Positions 1-64,000 of a DNA stretch of 64,000 nt are shown here, piece after piece (position 1 is the stretch's first letter; each line of letters starts with the position of its first letter). The notes under the pieces are model-generated. The model had not been told where the DNA came from. It worked only from the letters and a program-made list of their open reading frames with translations, and searched no databases. The stretch lies in assembly GCA_903813345.2 (NCBI GenBank), contig CAIIXF020000006.1, positions 8,048,989 through 8,112,988 of the forward strand, read 5' to 3'. Source of the DNA: Owenia fusiformis (lineage: Eukaryota; Annelida; Polychaeta; Sabellida; Oweniidae). The position numbers were made by a program, and so were the translations under genes.

Positions 1-365
1 CACCCGTAGACAGGGCCAATGGGAGAGGCCTTTAAACAGCCAAGGCCTTAACACATGTAATCAGGGCCAATAGGAGAGGCCTTTGGAGAGACAAGGCCCA
101 AACACATTTAGACATGGCCGATGGGAGAGCCATTTGGACAGATAAGGCCCAAACACATATAGACATGGCCAATGGGAGAGGTCTTTGGACAGACAAGGCC
201 CAAACACATATAGACATGGCCAATGGGAGAGGCCTTTGGACAGACAAGGCCCAAACACATATAGACAGGGCCAATGGGAGAGGCCTTTGGACAGACAAGG
301 CCCAAACACATATTGACAGGGCCAATGGGAGAGGACATTGAAACAGTCAAGGCCCAAACAAACAC
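1..365. repeat. 51-bp tandem minisatellite, cut by left edge
   Basis: About seven head-to-tail copies of a 51-bp unit built on GGCCAATGGGAGAGG and ACAAGGCCCAAACACA. The phase is clear from the GACATGGCC/GACAGGGCC word recurring at 111, 162, 213, 264 and 315. Because 51 is a multiple of three, the array is open in several frames on both strands, but nothing suggests it is translated. It lies beyond the last visible alpha-spectrin exon, so it is probably intronic to that gene. Confidence 0.95.
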
Positions 366-2594
366 AACTTCAACCAAAAAACTTGTCAATAAGCCCACAA
401 TTACACACATATGTTATATGTCAAATATCAAAACATAATATTATTATACATTATAAGGAATAAGAATATATAACAAAGCTGAAGTGCATTTAAACACTTA
501 TTTCTGGACCCAAGGGCTGTATGAACAAGCCACAAGAACTGCCAATTATGGAAGTCAACTCTTCGTTAATCTCTGGGTTAACAACCGATAATGGCCACGA
601 TATCTTGGAGCTGTCTCTTGTAAGCAGGTGAGATATCAGGGGTAAGTTTCTCAAAAAGACATCAATTACCATCAGCAGAATCACTATTTGCATTGTTTTT
701 TTTAGAAACAGACCCCTGGTTTTCTCAAGAAGATCAATAAAAATGTATGTTGACCCTTGGGTTCCAGAAGTAGTGCCAGGCCACCAATTAAGCCACTATA
801 ACAATAACTCACTCCTTTAACGCCCATCTAAAGAAGTAAAGGGAAAGAAAAGAAAGTAGTGTTAGAGAGAAAGATAAAGGGTTGATAAATAAATATTACG
901 CCTCTCTGCCTAAACAAAGTACATATTTTTTTTACTTAAAATCATTTTTTCTGGTGTTTTGTGCCTTCTAATTTTAATCTATCAATGGAAGATATTACCC
1001 ATAATGCTAAGCAAGAACAACTTGCATAGGCTTATGGGAAAAGGTACTTAAAGCAAAAGCCTATGAAAATGACTTTACATGTTGAGAATAATTACAGTTG
1101 TCTATTTTGAAGAGTTTCATCCACATATCACAAAATTTAATGTTCAGGCAGACAGAACACAGTTTCAAAATTATCTATAAGTTAAAGTTATCGAAATAAT
1201 TATTCAAAATAAAATTCACAGCATCATGGAAAGATGACAATGGTGCCATTTGTATTCAGTTTTGCACTTGAATAATGTTAAGGTTTATTTTATTACTTGC
1301 ATCTAGCTCCATTATATGAAAGCCATGTACTTCATGCTTTTTGACTAAAAATTCTTTAAATCCTGAGCTATGCTTTTCATAGTAATCTTACATGTTTTAG
1401 GAATAATGACGAACATTTTTTTCCAGTTTCTTCAGTATCTTTACAGAAGCTTTGGAGTTGCTCCTGTCATTCTTTGGTGTTACAAAAGCATGTCTCAAGT
1501 GACATTTAAATATAGAATCTTGCCATGTATTTGTCCATGATGCTCAAGATTACTACTCTAATGTTAACGCAACAAACAATATCAAGAATATGTTATAGCA
1601 CATTACAATATAGATGGCAATATACAGCATATATGTGTGAGGTTACAAGACATCTATGATAAAATCATCACAGCCAATCCACAGGAATTCTCTCCTTATT
1701 TGAGCAAATCATCATTATTCCTTACAACATTAGGCTTTGATGTTCAACAATTTGGTTAAATTTATAGCATAGAAATCAAGGTATTTCTTCATTAAAGACA
1801 TACATGTACATACCATACAGGCCTATTTTCGTAACATAGTGTAGGTATATTAAAGTGGCCCAATTTTAAATTGCCAAATTTTTTTCACACAAAAAGTACT
1901 CTTATATATTAGTGGTTTTAGATTAAAGACAAGTAACCATTGGACCAGAGGACCATGGGGTAGTTTATAATTTCAGTTTCTCTTAATCTTCAAAAGGGCT
2001 GTATGAGGTACATGTATTTCATAGTAGTAAAATACCAAGATATATGAAGCGGATTGAGCAACCAAACATTACTATAACTAATTAAATATAAATCCAGAAG
2101 ATGTTAACCTGCAATAGGCTTTTAACATGTTATTTTCACCATTTTATATCATCATCGAATAGCATGCCAATGTTACAAGGAATCTACATACATAATGTTA
2201 AAATGAGTGTATTTAGAAGTCCCTGAAGTTACATGTATTACAAAACCAATATAAACAGGACTGACTCAGTCCACAACAAAGGATTTACTTCTGTAATGCA
2301 ACTAATCATGGTCAAGTTTACTCCACCAATCATGAAAATGTTAACAAACTGCTCAATTTTCTAAATTCTTATAAAATAGAGTTTTTCTATGAAAATCTGT
2401 TAAATGGGCAGGTATCAGGCCCCAACAGTTACATAGCATTTGACAGTATGTATGTAGATACAAACACAACACCTACAATACAAGGTTACCAGTATATGCG
2501 ATAGTGTGCTTTACTATACATATGCAAAATATGCCCTCATAAAACACAATAATATACCCTCAATACACACACATTAATATGCCCTCATACATAC
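366..2594. other. Non-coding stretch, probably spectrin intron
   Basis: AT-rich sequence with no exon I can support on either strand. The spectrin exon ending at 2595 has a good minus-strand donor, so the gene must continue, yet no sequence resembling the next spectrin repeat appears before the window edge. This stretch is therefore most simply an intron. Confidence 0.6.
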
Positions 2595-5500
2595 CTTGCC
2601 AAGATCCTCTGAGGTGATAACACCCTCAGATTCTGCCAGCCAAACCTCAAGATCTTCAACATTGCGGTTGTACTGCTGAAGATCACTTGCATCCTTCAGT
2701 TTGGAGCCTTTACGTTCACTTTGCTCTACAAGTTGAGCCCAGAGACTCTGAAGCTCATCCAAGTGGTCTCTGGAATAAACATAAACAGATCAATGAATTT
2801 CAGATGTAATTTGTGAGAATTGTTAGAATTACTCCTTTGATTAACCTTGGTATCAATATCATTTTTACAATAGCAGGGTTCGTACACCTTTTTCAAAATG
2901 AATTTCCCTGACATTTCCCTGACATTTCCAGGCAAAAAAAGAAATTTCCAGATCTAGTTTTCCTTGCACGGCCTCTAAAAAGTCTCAAACTATATTATTT
3001 AAAAGACAAGACTTATTATGAAACATTTCGGTTTGTCTTTTAGTACCATTTCTCATGACTCAACTTTACTTTTACAGGCCGTCTTATTCACCAATTTATT
3101 CCTGATACATTATATTCCTAATTTTACATATTTACAAAGGTAAACATACATGTACAGGGGCATAGTCAGCATGTGTCAAGGGGATGCATTTTTGGGGGTT
3201 TGCATCACTGCGAGTGAAGGAAACCCAAAGGGGGGTACGGGGGAAATTTTTCAAAATTGACAATTGTATATGGTGCATTCTAAGCATTTCAAACTATAAT
3301 TTGTTAATGTTTTGTAATGAATCCAAATAAAACCAGAACAATGGCAACGCGTAGCGAATCCCATCGAACAGAAATGGCTGGCATTTTTACATTTGAAATA
3401 TATAGCAAATATTATAAAATAACACCCATAAGAAAGGCCACCATTTTCAAAATGGTTGATCACTAGCCAAGTTGTCATCAGAAGAAGTAATATGCTTTTA
3501 AGTAGCCACATATAAAATTCTTAAAAAATCGCCAATGCTGGCCATTTTTTTAAATTGCCGCTTACTACCCAAAATGTCATAAGACAGTATGCAATCCTTA
3601 CGAGTATTCACATATCAAATACGAACAAAATCGCTCTATTACTTTTTGAGTTATAATAAAAAATGTAAAATAACACACATAAAAATGGTGGCCATTTTTC
3701 AAAATGGCCGACTACTCCCCAAAGTTTTATTAGACAATGTGCCATGCTTAAAGTATTCACATATCAAATATGAACAAAATCGCTCCACTACTTTTCAAGT
3801 TATCGTAAAAAATGTAAAAGTGACAGCCATTTTTTAAAATGGCCGCCTACTACGCGAAGTGTCATGAGAGAGTGTGCAAGGCTCATGAGTATTCACATCT
3901 CAAATATGAACAAAATCGCTCCACTACTTTTCAAGTTATAGTAAAAAATCATAAAAATGGTGGCCATTTTGAAGAATGGCCGCCCACTACCCAAAGTGTC
4001 ATTAGACAGTGTGCCATGCTTATAGTATTCACATATCAAATATGAACAAAATCGCTCTACTACTTTTTGAGTTATAGTAAAATATGTAAAATAAAACAAG
4101 TAAAAATGGCGGCCATTTTTCAAAATGGCCACCTACTACCCAAAATGTCATTAGACATTGTGCCATGCTTTAAGTATTCACATACCAAATATGAACAAAA
4201 TCGCTCCACTACTTTTCAAGTTACATTGATATCCTATCATAGCCTTAACAGTATTTTGCTAGAACATTATTTTTTCAACAATGATACAAAATTCCCTGAC
4301 ATTTCCCTGACACATCTACTGTTTCAAAATTCCCTGACATTTTTTGCCCTTTTTGACCCAATTTTAAAATTCCCTGACATTTCCAGCACCTGGAAAAATA
4401 AATCAATTTCCCTGACATTTCCAGGTGTGTACGAACCCTGAATAGTCAGTAGCCTTTAGTTTTCTTAAGTAAAATCTTAGGCATTACTTATCTAAAACAA
4501 TTTATGACTAAATTATCAAATAAAACATCATATCATATATACTTGACTCTTACAGGCACTTTAGATTAAAGTAGGGTTGAAAATTTTCTTCAATAAATCC
4601 ATACCTGATCTGCTCTTTAGCAAAATGGTCAGATTCAATTAACTCTCCACCAGTTTTGGTGACACCTTCAATGCGGCTCTGGTTGGCTTGGAGTTCAGCC
4701 TCAAAGTTCTGGTGTTTCTGCACTTTGCCTTGAAGGTTGGTAGGGTCCTAGAATGAGTGAGATTATATATATTGTCTGAGGTCATTGTTTCTTTAAAACA
4801 TTAATTTTTTTATAACTCCTACTAATAGAAATATACCTGGAACGATATCTTTCTATCATTTAGAATTGAAATTTTCTGAATATGGATTTGAAAATTCATG
4901 AAAATAATCATACATTTTTAAAGCCAATCTATGATCAAAATGAAAATTGGTGCAAACATGTATGACAGTTAGTGACTCTTACCATGTAACTTTCATCACT
5001 AGCAGTCTTGAGTTTCTCATTGATCCAGCCCTTGGTTTCATCGTAGTCACGTTCGAATATCTGGTAGCGGTAAGATTCTTCCAGCATGTGGCGTCGTAGA
5101 GTTGACTTCTCATAAAGAGCATTGCGACGAGCCAGAAGCTATAAAATATAAATGTTTACTAAGTTAAATTTCACAAACAATATGACTTCATAATACCATA
5201 TCTATATAAGCTTTGACTGATCAGTAAGAGGTGAAGATTATGTCTATTGAGGGTCTATATTTGAAAATTTCAGTGGTTGATTTTGAAATCATTTTAGGAG
5301 GGGAGAAAATGTGATATTTTAAGACTGGCTCAAAACAAAAGTTGAAATGTACTCACAGCATCCCTACGCTGAGCCACATCATCTGCAGCGTAATGTTCAT
5401 TCTCAATTAGCTTAGTAGCAAACTCATCAAGCGCCTTGATCTTCTCCTCTTGGGCAGCCAAGGATTTTTCGAAATCTTCATGTTTTTTGATGAGCGCCTC

Positions 5501-8500
5501 AACGCTATCAAGAGAATCTCCCAGGTCCTCATTGGTCAAGAAAGCTTCCTGTTTCGTCATCCAGGTGTCAGCTTGTTCTGCAATTCATGAAGGGACAAGG
5601 TTAATAAACAATAACAAGCAAACATTCAATAATACACATGTGTTTTGTATTGTTTTGGCAAGGAGGTGGTAAAAGTTTTTATGCTTTATTAACATATATC
5701 AAATTAGGAGGTGACTTATAATTTGAGAACTTAAATATATGTTCTATAATATCTTAAATGTCATATTGACAAAGTATACAGAAACTGCCATTATGTGTTT
5801 ACTGTAAAAGAATTATACTGAAGTTTAAACTATTGTAAATTACAAAAGTGTAACAATGCAGACACTGAATCAAATGATGCATAACCAACAAACCTGTGTC
5901 TCTGTAGAAGAGCTGCAGGTCCATGCACTGTTCATACAGGATGCGTCTCTCCTCCCACAGATCCAACAAGCCAGTCTTCTCGTTGGCCAGTGTCACAAGC
6001 TTTTCCTTCACTTCCTCAACGGCATAGTGCTCACTTTCTAGAAGCTTCTGTCCGGCCTCGGCGGTGGCACGGAAACTGTCCTCTCTAGCATCAATCTCTC
6101 CCTAAATGAAAATGTTGATTAATTTTTTGAAATTCAATTCATAAATACAAATATAAGTAAAAAATAAATGAAATTTTGGGGAAATGGTGTTCTGATTTCT
6201 AGAGGAGAGGTATACCAAGTATTTTTTGGAAGATATTCCCTGTTTAGGAAAATTGCAAATCTAAAATTTTGTTTATCAGTAACGTACCTTATGTTCTTGG
6301 TGTCTCTCCAACAGAGCCTCTGCTCCAGCAACATCTTTAGCCAAATCATCGGCAGAAATGATGGCTTTGATGTCATAGATCCAAGAGATCAAATCTCTGT
6401 ACTCAGCAAGGAAACGATGAAGGTAGTATGAATCGTCTAGGCGGGATTTACGTTCGGCGGCCTATAAAATAGAACAGAGAATTGATTAATGGGAGTAGAA
6501 AGGGTAAATTTCAAAGAATTAATGACAATTTACAATATTTTTGCATTTATCATTCTGTTTGTGTAAATCAAAATAAGAACAAAAAAGGAATGACGAAAAT
6601 AAACATATTGCTTACTAAAACCGAATTAAAATGATCAAAATATTTAACTATAGTACTTACTTTCCCACTCAGGCGGTCCCAATCTTGCGCAATCTCAGTT
6701 TGTTTCTGGCGGATCTGATCTTGCTGGTCAGGGTGGCTGTCACAGAGGCGGTCTGCTTCTCCACTCAGGGTCTTCACTTTCTCTTCCAGGGCATTAAGGT
6801 CACGCTCTACACCATCGTGTTTACGCTGAAGAGCCTGGACGCTGGCGAGGTCACGTCCATAGTCGTCAGATGAAATAATGGCTTCCTTTTCAGTAATCCA
6901 TGCGATTGTCTCATCAGCATCCCTGTTAGGTTAAAGAAGTTATTAATTAGAAATTGATGGAAAATCATTTTGCCAAGAAACCCGCTAGCCAAGTAGTATA
7001 ACTAGTCTTGATTAAGGCCCCCCAATTAGCCATTAAAACAGGATACATAAAATCACACATCTTTCTAGTGTTTTGAGGACAGATGAGATAAAGTATATAA
7101 TATAATACAGCCTACCTATTGAAATGTTGGATCTCATGGGCACCATAGAGTCTCTCTTGGCGTTGGAGAGATAATTGGCGGAGTCTCTCCCATGCTTCGT
7201 TCAACTCTTGCTGGCGGCGTGAAATAGTTTCTTCATCTGGGTGTCCTTCTTCTAAAAGTTTAGCTCCGAGTAGGTTCACCTCGTTTACCCGATCTTCGTG
7301 GTTTGCTAGATCCTAAAAATTAAATAATTCAAAACATTGAACAAAATTATCTAGAACTTGATTTTCAACATTTTAAGTTACACATAAAAGAATGAGTCAA
7401 TAAAATAGTATACTTTTAAAACATTAAGATTTGTTTCACAGAATTTTAAATACTAAATGATTCAGGAAAAAATGTGAGAAAATCAAAGACGATACCTTGT
7501 TGAATTCATCGAATTTCTTCTGTAGAGCCTCAACGTGCTCCAAATCTTGACCAATCTCACTTGACGACACGAAAGCCTCTTTATCAACAATCCAGAACAT
7601 AACCTCATCGCATTCCCTCAAGAATTGGACCAATTGGAGAGACTGTTGGAGTTTTTGTCCCTTCTCGGCTAGTTTACGTAGAAGAAGGTCCCATAGGCGG
7701 TGGAGCTCTTCTAAACGTATCTTGATCGTCTCAGATGCGTAATGTTCTTCATTCATCATCCCAATTCCAGTCTCGTCCAATTGTTCCAAGGCATTGCTGT
7801 GGGCGGCAACTTCTGCCTCGAAAGCCTGATGCTTCTGGATCTTTGCCTATAGTGAAAACAACATTTCAAACTTTAAGCCAATTTAACATAATAGAATGGG
7901 GATATTTGACAATTCAGTCTCTTATGATTTAAAGGATGCATGGTTTCACAATATAAGCACAGATTATAATAAAGAACATGAATTATTTGTAAAATGACAT
8001 ATAAATGAAAGGACAATAGATTGATATGAAAGGATTGACCATGCATATCATTTAAGGGAGATTACAAGGAAGTCCTCCAAATCTTATAAATCAAGGTCAA
8101 TTACAAAATTGGTATATTGCATATAAAACCAGATTTGCATTTCTGGGCAGTACCCTATCCCCAATTATTTTTTACAAGAGAGCGTGTGAAATGAACATAT
8201 GGGCTCAATATATGATATGGGCAATCTCAGAATTTTTATAAGAACCTAGACATATGCAGTCATGTACAATATTTTTAGAGTTTTTATAGCGAGGAAAGTG
8301 ACCTAAAGCTATTTGACTGAAGAAAAATAAGGGAGGTAAGTTTAAAGTTTCTACAACTCGCATTTCAAAGCCTTATGAGTAACTCAGACTAAAATATAAG
8401 CAAATGTATGCGCAAGATTTCGCATTAACACAAAAATGTTCATTATCAAAAAATATTATAGACACGAGCCAGAAGTTACAGCTGGAGGATATATCATATA

Positions 8501-10303
8501 TGATTCACCAGTCACATGACTGGTTTAAACCTATCAGATAAGGGCATTTGATGTGTTAATGACTTAGGTATTTTGGGGTTATGTGTAACTTGATATGTGG
8601 GATTTCTTATCTTGTTACTAGTTATACATTAACATGCTGCTGTGTAGCATAAACTTAATATAAGGGATGTAATGATTTACTTATTTCTTCCAGTATATTT
8701 TCAAAATATCTATTCAAAATGGATCGTTTCACTTTTGCCTGCATCTTCATTCTATGAATAATATTATGATAAAAGAACTGATAAATCATTCAATCAAAAA
8801 TAGTAAAGCCTTGTTTAATGAATTGTCTGTAAAAATGAGATGGTAACACTAATATTGGTTTGGTCACATCTGGTGTTATTTAATTACATCTTTTTCCTTC
8901 ATGTAGCCATCAGGCGCAATCTATGATGATTGAATTATGGGGCATACCAACCCCCTTCATCAGCACATCACACCTGCTCTTACAAAAACCATCATGGTAT
9001 TACTTATCCAAATAAGAGGGATATGAAAATAAATGTGTATGAGAGATCGTCAAAATGATGATTTCTTCAAATTACAAGCACAGGTATTATTTTCAGCAGT
9101 TCTCATGGTATTATTTTCTCAAGACAAGGCTAATACAGTGTAGTTAGGTTTATTAGAAGGTTGGATGTCTAGAACAGATGAGGCTATGCTATGCTGTATC
9201 TAAAAATAGCACATTTATTCTGCATAATCTCCTCCACCCAGTGTTGTATCTTGTAACATGATTCAAGATAGCTGATACATCTAACTCTACTCAGGGTGTA
9301 GCGAGATTTTCTCAAAGCTCTACTCATCACCACTGATGCCAGAAACTGGACTATGACTCTTTCCTAAATACTTAAGAGTGGGGAGGGGGTGTAATATGAT
9401 ATTATGTCCATCAATAGGGTTGCTCCAACGTTTTTAAATCAAAATTCCCTGAGTGAACGTTGAATTTTCCCTGAGTGAAGATTCTTTATATTTATTTAGT
9501 CTCTTACAGACTTTCAGCTTGCACTGATTCAATCATTACATACTATTGATAATATGAATGTGTTATAATCAACCAATATTTCCTGCTCAACTCTATCTGG
9601 ATTATCTCAACTTGTGGAATGCATAATATATTGATTACATCTCTATGTTGCAGTACCACATATGTTATTTCATTCTAAACAGAAGCAAATATACATATGT
9701 GCGTGAAGTCTGTATATAAAGCATTAATGCATCATTACATTCACAGCCTCTTGTTTTTCAGAGAACTTTTTGTAACTGACTTTTTCAATCAATCGGAGTC
9801 AGATAATATATTCATGTAACCCCTTTCCCCTCCTGTTATATGGAACTAAGATGACTGACCAGAAATGCAAGGGATCGTTAATGAATATATAACAAACTTA
9901 AAACCTGGTACACTAGGTTTTAAAACACTCATTTGCTTCTAGTTTATTTTACTTCACTCAAATAGCCCCATTAAAGCTTAAAGTGATTTCATCATTGACC
10001 TCTATCCTATGTGCACTTGTTAATAAAGGCAGATTTGACTACTCAACACACCTGAAGGTTGGTTGGGTCCCTCCAGCTCTCATCAGAGGCGGCTTGCAAC
10101 TTCTCGTTGATCCAGCTTTCCAGCTCATCAGCGTCACGCTTGAAATACTGGTAGCGGCGGGCATCTTCCAGCATCAACCTACGACGTTTGGTGGCATCTT
10201 TGAATTGCTCATAGCGGGTGAGGACCTGGGAACGTCTCTCTTGTATATCTTCCTTTGTCTCAAGGATCTTGATCTCGCGGGGTGGCGCTACTTCTCCCTC
10301 CAT
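2595..10303 (-). CDS. SPTAN1: Alpha-spectrin (non-erythroid type), N-terminal 713 residues
   Basis: Actin-crosslinking membrane-skeleton protein that forms tetramers with beta-spectrin. Coding exons, in minus-strand order, are 10303-10052, 7846-7496, 7312-7116, 6922-6661, 6461-6288, 6101-5894, 5577-5357, 5138-4983, 4747-4605 and 2769-2595. All join in frame with GT/AG borders and give 713 residues. The start MEGEVAPPREIKILET followed by EDIQERR matches the N-terminal partial repeat used for tetramer formation. Spectrin-repeat signatures follow in register, for example DPTNLQ, KHQAFEAEV, ASETIKIRLEELHR, RDLISW and DLGDSLDSVEALIKKHEDFE. Exon 10303 is preceded by an acceptor (exon start 10312), so the first exon is non-coding. 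The gene is partial: the SH3 and EF-hand regions lie beyond the left edge. The intron between the last two exons carries a transposon. Confidence 0.97.
2874..4440. mobile_element. hAT-like non-autonomous DNA transposon
   Basis: The ends are perfect inverted repeats beginning CAGGGTTCGTACAC, a form typical of hAT elements. They are flanked by a 5-bp direct repeat AATAG at 2869-2873 and 4441-4445. Both ends carry several copies of TTCCCTGACATTTCC in the same orientation, which look like subterminal transposase-binding motifs. No transposase reading frame is present. The element sits in the spectrin intron between exons 4747-4605 and 2769-2595. A 5-bp target duplication is unusual for hAT (usually 8 bp) but is known for some groups. 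Family assignment is by ends only. Confidence 0.8.
3580..4225. repeat. Tandem 133-150 bp repeats inside the hAT-like element
   Basis: The word CAAATATGAACAAAATCGCT or a close variant occurs at about 3616, 3766, 3899, 4038 and 4187, giving spacings of 150, 133, 139 and 149 bp. Each unit also contains a short palindrome of the GGCCATTTTNAAAATGGCC type. The array makes up the core of the transposon. Confidence 0.85.
7847..10051. other. Spectrin intron 1 (coding part), no further feature
   Basis: The intron separates the first two coding exons. It is AT-rich and I find no additional exon, RNA gene or clear repeat in it. Confidence 0.7.
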
Positions 10304-10312
10304 CTTGATTTA

Positions 10313-13300
10313 CTACAAATATAAAATGAGATGCAAAATCAAATGTAGACAAACACAAAAAGTTCAAAAGTTAATCGATATAGAGTGTGACCCCATTGAT
10401 CCTTCAGGCGGTTTTTAAAAAATGTTAGCCTGAAAAATTAACCAAAACTATATAATGTAGCTAAGTGTCTCATTCCTGACTTAAAAGCAATATATGTAAA
10501 AGCAAAAAGCTAAGTTAAATTCTACCTGACTTCCAAACTTGAACGATGTATACCAGAATGCAAAAAAGGGCATAAAGAAGTGCATATGCCACAAATAACA
10601 GAACTATATATAGCAAGAATATGTCCGGGTGTTCATCAAGAAAAGGACAGATTTTCATGAGTTAAATCTCTAAGAATCAATCTCCTGCAGTCTCATTGAG
10701 TGTTAATATCCTGGTGAATCATTCCTATCTTGCAAAATATGCAAAAGCATCAAATATTCCTTTCATAGTAAATCCTAACTCCTGGTAATATTCTAGCTTA
10801 TAAATAAAATCCCATATGATATCTAATTCAGATATATATGATACCCCTTGAATATATACTGCGCAGTGATCTAAGTAATTTCTTTGATTTCATGCAGTGG
10901 GACCATAAAATGAGGAAAATCAATACCTTGCCAGCATACAGGAATAAAAATGTTACTAATAAATGCAGACTCTAGGCAATCGATATATGTGTCTGCCATT
11001 ATGTTTTCCTTCCGGTATGGTTTATATTCAGCATTTTGTATTGGCATTTATAAGTATACAGAAATTTTCAAGTTTGACCCCAGAGACAACTTGGTTGCCA
11101 CAAGATTCACAAATCAAAATTCTCAGGCATTTACCTGTAACTTGTTTTTATCAATGATGAATTAAAGCAAAAGAGACAAATTACCTAAGGTGGTTTTAAT
11201 TATTTCATTTACTTTTTTTTCATTTCATGTATCTTTTCAGTTGTGATATAATTTTTAGATTTTCAAAATTCTACTGAAGTTAAGCTTGCATCATTTTTCT
11301 ACAAATCATTTCATTTGTTTTCAATACATTTAAAATTAACTATCGTTGGGGGAAATGTTGAAATTCTGACTTTACCATGACTCTCAGTCTGGCAGGCCTG
11401 TTACAAGTAGGATTTGACAAAGTAGTATGTGAAACATATAACATCCAGGAGTATAGGAGTTCTGAACTTGGATAATCCAGATCTATGTCGGTGATATAAT
11501 ATTAGCCAGGCTCAATGCTTACAAAGTAGAACTTCAATGTAGATCAACCTTTTTTTCTACAATTCAGATTTTCTTGAAAAAAACCTAGGTGAAATATTTA
11601 CTGATGTTTCACAAAATATGTAAAAATTAGTCAGGTTATTTCTAGAAAGAATCATTTACTTACATTACATTCAATGGAAAATCATATTTTAATTAGTTTA
11701 AAAAGATTGCACAATTCAGATTCTCTTTGAATTGTGATCATTTATTATTGAACAAAAAATGTGTTTATAAATATATTTAAGAAAATACACCAATCTGATC
11801 TTGAGAAAAAAATAATCAATTTAATTAAAATAATCAATTCTGTTATTCCATCGTGTAATGATCAACATTGCCATGTAAAGGTCTAAAAGAAATAATTATG
11901 TCTACATCACACTTGATACAAGCGTGCTGCCCCTGAGCCATCAGGTCAATTTGAATAAAGCTGATATTTTTCGGATATAAGATATTACAGAAATAACTCC
12001 TATTACTTCACTAAATAATTTGAAAATGAATAATTATATTACTGATATTATCAGAATGCATGCCGAGTGAAAACTTTATCTAAATCTGGAAGTAATATTG
12101 TTTCATTCTGGAGGTTGACTTCCATCTTAAATTCTCGTCGACCGAGATCTTATGCGAGAGCGAGATTTAGGATGTGCGAACTGACTGGGCAATAGTCAGT
12201 GAACTTTTTTATTTATTTATAACACTATTGAAGAATATACAATTATGGTACTGGTGCCTAGCGCCAGTGGCATTATAGGCTAACATTATTGGAAAAATTA
12301 CATTATTGAATACATGTACTTAAAATGTTTTGATAGATTTTGTACAGTGACCTTCTACCTTATATTCATCATGAAACTTGAATATCATGCTGTTGTGGGG
12401 CAAAGAATGGTAGTGCTGATGTGTGGATTACATTTAAATGAGCGATGGGGTTTACTTGAACTTCACCATTTACTTGTTATTAGTATTTTGAGGTTCCATT
12501 TGAAAAAGGTGTCAAAGTAACTCCATGTACCAAAGTTACCTAAAAATGAACCAATATGATATGGTGTCAAAGTTTCCAAATAAACACTAAAACCACAGAT
12601 TCAGTCCATTTAAATCGTAGTGATATTAGTACTCAAATTTTTTTATACCATTCAAAACATTCCTTGCAACTGAAAGTGGTTCCACACTAAATGTAATTGC
12701 TAGGAACTATTTTTCTATTGCTACTTTTTTTATTTGGATTGATAAAACAGATTATGAATGCCTTAATTTAACTTTTACCGTGGCATATATTATTTTGACA
12801 GGAAGGCAAAGAATAATAAGACACTAAATAAATGAATGAAGTCTGATTTGTCCCTTATTAACAGTTTGTATTCTTATATTTCTGAATATTGCCTGCGAAA
12901 TCATTGTTTTAAAAATCAATTTCTTTATGTCTCATCATCTTGAGCAGCCGCTAATGATAATACTTCTACGAAATGATCTGGCCAGCATCTGTTCACCCTG
13001 CCAAACCATCTTGATCCACAAGGTTTCAGATGCTCAAACTTCGACCTTGGAATTCGAAGATGCTGCCATGTCATTATCAAATGGTGAGGTCAGGGATCTC
13101 AAGATCAAGATGGTAAAAATGCAAAAAGCAAACAATAGAATAAGCTATATAGGGTTCTGACAGAATAACGGATAAATATACAGATTAATGAAGGTTTTCT
13201 TTCATGGACACAAATCAATCAGCCTAGCAGACAATCTTAGAATCTGACCCAATTATTCAAATAACTTTCGTGGGAGGGGCAATTTCGGCGTGAGATTATG

Positions 13301-13441
13301 CAAAAACTAAAGCTTATATTTACTCATAATGAAGATAGAATACATAATATACATTCCTACATTAGTTGGATGATACTAAGTTTATTTGATTCTGTTAAAT
13401 ATAGGCGCAAAATGAAAAAAATGTACAACATTTTTATTTAC
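10313..13441. other. Putative spectrin 5' UTR intron
   Basis: Sequence between the acceptor before the first coding exon (10312) and a candidate non-coding first exon whose minus-strand donor (AAG|GTAAAT) is at 13442. It has no supported coding sequence. Confidence 0.5.
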
Positions 13442-13748
13442 CTTACTTCCTCGTCCAAGATGGCGGCTAATTGAAGATAATCCCGTTATTAGCTTTCCTC
13501 CCCTCTATTAAAATGTCTATTTTGTGAAATTACGAATAATGCTTCATACAAGTATAAATTTATGTTTCAAAAAAGTTTGAATAATTTAAAAACAAATTTT
13601 AGCAAGAGTAATTTATTGATTTTCCTTGTCTAATTTAAAAAATGCGTAATTTATTGATAGACAATGAGGAAGTTTTAGAATTTAACAGCCATTGGAAGAG
13701 CATTGACCCGGAAGTGTAATCCTTTTGGCTTGGGGTCATAATCAAAAG
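13442..13748. promoter_or_regulatory. Candidate divergent promoter, alpha-spectrin / TREX-like gene
   Basis: A short interval lies between a minus-strand splice donor (GAAGTAAG|GTAAAT, exon end 13442) that could close the first non-coding spectrin exon and a plus-strand donor (AAAAG|GTAAAT, exon end 13748) that could close the first TREX-like exon. Inside are a perfect YY1-type CCAAGATGGCGGC (13455-13467), a CCATTGG box (13689-13695) and an ETS-type CCGGAAGTG (13708-13716). Start sites are inferred; no TATA box is obvious. YY1 and ETS motifs are common at housekeeping bidirectional promoters. Confidence 0.45.
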
Positions 13749-15855
13749 GTAAATATTGCTGAAATGTTGTGCAAAAGTTAGTTTTGCAGTAAAGCAGGGC
13801 TGCTTTATGGATTACATTGTATTTATTCTATGTGTTGAACAGTAAGTGCTTATTAAAATCTGTGTAGCATAGGTACTAGACCGAGGCCAAAGCTGAGAAT
13901 CTACATAAGTTGAGGCCTGCAGCTTTTGTAAACTCTACAAAAACTTGAAAAAGCTTTACAAATTACACACAGCAGCAGTGGTGTAGTTCTAGCCTCAGGT
14001 AATGTGTAGTAATATCCATAAAGTGCCCGCAGTACAGGCATCGGAACAGATGAGTTCACTCCGGAACCCAATACTCATTTCTCCGAAACCCTAGTCCAGA
14101 CCTACAGGTAGCCTTAGACTATATCCTATTTAGTCTGAATTATATTCAGACTATAAGGCACCTATGTTAAAGTATGGTAATTCTAAATATTTGTTTACAT
14201 AGGAAGTGCTATTCAAAATGGCCGATTGGGTAAAATTAATTTTCACATTTGTTACTTCAACTAGCTTTATTTCCACTTGACAATATGCTGTGTTACTTTT
14301 TATTGCATTTAATTGTACCTTACTATTTAATTGAAATTTTGTAATGCTTATTTTATTGAACAAATGGTTCCTCTAATTGATAATTTTGTGCAAAAAATTT
14401 CACTGCAATTTCCACAGGAAAGTAGTACATCATAACAGACTGACTTCTAGTCAGTCTGTTGGATACATACTACAGGTAGCCTGGTAGACTGTATCCTTCG
14501 TCTGAATAAATTATATCGGTCTATTGGATACATACTACCTAGCCTGGGGCCTCGTTTCTTATCTGACATATTCTTATGGCCCCGGCTAAATGGTCAAGAA
14601 AATACCTAATAGTAAAGAAAGCCGTTATAAAGTTTAACGACGTTGAACCACCGGAACCCATAACTCCGGAACCCATGAATCCCACGATGCATTTTGCGTA
14701 GCTATTTGCGTGACCTGAATGTACTAAATCAAAAAAATTACGAAATTTTGTTTTAACACCTGAATGCGAAATAGAACAGTGACACCATCGGCTATATTGG
14801 TTTATGTCATTACTATAACAATCAGTATACCGAGTACAATCCATAAAAGCTTGCATAATGATCAACAATATTTGGAAATTACTGCTCTAGATCCCAGGCT
14901 CAAGATTTGCTTTCGGACACTTAACCAATTCTCATTCACACATAGAATAAAGCAGTACATCATTGGAAAGCTTGTCATTTGTTATTAAAGTTCCATACAT
15001 TACACTAAATATCTCTGTCCCCCAAGGGTTGATTTCAATCTGGTATCAATGAGATTAAAGATAACATAGGCTTTCCAATGGTATGCTGTATGTGTGACTT
15101 TTTAAATCATAACAAAAAAACTGTACTTAATGTTGTCAAAAAATATTTTATATCATATACACAGAGAGTGGGGAGGGGGCGTTAATTTCAGGACAATTCT
15201 AATATCTGCTCCAATGCTTGTGGCTCGCAAAATTTTCAATGTTGCGCTAATTTATCCTCATTAATGACCTCTTCTTTTTTTGTGATCTGACAACAAAAAA
15301 TAGAGGTCCATGCTCAAATCAAATGTATATTAGAGTAGGTTGCAAAGTTCACTGTTTCATTCTGAATCAAGCCTCAGAAGGTCGAAGGAATTATTGTTAA
15401 TTTTGAGATCTCTTCAAATGTGAGTTCAAGCAAAGGATTAGTTATTTAATTCTCTTAACATTGTTTCTTTTTCAGTTTGGTGCAACGGGGATAGGGTGGT
15501 GCTGTTCATGTCACTCAAGTGAGTCTTTTGGATGAGGCCCATTGATTTGATCAGGTAAGTACATATATGTTCAGATATTTTAAGCGGATCTTGTATAGAT
15601 TTTGTATAGTTTTAAATCCATTTGCGCATGATGAAAATAAGCATATTGTAACCTAAATGTTGTAAAAAGAATTTATCATGTGACCCACATGAAAAAACAG
15701 TCAGTGAGGGAGCTCTGGAATGGAATGGTCAGGATTTATTTTATGTATTTATTTGAGAGCAGTTGCATTTTTTTCAATTACCTATGCCTTTCCATGCCAT
15801 GTGAATGTAGCATATGGTATGAATAAACTGTAATTCATTATGTTTCTGTTAACAG
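13749..15855. other. Putative 5' UTR intron of TREX-like gene
   Basis: No coding sequence is supported. It contains a dispersed repeat copy at 15475-15610, annotated separately, and short degenerate duplications around 14085-14160 and 14460-14540 (TACAGGTAGCCT words). Confidence 0.4.
15475..15610 (+). repeat. Dispersed repeat copy A (pair with 45.3 kb); possible UTR exon
   Basis: This segment is about 80% alike to 45318-45450, in the same orientation. The core is GGATAGGG, TCACTCAAGTGAGTC and TTTGATCAGGTA. It is preceded by a good acceptor (TTTTTCAG) and contains a donor (ATCAG|GTAAGT at 15554/15555), so it could serve as a 5' UTR exon of the TREX-like gene. Recurrence of the same block elsewhere argues that it is first of all a repeat. 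Confidence 0.55.
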
Positions 15856-15916
15856 ATTCCTTCGTATACAAAGAAGTTACAACAACTGGGCTAAAAATCT
15901 AACAAGTACAAGAAAT

Positions 15917-17479
15917 ATGGCTGTAAACACCCAAATAGCCCCAAAACAGATTACAACATTTGTTGTATATGACCTTGAAACTACTGGGTTTCAAGATAGG
16001 CCTAAAATTACAGAAATGTCTATGATAGCAGTCCATCGCAATGATCTGTTGAGTGACACAAGAATTGGATTACCAAGAGTTCTAAATAAACTCACCATAT
16101 GTGTTTATCCCATGAAGGAAGTTTGCCCTGGAGCTGCTGATGTCACAGGTATTGCTAGACTGAAATTTAAGCTCCAAGGTATTGAAAATGGTGCAAATGT
16201 CCTTCACCCCGAAAAGATTGTTTTTCTATTACAACTTTTAAATAGTACTATTTATTCATATTGGTCATTGGATATCAGAACCGACTTAGAACAAAATTCC
16301 TGCAGAAGAATGGTTGATTTAGCTCTTGCATGGGGTGAGAGATAAAGCAGCTTTGGAGTTAAATTGAGCAAAGTTCTTGATATATTCTCTTGGTCAACTG
16401 TGATGCTCTGATTCTTTACCAAAATTAGATGTTCCAACTCTGTGACTATATGAATGGCAAGATCAAGTCAAATTGAAACAATGACCTAAGTACTTACATG
16501 TTGGTACACATTCATTCTCTTTCTGATAGGCTATCTGTTTCTGTCCTATTGTACAACCCTTGCTTTGCTGTTTTCAGGTCTTCACAATGATAATCTGTAT
16601 TTCCAAAAGGATTTTGATGAAGAATCTGGTCAGATGATTATGTCCTTTCTCCGAAGACTGGCTCCACCTGTCTGCCTTATCGCACATAATGGTAACTCCT
16701 ATGACCATGGAATTCTAAGAAATGAATTGGATTTCTCAAAGACTGGAATTTCTGGTGACCTTTTATGTGCTGATTCGTTACCTTGTTTTCGTCAGCTTGA
16801 TTCACCCCCTAAATTAAATGGTCAAATTTCCACACCAGATGGGGCTTGTGCTGTAGATACTCCACCTATAAAAGGTATTGTGGATCAATCCCAGAATGAA
16901 ACAGGGCCAACAAATGGGCTACAAAGAAGTAACAGTGTTAAGCGAGAGTTGTTTGGGGTTTCTGCCACAGCTTCTAGTATGGATGAAATGAATGATTTCG
17001 ATTGGTCAGTAGATGTAACTGATGAGGAACTAATGACTATTAATTTACGAGACATGTGCAATAGCAATAACAACAATGAAAATAAAAAACATGAAAATGA
17101 CGGCCAATTACTTTCTCAAAGCCAAACGGCAATGAAATTAGAAAAGGTTCCCACATATCCTGGGACTCCAAAACGACCAATTACAACTCCTAACAACAGC
17201 CAGGAAACTCCTGTTAAAAAGACGAAAAAGTTGTCGTATAAACTTGGTGAAATATACAAAAGAGAGCTTAAGAAACCATTGCTAAACGCTCATTGCGCTG
17301 AGGATGACTGCATCATGTTGTTGGAGATTATGCGCAAAAGAGCACCATCTGTGTGCGAATGGATGGACAATCATGCTGTTCCATTCATCAACATTCAACC
17401 ACGGTATAAAGTAAGGTACCAAAGGAGCCCATTGCCCACCGGTCAGTTCCCATTCCAAGGCAGTTCAAGTCAAAATTAA
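15917..17479 (+). CDS. TREX-like DEDDh 3'-5' DNA exonuclease
   Basis: Two coding exons, 15917-16148 and 16578-17479, join in frame (G|GT) to give 377 residues. The exon before the ATG starts at an acceptor at 15855/15856. The catalytic set of a DnaQ/TREX exonuclease is visible: Exo I VVYDLETTGF (D19, E21), Exo II LIAHNGNSYDHGIL (the D), and Exo III HCAEDD (H and D), as in TREX HTAEGD. The segment after Exo II, CADSLPCFRQL, matches the TREX CVDSI region. Unlike TREX1/2, an acidic, low-complexity insert of about 130 residues precedes Exo III, ending in a basic PVKKTKK stretch that could be a nuclear signal. No C-terminal membrane anchor is seen, so it is unlike the ER-tethered TREX1 of mammals. 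Likely role: degradation or proofreading of DNA 3' ends. Confidence 0.87.
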
Positions 17480-18612
17480 CTTTTAACTTTTGTCTCAAGT
17501 TGGTGTAATGATAGCATGACTATTTTTTTAAAAAGAGTGGTCCTCTTAATTATAACTTACTCTGAGGTTTCATCGAAGATTTCCAGCATTACTGAAACAT
17601 TGACATTATCATCTGGAGAATTCCAACTTATTTTCTAAACTTCAGACACTTGTTTTAATAAGTAGTGTCTTGTAGTTACATAATTATCATGATTAAGACA
17701 TATTTTTGGATAACATTGAACTGACTCTGCAAACTGCTGAGCTAAAAAAAACTAGTCTTATAGAGAATTAGTTATATATATATAGTAGTAATCTAGCAAC
17801 CTAAGGTAAAAGTGAGACCCTATTTTCCACAGGGTTGGAAAGGGGAAAGTGTCAGAAATGTAACTATTACTACAATGGACTTCTATCACTGGTTGAGCTA
17901 GTACTTCATAAAGACAAGGGGATCATTTGATTTTTGTTTAATCTCCAAATTTCAAAGTAGAAACATTTCTGAAACGTTGTGTTCAAACTTCAAATCATGA
18001 TTTAATAAATTTACCCCTTTTTAACAAAATGATTCATTTATCATCGTAGCCACTGTGGAAATCTGATAATCAGATTCATGAAACTGACACTTCCACCTTT
18101 CCAATGGTGTATTGGAGACTTTTGGGCAAGTTGTCACACAATGTGTCAGCACTTAAACCTTCATGGACAGTAGTTGAGTCTCTAGCTTGCTGAAGTATTT
18201 TTACATTATAGAGTATTTTTCATAAACATGGAACATGTTAGAGTATGAACTGGAACTTTTTTCTAAAATATGATAAATATTCTAACATTATACAGTAGTA
18301 TGCAAATATGCATTTAATTTTACTTATATGTTACTGGTATACACTGCAAAATTATTATGTACATGTAGGCTTATGTATTTTACATTTTAGACTATGTTTG
18401 TCATTTTATGGATATACATGTATACTATTCGAATGTATATTTTTACAAGTTCATTTTCCTTTTAGTATATACTTATACACCATCAAATGTATGTGTCTAC
18501 AAGGTTAAAAAACACTAAAATGTCATTTTATTGTAATGGGCACAGGCCTTTAATAGTCATAACATAGTCCCCAGACAATGAGAACCAGCACTTTTCTATT
18601 GTATAGTTATAT
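17480..18612. other. TREX-like 3' UTR and intergenic DNA
   Basis: AT-rich. A candidate polyadenylation signal AATAAA lies at 18004-18009 on the plus strand, about 525 bases after the stop. No further gene is supported. Confidence 0.5.
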
Positions 18613-19818
18613 AGACTAATCAAGGGAAAGATCAATACCCGGTGATTTCAGCGGGAAGTGGCGTTTCGTTCAGTGGATGAGCTGCGCGCGCACGCATAAA
18701 TGTGATTATCCAATATAATTAGGGGAGGGCTATTTGAAATAGTTTTTGGTCTTAGGCGCGACCCAGGGCTGATGTCTTAAGGACATTTCGTTGAAAATGA
18801 GCCATTCGGCTGATAATTGGTGAGAGTTTGCGATCTTATAATATATAACTGTTACTCAGACACATATTTTGACACGATTCTGTTGGAAATAAGCTTTGAA
18901 CCGAGAGATATTCACGATTGATATGCACATTTTTGATTGTGCCATTGCTTTTCCATTGCACAATCCATGTATTGATAGAAGAAACATTAATAATGCAGAT
19001 TGGTTTACCTTCAATACATGGCAGACACTACATATCGGTCTATTAATACCAGTTTGTGCCTAAATAGTTTTATATTTCCATCCACGGCCTGGAGCCTGGG
19101 TGTGTTTGTCTCTTATGTGTATGCTTGTGCATGGACTTCTAATCACTAGCAGAATTTAACATGATGCAAACTCGACATTATAACTCATGCTGTAACATTT
19201 TGACTTCGCTGGAAAACAATAGGAATTATTTTTCTCGCCAATCAATCATGAATCACAATCAAAATTTCAGAATGAGCAATCAGGCAATGATCCAAATCAA
19301 GTTATAACATTATATGATATTCAGCAAGAAGTCCGGTAGAAATACAGAATATTTAAACATCAAAGCTGAAAGTTAAAAGCTAATCTGTCAATTTTCTGTC
19401 TGCAAAAGAGCGTTTACATTTGACACAATAACAGACTGAGGCTTTGAAATCTAGGATTCCCCAGGAAAATATGACGTCATACTAATTAGCATAAGGATTT
19501 CCCTATTGGTTTGGGTCGAGCCTTGTTCGAAAACACAATCCATAAATACATGCTAATTTCTAAGGAGATAGGAAGTGTATAACGTGTTTATCGATTTTGT
19601 TTAAATATTTAATCAATTATCAAATTGTTTAAGTGGATAAAGTGGTCACACTTGCTTCAATTCATAGCGAAATCGACGGATAGAAACTGACCGAATTCCC
19701 GATATCCTACCCCGTATTACTGTAGGCTATAAGCACAGTGACCTACAGAGGGCGCTATCACAAACAAGTACTGCACGAACCGATAAATTCCCGGGTATTG
19801 TAACGCCCTTGGACTAAT
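18613..19818. mobile_element. Probable inverted-repeat element of about 1.2 kb
   Basis: The left end has CTAATCAAGGG followed by CAATACCCGGTGATTTC. The right end, read on the opposite strand, has TTAGTCCAAGGG followed by CAATACCCGGGAATTTA. The two ends are thus imperfect inverted repeats about 40 bp long. No transposase is encoded. The family is not recognised. Confidence 0.45.
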
Positions 19819-19854
19819 ATATTCAGGGCATTCAATTAGTAGTCTTCATACAAA

Positions 19855-20582
19855 GGATAGGTATCGATATGGAGAACTCAACAATGTTTTTCTCTTAAAC
19901 CAATCATTAAAAACATTCTGTAAAAAAACATGGTATTTTATGTAATGTTGACTGATTGACAATAATATGATGCAAAAAATTATTTAGAAATATTTTATAT
20001 AACTGTTTTTGTTAACAATTTTTGTTTTTTTAGTGAAATTGTTTTTGCTCCTTTCTGCCAATTCTTGAGAATGAAATAAAATGTCTTTCCGAACCTCGTT
20101 GGAACAAAATAGCATATACAACATGTTTTTAGACCTCTCAATATCATATTTATACAAAGGAATTTTTGGTTGATTTTAAAAAAGTATTCAAAAAATTAAA
20201 ACAAAATTCTCCCAAAATAGATGAAAATCAAGATAAATCTTTTATTTCATTAACAAGATACTTTTTTAAAATCAACCAAAATCTCCTTTGTACAATTACA
20301 ATATTGAGAGACCTAAACATGTTGTGTTTATGTCATTTTGTTCCAATGAGGTTCGGAAAGATGTTTCATTTCACTCTGGAAACATGATACCAAGAACAAA
20401 ACAAGTTTTTGATGTGTTTTCTAAAACAATATAGATAAAAGTATTTATATATTTTTCAAATTATATTGTTACTATTCAAAAGATGACCATTAAATTGACG
20501 ATGTGTAAAATTTCCAGAATTACTTGATGACTGGTTTAAGAGAAACGTGTGTTCAAAAAGTTCTCCATATCGATACCACTCC
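19855..20582. mobile_element. Long foldback (palindromic) element
   Basis: The ends are GGTATCGATATGGAGAACT and its complement AGTTCTCCATATCGATACC. Homology between arms runs far inward: a TTCCGAACCTC/GAGGTTCGGAA pair, ACAACATGT, GAC/GTC CTCTCAATATxAT, and a TGGTTGATTTTAAAA/TTTTAAAATCAACCA pair. The whole is a near palindrome of about 730 bp centred near 20.2 kb. No coding capacity. Resembles a foldback MITE. Confidence 0.8.
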
Positions 20583-20817
20583 TTTTCAAATTTTTATTGT
20601 CTGCATTTTCACATGTTTCTACTGTTATTGAGAAATTTTCCCAATAATATGCAGTCAACGAATGAGTCCAAAATATAAAACAACAAACATTGTTACAGCC
20701 TTTTTATCAATACTTTTTGAATGCCTTGTCATGATGAGACTCTCATCAATCTTCCATGCTACCATAAGAATTTGTATTCAATAACAATATGTGCATGCTA
20801 TACATAATATATGTGTA

Positions 20818-21165
20818 TCTGTTCTTTGTACTTATATACAGTATACAGTAAATGTGCTTATATACACTACATCGCATATAATATATCCTAGGTGTTTACA
20901 GTATATGAGCTTGTATATACAGTATACAGTACATGTGCTTGATATATAGTGCATTTTCTTGGTATATACAGTATATATTGTCATATACATTAGTGAAATA
21001 TTGTTTTGGTCTCTTACTTTTTGTGACAGCATATACAGTATATGTGCTTGATATATACGATATATGACAATCTGCTTTGTAAATTAATTTGTAAATTAAA
21101 TCGTATATGTGCTTTGTAGACAATATGCATTCCACATACAGTACATGTACTTTGTAGTGCAATAA
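20818..21165. repeat. AT-rich minisatellite of TATACAGTATATGTGCTT type
   Basis: Variable copies of a TATACAGTATA-TGTGCTTGATATA motif, 25-40 bp long, with irregular spacing. Fragments of the open frames are unstructured repeats of Tyr/Ile/Cys and are not taken as protein. Confidence 0.75.
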
Positions 21166-21394
21166 AAGTTATTATATTCATTAGATAATCATGTGTTCAA
21201 AGTACTATATACATGTACCACCATTTTCAAAATGACCCAACCTAACATGATCACAATTGGTTTTTACCTCACTTGACCTATCCATATTGGTGATCCTGAC
21301 CCTACATGTTCTGCATGACCTTGTTATTGGAGAACCCATTTGATCTTCATATTGGCAATTGTGAATCTACATGACCGTTTTGTTGGTGACCCTT

Positions 21395-21823
21395 GTGAAA
21401 GAAATGATGGTCCCCCAGGGATTATGGTCCCCTTTGTTAACGGTCCTTACTGGCCCTGATTGCGTATAAGGTAATGAGGGAAAGCGTTGTATTTAGGTCA
21501 CCATATAAATCAATGGAGAGTAGGACCATAATTTGATAGGACCTCCTACCCTTTTACACCCTGACCCTCTATGACATTCTTATAAGTGACCTTAATCTTA
21601 CATGACCTTTATATTGTTGATCCTTACCTTACATGCTACATTCTTATCAGTGATCCTGGTGTAAAAGGGTAGGAGGTCCTATCAAATTATGGTCCTACTC
21701 TCCATTGATTTATATGGTGACCTAAATACAACGCTTTCCCTCATTACCTTATACGCAATCGGGGCCAGTAAGGGCCGTTAACAAAGGGGACCATAATCCC
21801 TGGGGGACCATCATTTCTTTCAC
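21395..21823. mobile_element. Inverted-repeat element with 166-bp near-perfect arms
   Basis: Arm 21395-21560 is complementary to arm 21658-21823 with only a few mismatches. The outer ends are GTGAAAGAAATGATGGTCCC. The spacer is about 97 bp. High arm identity suggests a young insertion or gene conversion between arms. There is no protein. The flanks (ACCCTT on the left, ACTGGG on the right) do not give an obvious target duplication. Confidence 0.9.
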
Positions 21824-22691
21824 ACTGGGCCTACATCGCTACATGACCTAATATTGGAAAACCCATATAATCTTCATATTAGAAATTGTGACTCTAGTGA
21901 TCTCTTTATTGGTGACCCTGACAATACATAACATTCTTATTACAGGATACATTTATTTTTTATATTAGTGATCCTGGCCCTAAATGACCTAATATACATG
22001 GAAAGTATGGCCTTTTTGGGCATAAATGGGCCTTTCCCAGTTTCTAGACCTTATTTTTAACTTAAGGCCAAATTATCAAGAAGATGGGCCTTAGAATTTT
22101 CAAAATTTGGGCCATGGACGTCTAATATACATTCTTTGAAACCAGATAGATATCAATTACATCTTCCCAAAATTTGGATTCTTCTTTCGCCAGAACATTC
22201 TCTTCGTCTGTGATTTGGGCCCACTTTTTGGTTTTAGGGGAATTTTTATAGGAATATTTTTTTCATACTTCTAACCCCCTCCCTTTTTGATTCCTGAAAT
22301 TTTTAAAAGTTAATTATGGCCCGTTTTTTGATAATTTGGCCTAATAAGGCTCAAAAAGGCCAAGTAATGACCAAAAAGGCCCTCATATTGAGGCCTTACA
22401 AAATTTTTGGTCCCAAAATTGTTCCTACATCATGAACTATTATCGACTTATCATTTAATTGGATTGTTCATTTCTGGATAATCAGTAATTTATTATTTGA
22501 TGTTGGACTCTTCTAAACAAAGCAGTGAACCCGACTTATATTCACACACGTTCGTTAATTTAACGCAACCTACAATAGCGAACGTTTGCAATTTCACTGA
22601 AACAGCGGCAAAAATCACGTGAAAAGTAAACAGAAGTTGACTCAGAGAGGAAAGCGTCAAAGACGTCCTGCTCTACTGTTCACTCACGATA
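21824..22691. promoter_or_regulatory. Upstream region of the universal stress protein gene
   Basis: No gene is supported up to the ATG at 22692. The last 200 bases contain an E-box CACGTG (about 22616-22621, in AATCACGTGAAAAG) and a TATA-like TTATATT near 22536. These make a plausible promoter, but no start site can be read from sequence. Confidence 0.35.
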
Positions 22692-25600
22692 ATGTCAAGT
22701 AGCGTCAGTTCAAGAATAATTGTGGTACCAGTTGACTACAGCGAACATGCAGAGATGGCATATGCCTGTGAGTATGGGAGTAGACTGAGCAAAATTTGAA
22801 AATTCAAAATTGGAATATTTTCTTTGGACAACTTCCACTGATTTTTTGAATTTGATGTCTTGGAATGGGTGGGGAAAGAGCCATTGGTGTCAGACTACGG
22901 TTTTAAAACGCTCTAACCACTAGAGTTCAGCCTTCTCAAAGTGTCAGCCATACCGAAGGGGGGAGGGGGTGTTCACTTTAGCAGATCATGTCATGGCTAT
23001 AATCTATATAAGTTGGAATATTGGTCTGCCGGTTACTGCTTAATTATTTCCTGGTTATTATTTGGTTGGTTGCTTTATTGATCGTTTAGATTGCTAGTTT
23101 GTTGTTTGGTTGCTTGATCTATGGACCTGAAGAAACCTAGGACCCTTGGATCCAAGGGCTCTACTGACTGACAGGGCCGTCAGATGGGGGGGGGGGGTGC
23201 GATGGGTGCGACCGCACCCCCCTTTTTTCTAATTTTTTTTCATTGACTCATACACTTTGAAAGTGCCCAGAAAGCACCATATTGCATCTTAAAATTGTAA
23301 ATTCTTTTAGGGAAAGTAGGCCATCCCTTACACGGTTTATTCCCATTTCGCCCCTTCCCATTTCGCCCCTTCCTATTTCGCCCCTCATTTATTCCCATTT
23401 CGCTCCTTCCCAATTGGCCCCTTTCCCATTTCGCCCCTTTCTCATTTTGCCCCTTTGCCATTTCACCCCTTTCCCGTGTTGCCCCCTTCCCATATCGCCC
23501 CTTTCCCTTATCGCCCCTTCCCATTTCGCCCCTTCCCATCTCGCCCCTTCTCCATTTCACCCCTTCCCATTTCGCCCCTTCCCATCTCGCCCCTTCCCAT
23601 TTCGCCCCTCATTTATTCCCATTTCGCCCCTTCCCAATTGGCCCCTTTCCCATTTTGCCCCTTTGCCATTTTGCGCCTTTGCCTGATATAAGGCCATTGG
23701 GACTCTTGTGAACCTCTGTGACCTATGATTAAGTGAACTAAGGTCAAGGTCATTCCAAGGTCAAGGGTCAGTATCTAGGTATTTTACTTTTTAATACCTA
23801 GGGGCGAAATGGGAAGGGGCGAAATGGGAATGAACGAGGGGCGAAATGGGAAATTAAAAGGGGCCAATTGGGAAGGGGCGAAATGGGAATAAATGAGGGG
23901 CGAAATGGGAAGGGGCGAAATGGGAAGGGGCCAATTGGGAAAGGGCGAATTGGGAAGGGGTGGAGGGGGAATGAGGGGCGAAATGGGAAGGGGGCATAAT
24001 GGGACGGGGGCGAAATGGAAGAGGGGATAAATGGGAAAGGGGCAATTTGGGAAAGGGGCAAAATGGGAAGGGGCGAAATGGGTAGGGGTGAAATGGGAAG
24101 GGGCCAAATGGGAATAAATGAGGGGCGAAATGGGAAGGGGCAAAGTGGGAAGGGGCGAAATGGGAAGACACCCCCTTACACCCCCCACAAAACAATTGAA
24201 AAGTTTTGAATAATTGCTTCAGACACTTCTAAAGTGCCCAGACATCATCAAATAGCTCCTTGATATAGTCAATGTTTCTGGGGGACTAACACTTGCTCCC
24301 CTCTGGCATCCCCACCCCACCTCCCCATCTGGCAACCCCCCCCCCTTTGACATCCCCCCCAAAAAAAAAATATGGAAAAAATTGTGATTTTCTCAATTTT
24401 TTTTATTTACTCATACATTTTGAAAGTGTCAAGAAAGCACCAAATAGCGTCTTAAAATTGTAAAATTTTCTCCGGGGAGTTGGTCACCCCTCACACCCCC
24501 AACAAAACAATTAAAAAGTTCTGAATTTATTTTATGTATTGTCTCAGACACTTTTAAAGTGCCCAGACATCATCAAATAGCTCCTTGATATAGTCAATGT
24601 TTCTGGGGGACTAACACTTGCTCCCCTCTGGCATCCCCACCCCACCTCCTCATCTGGCAACCCCCCCCCCCCTTTGACATCCCCCCCAAAAAATATGGAA
24701 AAAATTGTGATTTTCTCAATTTTTTTTATTTACTCATACATTTTGAAAGTGCCAAGAAAGCACCAAATAGCGTCTTAAAATTGTGAAATTTTCTAGGGGG
24801 AGTTGGTCACCCCTCACACCCCCAACAAAACAATTGAAAAGTTCTGAATTTATTTTATGTATTGTCTCAGACACTTTTAAAGTGCCCAGACATCATCAAA
24901 TAGCTCCTTGATATAGTCAATGTTCCTGGGGGACTAACACTTGCTCGCCCTCTAGCATCCCCACCCTACCTCCCCCTCTGGCACCCCTTCCCTTTGACAC
25001 CCCACCCCCCAAAAGAATTTGAAAAATGTGATTTTTTCAAATTTTTTATTGACTGGCACACTTTGAAAGTGTCCAGAGAGCATCAAATGGCATCTTAAAA
25101 TTGTAAAATTTTCTAGGGAAGCAGGCAATCCCTCACATCCCCCACAAAACAATTGACAAAGATTCTGAATTTATTTCATGTATTGTCTCAGACACTTTTA
25201 AAGTGCCCATACTTCATGAAATAGCACCTTGATATTGGTCAATGTTTTTGGCTGAAAGATATGGGGGACAAACACTTGCTCCCCCTCTGGCACCCCAACC
25301 CCACCTCCCCCTCTGGCACCCCCCTTTGACACACCCACCCCCAAAAAAATTGTAAAAAAGTTTCTCAATTTTTTTATTGACTCATACACTTTAGAAGTGC
25401 CCAGAAAGCACCAAATATCATCTTGAAATTGTAAAATTTTCTAGGAGAGTTGGCCACCCCTCACATCCCCAACAAAACAATTGAAAAATTCTGAATTTCA
25501 TGTATTGTCTCAGACATTTTTAAAGGCCCCATGTAAAGTTTAAACCACTTTGGCTTATATTGTAGTCTTACCCAATGTTATCAAAGTGTGATATGTGAAA

Positions 25601-28600
25601 CTTTTTTTTTTAATTTCAAAAAGTGGTTTTTGATAGACTTTTTGTTCCAAAATTTGTGAATTTATTTAAAACCAACTTTTAGAGGTCACTCATATCTTCT
25701 AATTAGCAACAATTCATACCAATGCATAGCATACATCCTCCCATGTTTTTTGCCGAAAAAATTAAGAAAATCGGTTGATAAACAAGCGAGAAATGAACTT
25801 ATCAGTGCATGAAAATGGTTCTGAGAAAAATGCATTTCAAAATTTTAGTTCTCATAGAACCCAATGGTACAATGATATCTAAAACATAATTTATTCTTCC
25901 TTTTAACCTGGTTAGACAATCAACATTGGTTTTTTATGAAAGTCTAGCATATTTAGAAAAGATTGACATAGAAAAAAAAATTCAATTTATTTCAAAAAGT
26001 TTTTGTTACCTTAGTGACATCACTAATGTTTCAAAATATTTTTGATAAGCTAAAACATTGAAGTTGCCCATTAAATATGACATTTTATTATTGAAATAGT
26101 GTGTCTTTTGTTCAATCTTTGCATTGGTGTTAAAAATATAATCTTTTTTGAAATGCATTAAGAAATATTTGATGATTAAGAAATTTCAAAAATTGGGAAA
26201 TTTGAATATTTGAGAAATGAAATGCTCACAATTTTTTTTTCAAAAAAAAGTTTTTGTTCAAAAATCTCTAAAATCACTTTTTAAGTCCTGACAAATAGTA
26301 AATGAATGATAAAAAAACATTTTCAAACTTTAGACGGGGACTTTAAAGTGCCCAGACATCATCAAATATAGCACCTTGATATGGTCAATGTTTCTGGGGG
26401 ACAACTCCTTGCTCCCCCTCTGGCACCCCCACCCAACCGCACCCTCTCATCCTCTTTGACACCCCCCAAAAAAATTTCACATTTTTCTATTGACACTGTG
26501 ACTTTGAAAGTGCCCAGAAAGCACCAAATAGCATCTCAAAAGTGTAAAATTTTCTAGGTCGAGTGGGCCACTCCTTACACCCCCATAAAACAATTGGAAA
26601 GTTTGGAAGTTGCATATGTTAATTTTAAAGACTTAAAAGTGCCTAGAAATCACCAAGTGACATAATGAAATCATAAACATTTCTGGCACCCCACCCCAAA
26701 AACGAAAGCATTCATTTACTCAAACACATTAAAAGCGCTCAGAATTAACCAGACAGCAACTTGAATTAGTTAAATTTTCCTGTGCTGTCCCCTCGCTCCC
26801 CTAAGAAAAAAATGACTGAAAAAAATTTGAATTTCTTTAAATTGATTATATTGATCGAAACACTTGAAAGTGTCCAGAAATCACTGAATGTGATCTTGAA
26901 CTGGTAAAAGTTCTCGGGTGAACATTTATGCCCTTACTAGCACGCCCTCCCCCTATTCCATTTTTTCTCCAAATTGCTCATACAATATTTAGTCTTAAAA
27001 CAATAAGAAAACAATAAAACAATGAGTGCCCCCCCCCCCCCTGTGACTTACGCGATTTGACTTACGCTGCAAAAAATTGACAATTTTATATTCTCGTAGT
27101 GGGAACCGCACCCCCCTTGGAAAAAAGTGTCTTACGGGCCTGGACTGGGCTATAAAGGCTTAAGCCACTACAGCTGGGCCATAGTAGCAACTTACTATCA
27201 AGGGTCGTTACACTATCCCCCATCTGCTTTCCTAGCTGTGACTACCACACACACACATGGGCGCAAAGGATGCAACCAATGCTTTGATCCCACTTCTGAC
27301 ACCAGTCTAATGTAATGACCCGAGGGCGCCCCAGGGGAATGACTAACTAGCTAGCATAGTGTAACAAGCCAGATAAAGAAATTGAAAGAAAGTGTGCTAA
27401 ATTCAATGCCCTGTGTGGGAATCGAACCTAGGACCATTGGATCCAAAGACTGATGCTCTACCGACTGAGCTATAAAGGCTTAAGCCACTACAGCTGGGCC
27501 GTAGTAGCAACTTACTATCAAGGGTTGTTACACTATCCCCCATTTGAAAGGACCACGCCCTCGTGGTCAGCCCTGCTTTCCTAGCAGTGACTACCACACA
27601 CACATGGGCGCAAAGGATACAACCAATGCTTTGATCCCACTTCTGACACCAGTCTAATGTAATGACCCGAGGGCGCCCCAGGGGAATGACTAACTAACGA
27701 GCATAGTGTGACAAGCCAGATAAAGAAATTGAAAGAAAGTGTGCTAAATTCAATGCCCTGTGTGGGAATTGAACCTAGGCCCCTTGGATCCAAAGACTGA
27801 TGCTCTACCTGACTGAGCTGGGCCGTAGTAGCAACTTACTATCAAGGGTCATTACATTGCTTCACTGGATGGCTGGCAGCTTGGATGGTTAGTTGCTTGC
27901 TTAGTTGTTTTGCTGGTTGGTTCAGCTCTTCTTTGCATTTTCAGTCATTTGTCTGATTGGGTAGGTTCTTGGTTGATTTGTTGTTTGGTTGGTCAACTAC
28001 TCTTGGCTTGTTGCATTTTGATTTGCTTATTAGTTTCATGGTTGATAAGTGGTTGATTTATCACAGCTTGGTGGTTGATTGACTGGCCGTTTGCTTGCTC
28101 AGTTGTCTTGTTGATTGATGACTTGGGTTGGTGATTATCAGTCACTTGCTTGTTTAGTTGTATGGTTGGTTGCTTTGTTGATTGAATGACTTGTTAGTTG
28201 GTTAGGTGGTTGGTTGTTTTGTCGGATGGTTATTCTTGGCTTGTTGCTTTTGACTGGTTGCTTGGTTTATTTGCTGATTGGTTTCATGGTTGATAAATGG
28301 GATGTTGCTTGGTTGGCTGATTTGTTGGTTGATTGCTTGATTTATTGCATGGTTTGGTGATTGCTTTGTTAGTTGGTTAGTTCTTTGGTTGGTTTGTAGA
28401 GTGAAAACATAGGTATGAGTAGTGATCAATGAAGCAAGCCATGATAGTTTACTCTTTTCAAATTACAGGGTATGTGGAGAATATAAAACAAGATGGAGAT
28501 ATTCTACATATTCTTCATATCCACGAGCCTCTAATTCCAAGTTACGTGGGTTGGACCTACCAGGGTATGTATGTCGCGAGGGCATTCACTCCAACAGGGA

Positions 28601-30301
28601 AGTTGAAGCAAACAGGTGCCGCACCCAATAGACTAGATGCGAGTAGAAATAATCTTGATTAACGTCATTAAATATTCAAAATTCAGTCAAAGTGATCTCA
28701 TATTTGAAATCTGCATGTAAAAGTACATCTAGAAATATGGTTTCGAAAATTGTCTATCAACTTTGAAAATTTAATTTTTTTTGAAAATGCGACTTCTTGT
28801 TCGGGTTGATTCCCCATAGACCCCATGTTACAAAATCACAAAAAGTGAATTATCTTCTCTTGTATTGGACAGATAACATTTTCTTTTACTGGACATATTT
28901 TAATTTGCATAACTATTAGATACATAAGGGTTATATGAAAATCGAATCACGCAAATAGATGTAATTTAAGTTAAAGGGAACTTTCTACTATACCCGCCAT
29001 GCTATCTGACCCGACCGAGCCACCTGGTGGTGAATCTGGTAACTACCTACTCCCATCTGCGTTATTAAGAATTTTTTGTATTACAATTGCACTGTATCAG
29101 TACATTTCAAAATCTGTTGCACATTTTTTGCACCTGCTTAGATATGAACAATTTTGATTTGATTTTCATGGGATATTTTTCATCAATCAACTTTCATTCA
29201 TAAACGTTACTAATAATTTTGATACTTCATTCATTATTTTAGAGGTAGGCGCTCAGATGGAATTGGAGAAGCAAAGAGTTATGGGACTACTCAAGAAATA
29301 TGAACACAAACTTGGGCGTGACAAGGTGAGAAAAACTAACATGGGCATGATAGGTTGAAAAAAATATGAACAAAAACATGGGCATGATAAGTTGAAAAAT
29401 ATGAACACAAACATTGGCATGATAAATTGAGAAATTACGAACATAAACTTGAGCATAGGGTGAAAAATATTCAAATATGAACACAAACGTTGGCATGATA
29501 AATTGAGAAATTATGAACATTGACTTGAGCATAGGGTGAAAAATATTCAAATATGAACACAAAATTGGCATGATGAATTGAGAAATTATGAACATTGACT
29601 TGAGCATAGGGTGAACAATATTCAAATATGAACACAAACGTTGGCATGATAAATTGAGAAATTATGAACATTGACTTGAGCATAGGGTGAAAAATATTCA
29701 AATATGAACACAAAATTGGCATGATGAATTGAGAAATTATGAACATTGACTTGAGCATAGGGTGAAAAATATTCAAATATGAACACAAACTTTGGCATAA
29801 TAAATTGAGAAATTATAAACATAAACTTGAGCATAGGGTGAGAAATATTCAAATATGAACACAAACTTTGGCATAAGATGAGAAATATATACATAAACTC
29901 GGATTGATAACTAAGGTGAGATCTAAGAGCCAACAAAAAGTTCTAAAAAGCAAGCCCAATGTCCTGTTTAAAAACCCATATTCTTACTGTTCTAGATAAG
30001 AGGTCACACCCATCATGAAGTCCACCATAGACCAGGAGAATGCATCATTACCTATGCCAAAAATATCGGGGCACACATGATCCTTATGGCAAGCCGTGGT
30101 CATGGGAAAGTGCGTCAGACCATATTAGGTAGTATATCAGGATATGTGCTTCATCACGCGCCAATGCCTGTGCTGATAATCCCAAAGCCTCACCATCATC
30201 ATCATATGTTTGGTTGTCATGACAACAAGGAAATAAAAGTTGCGCACAATGGTGCCACCTATGATAAGCTTGCTGAAAGCGTAGAGGAAACAGAAATGTG
30301 A
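22692..30301 (+). CDS. Universal stress protein (UspA domain), 186 aa
   Basis: Four exons, 22692-22767, 28469-28564, 29243-29325 and 29996-30301, join in frame (phases 1, 1, 0). The UspA fold is recognisable: the first strand SRIIVVPVDYSEHAEMAYA carries the nucleotide-contacting Asp; WYVENIKQDGDILHILHIHEP is beta 2; exon 4 has the ATP-binding loop ASRGHGKVRQTILGSIS. This matches the family G-x2-G-x9-G-S pattern except that the first Gly is Ala. It is followed by YVLHHAPMPVLI. The C-terminal tail begins with a run of five His (PHHHHHM), unusual for the family. Length is normal for metazoan USPs. Function is inferred: an ATP-binding cytosolic stress protein, with no experimental role implied. 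Introns 1 and 3 are unusually repeat-laden. A candidate AATAAA lies near 31187. Confidence 0.93.
23035..23112. repeat. TTGGTTG-type simple repeat, left piece
   Basis: Degenerate GGTTGGTTGCTT/TTGGTTGCTTG words, the same composition as 27870-28400. The two pieces flank the large repeat block and could once have been continuous. Confidence 0.6.
23337..24170. repeat. 15-bp minisatellite in two opposed arms
   Basis: The left arm, 23337-23690, is repeats of CCCATTTCGCCCCTT. The right arm, about 23803-24170, is the complement AAGGGGCGAAATGGG. The two are separated by about 110 bp of unique sequence, giving a large potential hairpin. Open frames of ISPLP or GRGEMG repeats arise only because the unit is 15 bp long. 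Confidence 0.95.
25524..26342. mobile_element. 819-bp insertion with TTAA target duplication
   Basis: The insertion interrupts one 322-bp satellite unit exactly at TTTTAAAG. TTAA is present at both ends (25520-25523 and 26343-26346). The inserted ends are inverted repeats, AGGCCCCATGTAAAGTTT and (complement strand) AGTCCCCGTCTAAAGTTT. TTAA duplication fits piggyBac or Kolobok type transposition. The interior is AT-rich and encodes nothing recognisable, so it is non-autonomous. Confidence 0.75.
27408..27479 (-). mobile_element. tRNA-Lys-like SINE head, copy 1
   Basis: Read on the minus strand, the sequence has an A box (TAGCTCAGTCGGTAGAGCA) and a perfect B box (GGTTCGATTCC) at tRNA spacing, with GCATCAGTCTTTGGA where tRNA-Lys has GCATCAGACTTTTAA. 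The anticodon stem and T stem do not pair properly, so this is a tRNA-derived SINE promoter rather than a functional tRNA gene. Confidence 0.8.
27755..27822 (-). mobile_element. tRNA-Lys-like SINE head, copy 2
   Basis: Second minus-strand copy, with one extra base in the A-box region and B box GGTTCAATTCC. A further fragment (CCTAGGACCCTTGGATCCAA) lies at about 23137-23156 on the other side of the repeat block. Confidence 0.75.
27870..28400. repeat. TTGGTTG/TTGATTG simple-repeat tract
   Basis: A degenerate low-complexity tract of GGTTGGTTG, TTGATTG and TTGCTTG words extending almost to the USP exon 2 acceptor (28468). No coding sequence. Confidence 0.8.
29287..29925 (+). repeat. Minisatellite derived from USP exon 3 end plus splice donor
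   Basis: Exon 3 ends with AAATATGAACACAAACTTGG and CGTGACAAG|GTGAGAAAA. Downstream, the intron is a run of about 15 copies, 35-42 bp each, of AAATATGAACACAAAC-TTGGCATGATAAATTGAG and AAATTATGAACAT-GACTTGAGCATAGGGTGAA. They are arranged as a 76-82 bp dimer higher-order unit and continue to about 29925. The resemblance to the exon/donor junction is direct. The array appears to have grown by repeated duplication of the exon boundary itself. Most copies have lost the AAGGTGAG donor, while the last part again has CTAAGGTGAGAT. Confidence 0.8.
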
Positions 30302-31244
30302 ACAGTTTTGAATTAAAATTAAAACTATGTATCCATAGGTGGACCAATAAGGGACAAATGATTTGGGCCAATAAGCAACTTTCAAAGACTGATATCAAAT
30401 AATTAAGGACCATTTAAGACTTGCAAAGACTGCAATTAAATGACCTAGGCCAATACGAATCAACTGATTTCAGCCAGTTATGCAATTACAAAAACTATGG
30501 ACTTGAATAAATGATGCGGGCCAATTAGACACTTGCACAGAACATGATGTAAACTTATATTTAATGAAATGCTACTGGCCTGGGCTGAACTGAAAAATTG
30601 CTCAATATATGATATTAGTGTATATTATGCAGTAGTATGTGTCCCATGATCTATGCAAGTATTCATGATAGAACATGCATAATCAATTTTTACTTTTTGA
30701 GTTCACTGGATTTAGCAACTTATGTATCAGTGGGGGTTGTACAGGTCAATTGTTTTTTGTATCTCAATTTTCTTTAGTTAATGAGATCTTTGAGTAACAA
30801 TTACTGATCTTTTATCAGTCAATAATGTGAATAGTTACACAAATATAGTAAAATCTGTCTAATCCACACACCACTGGGACTGGACACAAAAATGTTTGGA
30901 TTGGCAGGTGTTCACATTTTGAGGTTATAAAACAATGGTAATTTATGTCAGATAAAAATGGGACCAAAGGTGTTCAAATTCAATTGAAGGTTCAGCTTTG
31001 ATAGGTGTCTGATAAACAGATTTTACTATTTTTGTCTAATTGTTGTGTTAAATTTATAAGATTATACAATCATAATTGTATATTACGTGTATTGTAGAAA
31101 ATAGCATCCATCATGTACCATGTACAAACACTGTCAAACAGCATGCAAAAGGCCATAGTATTGATAGGCCTCTGCTTCTGTTAAATTAATAAATATGTAT
31201 ATTTTATGAGAGGGCACTTTCATATGTAGTCAAAACAACTATCT

Positions 31245-31372
31245 ATGCCATGGTCACATTTGTTCAAATCTTCAACAACGGTCTGGCCGATGAGTATTTT
31301 GTTCACAATTGAATGCAATTTTGAACAAAATACTCATCGGCAGCGCTACATCGCAAATGTGACCACAGCATT
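31245..31372. repeat. Short inverted-repeat element
   Basis: ATGCCATGGTCACATTTG and GCCGATGAGTATTTTGTTCA are answered by TGAACAAAATACTCATCGGC and CAAATGTGACCACAGCAT. The total length is 128 bp, arms about 50 bp with an internal mismatch, MITE-like. Confidence 0.75.
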
Positions 31373-32619
31373 AATCTGATTATATATTTGTTACAAAACA
31401 TAATATTGATTTCATTGCTTCAGAATCTCAATTTGAGTGTATTTGCAGAATGAAATTTATATTATAAAATTAAGAAGTTTATTTTGTTAAAAAAATTGTT
31501 TAAGACAAACAGAAGATACAGTTGAATTGTTAAAGCTATTAATAAATCTTCAAATAAAAAAGTAAAAACAAATATTTCTGTACTATTATTTATGGGTTCC
31601 ATAAAAGAGGAATATTGACAAGGTTTGTACCAATTCTGATGTGCATTAGAGACCAGGACAGTGTTAACCAACAATATCTCAATAATATTACATTCTTGGA
31701 TGTACATCAATATATTGACCTCCCTTTCCTATCCCATGAACTTCTAATCTTTACATGAATCCACCATGATTTGATCTCACTATTGGGCTTTAAACAGCGA
31801 ACTTCATGTTTTGTGCAATAATCATAGTTGCTTGCCTTAAGACTGAAGGTGAGCAGAGAAAGAGAATGGAATGACAAACATGAAATTATGTAATTGTTGA
31901 GGGTACCATTCATTCCCGCATTCTTGATTGTAAAATACGAAATGGATATTATATATTCTGTGTTATGATTGGCTGGAATGTGAAATATAATACCTAGCTA
32001 TGTTGAATATGTTGCAGTAGGAAAATAAACATAACAAGATTATTCTAGGATATACCAGTATATATTATTTATGGTTTATATTCCTTGTCCATGTCATCTC
32101 TTATCTCCAGTGTGTATTGATACAATACAGTCATATACACCCTTAGTTTAGTCATCATTGCAGTTAAAGGGGCAACAATGATGAGAGTAGAGCAACTTTC
32201 TAAAATGTTTACATTATTGTTTTGCTACCAACATTCCACATCCAACCTTTTCCTAAAAGTTTAACAGCTTTGAGTTTATTTCTTACTTTGATTTTCAGGT
32301 TATATTGTCAATTTTGAAAAGCTGGAAACTAGCCTATGGTTTCCAATTCTACCAAATTTGGACATATGTATCTCAATGTTCAGTAATACTTGCATAGGTA
32401 AAGCCTTGCATATGATCAGGTATTTCAAGCAAAACATTGGCATTGCTTCAAACATTCAACACTTGTTGACAAAAATTATGATTTCTTAGAGCTGGAGTGG
32501 CTTTCCATTCTACACATAATCTCTGATAATAAAACTTGCATATTTGTCATAGAAAAAAACAAATTGGGATGATTCTGCTATGTCTGAACTTGTGGAAAAA
32601 TACTGCGGCACAATGAAAA

Positions 32620-32745
32620 CAAGACATTAGCATGCAAAATGTCACCACCTGCCATTAAATACAGGCTGGATGCCAAACACTGTTCATAAAAAAAGTTAAA
32701 GACTATAACAATATGTTACCACTTGTGGAGGTGAAATAAAAATGA
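32620..32745 (+). mobile_element. Dispersed TGTCACCAC element, copy 1
   Basis: One of five copies of a family of about 125-150 bp. Shared order: ACATG-AAAATGTCACCACCTG, TACAG-TGCCAAAC, AAAGTT-GAGACTATAACAATATG and GTGGTGGTGACAT or variants. The outer TGTCACCAC and GTGGTGACA are inverted repeats. This copy is the most diverged (GTTACCACTTG, GAGGTGAAAT). Non-coding, MITE-like. Confidence 0.65.
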
Positions 32746-34348
32746 ACACATCACACTTAAATATCACACAATACTAATATTTGTATCAAACATGATGCAG
32801 ACCGCTCAGTGCTAACCCAAGTTGTACAAAAAATGCAAACAGTAGCTAAGGCTACTCACATCTTACTTCACAGTCCAATCAAAATACACACAGTACCTAT
32901 GAAAAATGTAAAATCAAAAACAGGGATACCAATTTGCAATCAGTTTCTATTTTTTCACAAGAAATCCACTACAGCATGTGCAGTAAAATTATTTTATACA
33001 GAAAACAATAAATATGTATTTTGCATAGATAATAAGGAGGCTAAGCTACACAGAACAAACCCCCCTCCCCCGGCCAAAAATTCTTTCAAAATCATGCAAT
33101 GTTTCACCATTCTGTGCACTATTTAATTGGCTTTGGGCCAAAGTTGTCAAATGTGAACCCTGTGGATTTCTTTAAAAAGTGATTCCCTTAGCAAAAGCTG
33201 GCTAAAGGCCTGCTTGTGCATGAATGTACATTATAACCCTGAGGAATTTCTGTCATGCTCTAAATTGTTTTTTAAAGTGATTGATACAAACAACTATCTT
33301 TATTATCAATCAGGCAGGTTTAATATGACAAAGAGGAGAATTTATCCCCAGGAAACCATAATACTACATATTAACATACAAGTATTTTAAAAACATGTAG
33401 CTTGACCTTTCTAATGATAAATAATAGTGTCTCAAGTCTATTCTACAGCAAAAACTCAAAATGCACACACATCTAGTTTTATTTTGTCTAGATGTTCTGA
33501 TTCCTATCAAAGCTAACAATATGAGCCATAACATAGATATTCTACCAAAATCACACTTAACACTTAATCATTGTATTATAAATAAATGTAATAAAGAAAT
33601 TATACTGCATGGTACAACTTAAAGATTATAACTTCATGCAATTAAAATATTGTTCCATTTTTGAGATTTTGAGAAATGTGGCCCATATATACGATGTACA
33701 CTTCACTGCTTCACTTGAAAACTTCACCCTAATCTCCATCAACTAGCCACTGCCTTCAATCAAATTATAACTAATGATTTAAACATTTCATGAGATCTTA
33801 ATGATCTCAAAGCTAGATTTCATGGCCATGGAAAATGTGAATGTTTTTTTTAGTTAAATATGACTTGACATAAATAGTGTTAATGGAGACAAGAGCATAT
33901 GTATCACTTTCTGCTCTAAATTGATAATTTACCTCAATCAATATATTATTTGGAAGAAATGACAAATATAAAAATAGCTACTTTAAAAAATCTGAAAAAT
34001 AAGTACAGTGAAACCTGTAAAGTGGAACACCTCAAGGAGTGGAACACCATTCAGAGTCCCAAGATCAACTGACTTAATGTTTGTACTTACTGTAGCATCA
34101 AATTAAAAGCAAATATATAGGCTAGGCCTAGTACTTATCTGCATAATATGTAGTGTTGTAATATTCTAACTTTATATTTTAAATTCAGCCTAACAAAAGA
34201 GAATATAAAATTTGAAAAACAGTGATTTGAGTAAAAAGGATTCCTTTTCCTCTTGGCCTATACTTGGCAATGCGAATGTTTAGACTACATAGTTCTTGGG
34301 GAAGATACTTGTAAGTTAGTGAAGTGTCGACTTGAAGTATATCCTTTA

Positions 34349-37300
34349 TCACAACGTTGAGAAACTTATATTTCCAAATGCGTCAACAGGTGTGCCTTCA
34401 TCTATGGTTTCAAAAGGCATGCTTGTTCCATTAAATATATGACTGAAACTAGTGTCATGCAAATTCAAACTATCGTTAAGCAATTCATTATTTTTCAATG
34501 GCGTTATCCCAAATATGTCTGTAATCATATTTTTCTCAGCCTCCTTACGTCGAGCTGATCCTGGTGTTCCCTTTGTTCCATTAGTCCTGACAGGTGTTAT
34601 CCTGAAGGGTGTCCAGTTGTAACCGCCACTTTCTAATAAATTACTGGTATTCCTAAGTGGAGTTAGATTGGCAATTGGAGAACACCAATTTGGGGTTAGC
34701 ATGAGGCCTTTGTTTGGTGTAGACGTAGCCATATTTTGGGATTTCGGAGGAGTCTTTAACAAGTCTTGATTTGGTGATGAATTTGTTTTCACCGCTGCTG
34801 CACATATATTATTAAACACTTCTGTGAATGATTCAATATTTTCAGATTCATCACGTAGCTTTTTATGTGTACTTTTTCTCGGTGCTCTTTTCTTATATTT
34901 TCTTGGCTTTGTGATAAGTGGTTTACTTCTATCGTGACTGGTATCACTTGCCTTTGATTCAATACCCGAATCCGGTGAAATCAGTGGTTCTGTTGATGTC
35001 ACAGGATCATGTGACCTGTTTGGTGTATTCTCGATCCCAGCATTCAACCATGCTAGACTTATTATATCCTTAGTAAGGTTGTGACTGAGTCGTGATTTCT
35101 TGGATCCTGGGGGAGAGAAGCTGTTGTCTTGAACATGTGAACCTGAAATTAAACAGTAAATATATTTTATTGTCATCTCACAATAAGAAATTCATTTCAT
35201 GTATTATTGCCCATTCTACCAAAGGCGCTCCAGTGATTTTCATCAAAATCACCTGTCTTCAGTTTATCTTTGGCATATGACAAAAATTCTTCGAGAACCA
35301 ATCAAAACTTCTCAAAACTGGATCACTATTGAACATGTCCTCTAATTGTCATTAAGTAAAGCTTTCAATAGGCTATCCAGACATCTTATTTTACTTGAAG
35401 GTTTAAACTCTCTAAAATCTCTAAGGTCAGCGTACCCACCTTGTGTAGTGTAACTATTGACTGGGGCATAGAAAACTGGGAGACCAGCAGGCAGAATAGA
35501 TGGGTCTGAGATTGGCATGAGAGTGTACGATTTATCACTATTTGGCTTCGGCAGTATCGGCTTCATCTCATCTACATAAGAGAAAACATTTAACGATAAG
35601 CATTAGCTCTATTTATTGTCACTTTTCTAGCGAACATTACTCTGTATTTATGAGAATACATCTGGCTGATCAGTTGGTGGAAAAGGCTCATCAAAATTGT
35701 GAATTTCAAAATAGAGTTGTAAAATCAGGATGCCCATGTGAAACAAAATTAGGCTGATCTCTAAAACTGGTTGGTGCTATTCTAAACTGAGAGAAGGAAC
35801 TTGAGTGGAGGTATGACTGATTGATATTGTCTGGGGAGAAGAAATGCACTTCATGGGATAACATATACAAGGCATCGACATGCCAAATGTCACCACCTGC
35901 CATTTGTTACAGATGCTGACCACTAAACACCAACTTCAGAACAATGTCAACAAAAAGTTGGAGACTAAAACAATATGTCACTACTTCTGGAGGTGACATA
36001 ATGACAAATATAGGTTCTTTTTAATTACAAAACAACTTTGTAAATCTTACTTGTTTGATTGAACGAAGTGTTCACTGGGACTGCTGACTGAAAGTTATTA
36101 ATACTCAACAATGGAGTGCCTGAAAGTGGAGTTCCGGTCAAAGTTGTTCCAGACAACTGACTTCCTTGGAAATGAGCTCTGGATATTTGGAGTCCAGAGA
36201 CAGGATTTACAGTCTGTATTGGCAAAGTTTTTGGTTTTGGTATCAGCAATCGCTGCGAATGTGTCTCCACTGGTGTCACTACCTTTGTTATCCTGGCTGA
36301 AATTTAAAATAGTTTAAAACTATTATGATTTTGATTAGAATTTATTCATGCTGTTAATAACAAGTGTGCAATTTTTCCAAGACTTCTCATTTTTCAGAAA
36401 ATAATTTTTGTTTCTTTATCAGTTTATCCTTTAATTATTTGACCATTGATAGTATAGCTACAGGTTAAAATTTGCTTCACTTTATATGTAGGACTTTTGA
36501 TGACTTACGATTTCGAGGTTTTTTAGGTTTTGATTTGATGGCCTTACAATGCCATGGAGGAACCCCATTATTCTTTTCCCGTTCAAGGAGTTCCTTGTTA
36601 AGCATCCAATAGGAAGACTGCTCACCCTTCTGCCCTTGAACCCGCATGAAAACATCATAAAGTGACAGGTTGTGACGCACAGAATTCTAAAATGCACAAT
36701 ATACATTTGTATTATATAATTGCTAGAATCCCAGATTGGTTTATGGCATACCATGTGATCAAGAATACCACAACAATACAATAAACCATACAATAAACGA
36801 GTATTTGTCTCACCCTCTGAGCAGCACACTGAGAATACACTCTACATTATCACTGAAAGAGCAACAAGCATGTATTGCATGAACTTATGAATGAAACATC
36901 AACTAACATTAATAAATGGCTCATATATTTAGATTTAAAAGGGATATCCCATTGTACATGGTTAATTTACATAATTTTGAGTTCTATTCCCTTCTCAATT
37001 CTGAAGCAAGACATTCTATGTTGATTTTTGACTTTTCATCTGAACTACAGTAAAAGGATCATTGGAGAGATCAAACATTGATCAACAAGGAACATGTATA
37101 TATGCAAAAATGACAAGACGTCACCATGTGGTTTCAATTACAAAATTTCTGACAATTGTTACGGACTTCAACACTCATACCAAACACAAGACAAAAAAAA
37201 TACACTGACATACCATGGATGAAGACATAAAACTTCAACAAGGAATTTACATGCAAGATGTCACCACCTGCAATTTGTTGCAGATGCCGACTGCCAAATG

Positions 37301-40300
37301 GCAAACACCAACCACTGAACACCATCTTCAAAAAATTGGATACCATAACAATATGTCACCACTTGTGATGGTGACATAAAAATGTATCCTTACTTTCCAG
37401 CCCTCTCCATTAGTGTGTTTATAGAATGGGAACATGTCTTCAATCCACTTGTAGATTTCCCTGAGTGTCAACTTCTGTGCAGGGGAACTACCGATTGCGA
37501 TCTGAATGAGGTGAAGGTATGAGTAAGGGGGCCGTTGCCTTGTGCCACACTCAGTTGCCACCTAAAATCATGCAAAATTAAACATCCATTTAACATGCAC
37601 TTAACTCAGTTGCCACCTAAAATCATGCAAAATTAAACATCCATTTAACATGCACTTAACTCTGCAGCCTGAGACGCTTGACCTTTTTTCAAAATAACCA
37701 GGATTGTATAATGTCTCCAGAACATCATGAAAATGTGTCAGGATTAAGCTGATTCCAGGCTGTATTGGCATTGCCAATTTGACAAGTAGACCCTGAAACT
37801 GATATTGGTCCTAAGTCAGACATTTTCAGTCAAATTTTAGCTGAAAATGTCCAGCGTTTGCTCTATCGTTACTCTTTATTTGTTGATCAATAATTTCTAC
37901 TGGATTTGACAGATCTTTAGATACTTCCAAAGATTCCAACCAAAAGTTTTTGTAAATTGTGTACTACTGCCATCTATTTATCAACTATTTAGCAAGTTCT
38001 CTACTAGTATTCAAATGAATAAAGATTGACACAATTCCCTACCCTCCTAATATCCACCAGGCTATCAGTGTTATGTAAATCAAGCTGGAGACGATCGTTG
38101 GCCTGCTGCATAGTGCTTGGGGGTCCAGTGAATTCTGGGAGACCTGGGCCGCAACTCGATATCACATTGTCACCAGTGACCCTGTTTACCCATCCTAGAT
38201 TGGTCAGAGAGTCATTGTGACCTGGAAATAGATGAATGTATTGTTAGTACCTCAATTCTGATTGGTCAAATACATATATGGTCAATATTTCTGACTTGTC
38301 AACCATACAATGCCTTGCTTGCAGTCTTGCGTTGAGATATAAAATTCAGAGAACAACAAATAAATTGAGGTATTTCTGGTATTTTTGTGTTTGGTCAAGA
38401 GTAAAAAGAGTCGAGACCAATGGGAACGTTTGAATCAGTAATGTTTTCAATGAACAGAATTGGATTTCTTGTACTTACTTGTAATTATGATTAGAACATT
38501 TGCAATCATATGACAACAATCTTATGTAAACTTATGCCAGCCTCTAAACTCACTGTGTGTTTAATTTATTTCCAACCTGTCCTATATACCAACATCTTGT
38601 TAAACCTACTTATCAGTCTTATGTAAGACTTTTATATACTATTACTTTAAGTTCAGTATTTATATAAGAGAATGACTCTTTATGAGAGCTGCAAAGGATG
38701 GGGATGTGTAATCTATTCATTTTGAAAAGATATATACTATAACCCCTTTCAGGCTAGACCAAATGGTCTTTCCCTGCATGATTTATAATAGAGGTTAGAT
38801 ATCAGCACTTGAATATCATATTACAGTTGGTGGCAACTACTGTCAACCTTTCTGTGGTAAGCACTGCTTGGAATAGTTTGATTTTACTACTTCTTCAAAA
38901 GAGAGCTTCGTCTACACTCTGAGTGATGATCATTTGATCTAACATTACTTATCAATTAGAATACTGAGAATAGTCAATAAAAATCCAGCACCCAATCAAA
39001 GTGGAATCTACTGAATTTTATGCTTTCATGTGTATGTATGTATATGTACATTCATTCATTTTATCAACTGTATATAATTTTTCCTATTCAGAGCCTACTA
39101 TAGGCTCAGACATTCAGGGGCTTGTAAAGGTGTTCTTATAATAAAAGGACTTGTAATCGATAGGAGATAGAGATAAGAGATAGGATCTGTCTTAACTTTA
39201 AAGTGGTGTCTGCATATACAAGTTTGACTGTACAAGGTCACATATTTCAGAATTTCAGACAGAATAATACATAGAGCTGTTTATAACAGTATGCAATACA
39301 AGAAGACTATCCTGCAATCAGAGCTAACTGGTTCACATCACTGGTGGTTTGTTTCTTTGAGTTCAATATTTGCAGAATATTTGTGACTCCTGAGGCTCGT
39401 GAGGAAAGACAGATGACAGTTGAGCATTAACAATAAATACACTGTACATGTATCATAATAATACATACAACTGTAAGTGAATAAATCTCAAGAAGGAAAT
39501 GTAAATACCAATTCTGGGCAGAGAAAGTAGAGATACAAGTGAGGTAGTGACATCTGAATGTAGCCACTGGTAAGAGATACTATACATCTGAGCAATGAGC
39601 ATAGTCAGAAATATGTAAAGTGCAAGTTGTAATTGTCAATTGATTTCTGAACAAGGAGCCCCAAGGATAATAAAGCTGACTACTGAATATGGACAAAAGC
39701 TGGAACTAAAATCAAGAAAAACAAAACAATAGGAATTAATGTACTATCAGTCTTTAGTGATCCATTGTTGACAACTGGAGTAAATTACAAAACTACTTAA
39801 CCAGTTTAAACACAACAAAATATGAATCATCACGAAGAAAGTGAGAATGAAAGTCAATCAAGACACGCTGATGAAAAGGCAGCAACAAGCCAGAACTATA
39901 TTGGAGAGAGAAATTTCAAATGTGATGTGTGTTTAAAGATATTCAATCAAAATTCTGGACTCAAACAACATTATAAGATCCATACTGAAGGCAGAAATTT
40001 CAAATGTGACATTTGTTCCAAAACATTTAAACAAAAACCGTATCTCATAAACCATTTTAAAAGTCATACTGGAGAAAGAAATTTCAAATGTGAAGTGTGT
40101 TTTAAGACATTCAGCCAAAAAATAAACCTTGCACAACATAATAAGATCCATACTGGGGAGAAGAATTTCAAATGTAATATTTGCTTTAAAAGATTTAGTG
40201 CAAATGGCGACCTAACAAAACATTATAAGATCCATACTGGAGAGAAGAATTTCAAATGTAATGTTTGTTCTAAAACATTCATTAAAAATTATGGGCTTAT

Positions 40301-43300
40301 ACAACATAATAAGATCCATACTGGAGAGAAGAATTTTAAATGTGATATTTGTTTCAAAACATTTAGACCTTATAACCCATTCTTACATCCATACTGGAAG
40401 GCAAGAGGTGAATTTCAAATGTGATGTGTGTTTCAAGACATTTATCTACAAGTCTAACCTTACATACCATTATATGATTCATACTGGAGAGAAAAATTTC
40501 AAATGTGATATTTGCTTCAAAACATTTAAAAGTAAACATATCCTTATAAACCACTTTAAGATCCATACTGGAGAGAGGAAATTCAAATGTGATGTTTGTT
40601 TAAAGGTATTTATTACAGCCCATCACCTGAAGAGGCACTGTAAAATTCATACTGGAGAGAAGAATTTCAAATGTGATGTTTGTTTGAAGACATTTAGTGA
40701 AAAGTATTGCCTCATATACCATTCAATGATCCATACTGGAGAGAAGAATTTCAAATGTGATGTTTGTTCAAAGACATTTAGCCGAAAGCCGTACCTTGTA
40801 TTACATTCAACAATCCATACTGGAGAGAAGAATTTCAAATGTGAAATTTGTTTGAAGACATTTAAACGGAAATCTCACCTCAAAAACCATTCTAAGATCC
40901 ATACTGGAGAAAGGCTTTTCAAATGTGATGTGTGTTTAAAGACCTTTAACCAAAAGTCTAATCTCACACAACATTCCAAGAACCATACTGAAGAGATGAA
41001 TTTCAAATGTGACATTTGCTTAAAAACATATAAACGACAATCTGGCCTCATAACCCATTCTAAAAGTCATACTGGAGAGAGGAATTTCAAATGTGAAGTG
41101 TGTTTAAAGACATTTATTCTAAAAAAGAGTCTAACAATACATAATAAGATCCACACTGGGGAGAGGAATTTCAAATGTGATGTTTGCTCTAAAACATTTA
41201 ATTCAAAGGGTGACTTAACAAGACATTATAAGATCCATACTGGAGAGAGGAACTACAAATGTAATGTTTGTTCCAAAACGTTCACTACAAATTATGTGCT
41301 TACCATACATTCTAAGATCCATACTGGAGAGAGGAATTTTAAATGTGATGCTTGTTCTACGACATTTATTACAAAGCCTGCACTTAAAAGACATTATAAG
41401 ATCCATACTTGAGAGAGGTATTACAAATGTGATGTGACATTTTACCCAAAGTCTAACCTCATACAACATTATAAGATACATTTTGGAGAGGAATTTCAAA
41501 TAGGTTTTAATTGTAACTGATCATCTACAGGGTGACCCAAAATGAATGCAACCCATAACACAGTTAATAAAATTAAAACTAATAGTGATTCACCTTTTAT
41601 TTTGCACCCAAATGAAGCTGAGATGATAACAACCAAGTTCTGAAAGTATTGTTTCTGGGATCCAAAATAGTTCATTTTTATGGCCTAGCAAAAAATATGT
41701 TCGATTTGACCAACTTTATGTTTCAGCCATTCCTGAATGTGATGCACAGAGTTGTCAATTAGGAGGACACAATTCCTTTCTTTGAATATCTCTGATTTAT
41801 GTAGTAATTGCTGGTCGTTAGTCTCTGATTGTCTGGGTGTGGTTTTCATGGACATTGTCCTTCATATAACCCCTCGAATAGAAATCTGAAGAGTTTAAGT
41901 CGGGTGATTGTGGGGTCCACCCAGGATCATATCTCATACTGATCAATCAATCTTCAAACCCACCCATTCTAACTTTTTGGTTTCAAGTGTTTGGACTTGC
42001 TCTATCCTGCTGGAACCATTGTTCTGACCCTGAGTGGGCCCCACACTCACCTGACTTGAACCCCCCCCCAGGTTTCTATCTGTGGGGTTATATGAAGGAC
42101 AAAGTTTATGAAAACCATAAACAGAGACTAAAATCAACGATTACTACCAAGATCAGGGATATTCAAAGAAAGGAATGTGTCCTCCTAATTGACAACTTTG
42201 CATTTAGGACTGACTGAAACATAAAGTTGGTCAAAGCGAACATATTTTTTGCTAGGCCATAAAAATGAACCATTTGAATGCCTGGGACAATACTTTCAGA
42301 ACTTGCTCAGCTTCATATGGGTGAAATTAAAAGGTTTATCACTATTAGTTTCAATTTCATTAACTGTGTTATGGGTTGCATTCATTTTGGGTCACCCTGT
42401 AACACATCAGATACTCACCATTATTACCATGAATTGAAAAATGTAGAGTGATACTTTATTATTCAACAAAAAAAGTCTTAATCATAGCTAAGACATGACA
42501 GATATGACAGCTTGATACTTTATGTTTAACTACGTACATACAGGTAAGAAAAATTCTGACAATTTTTCATGAAAATATCTCAAAATAATGACCAGTTTTA
42601 TGAAAGAATAATTTACTTCTTTCCAGTTAGATTCTTCTTGAATTAAAAATCATTTAATACAAGGTGAAACTAATATATATTGGCACAAGAAAATACATTT
42701 TAACTCCACTAAATGCACTAAATGCTACATCCTTGGATAAGATTCTTTGAATCTTTTCTACTCCCAGGCCCTTGCATATCATTCAGCAAACCGAATGCTC
42801 GTTTTTGGTGTTGCTCACCGTTTAGTATAAAAGGCGCGATCCCAGAATATTACTCAGGTTAAAGTCACTGCGTAAACACCTTTGCCTGTGTATGTAGGAA
42901 TAGTAAGAGTAAACATTGTCACACTTTTATATAAAGGAGATTTTTGTGTTGACAAATCAATTTCACACTTTATGGGTGAAGTTTCAAGATTTTCTATTTG
43001 TAAATTAATAAGAAAAATTGACATCTAGATTTACCCATCACATATTCAGGTATTATTAGCACAGAGCATGGTCTTATGAAATGATCCTGTATATGAAACA
43101 TGGCAGTTTGGATTAGTACATGGATTTATATTGGCTGATGCAGATGCATCCTTTGGATAATTCATTCTCCTGATGTTTATAGAATCATTGTAAAACGATT
43201 ATTTTATCTTCAAGACAATTACAATAAACTGGATATACAAACTCCTTTAATTTCTTAAAAATAGACTGATCCAGTGGACTCGCCTGGAGCTGCCATATTG

Positions 43301-46300
43301 TTTTTATTTTTTATATGGGAAGCTTATCGTAATCCTTTAAACACCATCAGCATGTGAATTATGGGATGATATAAACAGACTAATTTTAAACTTATTTTGC
43401 ATTTAAAACATGTTAATATTGTAATTTTATATGTTGTACAATACTGTAAAATTGACACTAAAATGGTGGCCATTTTGATAATCGGCTTTAAAACTTACAT
43501 GGGGAATATATGTATAAAATATGAATGACATTTTGTCAACATACTGTGTACTATAGTTTCATTAAATAAAATTAATAAATAATAGGAGAACATGTACTTA
43601 CCTGTACTTGAGGTAGCTGCAGAGACATTGGTGTTTTCGCCAAAACCTGCCCTGTAAATAGTTGATATTTAGACTTTATAAAGTAATATTCAAACAAAAT
43701 AAAATGTATTGTTTTAATGTTATATTATGTATACAGTAGCCTATCTGTTTTAGTGCGTGAGACATAAATAAATATATATACTACAACTACGACGTCCTAT
43801 AATGTGCAATTTTGCCTGATAAATAAAAACTCTTTCAATCCAGTGTAGTGCCCCTGGGCTGGTATACATTTTCATCCATTGTTATTATGTTATACCACAT
43901 GTACGAGCCATATTATGCATTAATTAAAACTTTTAGTTTAGTGCCCAATGGCACTTAAACAGGTGGGGCTCAATTTGTGTAATTTTTCAGATGATAGTTA
44001 CAATCAAAACATGAATACTTGATCTCAATTAAAATTCTTAACATTATTTTTTTAATCTCAACAGCTTTTTAACATTAAACAGTACTATGTACCAGTATAT
44101 GAAATTAATTAATATATCCAAAAGTACCGAACGAAATTCCCGGGGATTGCTGATGAGCGGGTGATATATATATAATATCTCTTGCTAACCTCAGCGGGTT
44201 ATATATCACCCGCTCACCTCAGATATCAATTATATTCCCACGTGTTATTTACCTATGACACTACTAAGTATGGGATAATATACAATTATTGACCTCTCCA
44301 GAGGTTAACTGTCAAAATTATATCCCGAGGCTGTAAACCGAATGGAGAGGTCTATAATTGTTTTGTTAGTCCGAAGAATATCTTAGATTTTTCTGACCCT
44401 TGAAGTTGACTTGAAGTTGGATCCCGACCCTCGAGACGTTCATGTTGTATTTCAGAATATCGGCAGTAAGTTCACTCAATGGAGTCAAATTACTCTCCTG
44501 GGCGAAGTCCACTAAAAGCTTTGTACAAAGTTTTAGATTTTTCTTCGTATTTTGACTGTCTTTACTCTCTAAGAGACTAATAATATCCTCATCTTCAACA
44601 TTTTTGAAACGGCTAGTGCTAGCGGCGGCCATTTTATCGTCTGATAATGACGTCATTTTAGTGGAATGCTGGGAATATTATTCATCGGCAATGCATTGTG
44701 CGGTGTACAGTTAAAATTATTCACCGCTCATTGACCAATCAAAATCGAGTATTTCAACTGAGGTACTAACAATATAAGTTATTGAATGATTTGAAGTGCA
44801 ATACAGGATATATTCTGCTCAAGAAATTCTGTATTGAAATGAGATGAAGTAGAGTGCCAATACAGAATATCGAGAGCAGAATATATCCTGTATTGCACAA
44901 ATTATTTTATAACATTTTTATTTGGCTAATACATTTTACCTAGGAGATAATCCCTGGGAAATATTTTGTTTTCTCTGTACTGAGATTGTCCCCTCCGTAC
45001 CAATAGTTTCTGTATTGCTCCGAAGATACTCAAAGGGGACAATCTAAGAAGCAATACAGATTGGTACAGCACAAGAACTGACCAATCAGAGGGCTTCATT
45101 TTACAGATCATACAATAGATTAATATACTACCACAAACAGCACTAGGTAAATGGGGTTATTGCATTACATTTTAGTTATCATTCTCATTAGGGGGTACAT
45201 CAATTTTTTAGAAGGAAACAACATAAATAATCAATATTCAAATACAATTTTAGATTTTAGAAATTAGAAAAGGAATAGGATTATATTAGACTATAATGGT
45301 TGGAATCAATTGTTTTGAGACAATTTGGTACAGCAAGGATAGGGGGATGTTATTCATATCACTCTAGTGAGTCAAGTTGGATGAGGGCCAATGATTTGAT
45401 CAGGTATGTTCAATGATATTTTTTATTAGATCTTTTATAGATTTCAGTGATCTCCCCAGCATTTAAGCAAGTGGGCGCAGGACCCACCTGACATTTTGAA
45501 AATAGGCTTGCACCCACCTGAAAATCCATTTGCACCCACTTGAAAATGAGAAAAATCATGAAAAATATTCTGACCAATGAGAATTTTGCACCCACTTGAG
45601 AAAAAATCCTGTGGAGATCACTGGATTTTGTATGTCCAACCAGCAAATGAAAAATGGTCATATCAATTTTCATGGGTCTGAATATTTACATGGCATAATA
45701 CAGGATTGGTGGAACTGGTTCGATCCCTAGAATATTTTTTCTATTATTATTCTCATTTTCATAATTCTGACCCAAGTTACTCAAAATATTTTGATTTTTT
45801 CTTAGGGTACTGGTGGAACAATAAAATTAGTGGTAAAAATAAAGTATGAACACATGTGAGTTTTTCTTTGCTTTTTCAGGAAAGTATCAATACATTGTCT
45901 TCTTTTAGAATATCTAGTAAGAGGTCAATGGCAATCCGGTGTTGTTGAGAAACTTGGAGAAGAAATTTGGAAAATATATTTATATTTTTAAGAACTCAAA
46001 GTGAATGCACTCTAATTCAGCACTAATTCATATGCAACGTGAGAACACATAGATAGCCTGGGTTCATGGCTTTATGTTTTAAAGTATATAATTATTATGT
46101 ACCTTGGTTCCTTTTGTTTTTGATGTGGTAATACAACAGTGAGAGGAGCACTTGTTCTCACAACTTCAATAGGTGTCTTGGGTCTGTCAAGATTTCGAGA
46201 AACACCTGTTTCCTTTGATAATTTCCATGGATCGTGTGACAAGCTCTCAAGCACTCTGGCAGCTGTAGTACGATTATTCACATTTGACGTAACAATCACA

Positions 46301-46575
46301 ATCTTTTTGGTTGCTGCAGATTTCTCAAGAAAAAGTTTTGGAGTCGAAAGGTTTAGTTGATCCGTCTTGATGGATGTAAATGGACCAGAGGGTGAGAAGG
46401 CTTGATTTTCTGGGATCTGTTTGATGATAATATGTTTGACATCGTCAGTATCTTTTACAGTGTCTGTAAAAGTATAGTTCACTGGAGACACTCTCCCTGT
46501 GAAGTTTTCACCCAGTATACTTGTTGGGTTTACCAATGTGTTATTTGGGGCATTCGCAGATTTAGACATTTTCAT
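34349..46575 (-). CDS. FOXM1: Forkhead transcription factor FOXM1 (FoxM), 739 aa
   Basis: Eight coding exons on the minus strand, 46575-46103, 43651-43602, 38221-38043, 37561-37394, 36686-36509, 36296-36051, 35571-35440 and 35142-34349, all phase-consistent, give 739 residues (human about 760). The forkhead domain spans about residues 244-330: [25 protein letters not shown], then [13 protein letters not shown] (recognition helix, 291-299) and SSYW. FOXM rather than another class is shown by DSLTNLGWV (178-186; human N-terminal NSLSNIQWL), [14 protein letters not shown] (434 onward; human MKPLLPRVSSYLVPI) and KIVIVTS near 91 (human KFILIS). The C-terminal exon is rich in TP/SP sites ([28 protein letters not shown]), as expected for CDK-regulated FOXM1 activation. 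It drives G2/M genes in vertebrates. It is divergent from RHNO1. The ATG may be at 46575 or 46569. Confidence 0.94.
35868..36003 (+). mobile_element. Dispersed TGTCACCAC element, copy 2
   Basis: In a FOXM1 intron. Contains AAATGTCACCACCTG, TTGTTACAGATGCTGACCAC, AAAAAGTTGGAGACTA and CTGGAGGTGACATAATG. It is close to copies 3 and 5. Confidence 0.75.
37240..37385 (+). mobile_element. Dispersed TGTCACCAC element, copy 3
   Basis: It ends nine bases from the minus-strand donor side of FOXM1 exon 37561-37394. Contains GATGTCACCACCTGCAATTT, GTTGCAGATGCC, AATATGTCACCACTTGTG and ATGGTGACATAAAAATG. Confidence 0.75.
38222..39821. other. FOXM1 intron, right of exon 38221-38043
   Basis: AT-rich. No supported feature before the zinc-finger reading frame. 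Confidence 0.6.
39822..41412 (+). pseudogene. C2H2 zinc-finger array gene with a frameshift
   Basis: Intronless plus-strand array nested in the 5.4-kb FOXM1 intron. From the ATG at 39822 come a short N-terminus and five intact fingers of the type KCDVCLKTF-x5-L-x2-H-x3-H joined by IHTGEKNF linkers. Finger 6 ([11 protein letters not shown], about 40344-40369) lacks 11 bases between its Phe and Leu, shifting the frame. The old frame stops at 40424. Fingers 7-18 continue unbroken in the +1 frame from 40369 to the stop at 41412, where the linker glycine codon GGA has become TGA. A decayed 19th finger follows to about 41500. No KRAB, BTB or other effector domain is seen. Poly-zinc-finger proteins usually bind DNA. 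It could be a pseudogene, an allele or assembly error, or a shorter 12-finger gene. Confidence 0.7.
41526..42399. mobile_element. Foldback element made of two inverted mariner-type transposase ends
   Basis: The termini are CAGGGTGACCCAAAATGAAT and its exact complement, flanked by TA on both sides (41524-41525, 42400-42401), as in Tc1/mariner transposition. Both arms, about 400 and 370 bp, carry the same transposase C-terminus in opposite orientation. The right arm (plus, about 42020-42217) reads [20 protein letters not shown]; the left arm (minus, about 41935-41825) reads [19 protein letters not shown]. These match the SPDLTPxDFFLWGYLK block of IS630/Tc1/mariner transposases that contains the last catalytic acidic region. 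The unique centre is about 95 bp. Neither arm is a complete gene. Confidence 0.85.
42402..43601. other. FOXM1 intron between foldback and exon 2
   Basis: No exon or repeat that I can support. Confidence 0.6.
44157..44361. repeat. Two short palindromes
   Basis: GCGGGTGATATATATA with TATATATCACCCGC (44157-44215), and AATTATTGACCTCTCCA with TGGAGAGGTCTATAATT (44283-44361). They lie just beyond the stop of the Crypton-like fragment and may mark its element boundary. Confidence 0.55.
44366..44656 (-). pseudogene. Truncated N-terminus of a Crypton-like tyrosine-recombinase protein
   Basis: A 96-codon minus-strand frame begins after an ATG in a YY1-like AAAATGGCCGCC context. It contains [16 protein letters not shown] and [17 protein letters not shown]. 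The S-R-F ... LLE-x-KDSxNTKK pattern is the usual beginning of Crypton-type and Crypton-derived animal proteins (ZMYM/KIAA1958-like). The frame ends soon after, before any catalytic recombinase region, so it is a dead fragment or a MITE-like derivative. It lies in the same strand sense as FOXM1, in its first coding intron. Assignment is from motif memory only. Confidence 0.5.
44796..44898. repeat. Short palindromic element
   Basis: GTGCAATACAGGATATATTC is answered by GAATATATCCTGTATTGCAC, followed towards the centre by further pairing. The total is about 103 bp. A related but imperfect sequence with CAATACAGA words is at 44985-45070. Confidence 0.75.
45318..45450 (+). repeat. Dispersed repeat copy B (pair with 15.5 kb)
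   Basis: Shares TTTGGTACAG, GGATAGGG, TCACTCTAGTGAGTCA, TGGATGAGGGCCAATGATTT and GATCAGGTA with 15475-15610. It is inside the first FOXM1 coding intron, in antisense orientation. The family is unknown. Confidence 0.65.
45451..46102. other. FOXM1 intron
   Basis: A cysteine/proline-coding duplicated motif (GCACCCACTTGA, GCACCCACCTGA) occurs at 45475-45600. No exon is supported. Confidence 0.5.
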
Positions 46576-47234
46576 TCCAGTTTTTAATTCAACAACGGAT
46601 CAAAGAACTATATGTCATTAAGTTCACATCTATTATTCATTGTGTGCCTACACTTAGTACACTACATTGTATTTGTCAACAAGATCTGATGGATCTATTG
46701 CAGCTGCATCTGAAAAGTATACAAAAACAATTTGTACAAAGGAAACACAGCAGAAAAGCAGCAAAATATGTTTCACATGCATCTAGAATTTTTTAAACTA
46801 AACTAAATTGTTTTGAGAATCGATAGCTCTAAAGATTTTCCGCAAGATGACTACTCCAATTTGGAACATAAATAAATGACAGGTGGATTTGCTGAAGTGA
46901 GGATTTCGCATGTCAAAAATAAGAGAATTTTCAAGAGGCCATGCATCAGTGGGTAGGATTATACAAAATGTAAAATATACAAAAGTTAAGGGATGTGTAT
47001 CTAGACAATATTGGAAATTATGGGCTTTCAGACGACCATGGTTAGGAAATGGTGATAGAAAATCCATGTTTCATTTATTTTTGTTCCCCACTATATACTT
47101 GGTACAAGAGTTGTAGGGTACATTTTTACTGTACCGTAGTCAAAATGGAATTGTACGGTACTGTTGGAGAATGGCTGTGTATAACCTACCTGGTGGATAT
47201 TTGACAGATATGACAACAAAATATACCCCTGTTG
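46576..47234. other. FOXM1 upstream / 5' UTR intron
   Basis: No clear feature. A non-coding FOXM1 exon may be joined across this region from 50141, but no strong acceptor immediately before the ATG is obvious. Confidence 0.4.
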
Positions 47235-48720
47235 GAGACCCTATCTATTGCAAGACTTATGCCTGGCACAACCGTCACTGTTTTTAAGTATCGGAAGGAT
47301 CCTGCCATGACTGTGGTAGTGTTATTGTGATAGCATGATATAACCGTGACAATGCCATATTATATTGCATTGCCTGTCATGACCATGGCAATGTTAAAGC
47401 CTGATATGACCGTGACAATATTGTAAGGCCTGACATGACCGTGGTAATGTTAAAGCCTGATATGACCGTGACAATGGTTGCAAGGCCTGTCATGTCCGTG
47501 GTTCTGTTAAAGCCTGATATGACCATGACAATGCTATACTATATTGCAAGGCCTGACATGACCGTGGTATTGTTAAAGCCTGATATGACCGTGACAATGG
47601 TTGCAAGGCCTGTCATGACCGTGGTAATGTTAAAGCCTGATATGACCGTGACAATGGTTGCAAGGTCTGTCATGACTGTGGTAATGTTAAAGCACAATAT
47701 GACCGTGACAAATGGTTATATTAATTGACATTTAGTAGCATGAGAATACTGTAATGAAAAATTTCATTGTTTATCTACCTTAAATATGTAAATCTAGACT
47801 ACTACTACATGTACTACTACTTTAACTCATAATTCATTTCCACAAACTATAATTCTAATCTCATTCAAGAACGTGAACATTGTCACGGTCATATCAGGTT
47901 TTAGTGTTATCGTGAAAGCCTGGTATAACCGTGACAATGCTATATTATATTACAAGGCCTGTCATGACCGTGGTAATGTTAAAGCCTGATATGACCGTGA
48001 CAATGCTATATTATATTCCAAGGCCTGTCATGACCATGGTAATGTTAAAGCCTCATATGACTGTGGCAATGGTTGTAAGGCCTGTCATGACCGTGGTAAT
48101 GTTTAAACCTGATATGACCGTGACAATGTTCACGTTCTTGAATGAGATTAGAATTATAGTTTGTGGAAATGAATTATGAGTTAAAGTAGTAGTAGTAGTA
48201 GTCTAGATTTACATATTTAAGGTAGATAAACTATGAAATTTTTCATTACAGTATTCTCAAGCTACTAAATGTCACTTAATATAACCATTGTCACGGTCAT
48301 ATCAGGCTTTAACATTACCTCGGTCATGACAGGTCTTGCAATATAGTATAGCATTGTCACGGTCATATCAGGCTTTAACATTACCACAGTCATGACAGGC
48401 CATGCAATATAATATAGCATTGTCACGGTTATACCAGGCTATCATGATATAAGTACAGATAATGACTGCTGAGAGAGAGAGAAATAAATAAATAATATGA
48501 ATGTAAATATGAATAATGAATGACACTTTGAAAATCTGCGCAACAAGTGAATAAAGTACAAGAGAAAGTACATAGTGAATATACAAAAAGCACAAGAGAC
48601 TAACTGCCGAGGAAAAAGCGGCTTATGCAACACAACAACAACAAATAACACAATGGTCATGGCAGGATCCTTGCGAGACTTAAAAACACTTAATAACATG
48701 GTGACAGTTGTGCCAGGTTA
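47235..48720. repeat. Large foldback with tandem GATATGACCGTGACAATG repeats in both arms
   Basis: The left end (CCTGGCACAACCGTCACTG, TTTTTAAGTATCGGAAGGAT, CCTGCCATGA; 47271-47325) is the complement of 48656-48720. Inward, the left arm (47330-47700) has tandem units of about 50 bp (GCCTGATATGACCGTGACA and AAGGCCTGTCATGACCGTGG); the right arm (48290-48440) has their complements. A 200-bp unique inverted pair (47690-47895 and 48110-48305) and a second tandem core (47895-48115) complete the structure. Open frames of Met-Thr-Val repeats are by-products. Confidence 0.9.
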
Positions 48721-48723
48721 CTC

Positions 48724-49272
48724 CCGTCGAGAGCTACTTAGATTTTGAAAGTATAGCTCTCTATCGCTAGAATCAACAGCTTAAGAATCCTGACTTCAAA
48801 GAAAATTTCAGGGAATTCAGCTGACTCATGTTGCACATTATATACCTGAAAATGTATCCTACATCGCCATCTTTCATTCAGCTCAACTATAGAACGTCTC
48901 ACTGCCCTATGTATCGATCAGGACTTCATTTTATTGGTCGTGTCAAAAGTTTTGGCCAGGTATATTCAATATGGCGGCTTGACGTTTCCCAAGTTGCGCA
49001 TGCGTCGATAGTATTTCCGTTTAACCGCCATATTGGAAATGGGTATCGAACAATAAAAGATTAGAACTCCTGATCGCCATAGAAGCACATCCGCGATCCT
49101 ACATGCACGGGGAAAGTAGACACATATGAGCCCATAATGTAGGCTACAGTTTGAGACAAACAGCAAGCCGTTGAGTGGCGCTGATCAAAATAAGATGTCA
49201 CAATTCTTCAGCTGGGAGATCCTCACGATGGAGAGCTATACTTTCAAAATCTAACATGGTAGCTCTCGACGT
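48724..49272. repeat. Palindromic element centred on an NRF1-like site
   Basis: CGTCGAGAGCTAC and GATTTTGAAAGTATAGCTCTC (48725-48763) are complementary to 49231-49272. A second, inner pair is GATCAGGACTTC with CAATATGGCGG, against CCGCCATATTGG with GAACTCCTGATC. The centre, about 48993-49006, is TTGCGCATGCGTCG, close to the NRF1 consensus GCGCATGCGC. A further pair beyond the limits (GAGACCCTATCTATTGCAAG at 47236 against CTTGCAACAGATAGGGTCTC at 49292-49311) encloses both palindromes. Confidence 0.75.
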
Positions 49273-49312
49273 GAGTAAGTGCCAGGCAAGTCTTGCAACA
49301 GATAGGGTCTCT

Positions 49313-50140
49313 TTCTTTCTATCGGTCTCCCCCTTGGCCTTCCCAAAATTCTTAATTTAAAATTTAGAAGTTCAAATTGTGCACGTAATGATGGATTAGG
49401 CTATAGACCTAAACAGTATAAACCACACTTAACCTTTTACATTTCTAATATAAGTTTACTCATGGGCTTTCAAATAGAAAAAAAGCAGTGATGACTGTCA
49501 CTGTGTGTCATTGATGATTGTCAACGTCGGATTGCTAAACCTCATCCATTCTGAGCAATGTTGACGGACAAATATTCAATAAAATTAAGAAAAGTGAACG
49601 TGTCATAGTGTTAATTCTGTTAGTTTGTATCAATATTGAATATGTTTGGACTAAGGTAGCACAGAGACGTTCTTTGAAGGTAAAATGTTTGCAAAATAAT
49701 TTTCGAACTTACCACTTCATTCAAAATTGAAATTGACCAATCAGAATCTAGGATTCAGGTTCGGAACCAGTTCCGGTTTAAAAACTTGTTACGACAGCAT
49801 TGATTGGCTTAATAATTTAAAAGTGGTGTGATTTGACAAATAGAAAGTCATTTAACAAATATGATATGGAACTTGTTAAAAATTGTAAAAATCAAAAATA
49901 ATATTGAATTCGACAACATTTGTGTAAGGTAAGTCTTTTAATTCACCGTGTACCCATATAGAGAGCTATTTACATTGCTTACATTGTTACCACACTTGAG
50001 ATTGACGTCCATGGAGTAGCCAATGCATTCTTGCCAATCTGAATCTTGATGTAGCCTGTAATCTAGGCTACAGTGGGGATCATAAAGAATTGCAAAAGCT
50101 ATGAAAATTACATGCTGTCGCACATGTAATAAATTCTTAC
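49313..50140. other. Intergenic DNA, FOXM1 side
   Basis: AT-rich. No supported gene. It probably belongs to the FOXM1 5' UTR intron if the donor at 50141 is used. Confidence 0.4.
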
Positions 50141-50492
50141 CTCAGTGTATTCAGTGCTCTATTTTCTAAGTAAGTCCAAATATAGTGGAATTTGTGTCCC
50201 TAATGACAAATAAGAACTTCAAAAGTTGAATTGGATATTCACATGTTATGCCGACTCTTCAAATGTTGAGGTGATTTTGTCGCCCGATTGCGCCAGAACG
50301 GAGGATTGGCTCCCTGAATGCAACATGACACGTGCCAGCTTTCAAAATGCTGTTCCGCCATTTTGAAACCTGTCATGAGTAAATACGGTTAACTGATGTT
50401 GCATTCTGGGAGTCAACCGTCCTTGGATAACAAACATGGCGATTCATGAAAGAATTCATTCGATTTGGTAGTGATTTATCATTAATTTGCAG
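50141..50492. promoter_or_regulatory. Candidate FOXM1/RHNO1 bidirectional promoter
   Basis: A minus-strand donor CTGAG|GTAAGA (exon end 50141) and a plus-strand donor TTTGCAG|GTATGA (exon end 50492) face away from each other 350 bp apart, as expected for two non-coding first exons. Between them is an imperfect mirror structure. A left CTCCCTGAATGCAACATG (50310-50327) and a right complement of ACTCCCAGAATGCAACA (50397-50414) resemble the ZNF143/Staf core CCCAGAATGC. TTCAAA (50341-50346) and TTTGAA (50362-50367) resemble opposed CHR cell-cycle elements. An ATTGG box (50305-50309) and an E-box CACGTG (50329-50334) are also present. Function is inferred. Confidence 0.55.
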
Positions 50493-51091
50493 GTATGAAG
50501 CTTTGGATTCATTTATTGTGCTACTTTAGTGAACTGGAATTGTTTTTCTACCGCTTGGGAGAGTTTGAGACACGAAACTTGGAAATTAGCTCATTGTGAC
50601 AACTTGTGAACGTTGAGTTTTATTTTTGTCCCCCACTATACAGGAAAAATATTATAGACAAGACATGAGAGGCTCATCCGACCCCCTCCCCCTTCAACTT
50701 GAACCCCCTTTCTTTATAAAAACTAACTCCCACCCGGGAACAAGCCCCTTTTCAAGATCAAAGATCCCAAGTCCGGGAATTGGAACGAAGCCCACCCAGA
50801 GAGAGGACTCTTTTTTTGTGCGAATAATGAATCACACGTTTATATTAGCTATTTAATGATGCATGTACAATATTCTGTTATTTGATTGGTTTGTTGGAAC
50901 TAATTTTAGTGTGTGAACCTCCCCCTTCGTCTCAAACCCCTCTTTACGTTATAAAATGACCCCCCTTCCCTTGGTAAATCCTGACTATAACCTGAAGGAC
51001 AAGGTGAAGCATGGCTGAAGTTATTCGAATTGACAAACGGAAAAAATTTGAATTTGATTGCGATCATATCTTTTTCAGACGACCCTCGATA

Positions 51092-53391
51092 ATGCCACCA
51101 AGAAAACGTAAACGCAAGGATTCTTCTACCAGCAGGAAGCCACCCCTTATATTTACAGAAAGTCCGATAAACAAACGCCACAACCTCCCTAGTCCAGTCT
51201 TTAGTGCAGACTTTCCTATTCAAGCTAGTGTTGTACACATAGATGACAATCTTCAGATTCCATGGGTAAGACGTATATATATTAGGGGTGCCTCGATATG
51301 TTATATAACTAGTATTTCAATGTCACATTTTGTGTTAATGATTCCATACACAATGCATTATTAGACTATAATTACCAAGGTTTATGATATTTGCTGATGT
51401 GTATCAAAAGACATTAATTATTGGGTGCATTGGGAGAATGTTAATACCATTATGTTTATGTTATTATGACATACACATATTTATACCACTCTAAGTCCGA
51501 TAACAGTTGTATAACATGGGTCTATAACAACGATATACAATGGAGAGTGGTATATCGTCATCGTATACAACTCCTCCGTATACACTCCAGCGTATACCAC
51601 TGTAGAAGTGCATTCTGGGAACTAATGAATATTGACCGAAGAACGAGGTGTATGTTTTGTTACACATGATTTCCTAGAATCAAGTGACGTCATAAATGGT
51701 TCCCACATGATTTGCTAGAATCAAGTGACGTCATAAATGGATCGAGAGTTGGCTATGAGATATTTTTATGGTTTTTATAATTGTTATGATTGTAATCAAC
51801 TGTAATTGAACTTAGAGTGGCATAATAAGATTATATAATGGTTCATTCTGTATATCGTGCATTTTATACTCTCGTGAGAATATAATATATTCACTCGTTC
51901 GCTACGCTCACTTGTGAATATATTATATACTCACTCGAGTATAAACACGATATACAGGATGAACCATTATATAACCTCATATTATTAACCAGCCACAAAT
52001 ATACACATACTACTTAAAAGGCGAGGTAATGAATGAGGAGGGGCAAGTTGGCAAGGTAATTAATGAGGAGGGCTTAGTTGGTAAGTCAATCGCTTGGTTC
52101 CCAACAGGAATCTGATCAGTTGTCCTGTATTAGTCAGTCTTTTGTGAAGACACGGCACTTGGTCAAGCAAAGCTTGTGCATATACTTGTACATGCAGTAT
52201 TGTTTAGCTCAATGACAAATTGGTAAATAAAATAAGGCTGTGGTTCTTTCATTTCAGGTTTCACCTCAGTTCCGTGGGAAAGCATTAACAATGGAGCATG
52301 GTATGTCTAAGAGGACAAGACGATCCCGGAAACCTTCAGGGCCAGGCCCAGTAACCAGAAAGAGAAACAACTCAAAGGAAAACCTTACCAGCAAGCCAAG
52401 GCCTCTACCTAAAGGAATGATACCTTTAGCTTTTATTGATAATCCAAAATCCCTCGAAACGATTTCCATCATCGAAGATGTATCGATCGAGGATTGTGAT
52501 AGCGAGAAAACACAAACTCCAAAGACTAAATCTGGCGCAAATGGGATTCATATGTCTCGTTATATATCCCCAAATGGAAATATTATACCTTGTATTGGAG
52601 CAAGGGTAACTCGTTCAAAAACTAACAAAATATGTCCAGTTAATGCGAAGAGCAATAATGAGGAGAATGTTATTCAAAATGATGGAGATATCAGCACTGA
52701 AGATATTGAAAGTGATACTGCAGATGAAATCGATACCAATAAAACCAAAAAACCTTGGGCTTTAAGACACAATAAATCTAAACCAACCACACCATCTTTA
52801 TCCCAGCTCATTCGTACACCTCCTTATATGGGCATATATACAAAAACTAAACCCAGAAATGTTCAAGGTGAAATTGAAATCACTGATAAACCACCTTTTA
52901 GTGATGATAGTATAGAGGACATTGAGGTGACCACTCATACTACTGATACAGACAGTTCTCCATTATTTATGACGCAAAAACGCCCAAAAAGAAGAACTAA
53001 ACAAGGCAAACGTTTATTCCAAAATTCAAGATCAGAATTGTCTAGTAATGACTCTTCAATAGAAAATAAGGATTCAGATGCTGATCTTCCCAATATCAGA
53101 TCTAAAAAGAAAACATTAACTTTGAGAAAGATAAGCTTTATAAATAATTCAACAAATGAAATTCATAATCAGTCGATCACAGATATCGAAACAGACAGTG
53201 ATGGTTTAACTCCAAGGCGTAGATCTTTACGATTGCGTCGTAAATATTTGCAATTATTTTCAAAGGTGATTGGCTCTCCTCATACCCCTAGTCAACGTCC
53301 ATACAGCAATATTCTTGCCCATGACACCCCAGAAATACATTATGGATTGTCTTATCGGGAAAAGCAACTTTTGGGATTGATTGACATTTGA
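51092..53391 (+). CDS. RHNO1: RHNO1 (RHINO), RAD9-RAD1-HUS1 interacting protein, 435 aa
   Basis: Two coding exons, 51092-51265 and 52258-53391, phase 0. I place the start at 51092 because an acceptor (ATCTTTTTCAG) ends at 51078 and the resulting MPPRKRKRK-RKPPLIF opens like human RHNO1 (MPPRKKRRQ-KAPLLF). Across the splice junction the protein reads IPWVSPQF (56-63), equivalent to the human SWVSPDF motif that contacts the 9-1-1 clamp. Near the C-terminus HDTPEIHYGL (413-422) followed by a basic segment matches human KDTPEDKYGI. A KEN box lies at 98-100, and the middle is long, polar and Ser/Thr-rich, making the protein almost twice the human length (238). In vertebrates RHNO1 links the 9-1-1 clamp and TOPBP1 to ATR signalling. 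Overall identity is low; the call rests on motif order and on its FOXM1 neighbour. Confidence 0.82.
51663..51740. repeat. Two direct 37-bp repeats with CRE sites
   Basis: CACATGATTTxCTAGAATC and AAGTGACGTCATAAATGG occur at 51663-51699 and 51704-51740, so a perfect TGACGTCA is present twice. They lie in the RHNO1 intron, about 400 bp after the first coding exon. Confidence 0.8.
51822..51986. repeat. Palindromic element in RHNO1 intron
   Basis: ATAATGGTTCATTCTGTATA with TCGTG is answered by CACGA with TATACAGGATGAACCATTAT. The inner arms ACTCTCGTGAGAATATAATA and TATTATATACTCACTCGAGT also pair. The total is about 165 bp, MITE-like, with no coding content. Confidence 0.8.
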
Positions 53392-55823
53392 TATTTAGGT
53401 TATCTCTAAATTCCTACACATCTAAAAATAGTAGTGAATCTTCCAAGTATTAATTAAAGTGACCCAACCTCTTAATTTAATAATTTACACTTTCTTATAA
53501 ATGAACTCTGATACAAATATTATCTTCTAAAAAAACATACTAAAGGGCACAAATAAACTGTCTTGATATGGTTGCTATAACAAATTGAGCTATTAACAAA
53601 ATGTACATGTGAAAATATATGCAGAATGTTTTTCATGCATATTTCGAAAAGGATGAGTCTGGGAATGAGTCTGGGTATCGACTTAGAAAATATTGAAAAT
53701 TGTAATGTCTGAAAAACCAACTTAATCACACATATTATTAAACTTCAATATCTTATCCTTCTTCTGAGATTACTAAAATATCAATTTGTATCACAATTGA
53801 TGAAGAATATTGGCATCAAAGACAGTGCATATCACTTTGTCAGAATCGAAAAAAAATCAATGGCAAATATTAAATGAATTATTTATACAAAAAGTTTGAA
53901 ACATATCCTCCAAAACATTGCTTATTTTCTTTGTATAGACATTGAATGGTATTTCTGGATAAGTGAATTTGTTTTTATCTGGGTAATCAAGGGATTATAG
54001 TCACTCAAAGTTACTGAGCATCCAGTTTTGAGACTTCAATTGTGTTGGTGAAGTTACACATATTTCAGTCAAATTCATGCTGAGCACAACATTTTGGTTT
54101 CAATTTTATAATCCCTATACATGACCCTGGTGATGAAGAGTCAGATTCAGTCAAAAAACCCAAACTGGAAAACTGTGTTCATTGTGAAAACTAAAAGTGA
54201 AGCAACTTTTTTTCTGATATTTCTTACATCAAATGGCAGCCATCTTGTTTTTCCCCCTTCAAATTAAACTGGCGGGAAATTCAAAAATTTGAAAAAAAAT
54301 TTAATCCTTACATATATTTCAAAAGTATGATTTTCTTTTTAATTCTTCATGGGTCTTAAGTTATTTCTTCTTTGTATGTCATACATGTTGCCATTGGTGT
54401 TTTTTTCTATGATAATGACTATTTTTTGTTTGTTAGGCTACTTATTCTGACTCTCAGCAGGGGGCTAATTATGCATCAGAACTCATGAAAAAGTAAATAT
54501 TCTTATCAAATATCACTAGGACAGTAATAAAAACCATATTTCACATACATTTGACTGAGGGACCAAAAGGGCATATACCCAGACACATCCTTTTAAGACC
54601 GCCATTTTGTTTGTTGATTTTTTGTACATAATAAAGATATGTCATCTTTGAACGTTGGGATTAATCCCCCTGAGGCTTTAGCAACCATATCGTAGAAATA
54701 ACGGGTTGAGAAGAGTTTACCTTTAAGTTAAGCTTTATAGTGAAATCTGTCTATTAGAATTGTTAAAACATCAATGAATCTAAGTAATATTTTCAAGCTT
54801 TGATATGGAACTCTGAAGCATATATTTTTCTAAGAATCATACTCAAAGCATGAATACATGAATAAATTGCTTTTTTTAACAGCTTGATTTTGATTGAGAT
54901 AATTTTTGTATGTAAGGTTTGTATCAAAGTCTGTTGATGCTGCAAGTTATAGAGCAATCTGATTGTTATGTCACCACCACAAATGGAATGAATATTGTTA
55001 TAGTCTCCAACTTATTTGTGGATGGTATTGGGTCGAGTGTCACCAATCAGCATTTGGCAGTTGGTGTTTGGCTGACAGGTGGTGACATTTTACATGTTAA
55101 TGACTTCTTTTTTAAGTATTTAAGAGTAAGAGGTTGGGTCACTTTAAGGACATTTGGTTTTCTAAACACAGGAACAAAAATGACAAAGAGCTTTAGACTA
55201 TATATTTATATTTCATTGTCAATTTATTTCCATATATCTATAGACAATTACTTACAGCACCAATTTTATTCAACAGCAGTACAATAAATATTGTAAACCA
55301 TCAGTGCAATTACGATACAATTTATATGGAACAATAAATACTGTAGATTGTGGCAACTCAAATTCTGATTTTTATTTATTTGCTCCCATTTTCAGTTTGT
55401 CCTTCCTTTGTTATGTCCATTATAAGAATTTAATACAACAAGGTCTCAACAAGCTCAGTTATATTAAATAGGCCAAGGCAAGTAGTTGTCTAAGCACATG
55501 GCCATGCAATACCCTCACCCTGAGGCCTATCATGAGATTTTCTTGATGCTAAAAAAACTATCAGTCACATACCTGTGAGCACACAAAACAAAGAACAACT
55601 TTCCATTTGTAATACATGGGACATGATGCTTTGTTTTAAAATACTATCATGGGCTTCAATTTAGTAATACTGCAAATGTATGTTTAGATAACCTTTAAAG
55701 AAATTAAAGTCTGAGCTCTCAGAATCTCTCAGACATTATGCATGACAATGAACAGTCCACCCCTAGATAGGCCAACGACAGTCTACTGTACTTTGCAAAG
55801 ACTAATGAAAGTTTTAAACTGTA
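53392..55823. other. Convergent RHNO1 / C2CD5 intergenic region
   Basis: Contains the two 3' UTRs. On the minus strand an AATAAATAAAAA block (complement of 55367-55381) is a possible C2CD5 polyadenylation site. One dispersed repeat copy is at 54962-55112. No other gene is supported. Confidence 0.5.
54962..55112 (-). mobile_element. Dispersed TGTCACCAC element, copy 4
   Basis: In reverse orientation relative to the other copies. On the minus strand: AACATGTAAAATGTCACCAC, CAAACACCAACTGCCAAATG, AAGTTGGAGACTATAACAAT and TTGTGGTGGTGACATAAC. Confidence 0.75.
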
Positions 55824-58800
55824 TCAGCTAGAAGCATTGATGTCAATTTGTTCCCTAACATTTGGACTGTCCATGATAGAGTCCTGACGTACGAGGACTG
55901 CTGTGCGTGCATCATCTTGATCCCTGTCCCTGTCATATAACACATGTACTACATCACCACAGACATTCAGCAGACACTGGGCCTGGAATAAGAACATATA
56001 AAGTAAAACCTGTGTATAATAAATATTTCTTTGCTGAGAAAAAGTGTTCAGTGATGGTAGGTGTTCACTACAGAGAGGTTAATTCAGAAGTCAGTAGAGC
56101 ATGTTGGTGACATAAAAATGCTCAAAGTTTGTTATAATGGAAGAAGAATCATGATTTCTTGAAAATATTACCTGATTTTTATGTGGGTTGTCAAGTAGGA
56201 CACATTCTGTCATCTTGTACCCCACAAGTGCATTGCCCCCCAGGGCTGCGACATGTGCACGGGCTATGGCCATCACCTCTGTTATGAAACTCTGCACGAA
56301 ACCACTAAGACCTCCACTCTGTAAGATGGAATACACTGTTAAATGCATCAGCCCAAAATTATGAAATATGATATCATAGTTTAAAGGCATGTATTCAAGA
56401 TCCAGATTCAAATGATGTTTTTTATAAAAAAAAGGTTTTTGATCATTACACCATTTGTCCAAATGAGTAAACGCAAGTGTGATACACTTTGTTTATCAGT
56501 CAAGTTGATTGTGTCAACGAGTTGAATAAGTACAACAACTCATATACTCATATACTCGAGATGTTTTGCTAAAGCTCAAAAATACTTTCAAAAATTGTTC
56601 AGAAGTTTGTTTCTTGGACACATATCTTTAAATCTCTAAACACGTTCATGAGCAAAATAACCTAAAAATACATTTAGGTGGAAAGAGAGAGAAATAAACT
56701 AAACAACTTTCTTGATAGCTACTATAGATTGTAAAAGCAAGCATTTAGTTCTCATCAGAGAGAAATACATTGAAATAAGCATGATATGATGAGCAATCAG
56801 AGAATGAGCATCTTTGGAAATTATCATACGTACATGTATACATATAAAAAAGATACATGCATAACAATAACACACTTTACACCAATTAAGGTTTAGAAAG
56901 TTAAAATTGCTGATTAATTAAGACCTTACAGGGTTGGGACAGCAATTATAGAGTGTAAAAGGTGGAAGCAATATTTTAATTAAAAAAAACATGTAATCCT
57001 TATCATCGTAAAAATACCAGAAGAGATATTTAAAAACCAGATCAAAATTAGATTTTATAAAAAGTTACCACCAACTTGTATTTAATGCACCATCCAAAGG
57101 TTTGTGTGAGACCCCCATACAGGAATGGGTAGAGTTTCTGGCAGAATGAAAATTAGGCTGTCAAATAGGATAGGGAGAGCAATATTAGCCAGGCAAGTAT
57201 AGTCAAAATACCTATTTTGTTAAATATGCATATCAAAAGTCCCTACTCCCTGAATGAAGTACTGTCAAAATCTCACCCACTGGGACAATACTGCGTGTTC
57301 AATTTCTGAACCTCTTAGCGGGTCACCAAAAAACCTTTGAATGACGCATTACCTTTAGGAGGCCTATTAGGACAACATTTGGACACATGTTGCAGTAATA
57401 TCCATATCTGTAAAGCCTAGCAATATTAATACCAGATCCTTTTATGAACAATTGCTTGTTGAACTAAACAAGGAGTTTGCTTAAAAATACATTAAAATAC
57501 AAAGATGACCTTAACTGTACTGGCATAATTTTTTTAACCAATAGAACAATAAAACTTATCATTAACACATATACAAGACTCACACCATTTCATACACATC
57601 CAAAACCACTGACAAAATATATGTGTACGCCAGTCTCTATTGGATGGATGTTACATATAATTTTTCTTTCACTGGGGAGGGCGGGGTAGAAACTTTGAGA
57701 GATGCAAACTTTGATTTAACATATTCCTGGAAGAAAGAGGGATGGGGAAGAGAGCAGAATTAAAACTTGCTCTATGCCTCTGGACATATGTACTTTTGCA
57801 CCCTTTTACAGAATCTGATTTTCACAACATGATACATTCTACCACATGCTGTGTACTTGCACACACAACAAACAAACCACAAACCTCCCACTCTTCTTCT
57901 GTTATCGACATTTTACTAGGACTACGTCTATTAACTTGACGGTGTAATACTGGCCTCATTTCTTTTGGTTTAACCTTGAGCTTACGGCTCCCATAAAATG
58001 AACGGAACTTAGGGCTCAAAGGTGTCACCACTTTACCCTAAAGCAAGCAGAAATTAGAACTGCCAACTGGTTGTTTCATGGAAGTACTATTCAATCCATT
58101 TTCAAAAGTAAGAATAGGGTTTTTTAAACAGGACATAAAGCTTAAAGGCATATTTTGCATATTTTCCACATTTTGTGAGGAAATAAAGTCTTACGTTTGA
58201 ATTTAATAGTACATTGTATTTCCAATGGATTGATAAGTACTTTATCTTTATATTTTTTTTATCTTGTTTGTATAGCATGATACATTCATTTTTATAGAAG
58301 TGTCGCCATCTTTAAAATCAAGAGTAATTTAAAAATGTGCATGTACTACTAATGATCTCTGAACTTCAGATGCTGTTTTCTATGTGAGTTATTTTTTCCT
58401 TGGTTTAATATTACTGCAAATCAAACTTTGTATCATATTTGAGTGTGTGAGTAACATGTTTCAATGATTAATTTTCACCTTTTTCTTCTAAATTAAGCAT
58501 AGTGTGGCTTTCTAAGGCCTTTTTGAAATTTTTGGTTAGCAATATAGTGAATTTCAATTTTGGTTCAGGATTCCTTCCAAAAACAGCTCGAGCATGCTTT
58601 AAATTCTCAGATATCAATATTTTCAGGGATCTAAGGGTGAAAACTATATCGAGCAATCAATTTCAGTTTGAAGTGAAATTATGAGTTGCCATGCAACAGT
58701 GATGACGGATCAAATGTTAAGCTATTTGTGTCCACAAAGCTGGGATACATGATGGTCATATTTAAAAATTGAAAATACATGGAAGAGTGAAATCAGTGCA

Positions 58801-61800
58801 AGCAATTGCTTGCAGGAGCATTATTTTCAGAGGGAAGAATTGATTTATGGGTACATACCTCTCTTATGGATGTGCTTTCTCTAATGATGAAAAAATTGAT
58901 GTTGCCAAGGTAATGCTCTATGTGTGCCCCAGGGATAAATGGTAGGGGGGTCAGATCGATACCATCGTAGTGCTTTGGGGACATCTGAAATTCCATGAAC
59001 AAGGGGATAAAGAATGATACAATGTACATGTATGAAGAATCTTTTTATAATATTATATGAACAAGGCATTAAGGATGCAGTACCAGGTCAGCGTAGAAAA
59101 AGTTCCAGACATTAGATTTTGCTCATATTTTTTACAATGTATCACTATGATGTTATCATCATCCAAGTGCAATATGAAGAAGATTGACCGTCTGGTAATT
59201 ACAAAATAAAAAAATTATTTTACCTACCCAAAATGAATCTTTTTACTTTTTTGAGTTTTCAAAAGAGCTGGCACCTTTCGAACCCTGGTTTTCGTATCCA
59301 CTAATTGCGACTCAAGAACAAGTTTTTCAATAAAAGTGAAAGGGATAAAATATGCTTGATAAAATGTTTGCAATGTAATTATTTTCTGGAAACACCATTA
59401 TTGAAATAAACTATAATTTTTGAATAAGACTAAATGCGAAAATGACGTTCTTGGGAGCTAGCTTTCTCAAACCGGAAGTCAAACCTGCGCAAACAGACGT
59501 GAAAACTGACCCGGTACTGCTTCCTTAAAATGACAAAATGTCACCACCAAGTTAGTTATTGCAATTGGTTACAAAAACGTAACAATAATCACAGAACCAA
59601 ACGTTGGGTACCCCCAACAGTCACAAAAATAAGCTGTTTCCCTTGTAACATATATTCATTGCCATGGTAAATGAAACTGCCAAAAATATGTTAAAAGTCG
59701 TAACATGTCTTATATTTGAGGTCCATGTGAACACACCTTCTTAAATTATTGAAAATGGTTTCAAAATGTGACAAGTCCAGCTATTTGTTGTCATGGTGAC
59801 AGATATTGGGAGAAATCATTAATGTGTTGGAGCTCAAAACATCATTACATATGTTCACAGTAAAAATTTTAAGTCATTCTAAGCATAACTTAAGTTATTG
59901 GAAGTTGTAACGCCGAATATGTCACCATTTCTGTTGGAACAATATGGTACATACAATACTTACGTGATATTCAATCTTTTTCTCTGATTTGGCACCTGTA
60001 AATCAGAAATATTCTTAAGAATGTTGCTATTCCATATGGAATCACAAGTACAGGGTTATATAAATAAACAGACAGTAAAGATAAGTAATAAATATTTTCA
60101 TCGAATTCTCAATGTGAATCTTATCGTTTCTAATGGGAATTTCATCAGGGCTCCAAATGCAGATCTCATCAAGGTTTACAATAGGACCTACATCATGCTC
60201 CCAATTGGAGATTGTTTTTTCAATTAAGGAGGCTAAATTCTACTAAGAGGGTGCCTTAAAGAAAATTCAAACTTAACCTACTCACTTTTACTTGAATTGA
60301 AGGAGGATTGTTGGCTTGGCATACCCTCAGTGGTCACAGTGGGCAGAGGTTTAGTACCAGAGCCATCAATACAGCTGCCCAAGCCCTCCATGTGAAACAT
60401 CATCTCATCAGGATCACCTAGTATAGAAGAGTGTATTTTGAGAATGTTTACATGTAAATACAAGGCATTAACATGAAAAATGTCACCACCTTGTAAGTTC
60501 TTGCAACAAATTGTTACAGATGCCAAACTCTGGGCGCTGACCATCAACCACACAAAAAAGATGGAAAAAGTCACAAAAAAGTTGGAGACTATAGTGGTGA
60601 CTAAGGAATTCCAATCAAGTCCATGTTCAAGTGGAGGAATTTATTCTACAAACTGTGACCAGAAGTCAGAGCCTGAATGACATTTTCTGAGGATCTGTCA
60701 GAATCTTCTAAAGAAGCGATCTATAAATATTTCTAAGAATCCCTTCCCATTGTTACCTTGTCTATTAGCTTTGTCAGGACTAGATTGTGTGCCGACTAGC
60801 AGATTAACTGGTTCTCCTAGCCCCACACACATGGCTGTAACGGACACCTAAAAACAGGAGCATGGCATTTACAAATGAATCTGGATCAGCTAGATTGAAC
60901 CATTCATGACATTACCTTTACAATTAAGAGAAAACCCTGTTCTATTATTTTAATTATAAAAGGTTTATCACAATATAAGAATAATTCAAAATTCAAATGA
61001 AACACATGGCTTAAATCTATTTCAAAATAATATATTGCATTCATATGAATCCCAACCTCAAAAATGTTCATAACCAACAATGTATTGTTACAGGGTGGGC
61101 AAAATGTTATATAATTTCACAATCAGAATGTGTTTTTGTATGATCTATTAATCTTATAATACACATAGATTTTGGCCCACTCTGTATAAAGTATACATAT
61201 ACCTGTATTTTGTCATCTTCTGGCAATTCAACATTAAAATCTAAGTTGGTCACGTAGCATGGCACCATTGTTCGCAGTTTAAAAAATATACTCTGAAAAA
61301 TATAAATCAATTGTAATGCTGGAGTACTATTTGCAGTAATTTTTATTCGAATATGATACAGTATGTGATATCAGAATATCCAGATTTATAAGTCTATAAT
61401 TTATTGGCTAGAGTTACCATGTCAAACTTTGCCAGCAGGAATGACAGTCCACAAAAATATGATATATAAGCAATACATAAGCTAATCCTATGCCCTGAAC
61501 CTGTAAGAATTGCATCATAACCATCAGGTGACAAAACTGGATTGTTCTATTTAGTTTTCACAAAAAGGCCTGAAATTCCTATGACACACCCTGTCGTCAA
61601 CTTACCCTGAGTACATGTTCAAACAGTGCGGAAAACTCCTTATTATTGAGATCACTGAGTTTGCCTCTCCAGACTCGTGTAAACATCTGAAGATTACACG
61701 CAAGGTTTGGAAAGCCAGGTACAATCTGAGTGTTGCATGTATCAAAGCCTGATGGAATCTGGGGGTCTAGTAACACTGATACAACGGCCTCATCCTCAGC

Positions 61801-63441
61801 GTCATCTATCTAAAATTCAAACATGACCGTGCTCTATTCGAATTTCTCAACCAATCAGAATGCAGCATAGTCAATATAGAACGTTCTCTAATTCTCCATA
61901 GATGCACGACCATGCTATATTCAATCTGCAATTTGCATTGTTTTGAGTGACGTCACATCTCAGCTGCACATCTGGGGCTCTGTCCGGGGATAGCTGTTCT
62001 TTTTTACCCCCTCCGTAACTACTGTAACTATTTAACTATGGCTGACCCATGTTTGCATACACCGTATAAAATCTAAAACGGGGAGTAAAATAGAACAGCC
62101 CAAACAAATTCTTCGGCCGACTTCAAAATCCTGACAGCATGCGTATTCTTCCTTCATGCCCGTTCCACAGACACGGCTTTTACTAATTTTTTATGTTTGA
62201 ATCGGAATAAATAATGATAGGCCATTCAATATGGTGAAATTCATCACTCGTTGGACAGAATGTTAGTACAAATGCACTCACCTTCGGTTCGTGCTTTGTA
62301 CAACATTCTGTCCAACTCGTGCTGAATTTCACCATATTGAATGGCCTATCATTATTTATTCCTTAATTCAAACATGACCGTGCTCTATTCGAATTTCTCA
62401 ACCAATCAGAATGCAGCATAGCCAATATAGAACGTTCTCTAATTCTCCATAGATGCACGACCGTGCTCTATTCAATCTGCATTGTTTTGAGTGACGTCAC
62501 ATCTCAGCTGCACATCTGGGGCTCTGTCCGGGGATAGCTGTTCTTTTTTACTCCCTCCGTAACTACTGCAACTATTTAACTATGGCTGACTTCAAGTTTG
62601 CATTCGGTGAACGAGTCTGAACGGGGAGTAAAATAGAACAGCCCAAACAAATTCTAAATTTTTTCCGGCCGACTTCAGAATTTTGACAGCATGCGTATTC
62701 TTCCTTCATGCCCATTCCACAGACACGGCTTTTACTATTTTTTATGTTTGAATCGGAATAAATAATGATAGGCCATTCAATATGGTGAAATTCAGCACTC
62801 GTTGGACAGAATGTTAGTACAAATGCACTCACCTTCGGTTCGTGCTTTGTACAACATTCTGTCCAACTCGTGCTGAATTTCACCATATTGAATGGCCTAT
62901 CATTATTTATTCCTTAAATCAAAAATTGAATATGAACGGCTCATGGGTTGAGTCAGGGGTCTTTTGCCTTGAATGACACTGTTTGTTGATAACCACAAGA
63001 TAGCATTTTTCAAACGTTAATAAGCCCAGGGTTGGCTGGTTAAAATTGTTATATTGTTCTCATATTATTCGTATTTGTTGAATTGTAAGACTGACCAGTA
63101 CAAATAAACTTAACTAAACTAAACTAAACTATCATGGAAATGGTGAAAAACAGGAAAAAATATATTCTCTTAAATGATGTTGATCACAACATTTGATATA
63201 TTTATATAAAAGTAGCTTTCATATTTAAAAAACAAACAAGTAAATTCCATAATGCTAATGACATCTTTTCATAATGAAAGACTGCATGTTATGGAGTAAT
63301 TAATAAGAGAAAGTTCAATATATTTACCTCTAAGATGAATGTATCTTTGTTCCCAGAAGACAAATCAAGATCTGACAATTCTTCCTCTGTTTCATCAATA
63401 ACATAGTCACTGTGAGGACTGGGCTCTCCTTGATTGTTCTC
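55824..63441 (-). CDS. C2CD5: C2CD5 (CDP138), C-terminal 415 residues
   Basis: C2-domain Akt substrate involved in insulin-stimulated GLUT4 vesicle fusion in mammals; the N-terminal C2 domain is beyond the right edge. Minus-strand exons are 63441-63328, 61809-61606, 61292-61203, 60847-60757, 60417-60286, 59995-59964, 58984-58859, 58037-57885, 56318-56172 and 55982-55824, all in frame. Family blocks: ELSDLDLSSGNKDTFILE; SGFDTCNTQIVPGF; FFKLRTMVPCYV-ELPEDDKIQVSVTA; LTPLPFIPGAHIEHYLGNIN-FFIIRESTSIRE; SGGLSGFVQSFITEV-ARAHVAALGGNALV; NPHKNQAQCLLNVCGDVV. Each aligns with the human C-terminal half in order. The 51-codon exon 58037-57885 (basic, with TPLSPKF and RRSPSKM) falls inside a block that is contiguous in the human form I remember. 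Its removal keeps the frame, so it may be a cassette exon. Confidence 0.96.
60463..60605 (+). mobile_element. Dispersed TGTCACCAC element, copy 5
   Basis: In a C2CD5 intron, 46 bp from exon 60417-60286. Contains AACATGAAAAATGTCACCAC, TTGTTACAGATGCCAAACTC, AAAAAGTTGGAGACTATAG and TGGTGACTAAGG. Confidence 0.75.
61811..62920. repeat. 553-bp tandem duplication, each copy with a 155-bp palindrome
   Basis: Copy 1 (61811-62364) and copy 2 (62365-62920) are nearly identical from AATTCAAACATGACCGTGCT to CATTATTTATTCC. Each contains TGACGTCACATCTCAGCTGC and a palindrome (62206-62360 and 62757-62911) with arms AATAAATAATGATAGGCCAT and its complement. Copy 1 begins two bases beyond C2CD5 exon 61809-61606, touching its splice acceptor. 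Small indels separate the copies, for example a longer segment after TTTTTTCCGG in copy 2. Confidence 0.9.
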
Positions 63442-64000
63442 CTGAAGGTGAAAAAATGTAGAAATATCATAAACACAAATGTAAACTGATCTTAGGGAGG
63501 GAGGGGGCGGGGGTCTTTAGGTCTTAGTCTTTTAGTCTCTTTTATGCATTATATTTTATACTCCCTTACACCTAATATTGCAGTTATAACTAACATCGTA
63601 ATACCATATACATTTATCATTAGGCCTGTATCATATCATTAGTTATGTTTGTGATTGGGAGTGTGAGGGGGATTAAAATAAAAATGTCTAAAATCCTTTT
63701 TAACTAAAGATGGCATAAATCATCATGAATTATTGATCCCAATGAAAACAAATCTGGCACTTTATTTTGCAATCATCGAAAGTCAACAGCAATCTCAATA
63801 GAGCGTCTAAAGCATACAATTCTGTTGTAAGAAGAACAAATGTAAATAACACCTCAAAGAACTGCCTGTGTATTAGTTTGTAATGCCAACCGATAAAACA
63901 TCTATTCATATCTTCTCCAAGCGAGTTCTTTGCTCTCATTTACACAGAAAGATGCAGTAGTTTCTATGTAAAACAACACAAAAATGTGAAGCATAGAGTT
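63442..64000. other. C2CD5 intron at right edge
   Basis: No C2CD5 exon upstream of 63441 is visible; the next one must lie outside. A G-rich stretch (GGGAGGGAGGGGGCGGGGG, 63495-63513) could form a G-quadruplex. Confidence 0.5.

Follow-up and report, generated by a model that had tools for sequence, protein, structure and literature searches.

A divergent FOXM1-RHNO1 gene pair in the annelid Owenia fusiformis, probably inherited from the bilaterian ancestor

A 64,000 bp stretch of the Owenia fusiformis genome (assembly GCA_903813345.2, contig CAIIXF020000006.1, positions 8,048,989 to 8,112,988; hereafter the window, in which all coordinates are given unless a chromosome is named) carries a FOXM1 gene on the minus strand and an RHNO1 homologue on the plus strand, adjacent and head-to-head. 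The overall best explanation, to which we give a probability of about 0.85, is that these genes are the spiralian version of the divergent FOXM1-RHNO1 pair of vertebrates, inherited from the last common ancestor of bilaterians. Among open-licence papers we found no report of this pair outside vertebrates, and earlier notice in genome browsers or in papers of other kinds is possible. What is new here is the age of the pairing and its isolation from its human neighbours; the biology of the proteins is already known from human work.

Structure and identity of the two genes

Rebuilt from its splice sites, RHNO1 consists of two plus-strand coding exons, the first (51092..51265) encoding residues 1-58 (MPPRKRKRK...IPW) and the second (52258..53391) running from VSPQF to the stop codon. 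The donor (ATGG/GTAAGA) and acceptor (TTTCAG/GTTTCA) place the intron between W58 and V59, and the joined exons give an open frame of 435 amino acids in which the motif WVSPQF (residues 58-63) is formed across the junction. The Pfam RHINO model (PF15319) matches the first 104 residues of the joined protein with 44.9 bits (E 2e-11), relative to a curated cut-off of 25 bits, and the N-terminal 162 residues alone score 45.2 bits. Taken by themselves, the C-terminal 66 residues align collinearly to RHINO positions 188-213, with an E value of 0.11 against 24,736 Pfam models. Searching the RHINO model over the 498-Mb genome returned a single candidate, which is RHNO1 exon 1. The original prediction had named the plus-strand protein an RHNO1 homologue from its sequence and proposed such a profile comparison of all 435 residues; the identification is upheld by the match above the cut-off, the collinear C-terminal block and the order of the motifs described below.

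The clamp- and TOPBP1-binding motifs of the human protein have recognizable counterparts. Human RHNO1 contacts the front pocket of RAD9 through K13, L16 and F18 (PMC12907562), and the annelid protein has K16-P-P-L19-I-F21; the human segment bound by RAD1 is 56-WVSPDF-61 (PMC10937111), corresponding to WVSPQF. A KEN box lies at residues 98-100, and near the C-terminus is I410-L-A-H-D-T415-P-E (residues 410-417), a site of the type bound by the first BRCT domain of TOPBP1, for which human T202 is the known example, where positions -5, -4 and -3 are hydrophobic and TP follows (PMC6175577). These four motifs (KPPLIF, WVSPQF, KEN and ILAHDTPE) occur in the same order as in human RHNO1. A possible second RAD9 motif, KGMIPLAF in exon 2, corresponds only approximately to human K90-F96, with the leucine and phenylalanine in register and the lysine off by one. 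Among 200,000 shuffles, WVSP.F appeared in three and the C-terminal block in none. The middle region is long, acidic/basic and probably disordered. RAD1 and RAD9 genes are also present in the genome, on a chromosome other than that of the pair.

Could the plus-strand protein instead be an unrelated basic, disordered protein that acquired clamp-binding motifs by convergence? Its overall identity to human RHNO1 is low, it is nearly twice as long, and sequence searches of the PDB with it matched no RHNO1 peptide. Against this stand a RHINO score 20 bits over the cut-off with collinear N- and C-terminal matches, the motifs in human order, and a neighbour and orientation that are the same as in human, so that convergence, already disfavoured, is very improbable.

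FOXM1 was likewise rebuilt from its splice sites, as eight minus-strand coding exons extending from 46575 to 34350, all in phase. The first coding exon (46103..46575) begins MKMSKSAN and is followed by a 50-bp exon (43602..43651) that restores phase between the exons flanking it; joining exon 1 directly to the exon at 38.2 kb by a single donor is out of frame, and was rejected in favour of this solution. Next come an exon containing a block that resembles the human NRD (38043..38221), two exons encoding the first part of the forkhead domain as far as GWK (37394..37561) and its second part with NSVRHNLSL (36509..36686), a further coding exon (36051..36296), the exon containing MKPILPK (35395..35571), in which an alternative in-phase donor would end the exon at 35440, and the last coding exon with the stop codon (34350..35142).

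The forkhead domain scores 100.7 bits against the Pfam forkhead model, and among solved structures in the PDB its best match is human FOXM1 (93.8 bits), with the next class, FOXA, at 80.7 bits. In the reverse direction, once the two exons of its forkhead are joined, this locus is the best match to the human FOXM1 forkhead among the FOX genes of the genome that were compared, with 94 bits relative to 84 for a foxQ2-like gene. That foxQ2-like gene ranks higher only when the FOXM1 forkhead, which an intron divides, is scored exon by exon. The genome also has foxQ2-like genes in two tandem arrays.

Identification of FOXM1 had originally been based on the forkhead together with three FOXM-specific blocks. 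The forkhead component stands as a reciprocal best match, but the blocks are weak when compared with human segments: the score of the NRD-like block (NDSLTNLGW) is reached by 0.8% of shuffles, that of the MKPLLP region by 3.8%, and that of the C-terminal activation region by 61%, which is chance-like. No Pfam model matched the FOXM1 regions beyond the forkhead. As such, the identity of FOXM1 rests on the reciprocal-best forkhead and the shared neighbour. A previous report (PMC9539403) describes O. fusiformis foxM as a maternal gene with broad expression in the blastula, and agrees with the present analysis in having a single FOXM-class gene in a spiralian; in the passages found, FOX genes are its sole topic, and RHNO1 and the pairing are not mentioned.

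Age and isolation of the pairing

With both gene models rebuilt, the predicted adjacent and divergent arrangement is confirmed, and the spacer between the two start codons has no recognizable protein gene. The human pair at 12p13.33 comprises the same two genes, adjacent and in divergent orientation (PMC8104967). The computed probability that an unlinked, genome-unique gene would lie within 5 kb of FOXM1 is ~2e-5, falling to ~5e-6 in the observed orientation.

The host is a spiralian, and thus a protostome, as judged from its Hox genes; the assembly yielded no mitochondrial COX1. A single Hox cluster (chromosome C1, 17.97-18.47 Mb) includes a Lox5 gene with a KLTGP parapeptide and two genes with UbdA-like tails of the Lox2/Lox4 type, and these Lox5 and Lox2/Lox4 signatures are spiralian (lophotrochozoan). 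A pairing common to a spiralian and to human would, barring two separate origins, go back to the common ancestor of bilaterians. The original prediction held that the pairing predates vertebrates; the age indicated here exceeds that claim, since it precedes the protostome-deuterostome split. We infer from the one spiralian genome examined that the linkage almost certainly reflects common descent from the last common bilaterian ancestor. That single genome is also what leaves room for the adjacency having arisen independently in spiralians and vertebrates, which is extremely unlikely given the ~5e-6 chance, per event, of the two genes coming together within 5 kb in this orientation.

RHNO1 itself had been taken to be usually discussed as a vertebrate protein. 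One structural paper does describe it in this way (PMC10937111), but RHNO1 homologues in metazoa have already been mentioned (PMC6175577).

The surroundings of the pair are not shared with human. In the human genome RHNO1 is adjoined by TULP3 and TEAD4, whereas the O. fusiformis relatives of these genes, recognized by their Tub and TEA domains, are on chromosome C11 and the FOXM1-RHNO1 pair is on C6. Spiralian and human therefore share the pair and not a larger block. This bears on whether the linkage, although ancestral, is merely passive, a slowly rearranging genome never having separated the two genes and no shared regulation operating here. Chromosome-scale contigs and the intact Hox cluster do suggest slow rearrangement, but the surroundings of the pair were lost while the pair itself stayed together. 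That the pair alone, and not its neighbours, has been conserved on both sides of the deepest split within Bilateria argues independently that selection may act on the linkage itself.

The spacer, co-regulation and function

The start codons of FOXM1 and RHNO1 are separated by 4,516 bp (46576..51091), of which ~2.55 kb are dispersed and foldback repeats and 1,964 bp are left when three repeat blocks are removed. The first block is a 1.4-kb tandem/foldback array (47279..48690). It is followed by a young, MITE-like dispersed repeat of 562 bp (48718..49279), present in 40 or more copies that are 98-99% identical and with GTGCCAGG on both flanks, and by a second dispersed repeat of 578 bp (50063..50640), with at least 40 copies at ~96% identity. 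A promoter-like stretch at 48.8-49.1 kb belongs to the MITE-like repeat and was discounted. A donor-like site at 50141, together with CCAAT, TTTGAA and GGCGC elements at 50.2-50.4 kb, was considered as a non-coding first exon and promoter of FOXM1, the CCAAT, CHR-like and E2F-like motifs resembling a G2/M promoter, but is part of the 578-bp repeat, and the cluster is thus no evidence for a conserved promoter.

Low-copy sequence adjoining RHNO1 (50641..51091) is the best candidate for a shared promoter, with a CCAAT element at 50885 and CHR-like TTCGAA and TTTGAA elements at 51024 and 51047, although these motifs are not above background: between 49.9 and 51.3 kb, CHR and CCAAT elements are not convincingly enriched, 5 and 6 being seen where background would give 4.0 and 4.2 over 1.4 kb. 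If the first exon of FOXM1 is untranslated and lies close to RHNO1, its first intron would contain the repeats, and 50.64-51.09 kb could still harbour a shared promoter; if FOXM1 transcription starts near 46.7 kb, a shared promoter in that segment could not survive.

The human arrangement is considerably tighter, with transcription starts ~150 bp apart and a shared CpG-island promoter (PMC8104967), whereas in O. fusiformis 4.5 kb separate the start codons and the intervening DNA includes repeats. A spacer of this length, with two or more young mobile-type insertions and the foldback block, gives no clear sign of a tight shared promoter. The pairing had been predicted to imply co-regulation of the two genes, and this the annelid sequence does not support, given the spacing of the start codons and the young repeats between them. 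The length of the spacer, its mobile-element insertions and the lack of motif enrichment are also what would be expected of passive linkage. Set against that reading, human FOXM1 and RHNO1 rank with the most highly correlated of bidirectional gene pairs (PMC8104967), and we regard passive linkage as a real but minority prospect. Both human genes are also among 210 DREAM-CDE/CHR targets (PMC4705690), and work on cancer has put forward functional cooperation within the pair (PMC8104967). By analogy with these human data, co-regulation in O. fusiformis is slightly favoured.

By the same analogy the two proteins very probably function as they do in human. RHNO1 would be a largely disordered adaptor on the 9-1-1 clamp, its KPPLIF motif binding the front pocket of RAD9 and WVSPQF the groove of RAD1, and T415, once phosphorylated by a proline-directed kinase, would bind the first BRCT domain of TOPBP1. 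Bridging of 9-1-1 and TOPBP1 in this manner would sustain ATR signalling and mitotic end-joining, and FOXM1 would act as an S/G2/M transcription factor driving the G2/M programme. Shared cell-cycle control exerted from the intervening region would be the most likely reason for the pair having stayed together. The apparent integrity of the clamp- and TOPBP1-binding sites in a spiralian suggests that the bilaterian ancestor already had this part of ATR signalling and of mitotic repair.

Whether selection has kept the pair as an isolated divergent unit since that ancestor, with coupling of a G2/M factor to a mitosis-phased 9-1-1/TOPBP1 adaptor being functionally important, we consider an even bet; on this reading the pair outlasted both the dispersal of its neighbours and the entry of mobile elements into the spacer. 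Embryos of annelids or other spiralians offer a simple setting in which to test for selected linkage. Within the span of the pair and outside the start-codon spacer, a plus-strand array of C2H2 zinc fingers lies inside a FOXM1 intron (39810-41412).

Repetitive sequence between FOXM1 and RHNO1

The spacer separating the start codons of the divergent FOXM1 and RHNO1 genes (46576-51091) contains a 1.4 kb foldback block at 47279-48690, built from tandem GGCCTGACATGACCGTGGTAATG-type units, with arms of up to 170 nt that are 92% complementary. A MITE-like repeat at 48718-49279 has the termini TTACTC...GAGTAA and is bordered on both sides by identical GTGCCAGG; at least 40 copies are present genome-wide with 98-99% identity, and the insertion is recent. 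A dispersed repeat of ~578 bp (50063-50640), of which there are at least 40 copies at ~96% identity, has termini similar to CAGTGGGG...CCCCACTATACAG, and promoter-like motifs 450 bp from RHNO1 lie within it.

The RHNO1 5' end and the interior of FOXM1

A good acceptor-like sequence, TTTTTCAG, is located at 51060-51080, 13 bp 5' of the RHNO1 ATG, and the reading frame is open upstream of this assigned start as far as an ATG at 51012. RHNO1 may have either an untranslated first exon or an extended N-terminus.

Within FOXM1, a perfect 55-bp tandem duplication (37549-37662) spans the acceptor of the forkhead exon and generates two identical candidate acceptors; the open forkhead frame can be entered from the downstream acceptor but not from the upstream one. 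A large FOXM1 intron also carries a plus-strand C2H2 zinc-finger array (39810-41412) with ~18 repeat units in two overlapping frames, which may be a nested gene or a pseudogene.

Other genes in the window and on a second chromosome

Plus-strand open reading frames at 15827-17479 resemble a TREX-type 3'-5' exonuclease; a Pfam search with the first piece of these gave no match. Minus-strand exons adjoining RHNO1 (55827-56492) show a resemblance to C2CD5, and a Pfam search with a 133-aa piece of them also gave no match. An exon at 29996-30301 matches Universal stress protein (Usp; E 3e-15).

Tub-domain and TEA-domain genes are both located on another chromosome, C11 (9.84-16.18 Mb), an arrangement that recalls the linkage of human TULP3 and TEAD4, although here the FOXM1-RHNO1 pair is elsewhere, on C6.
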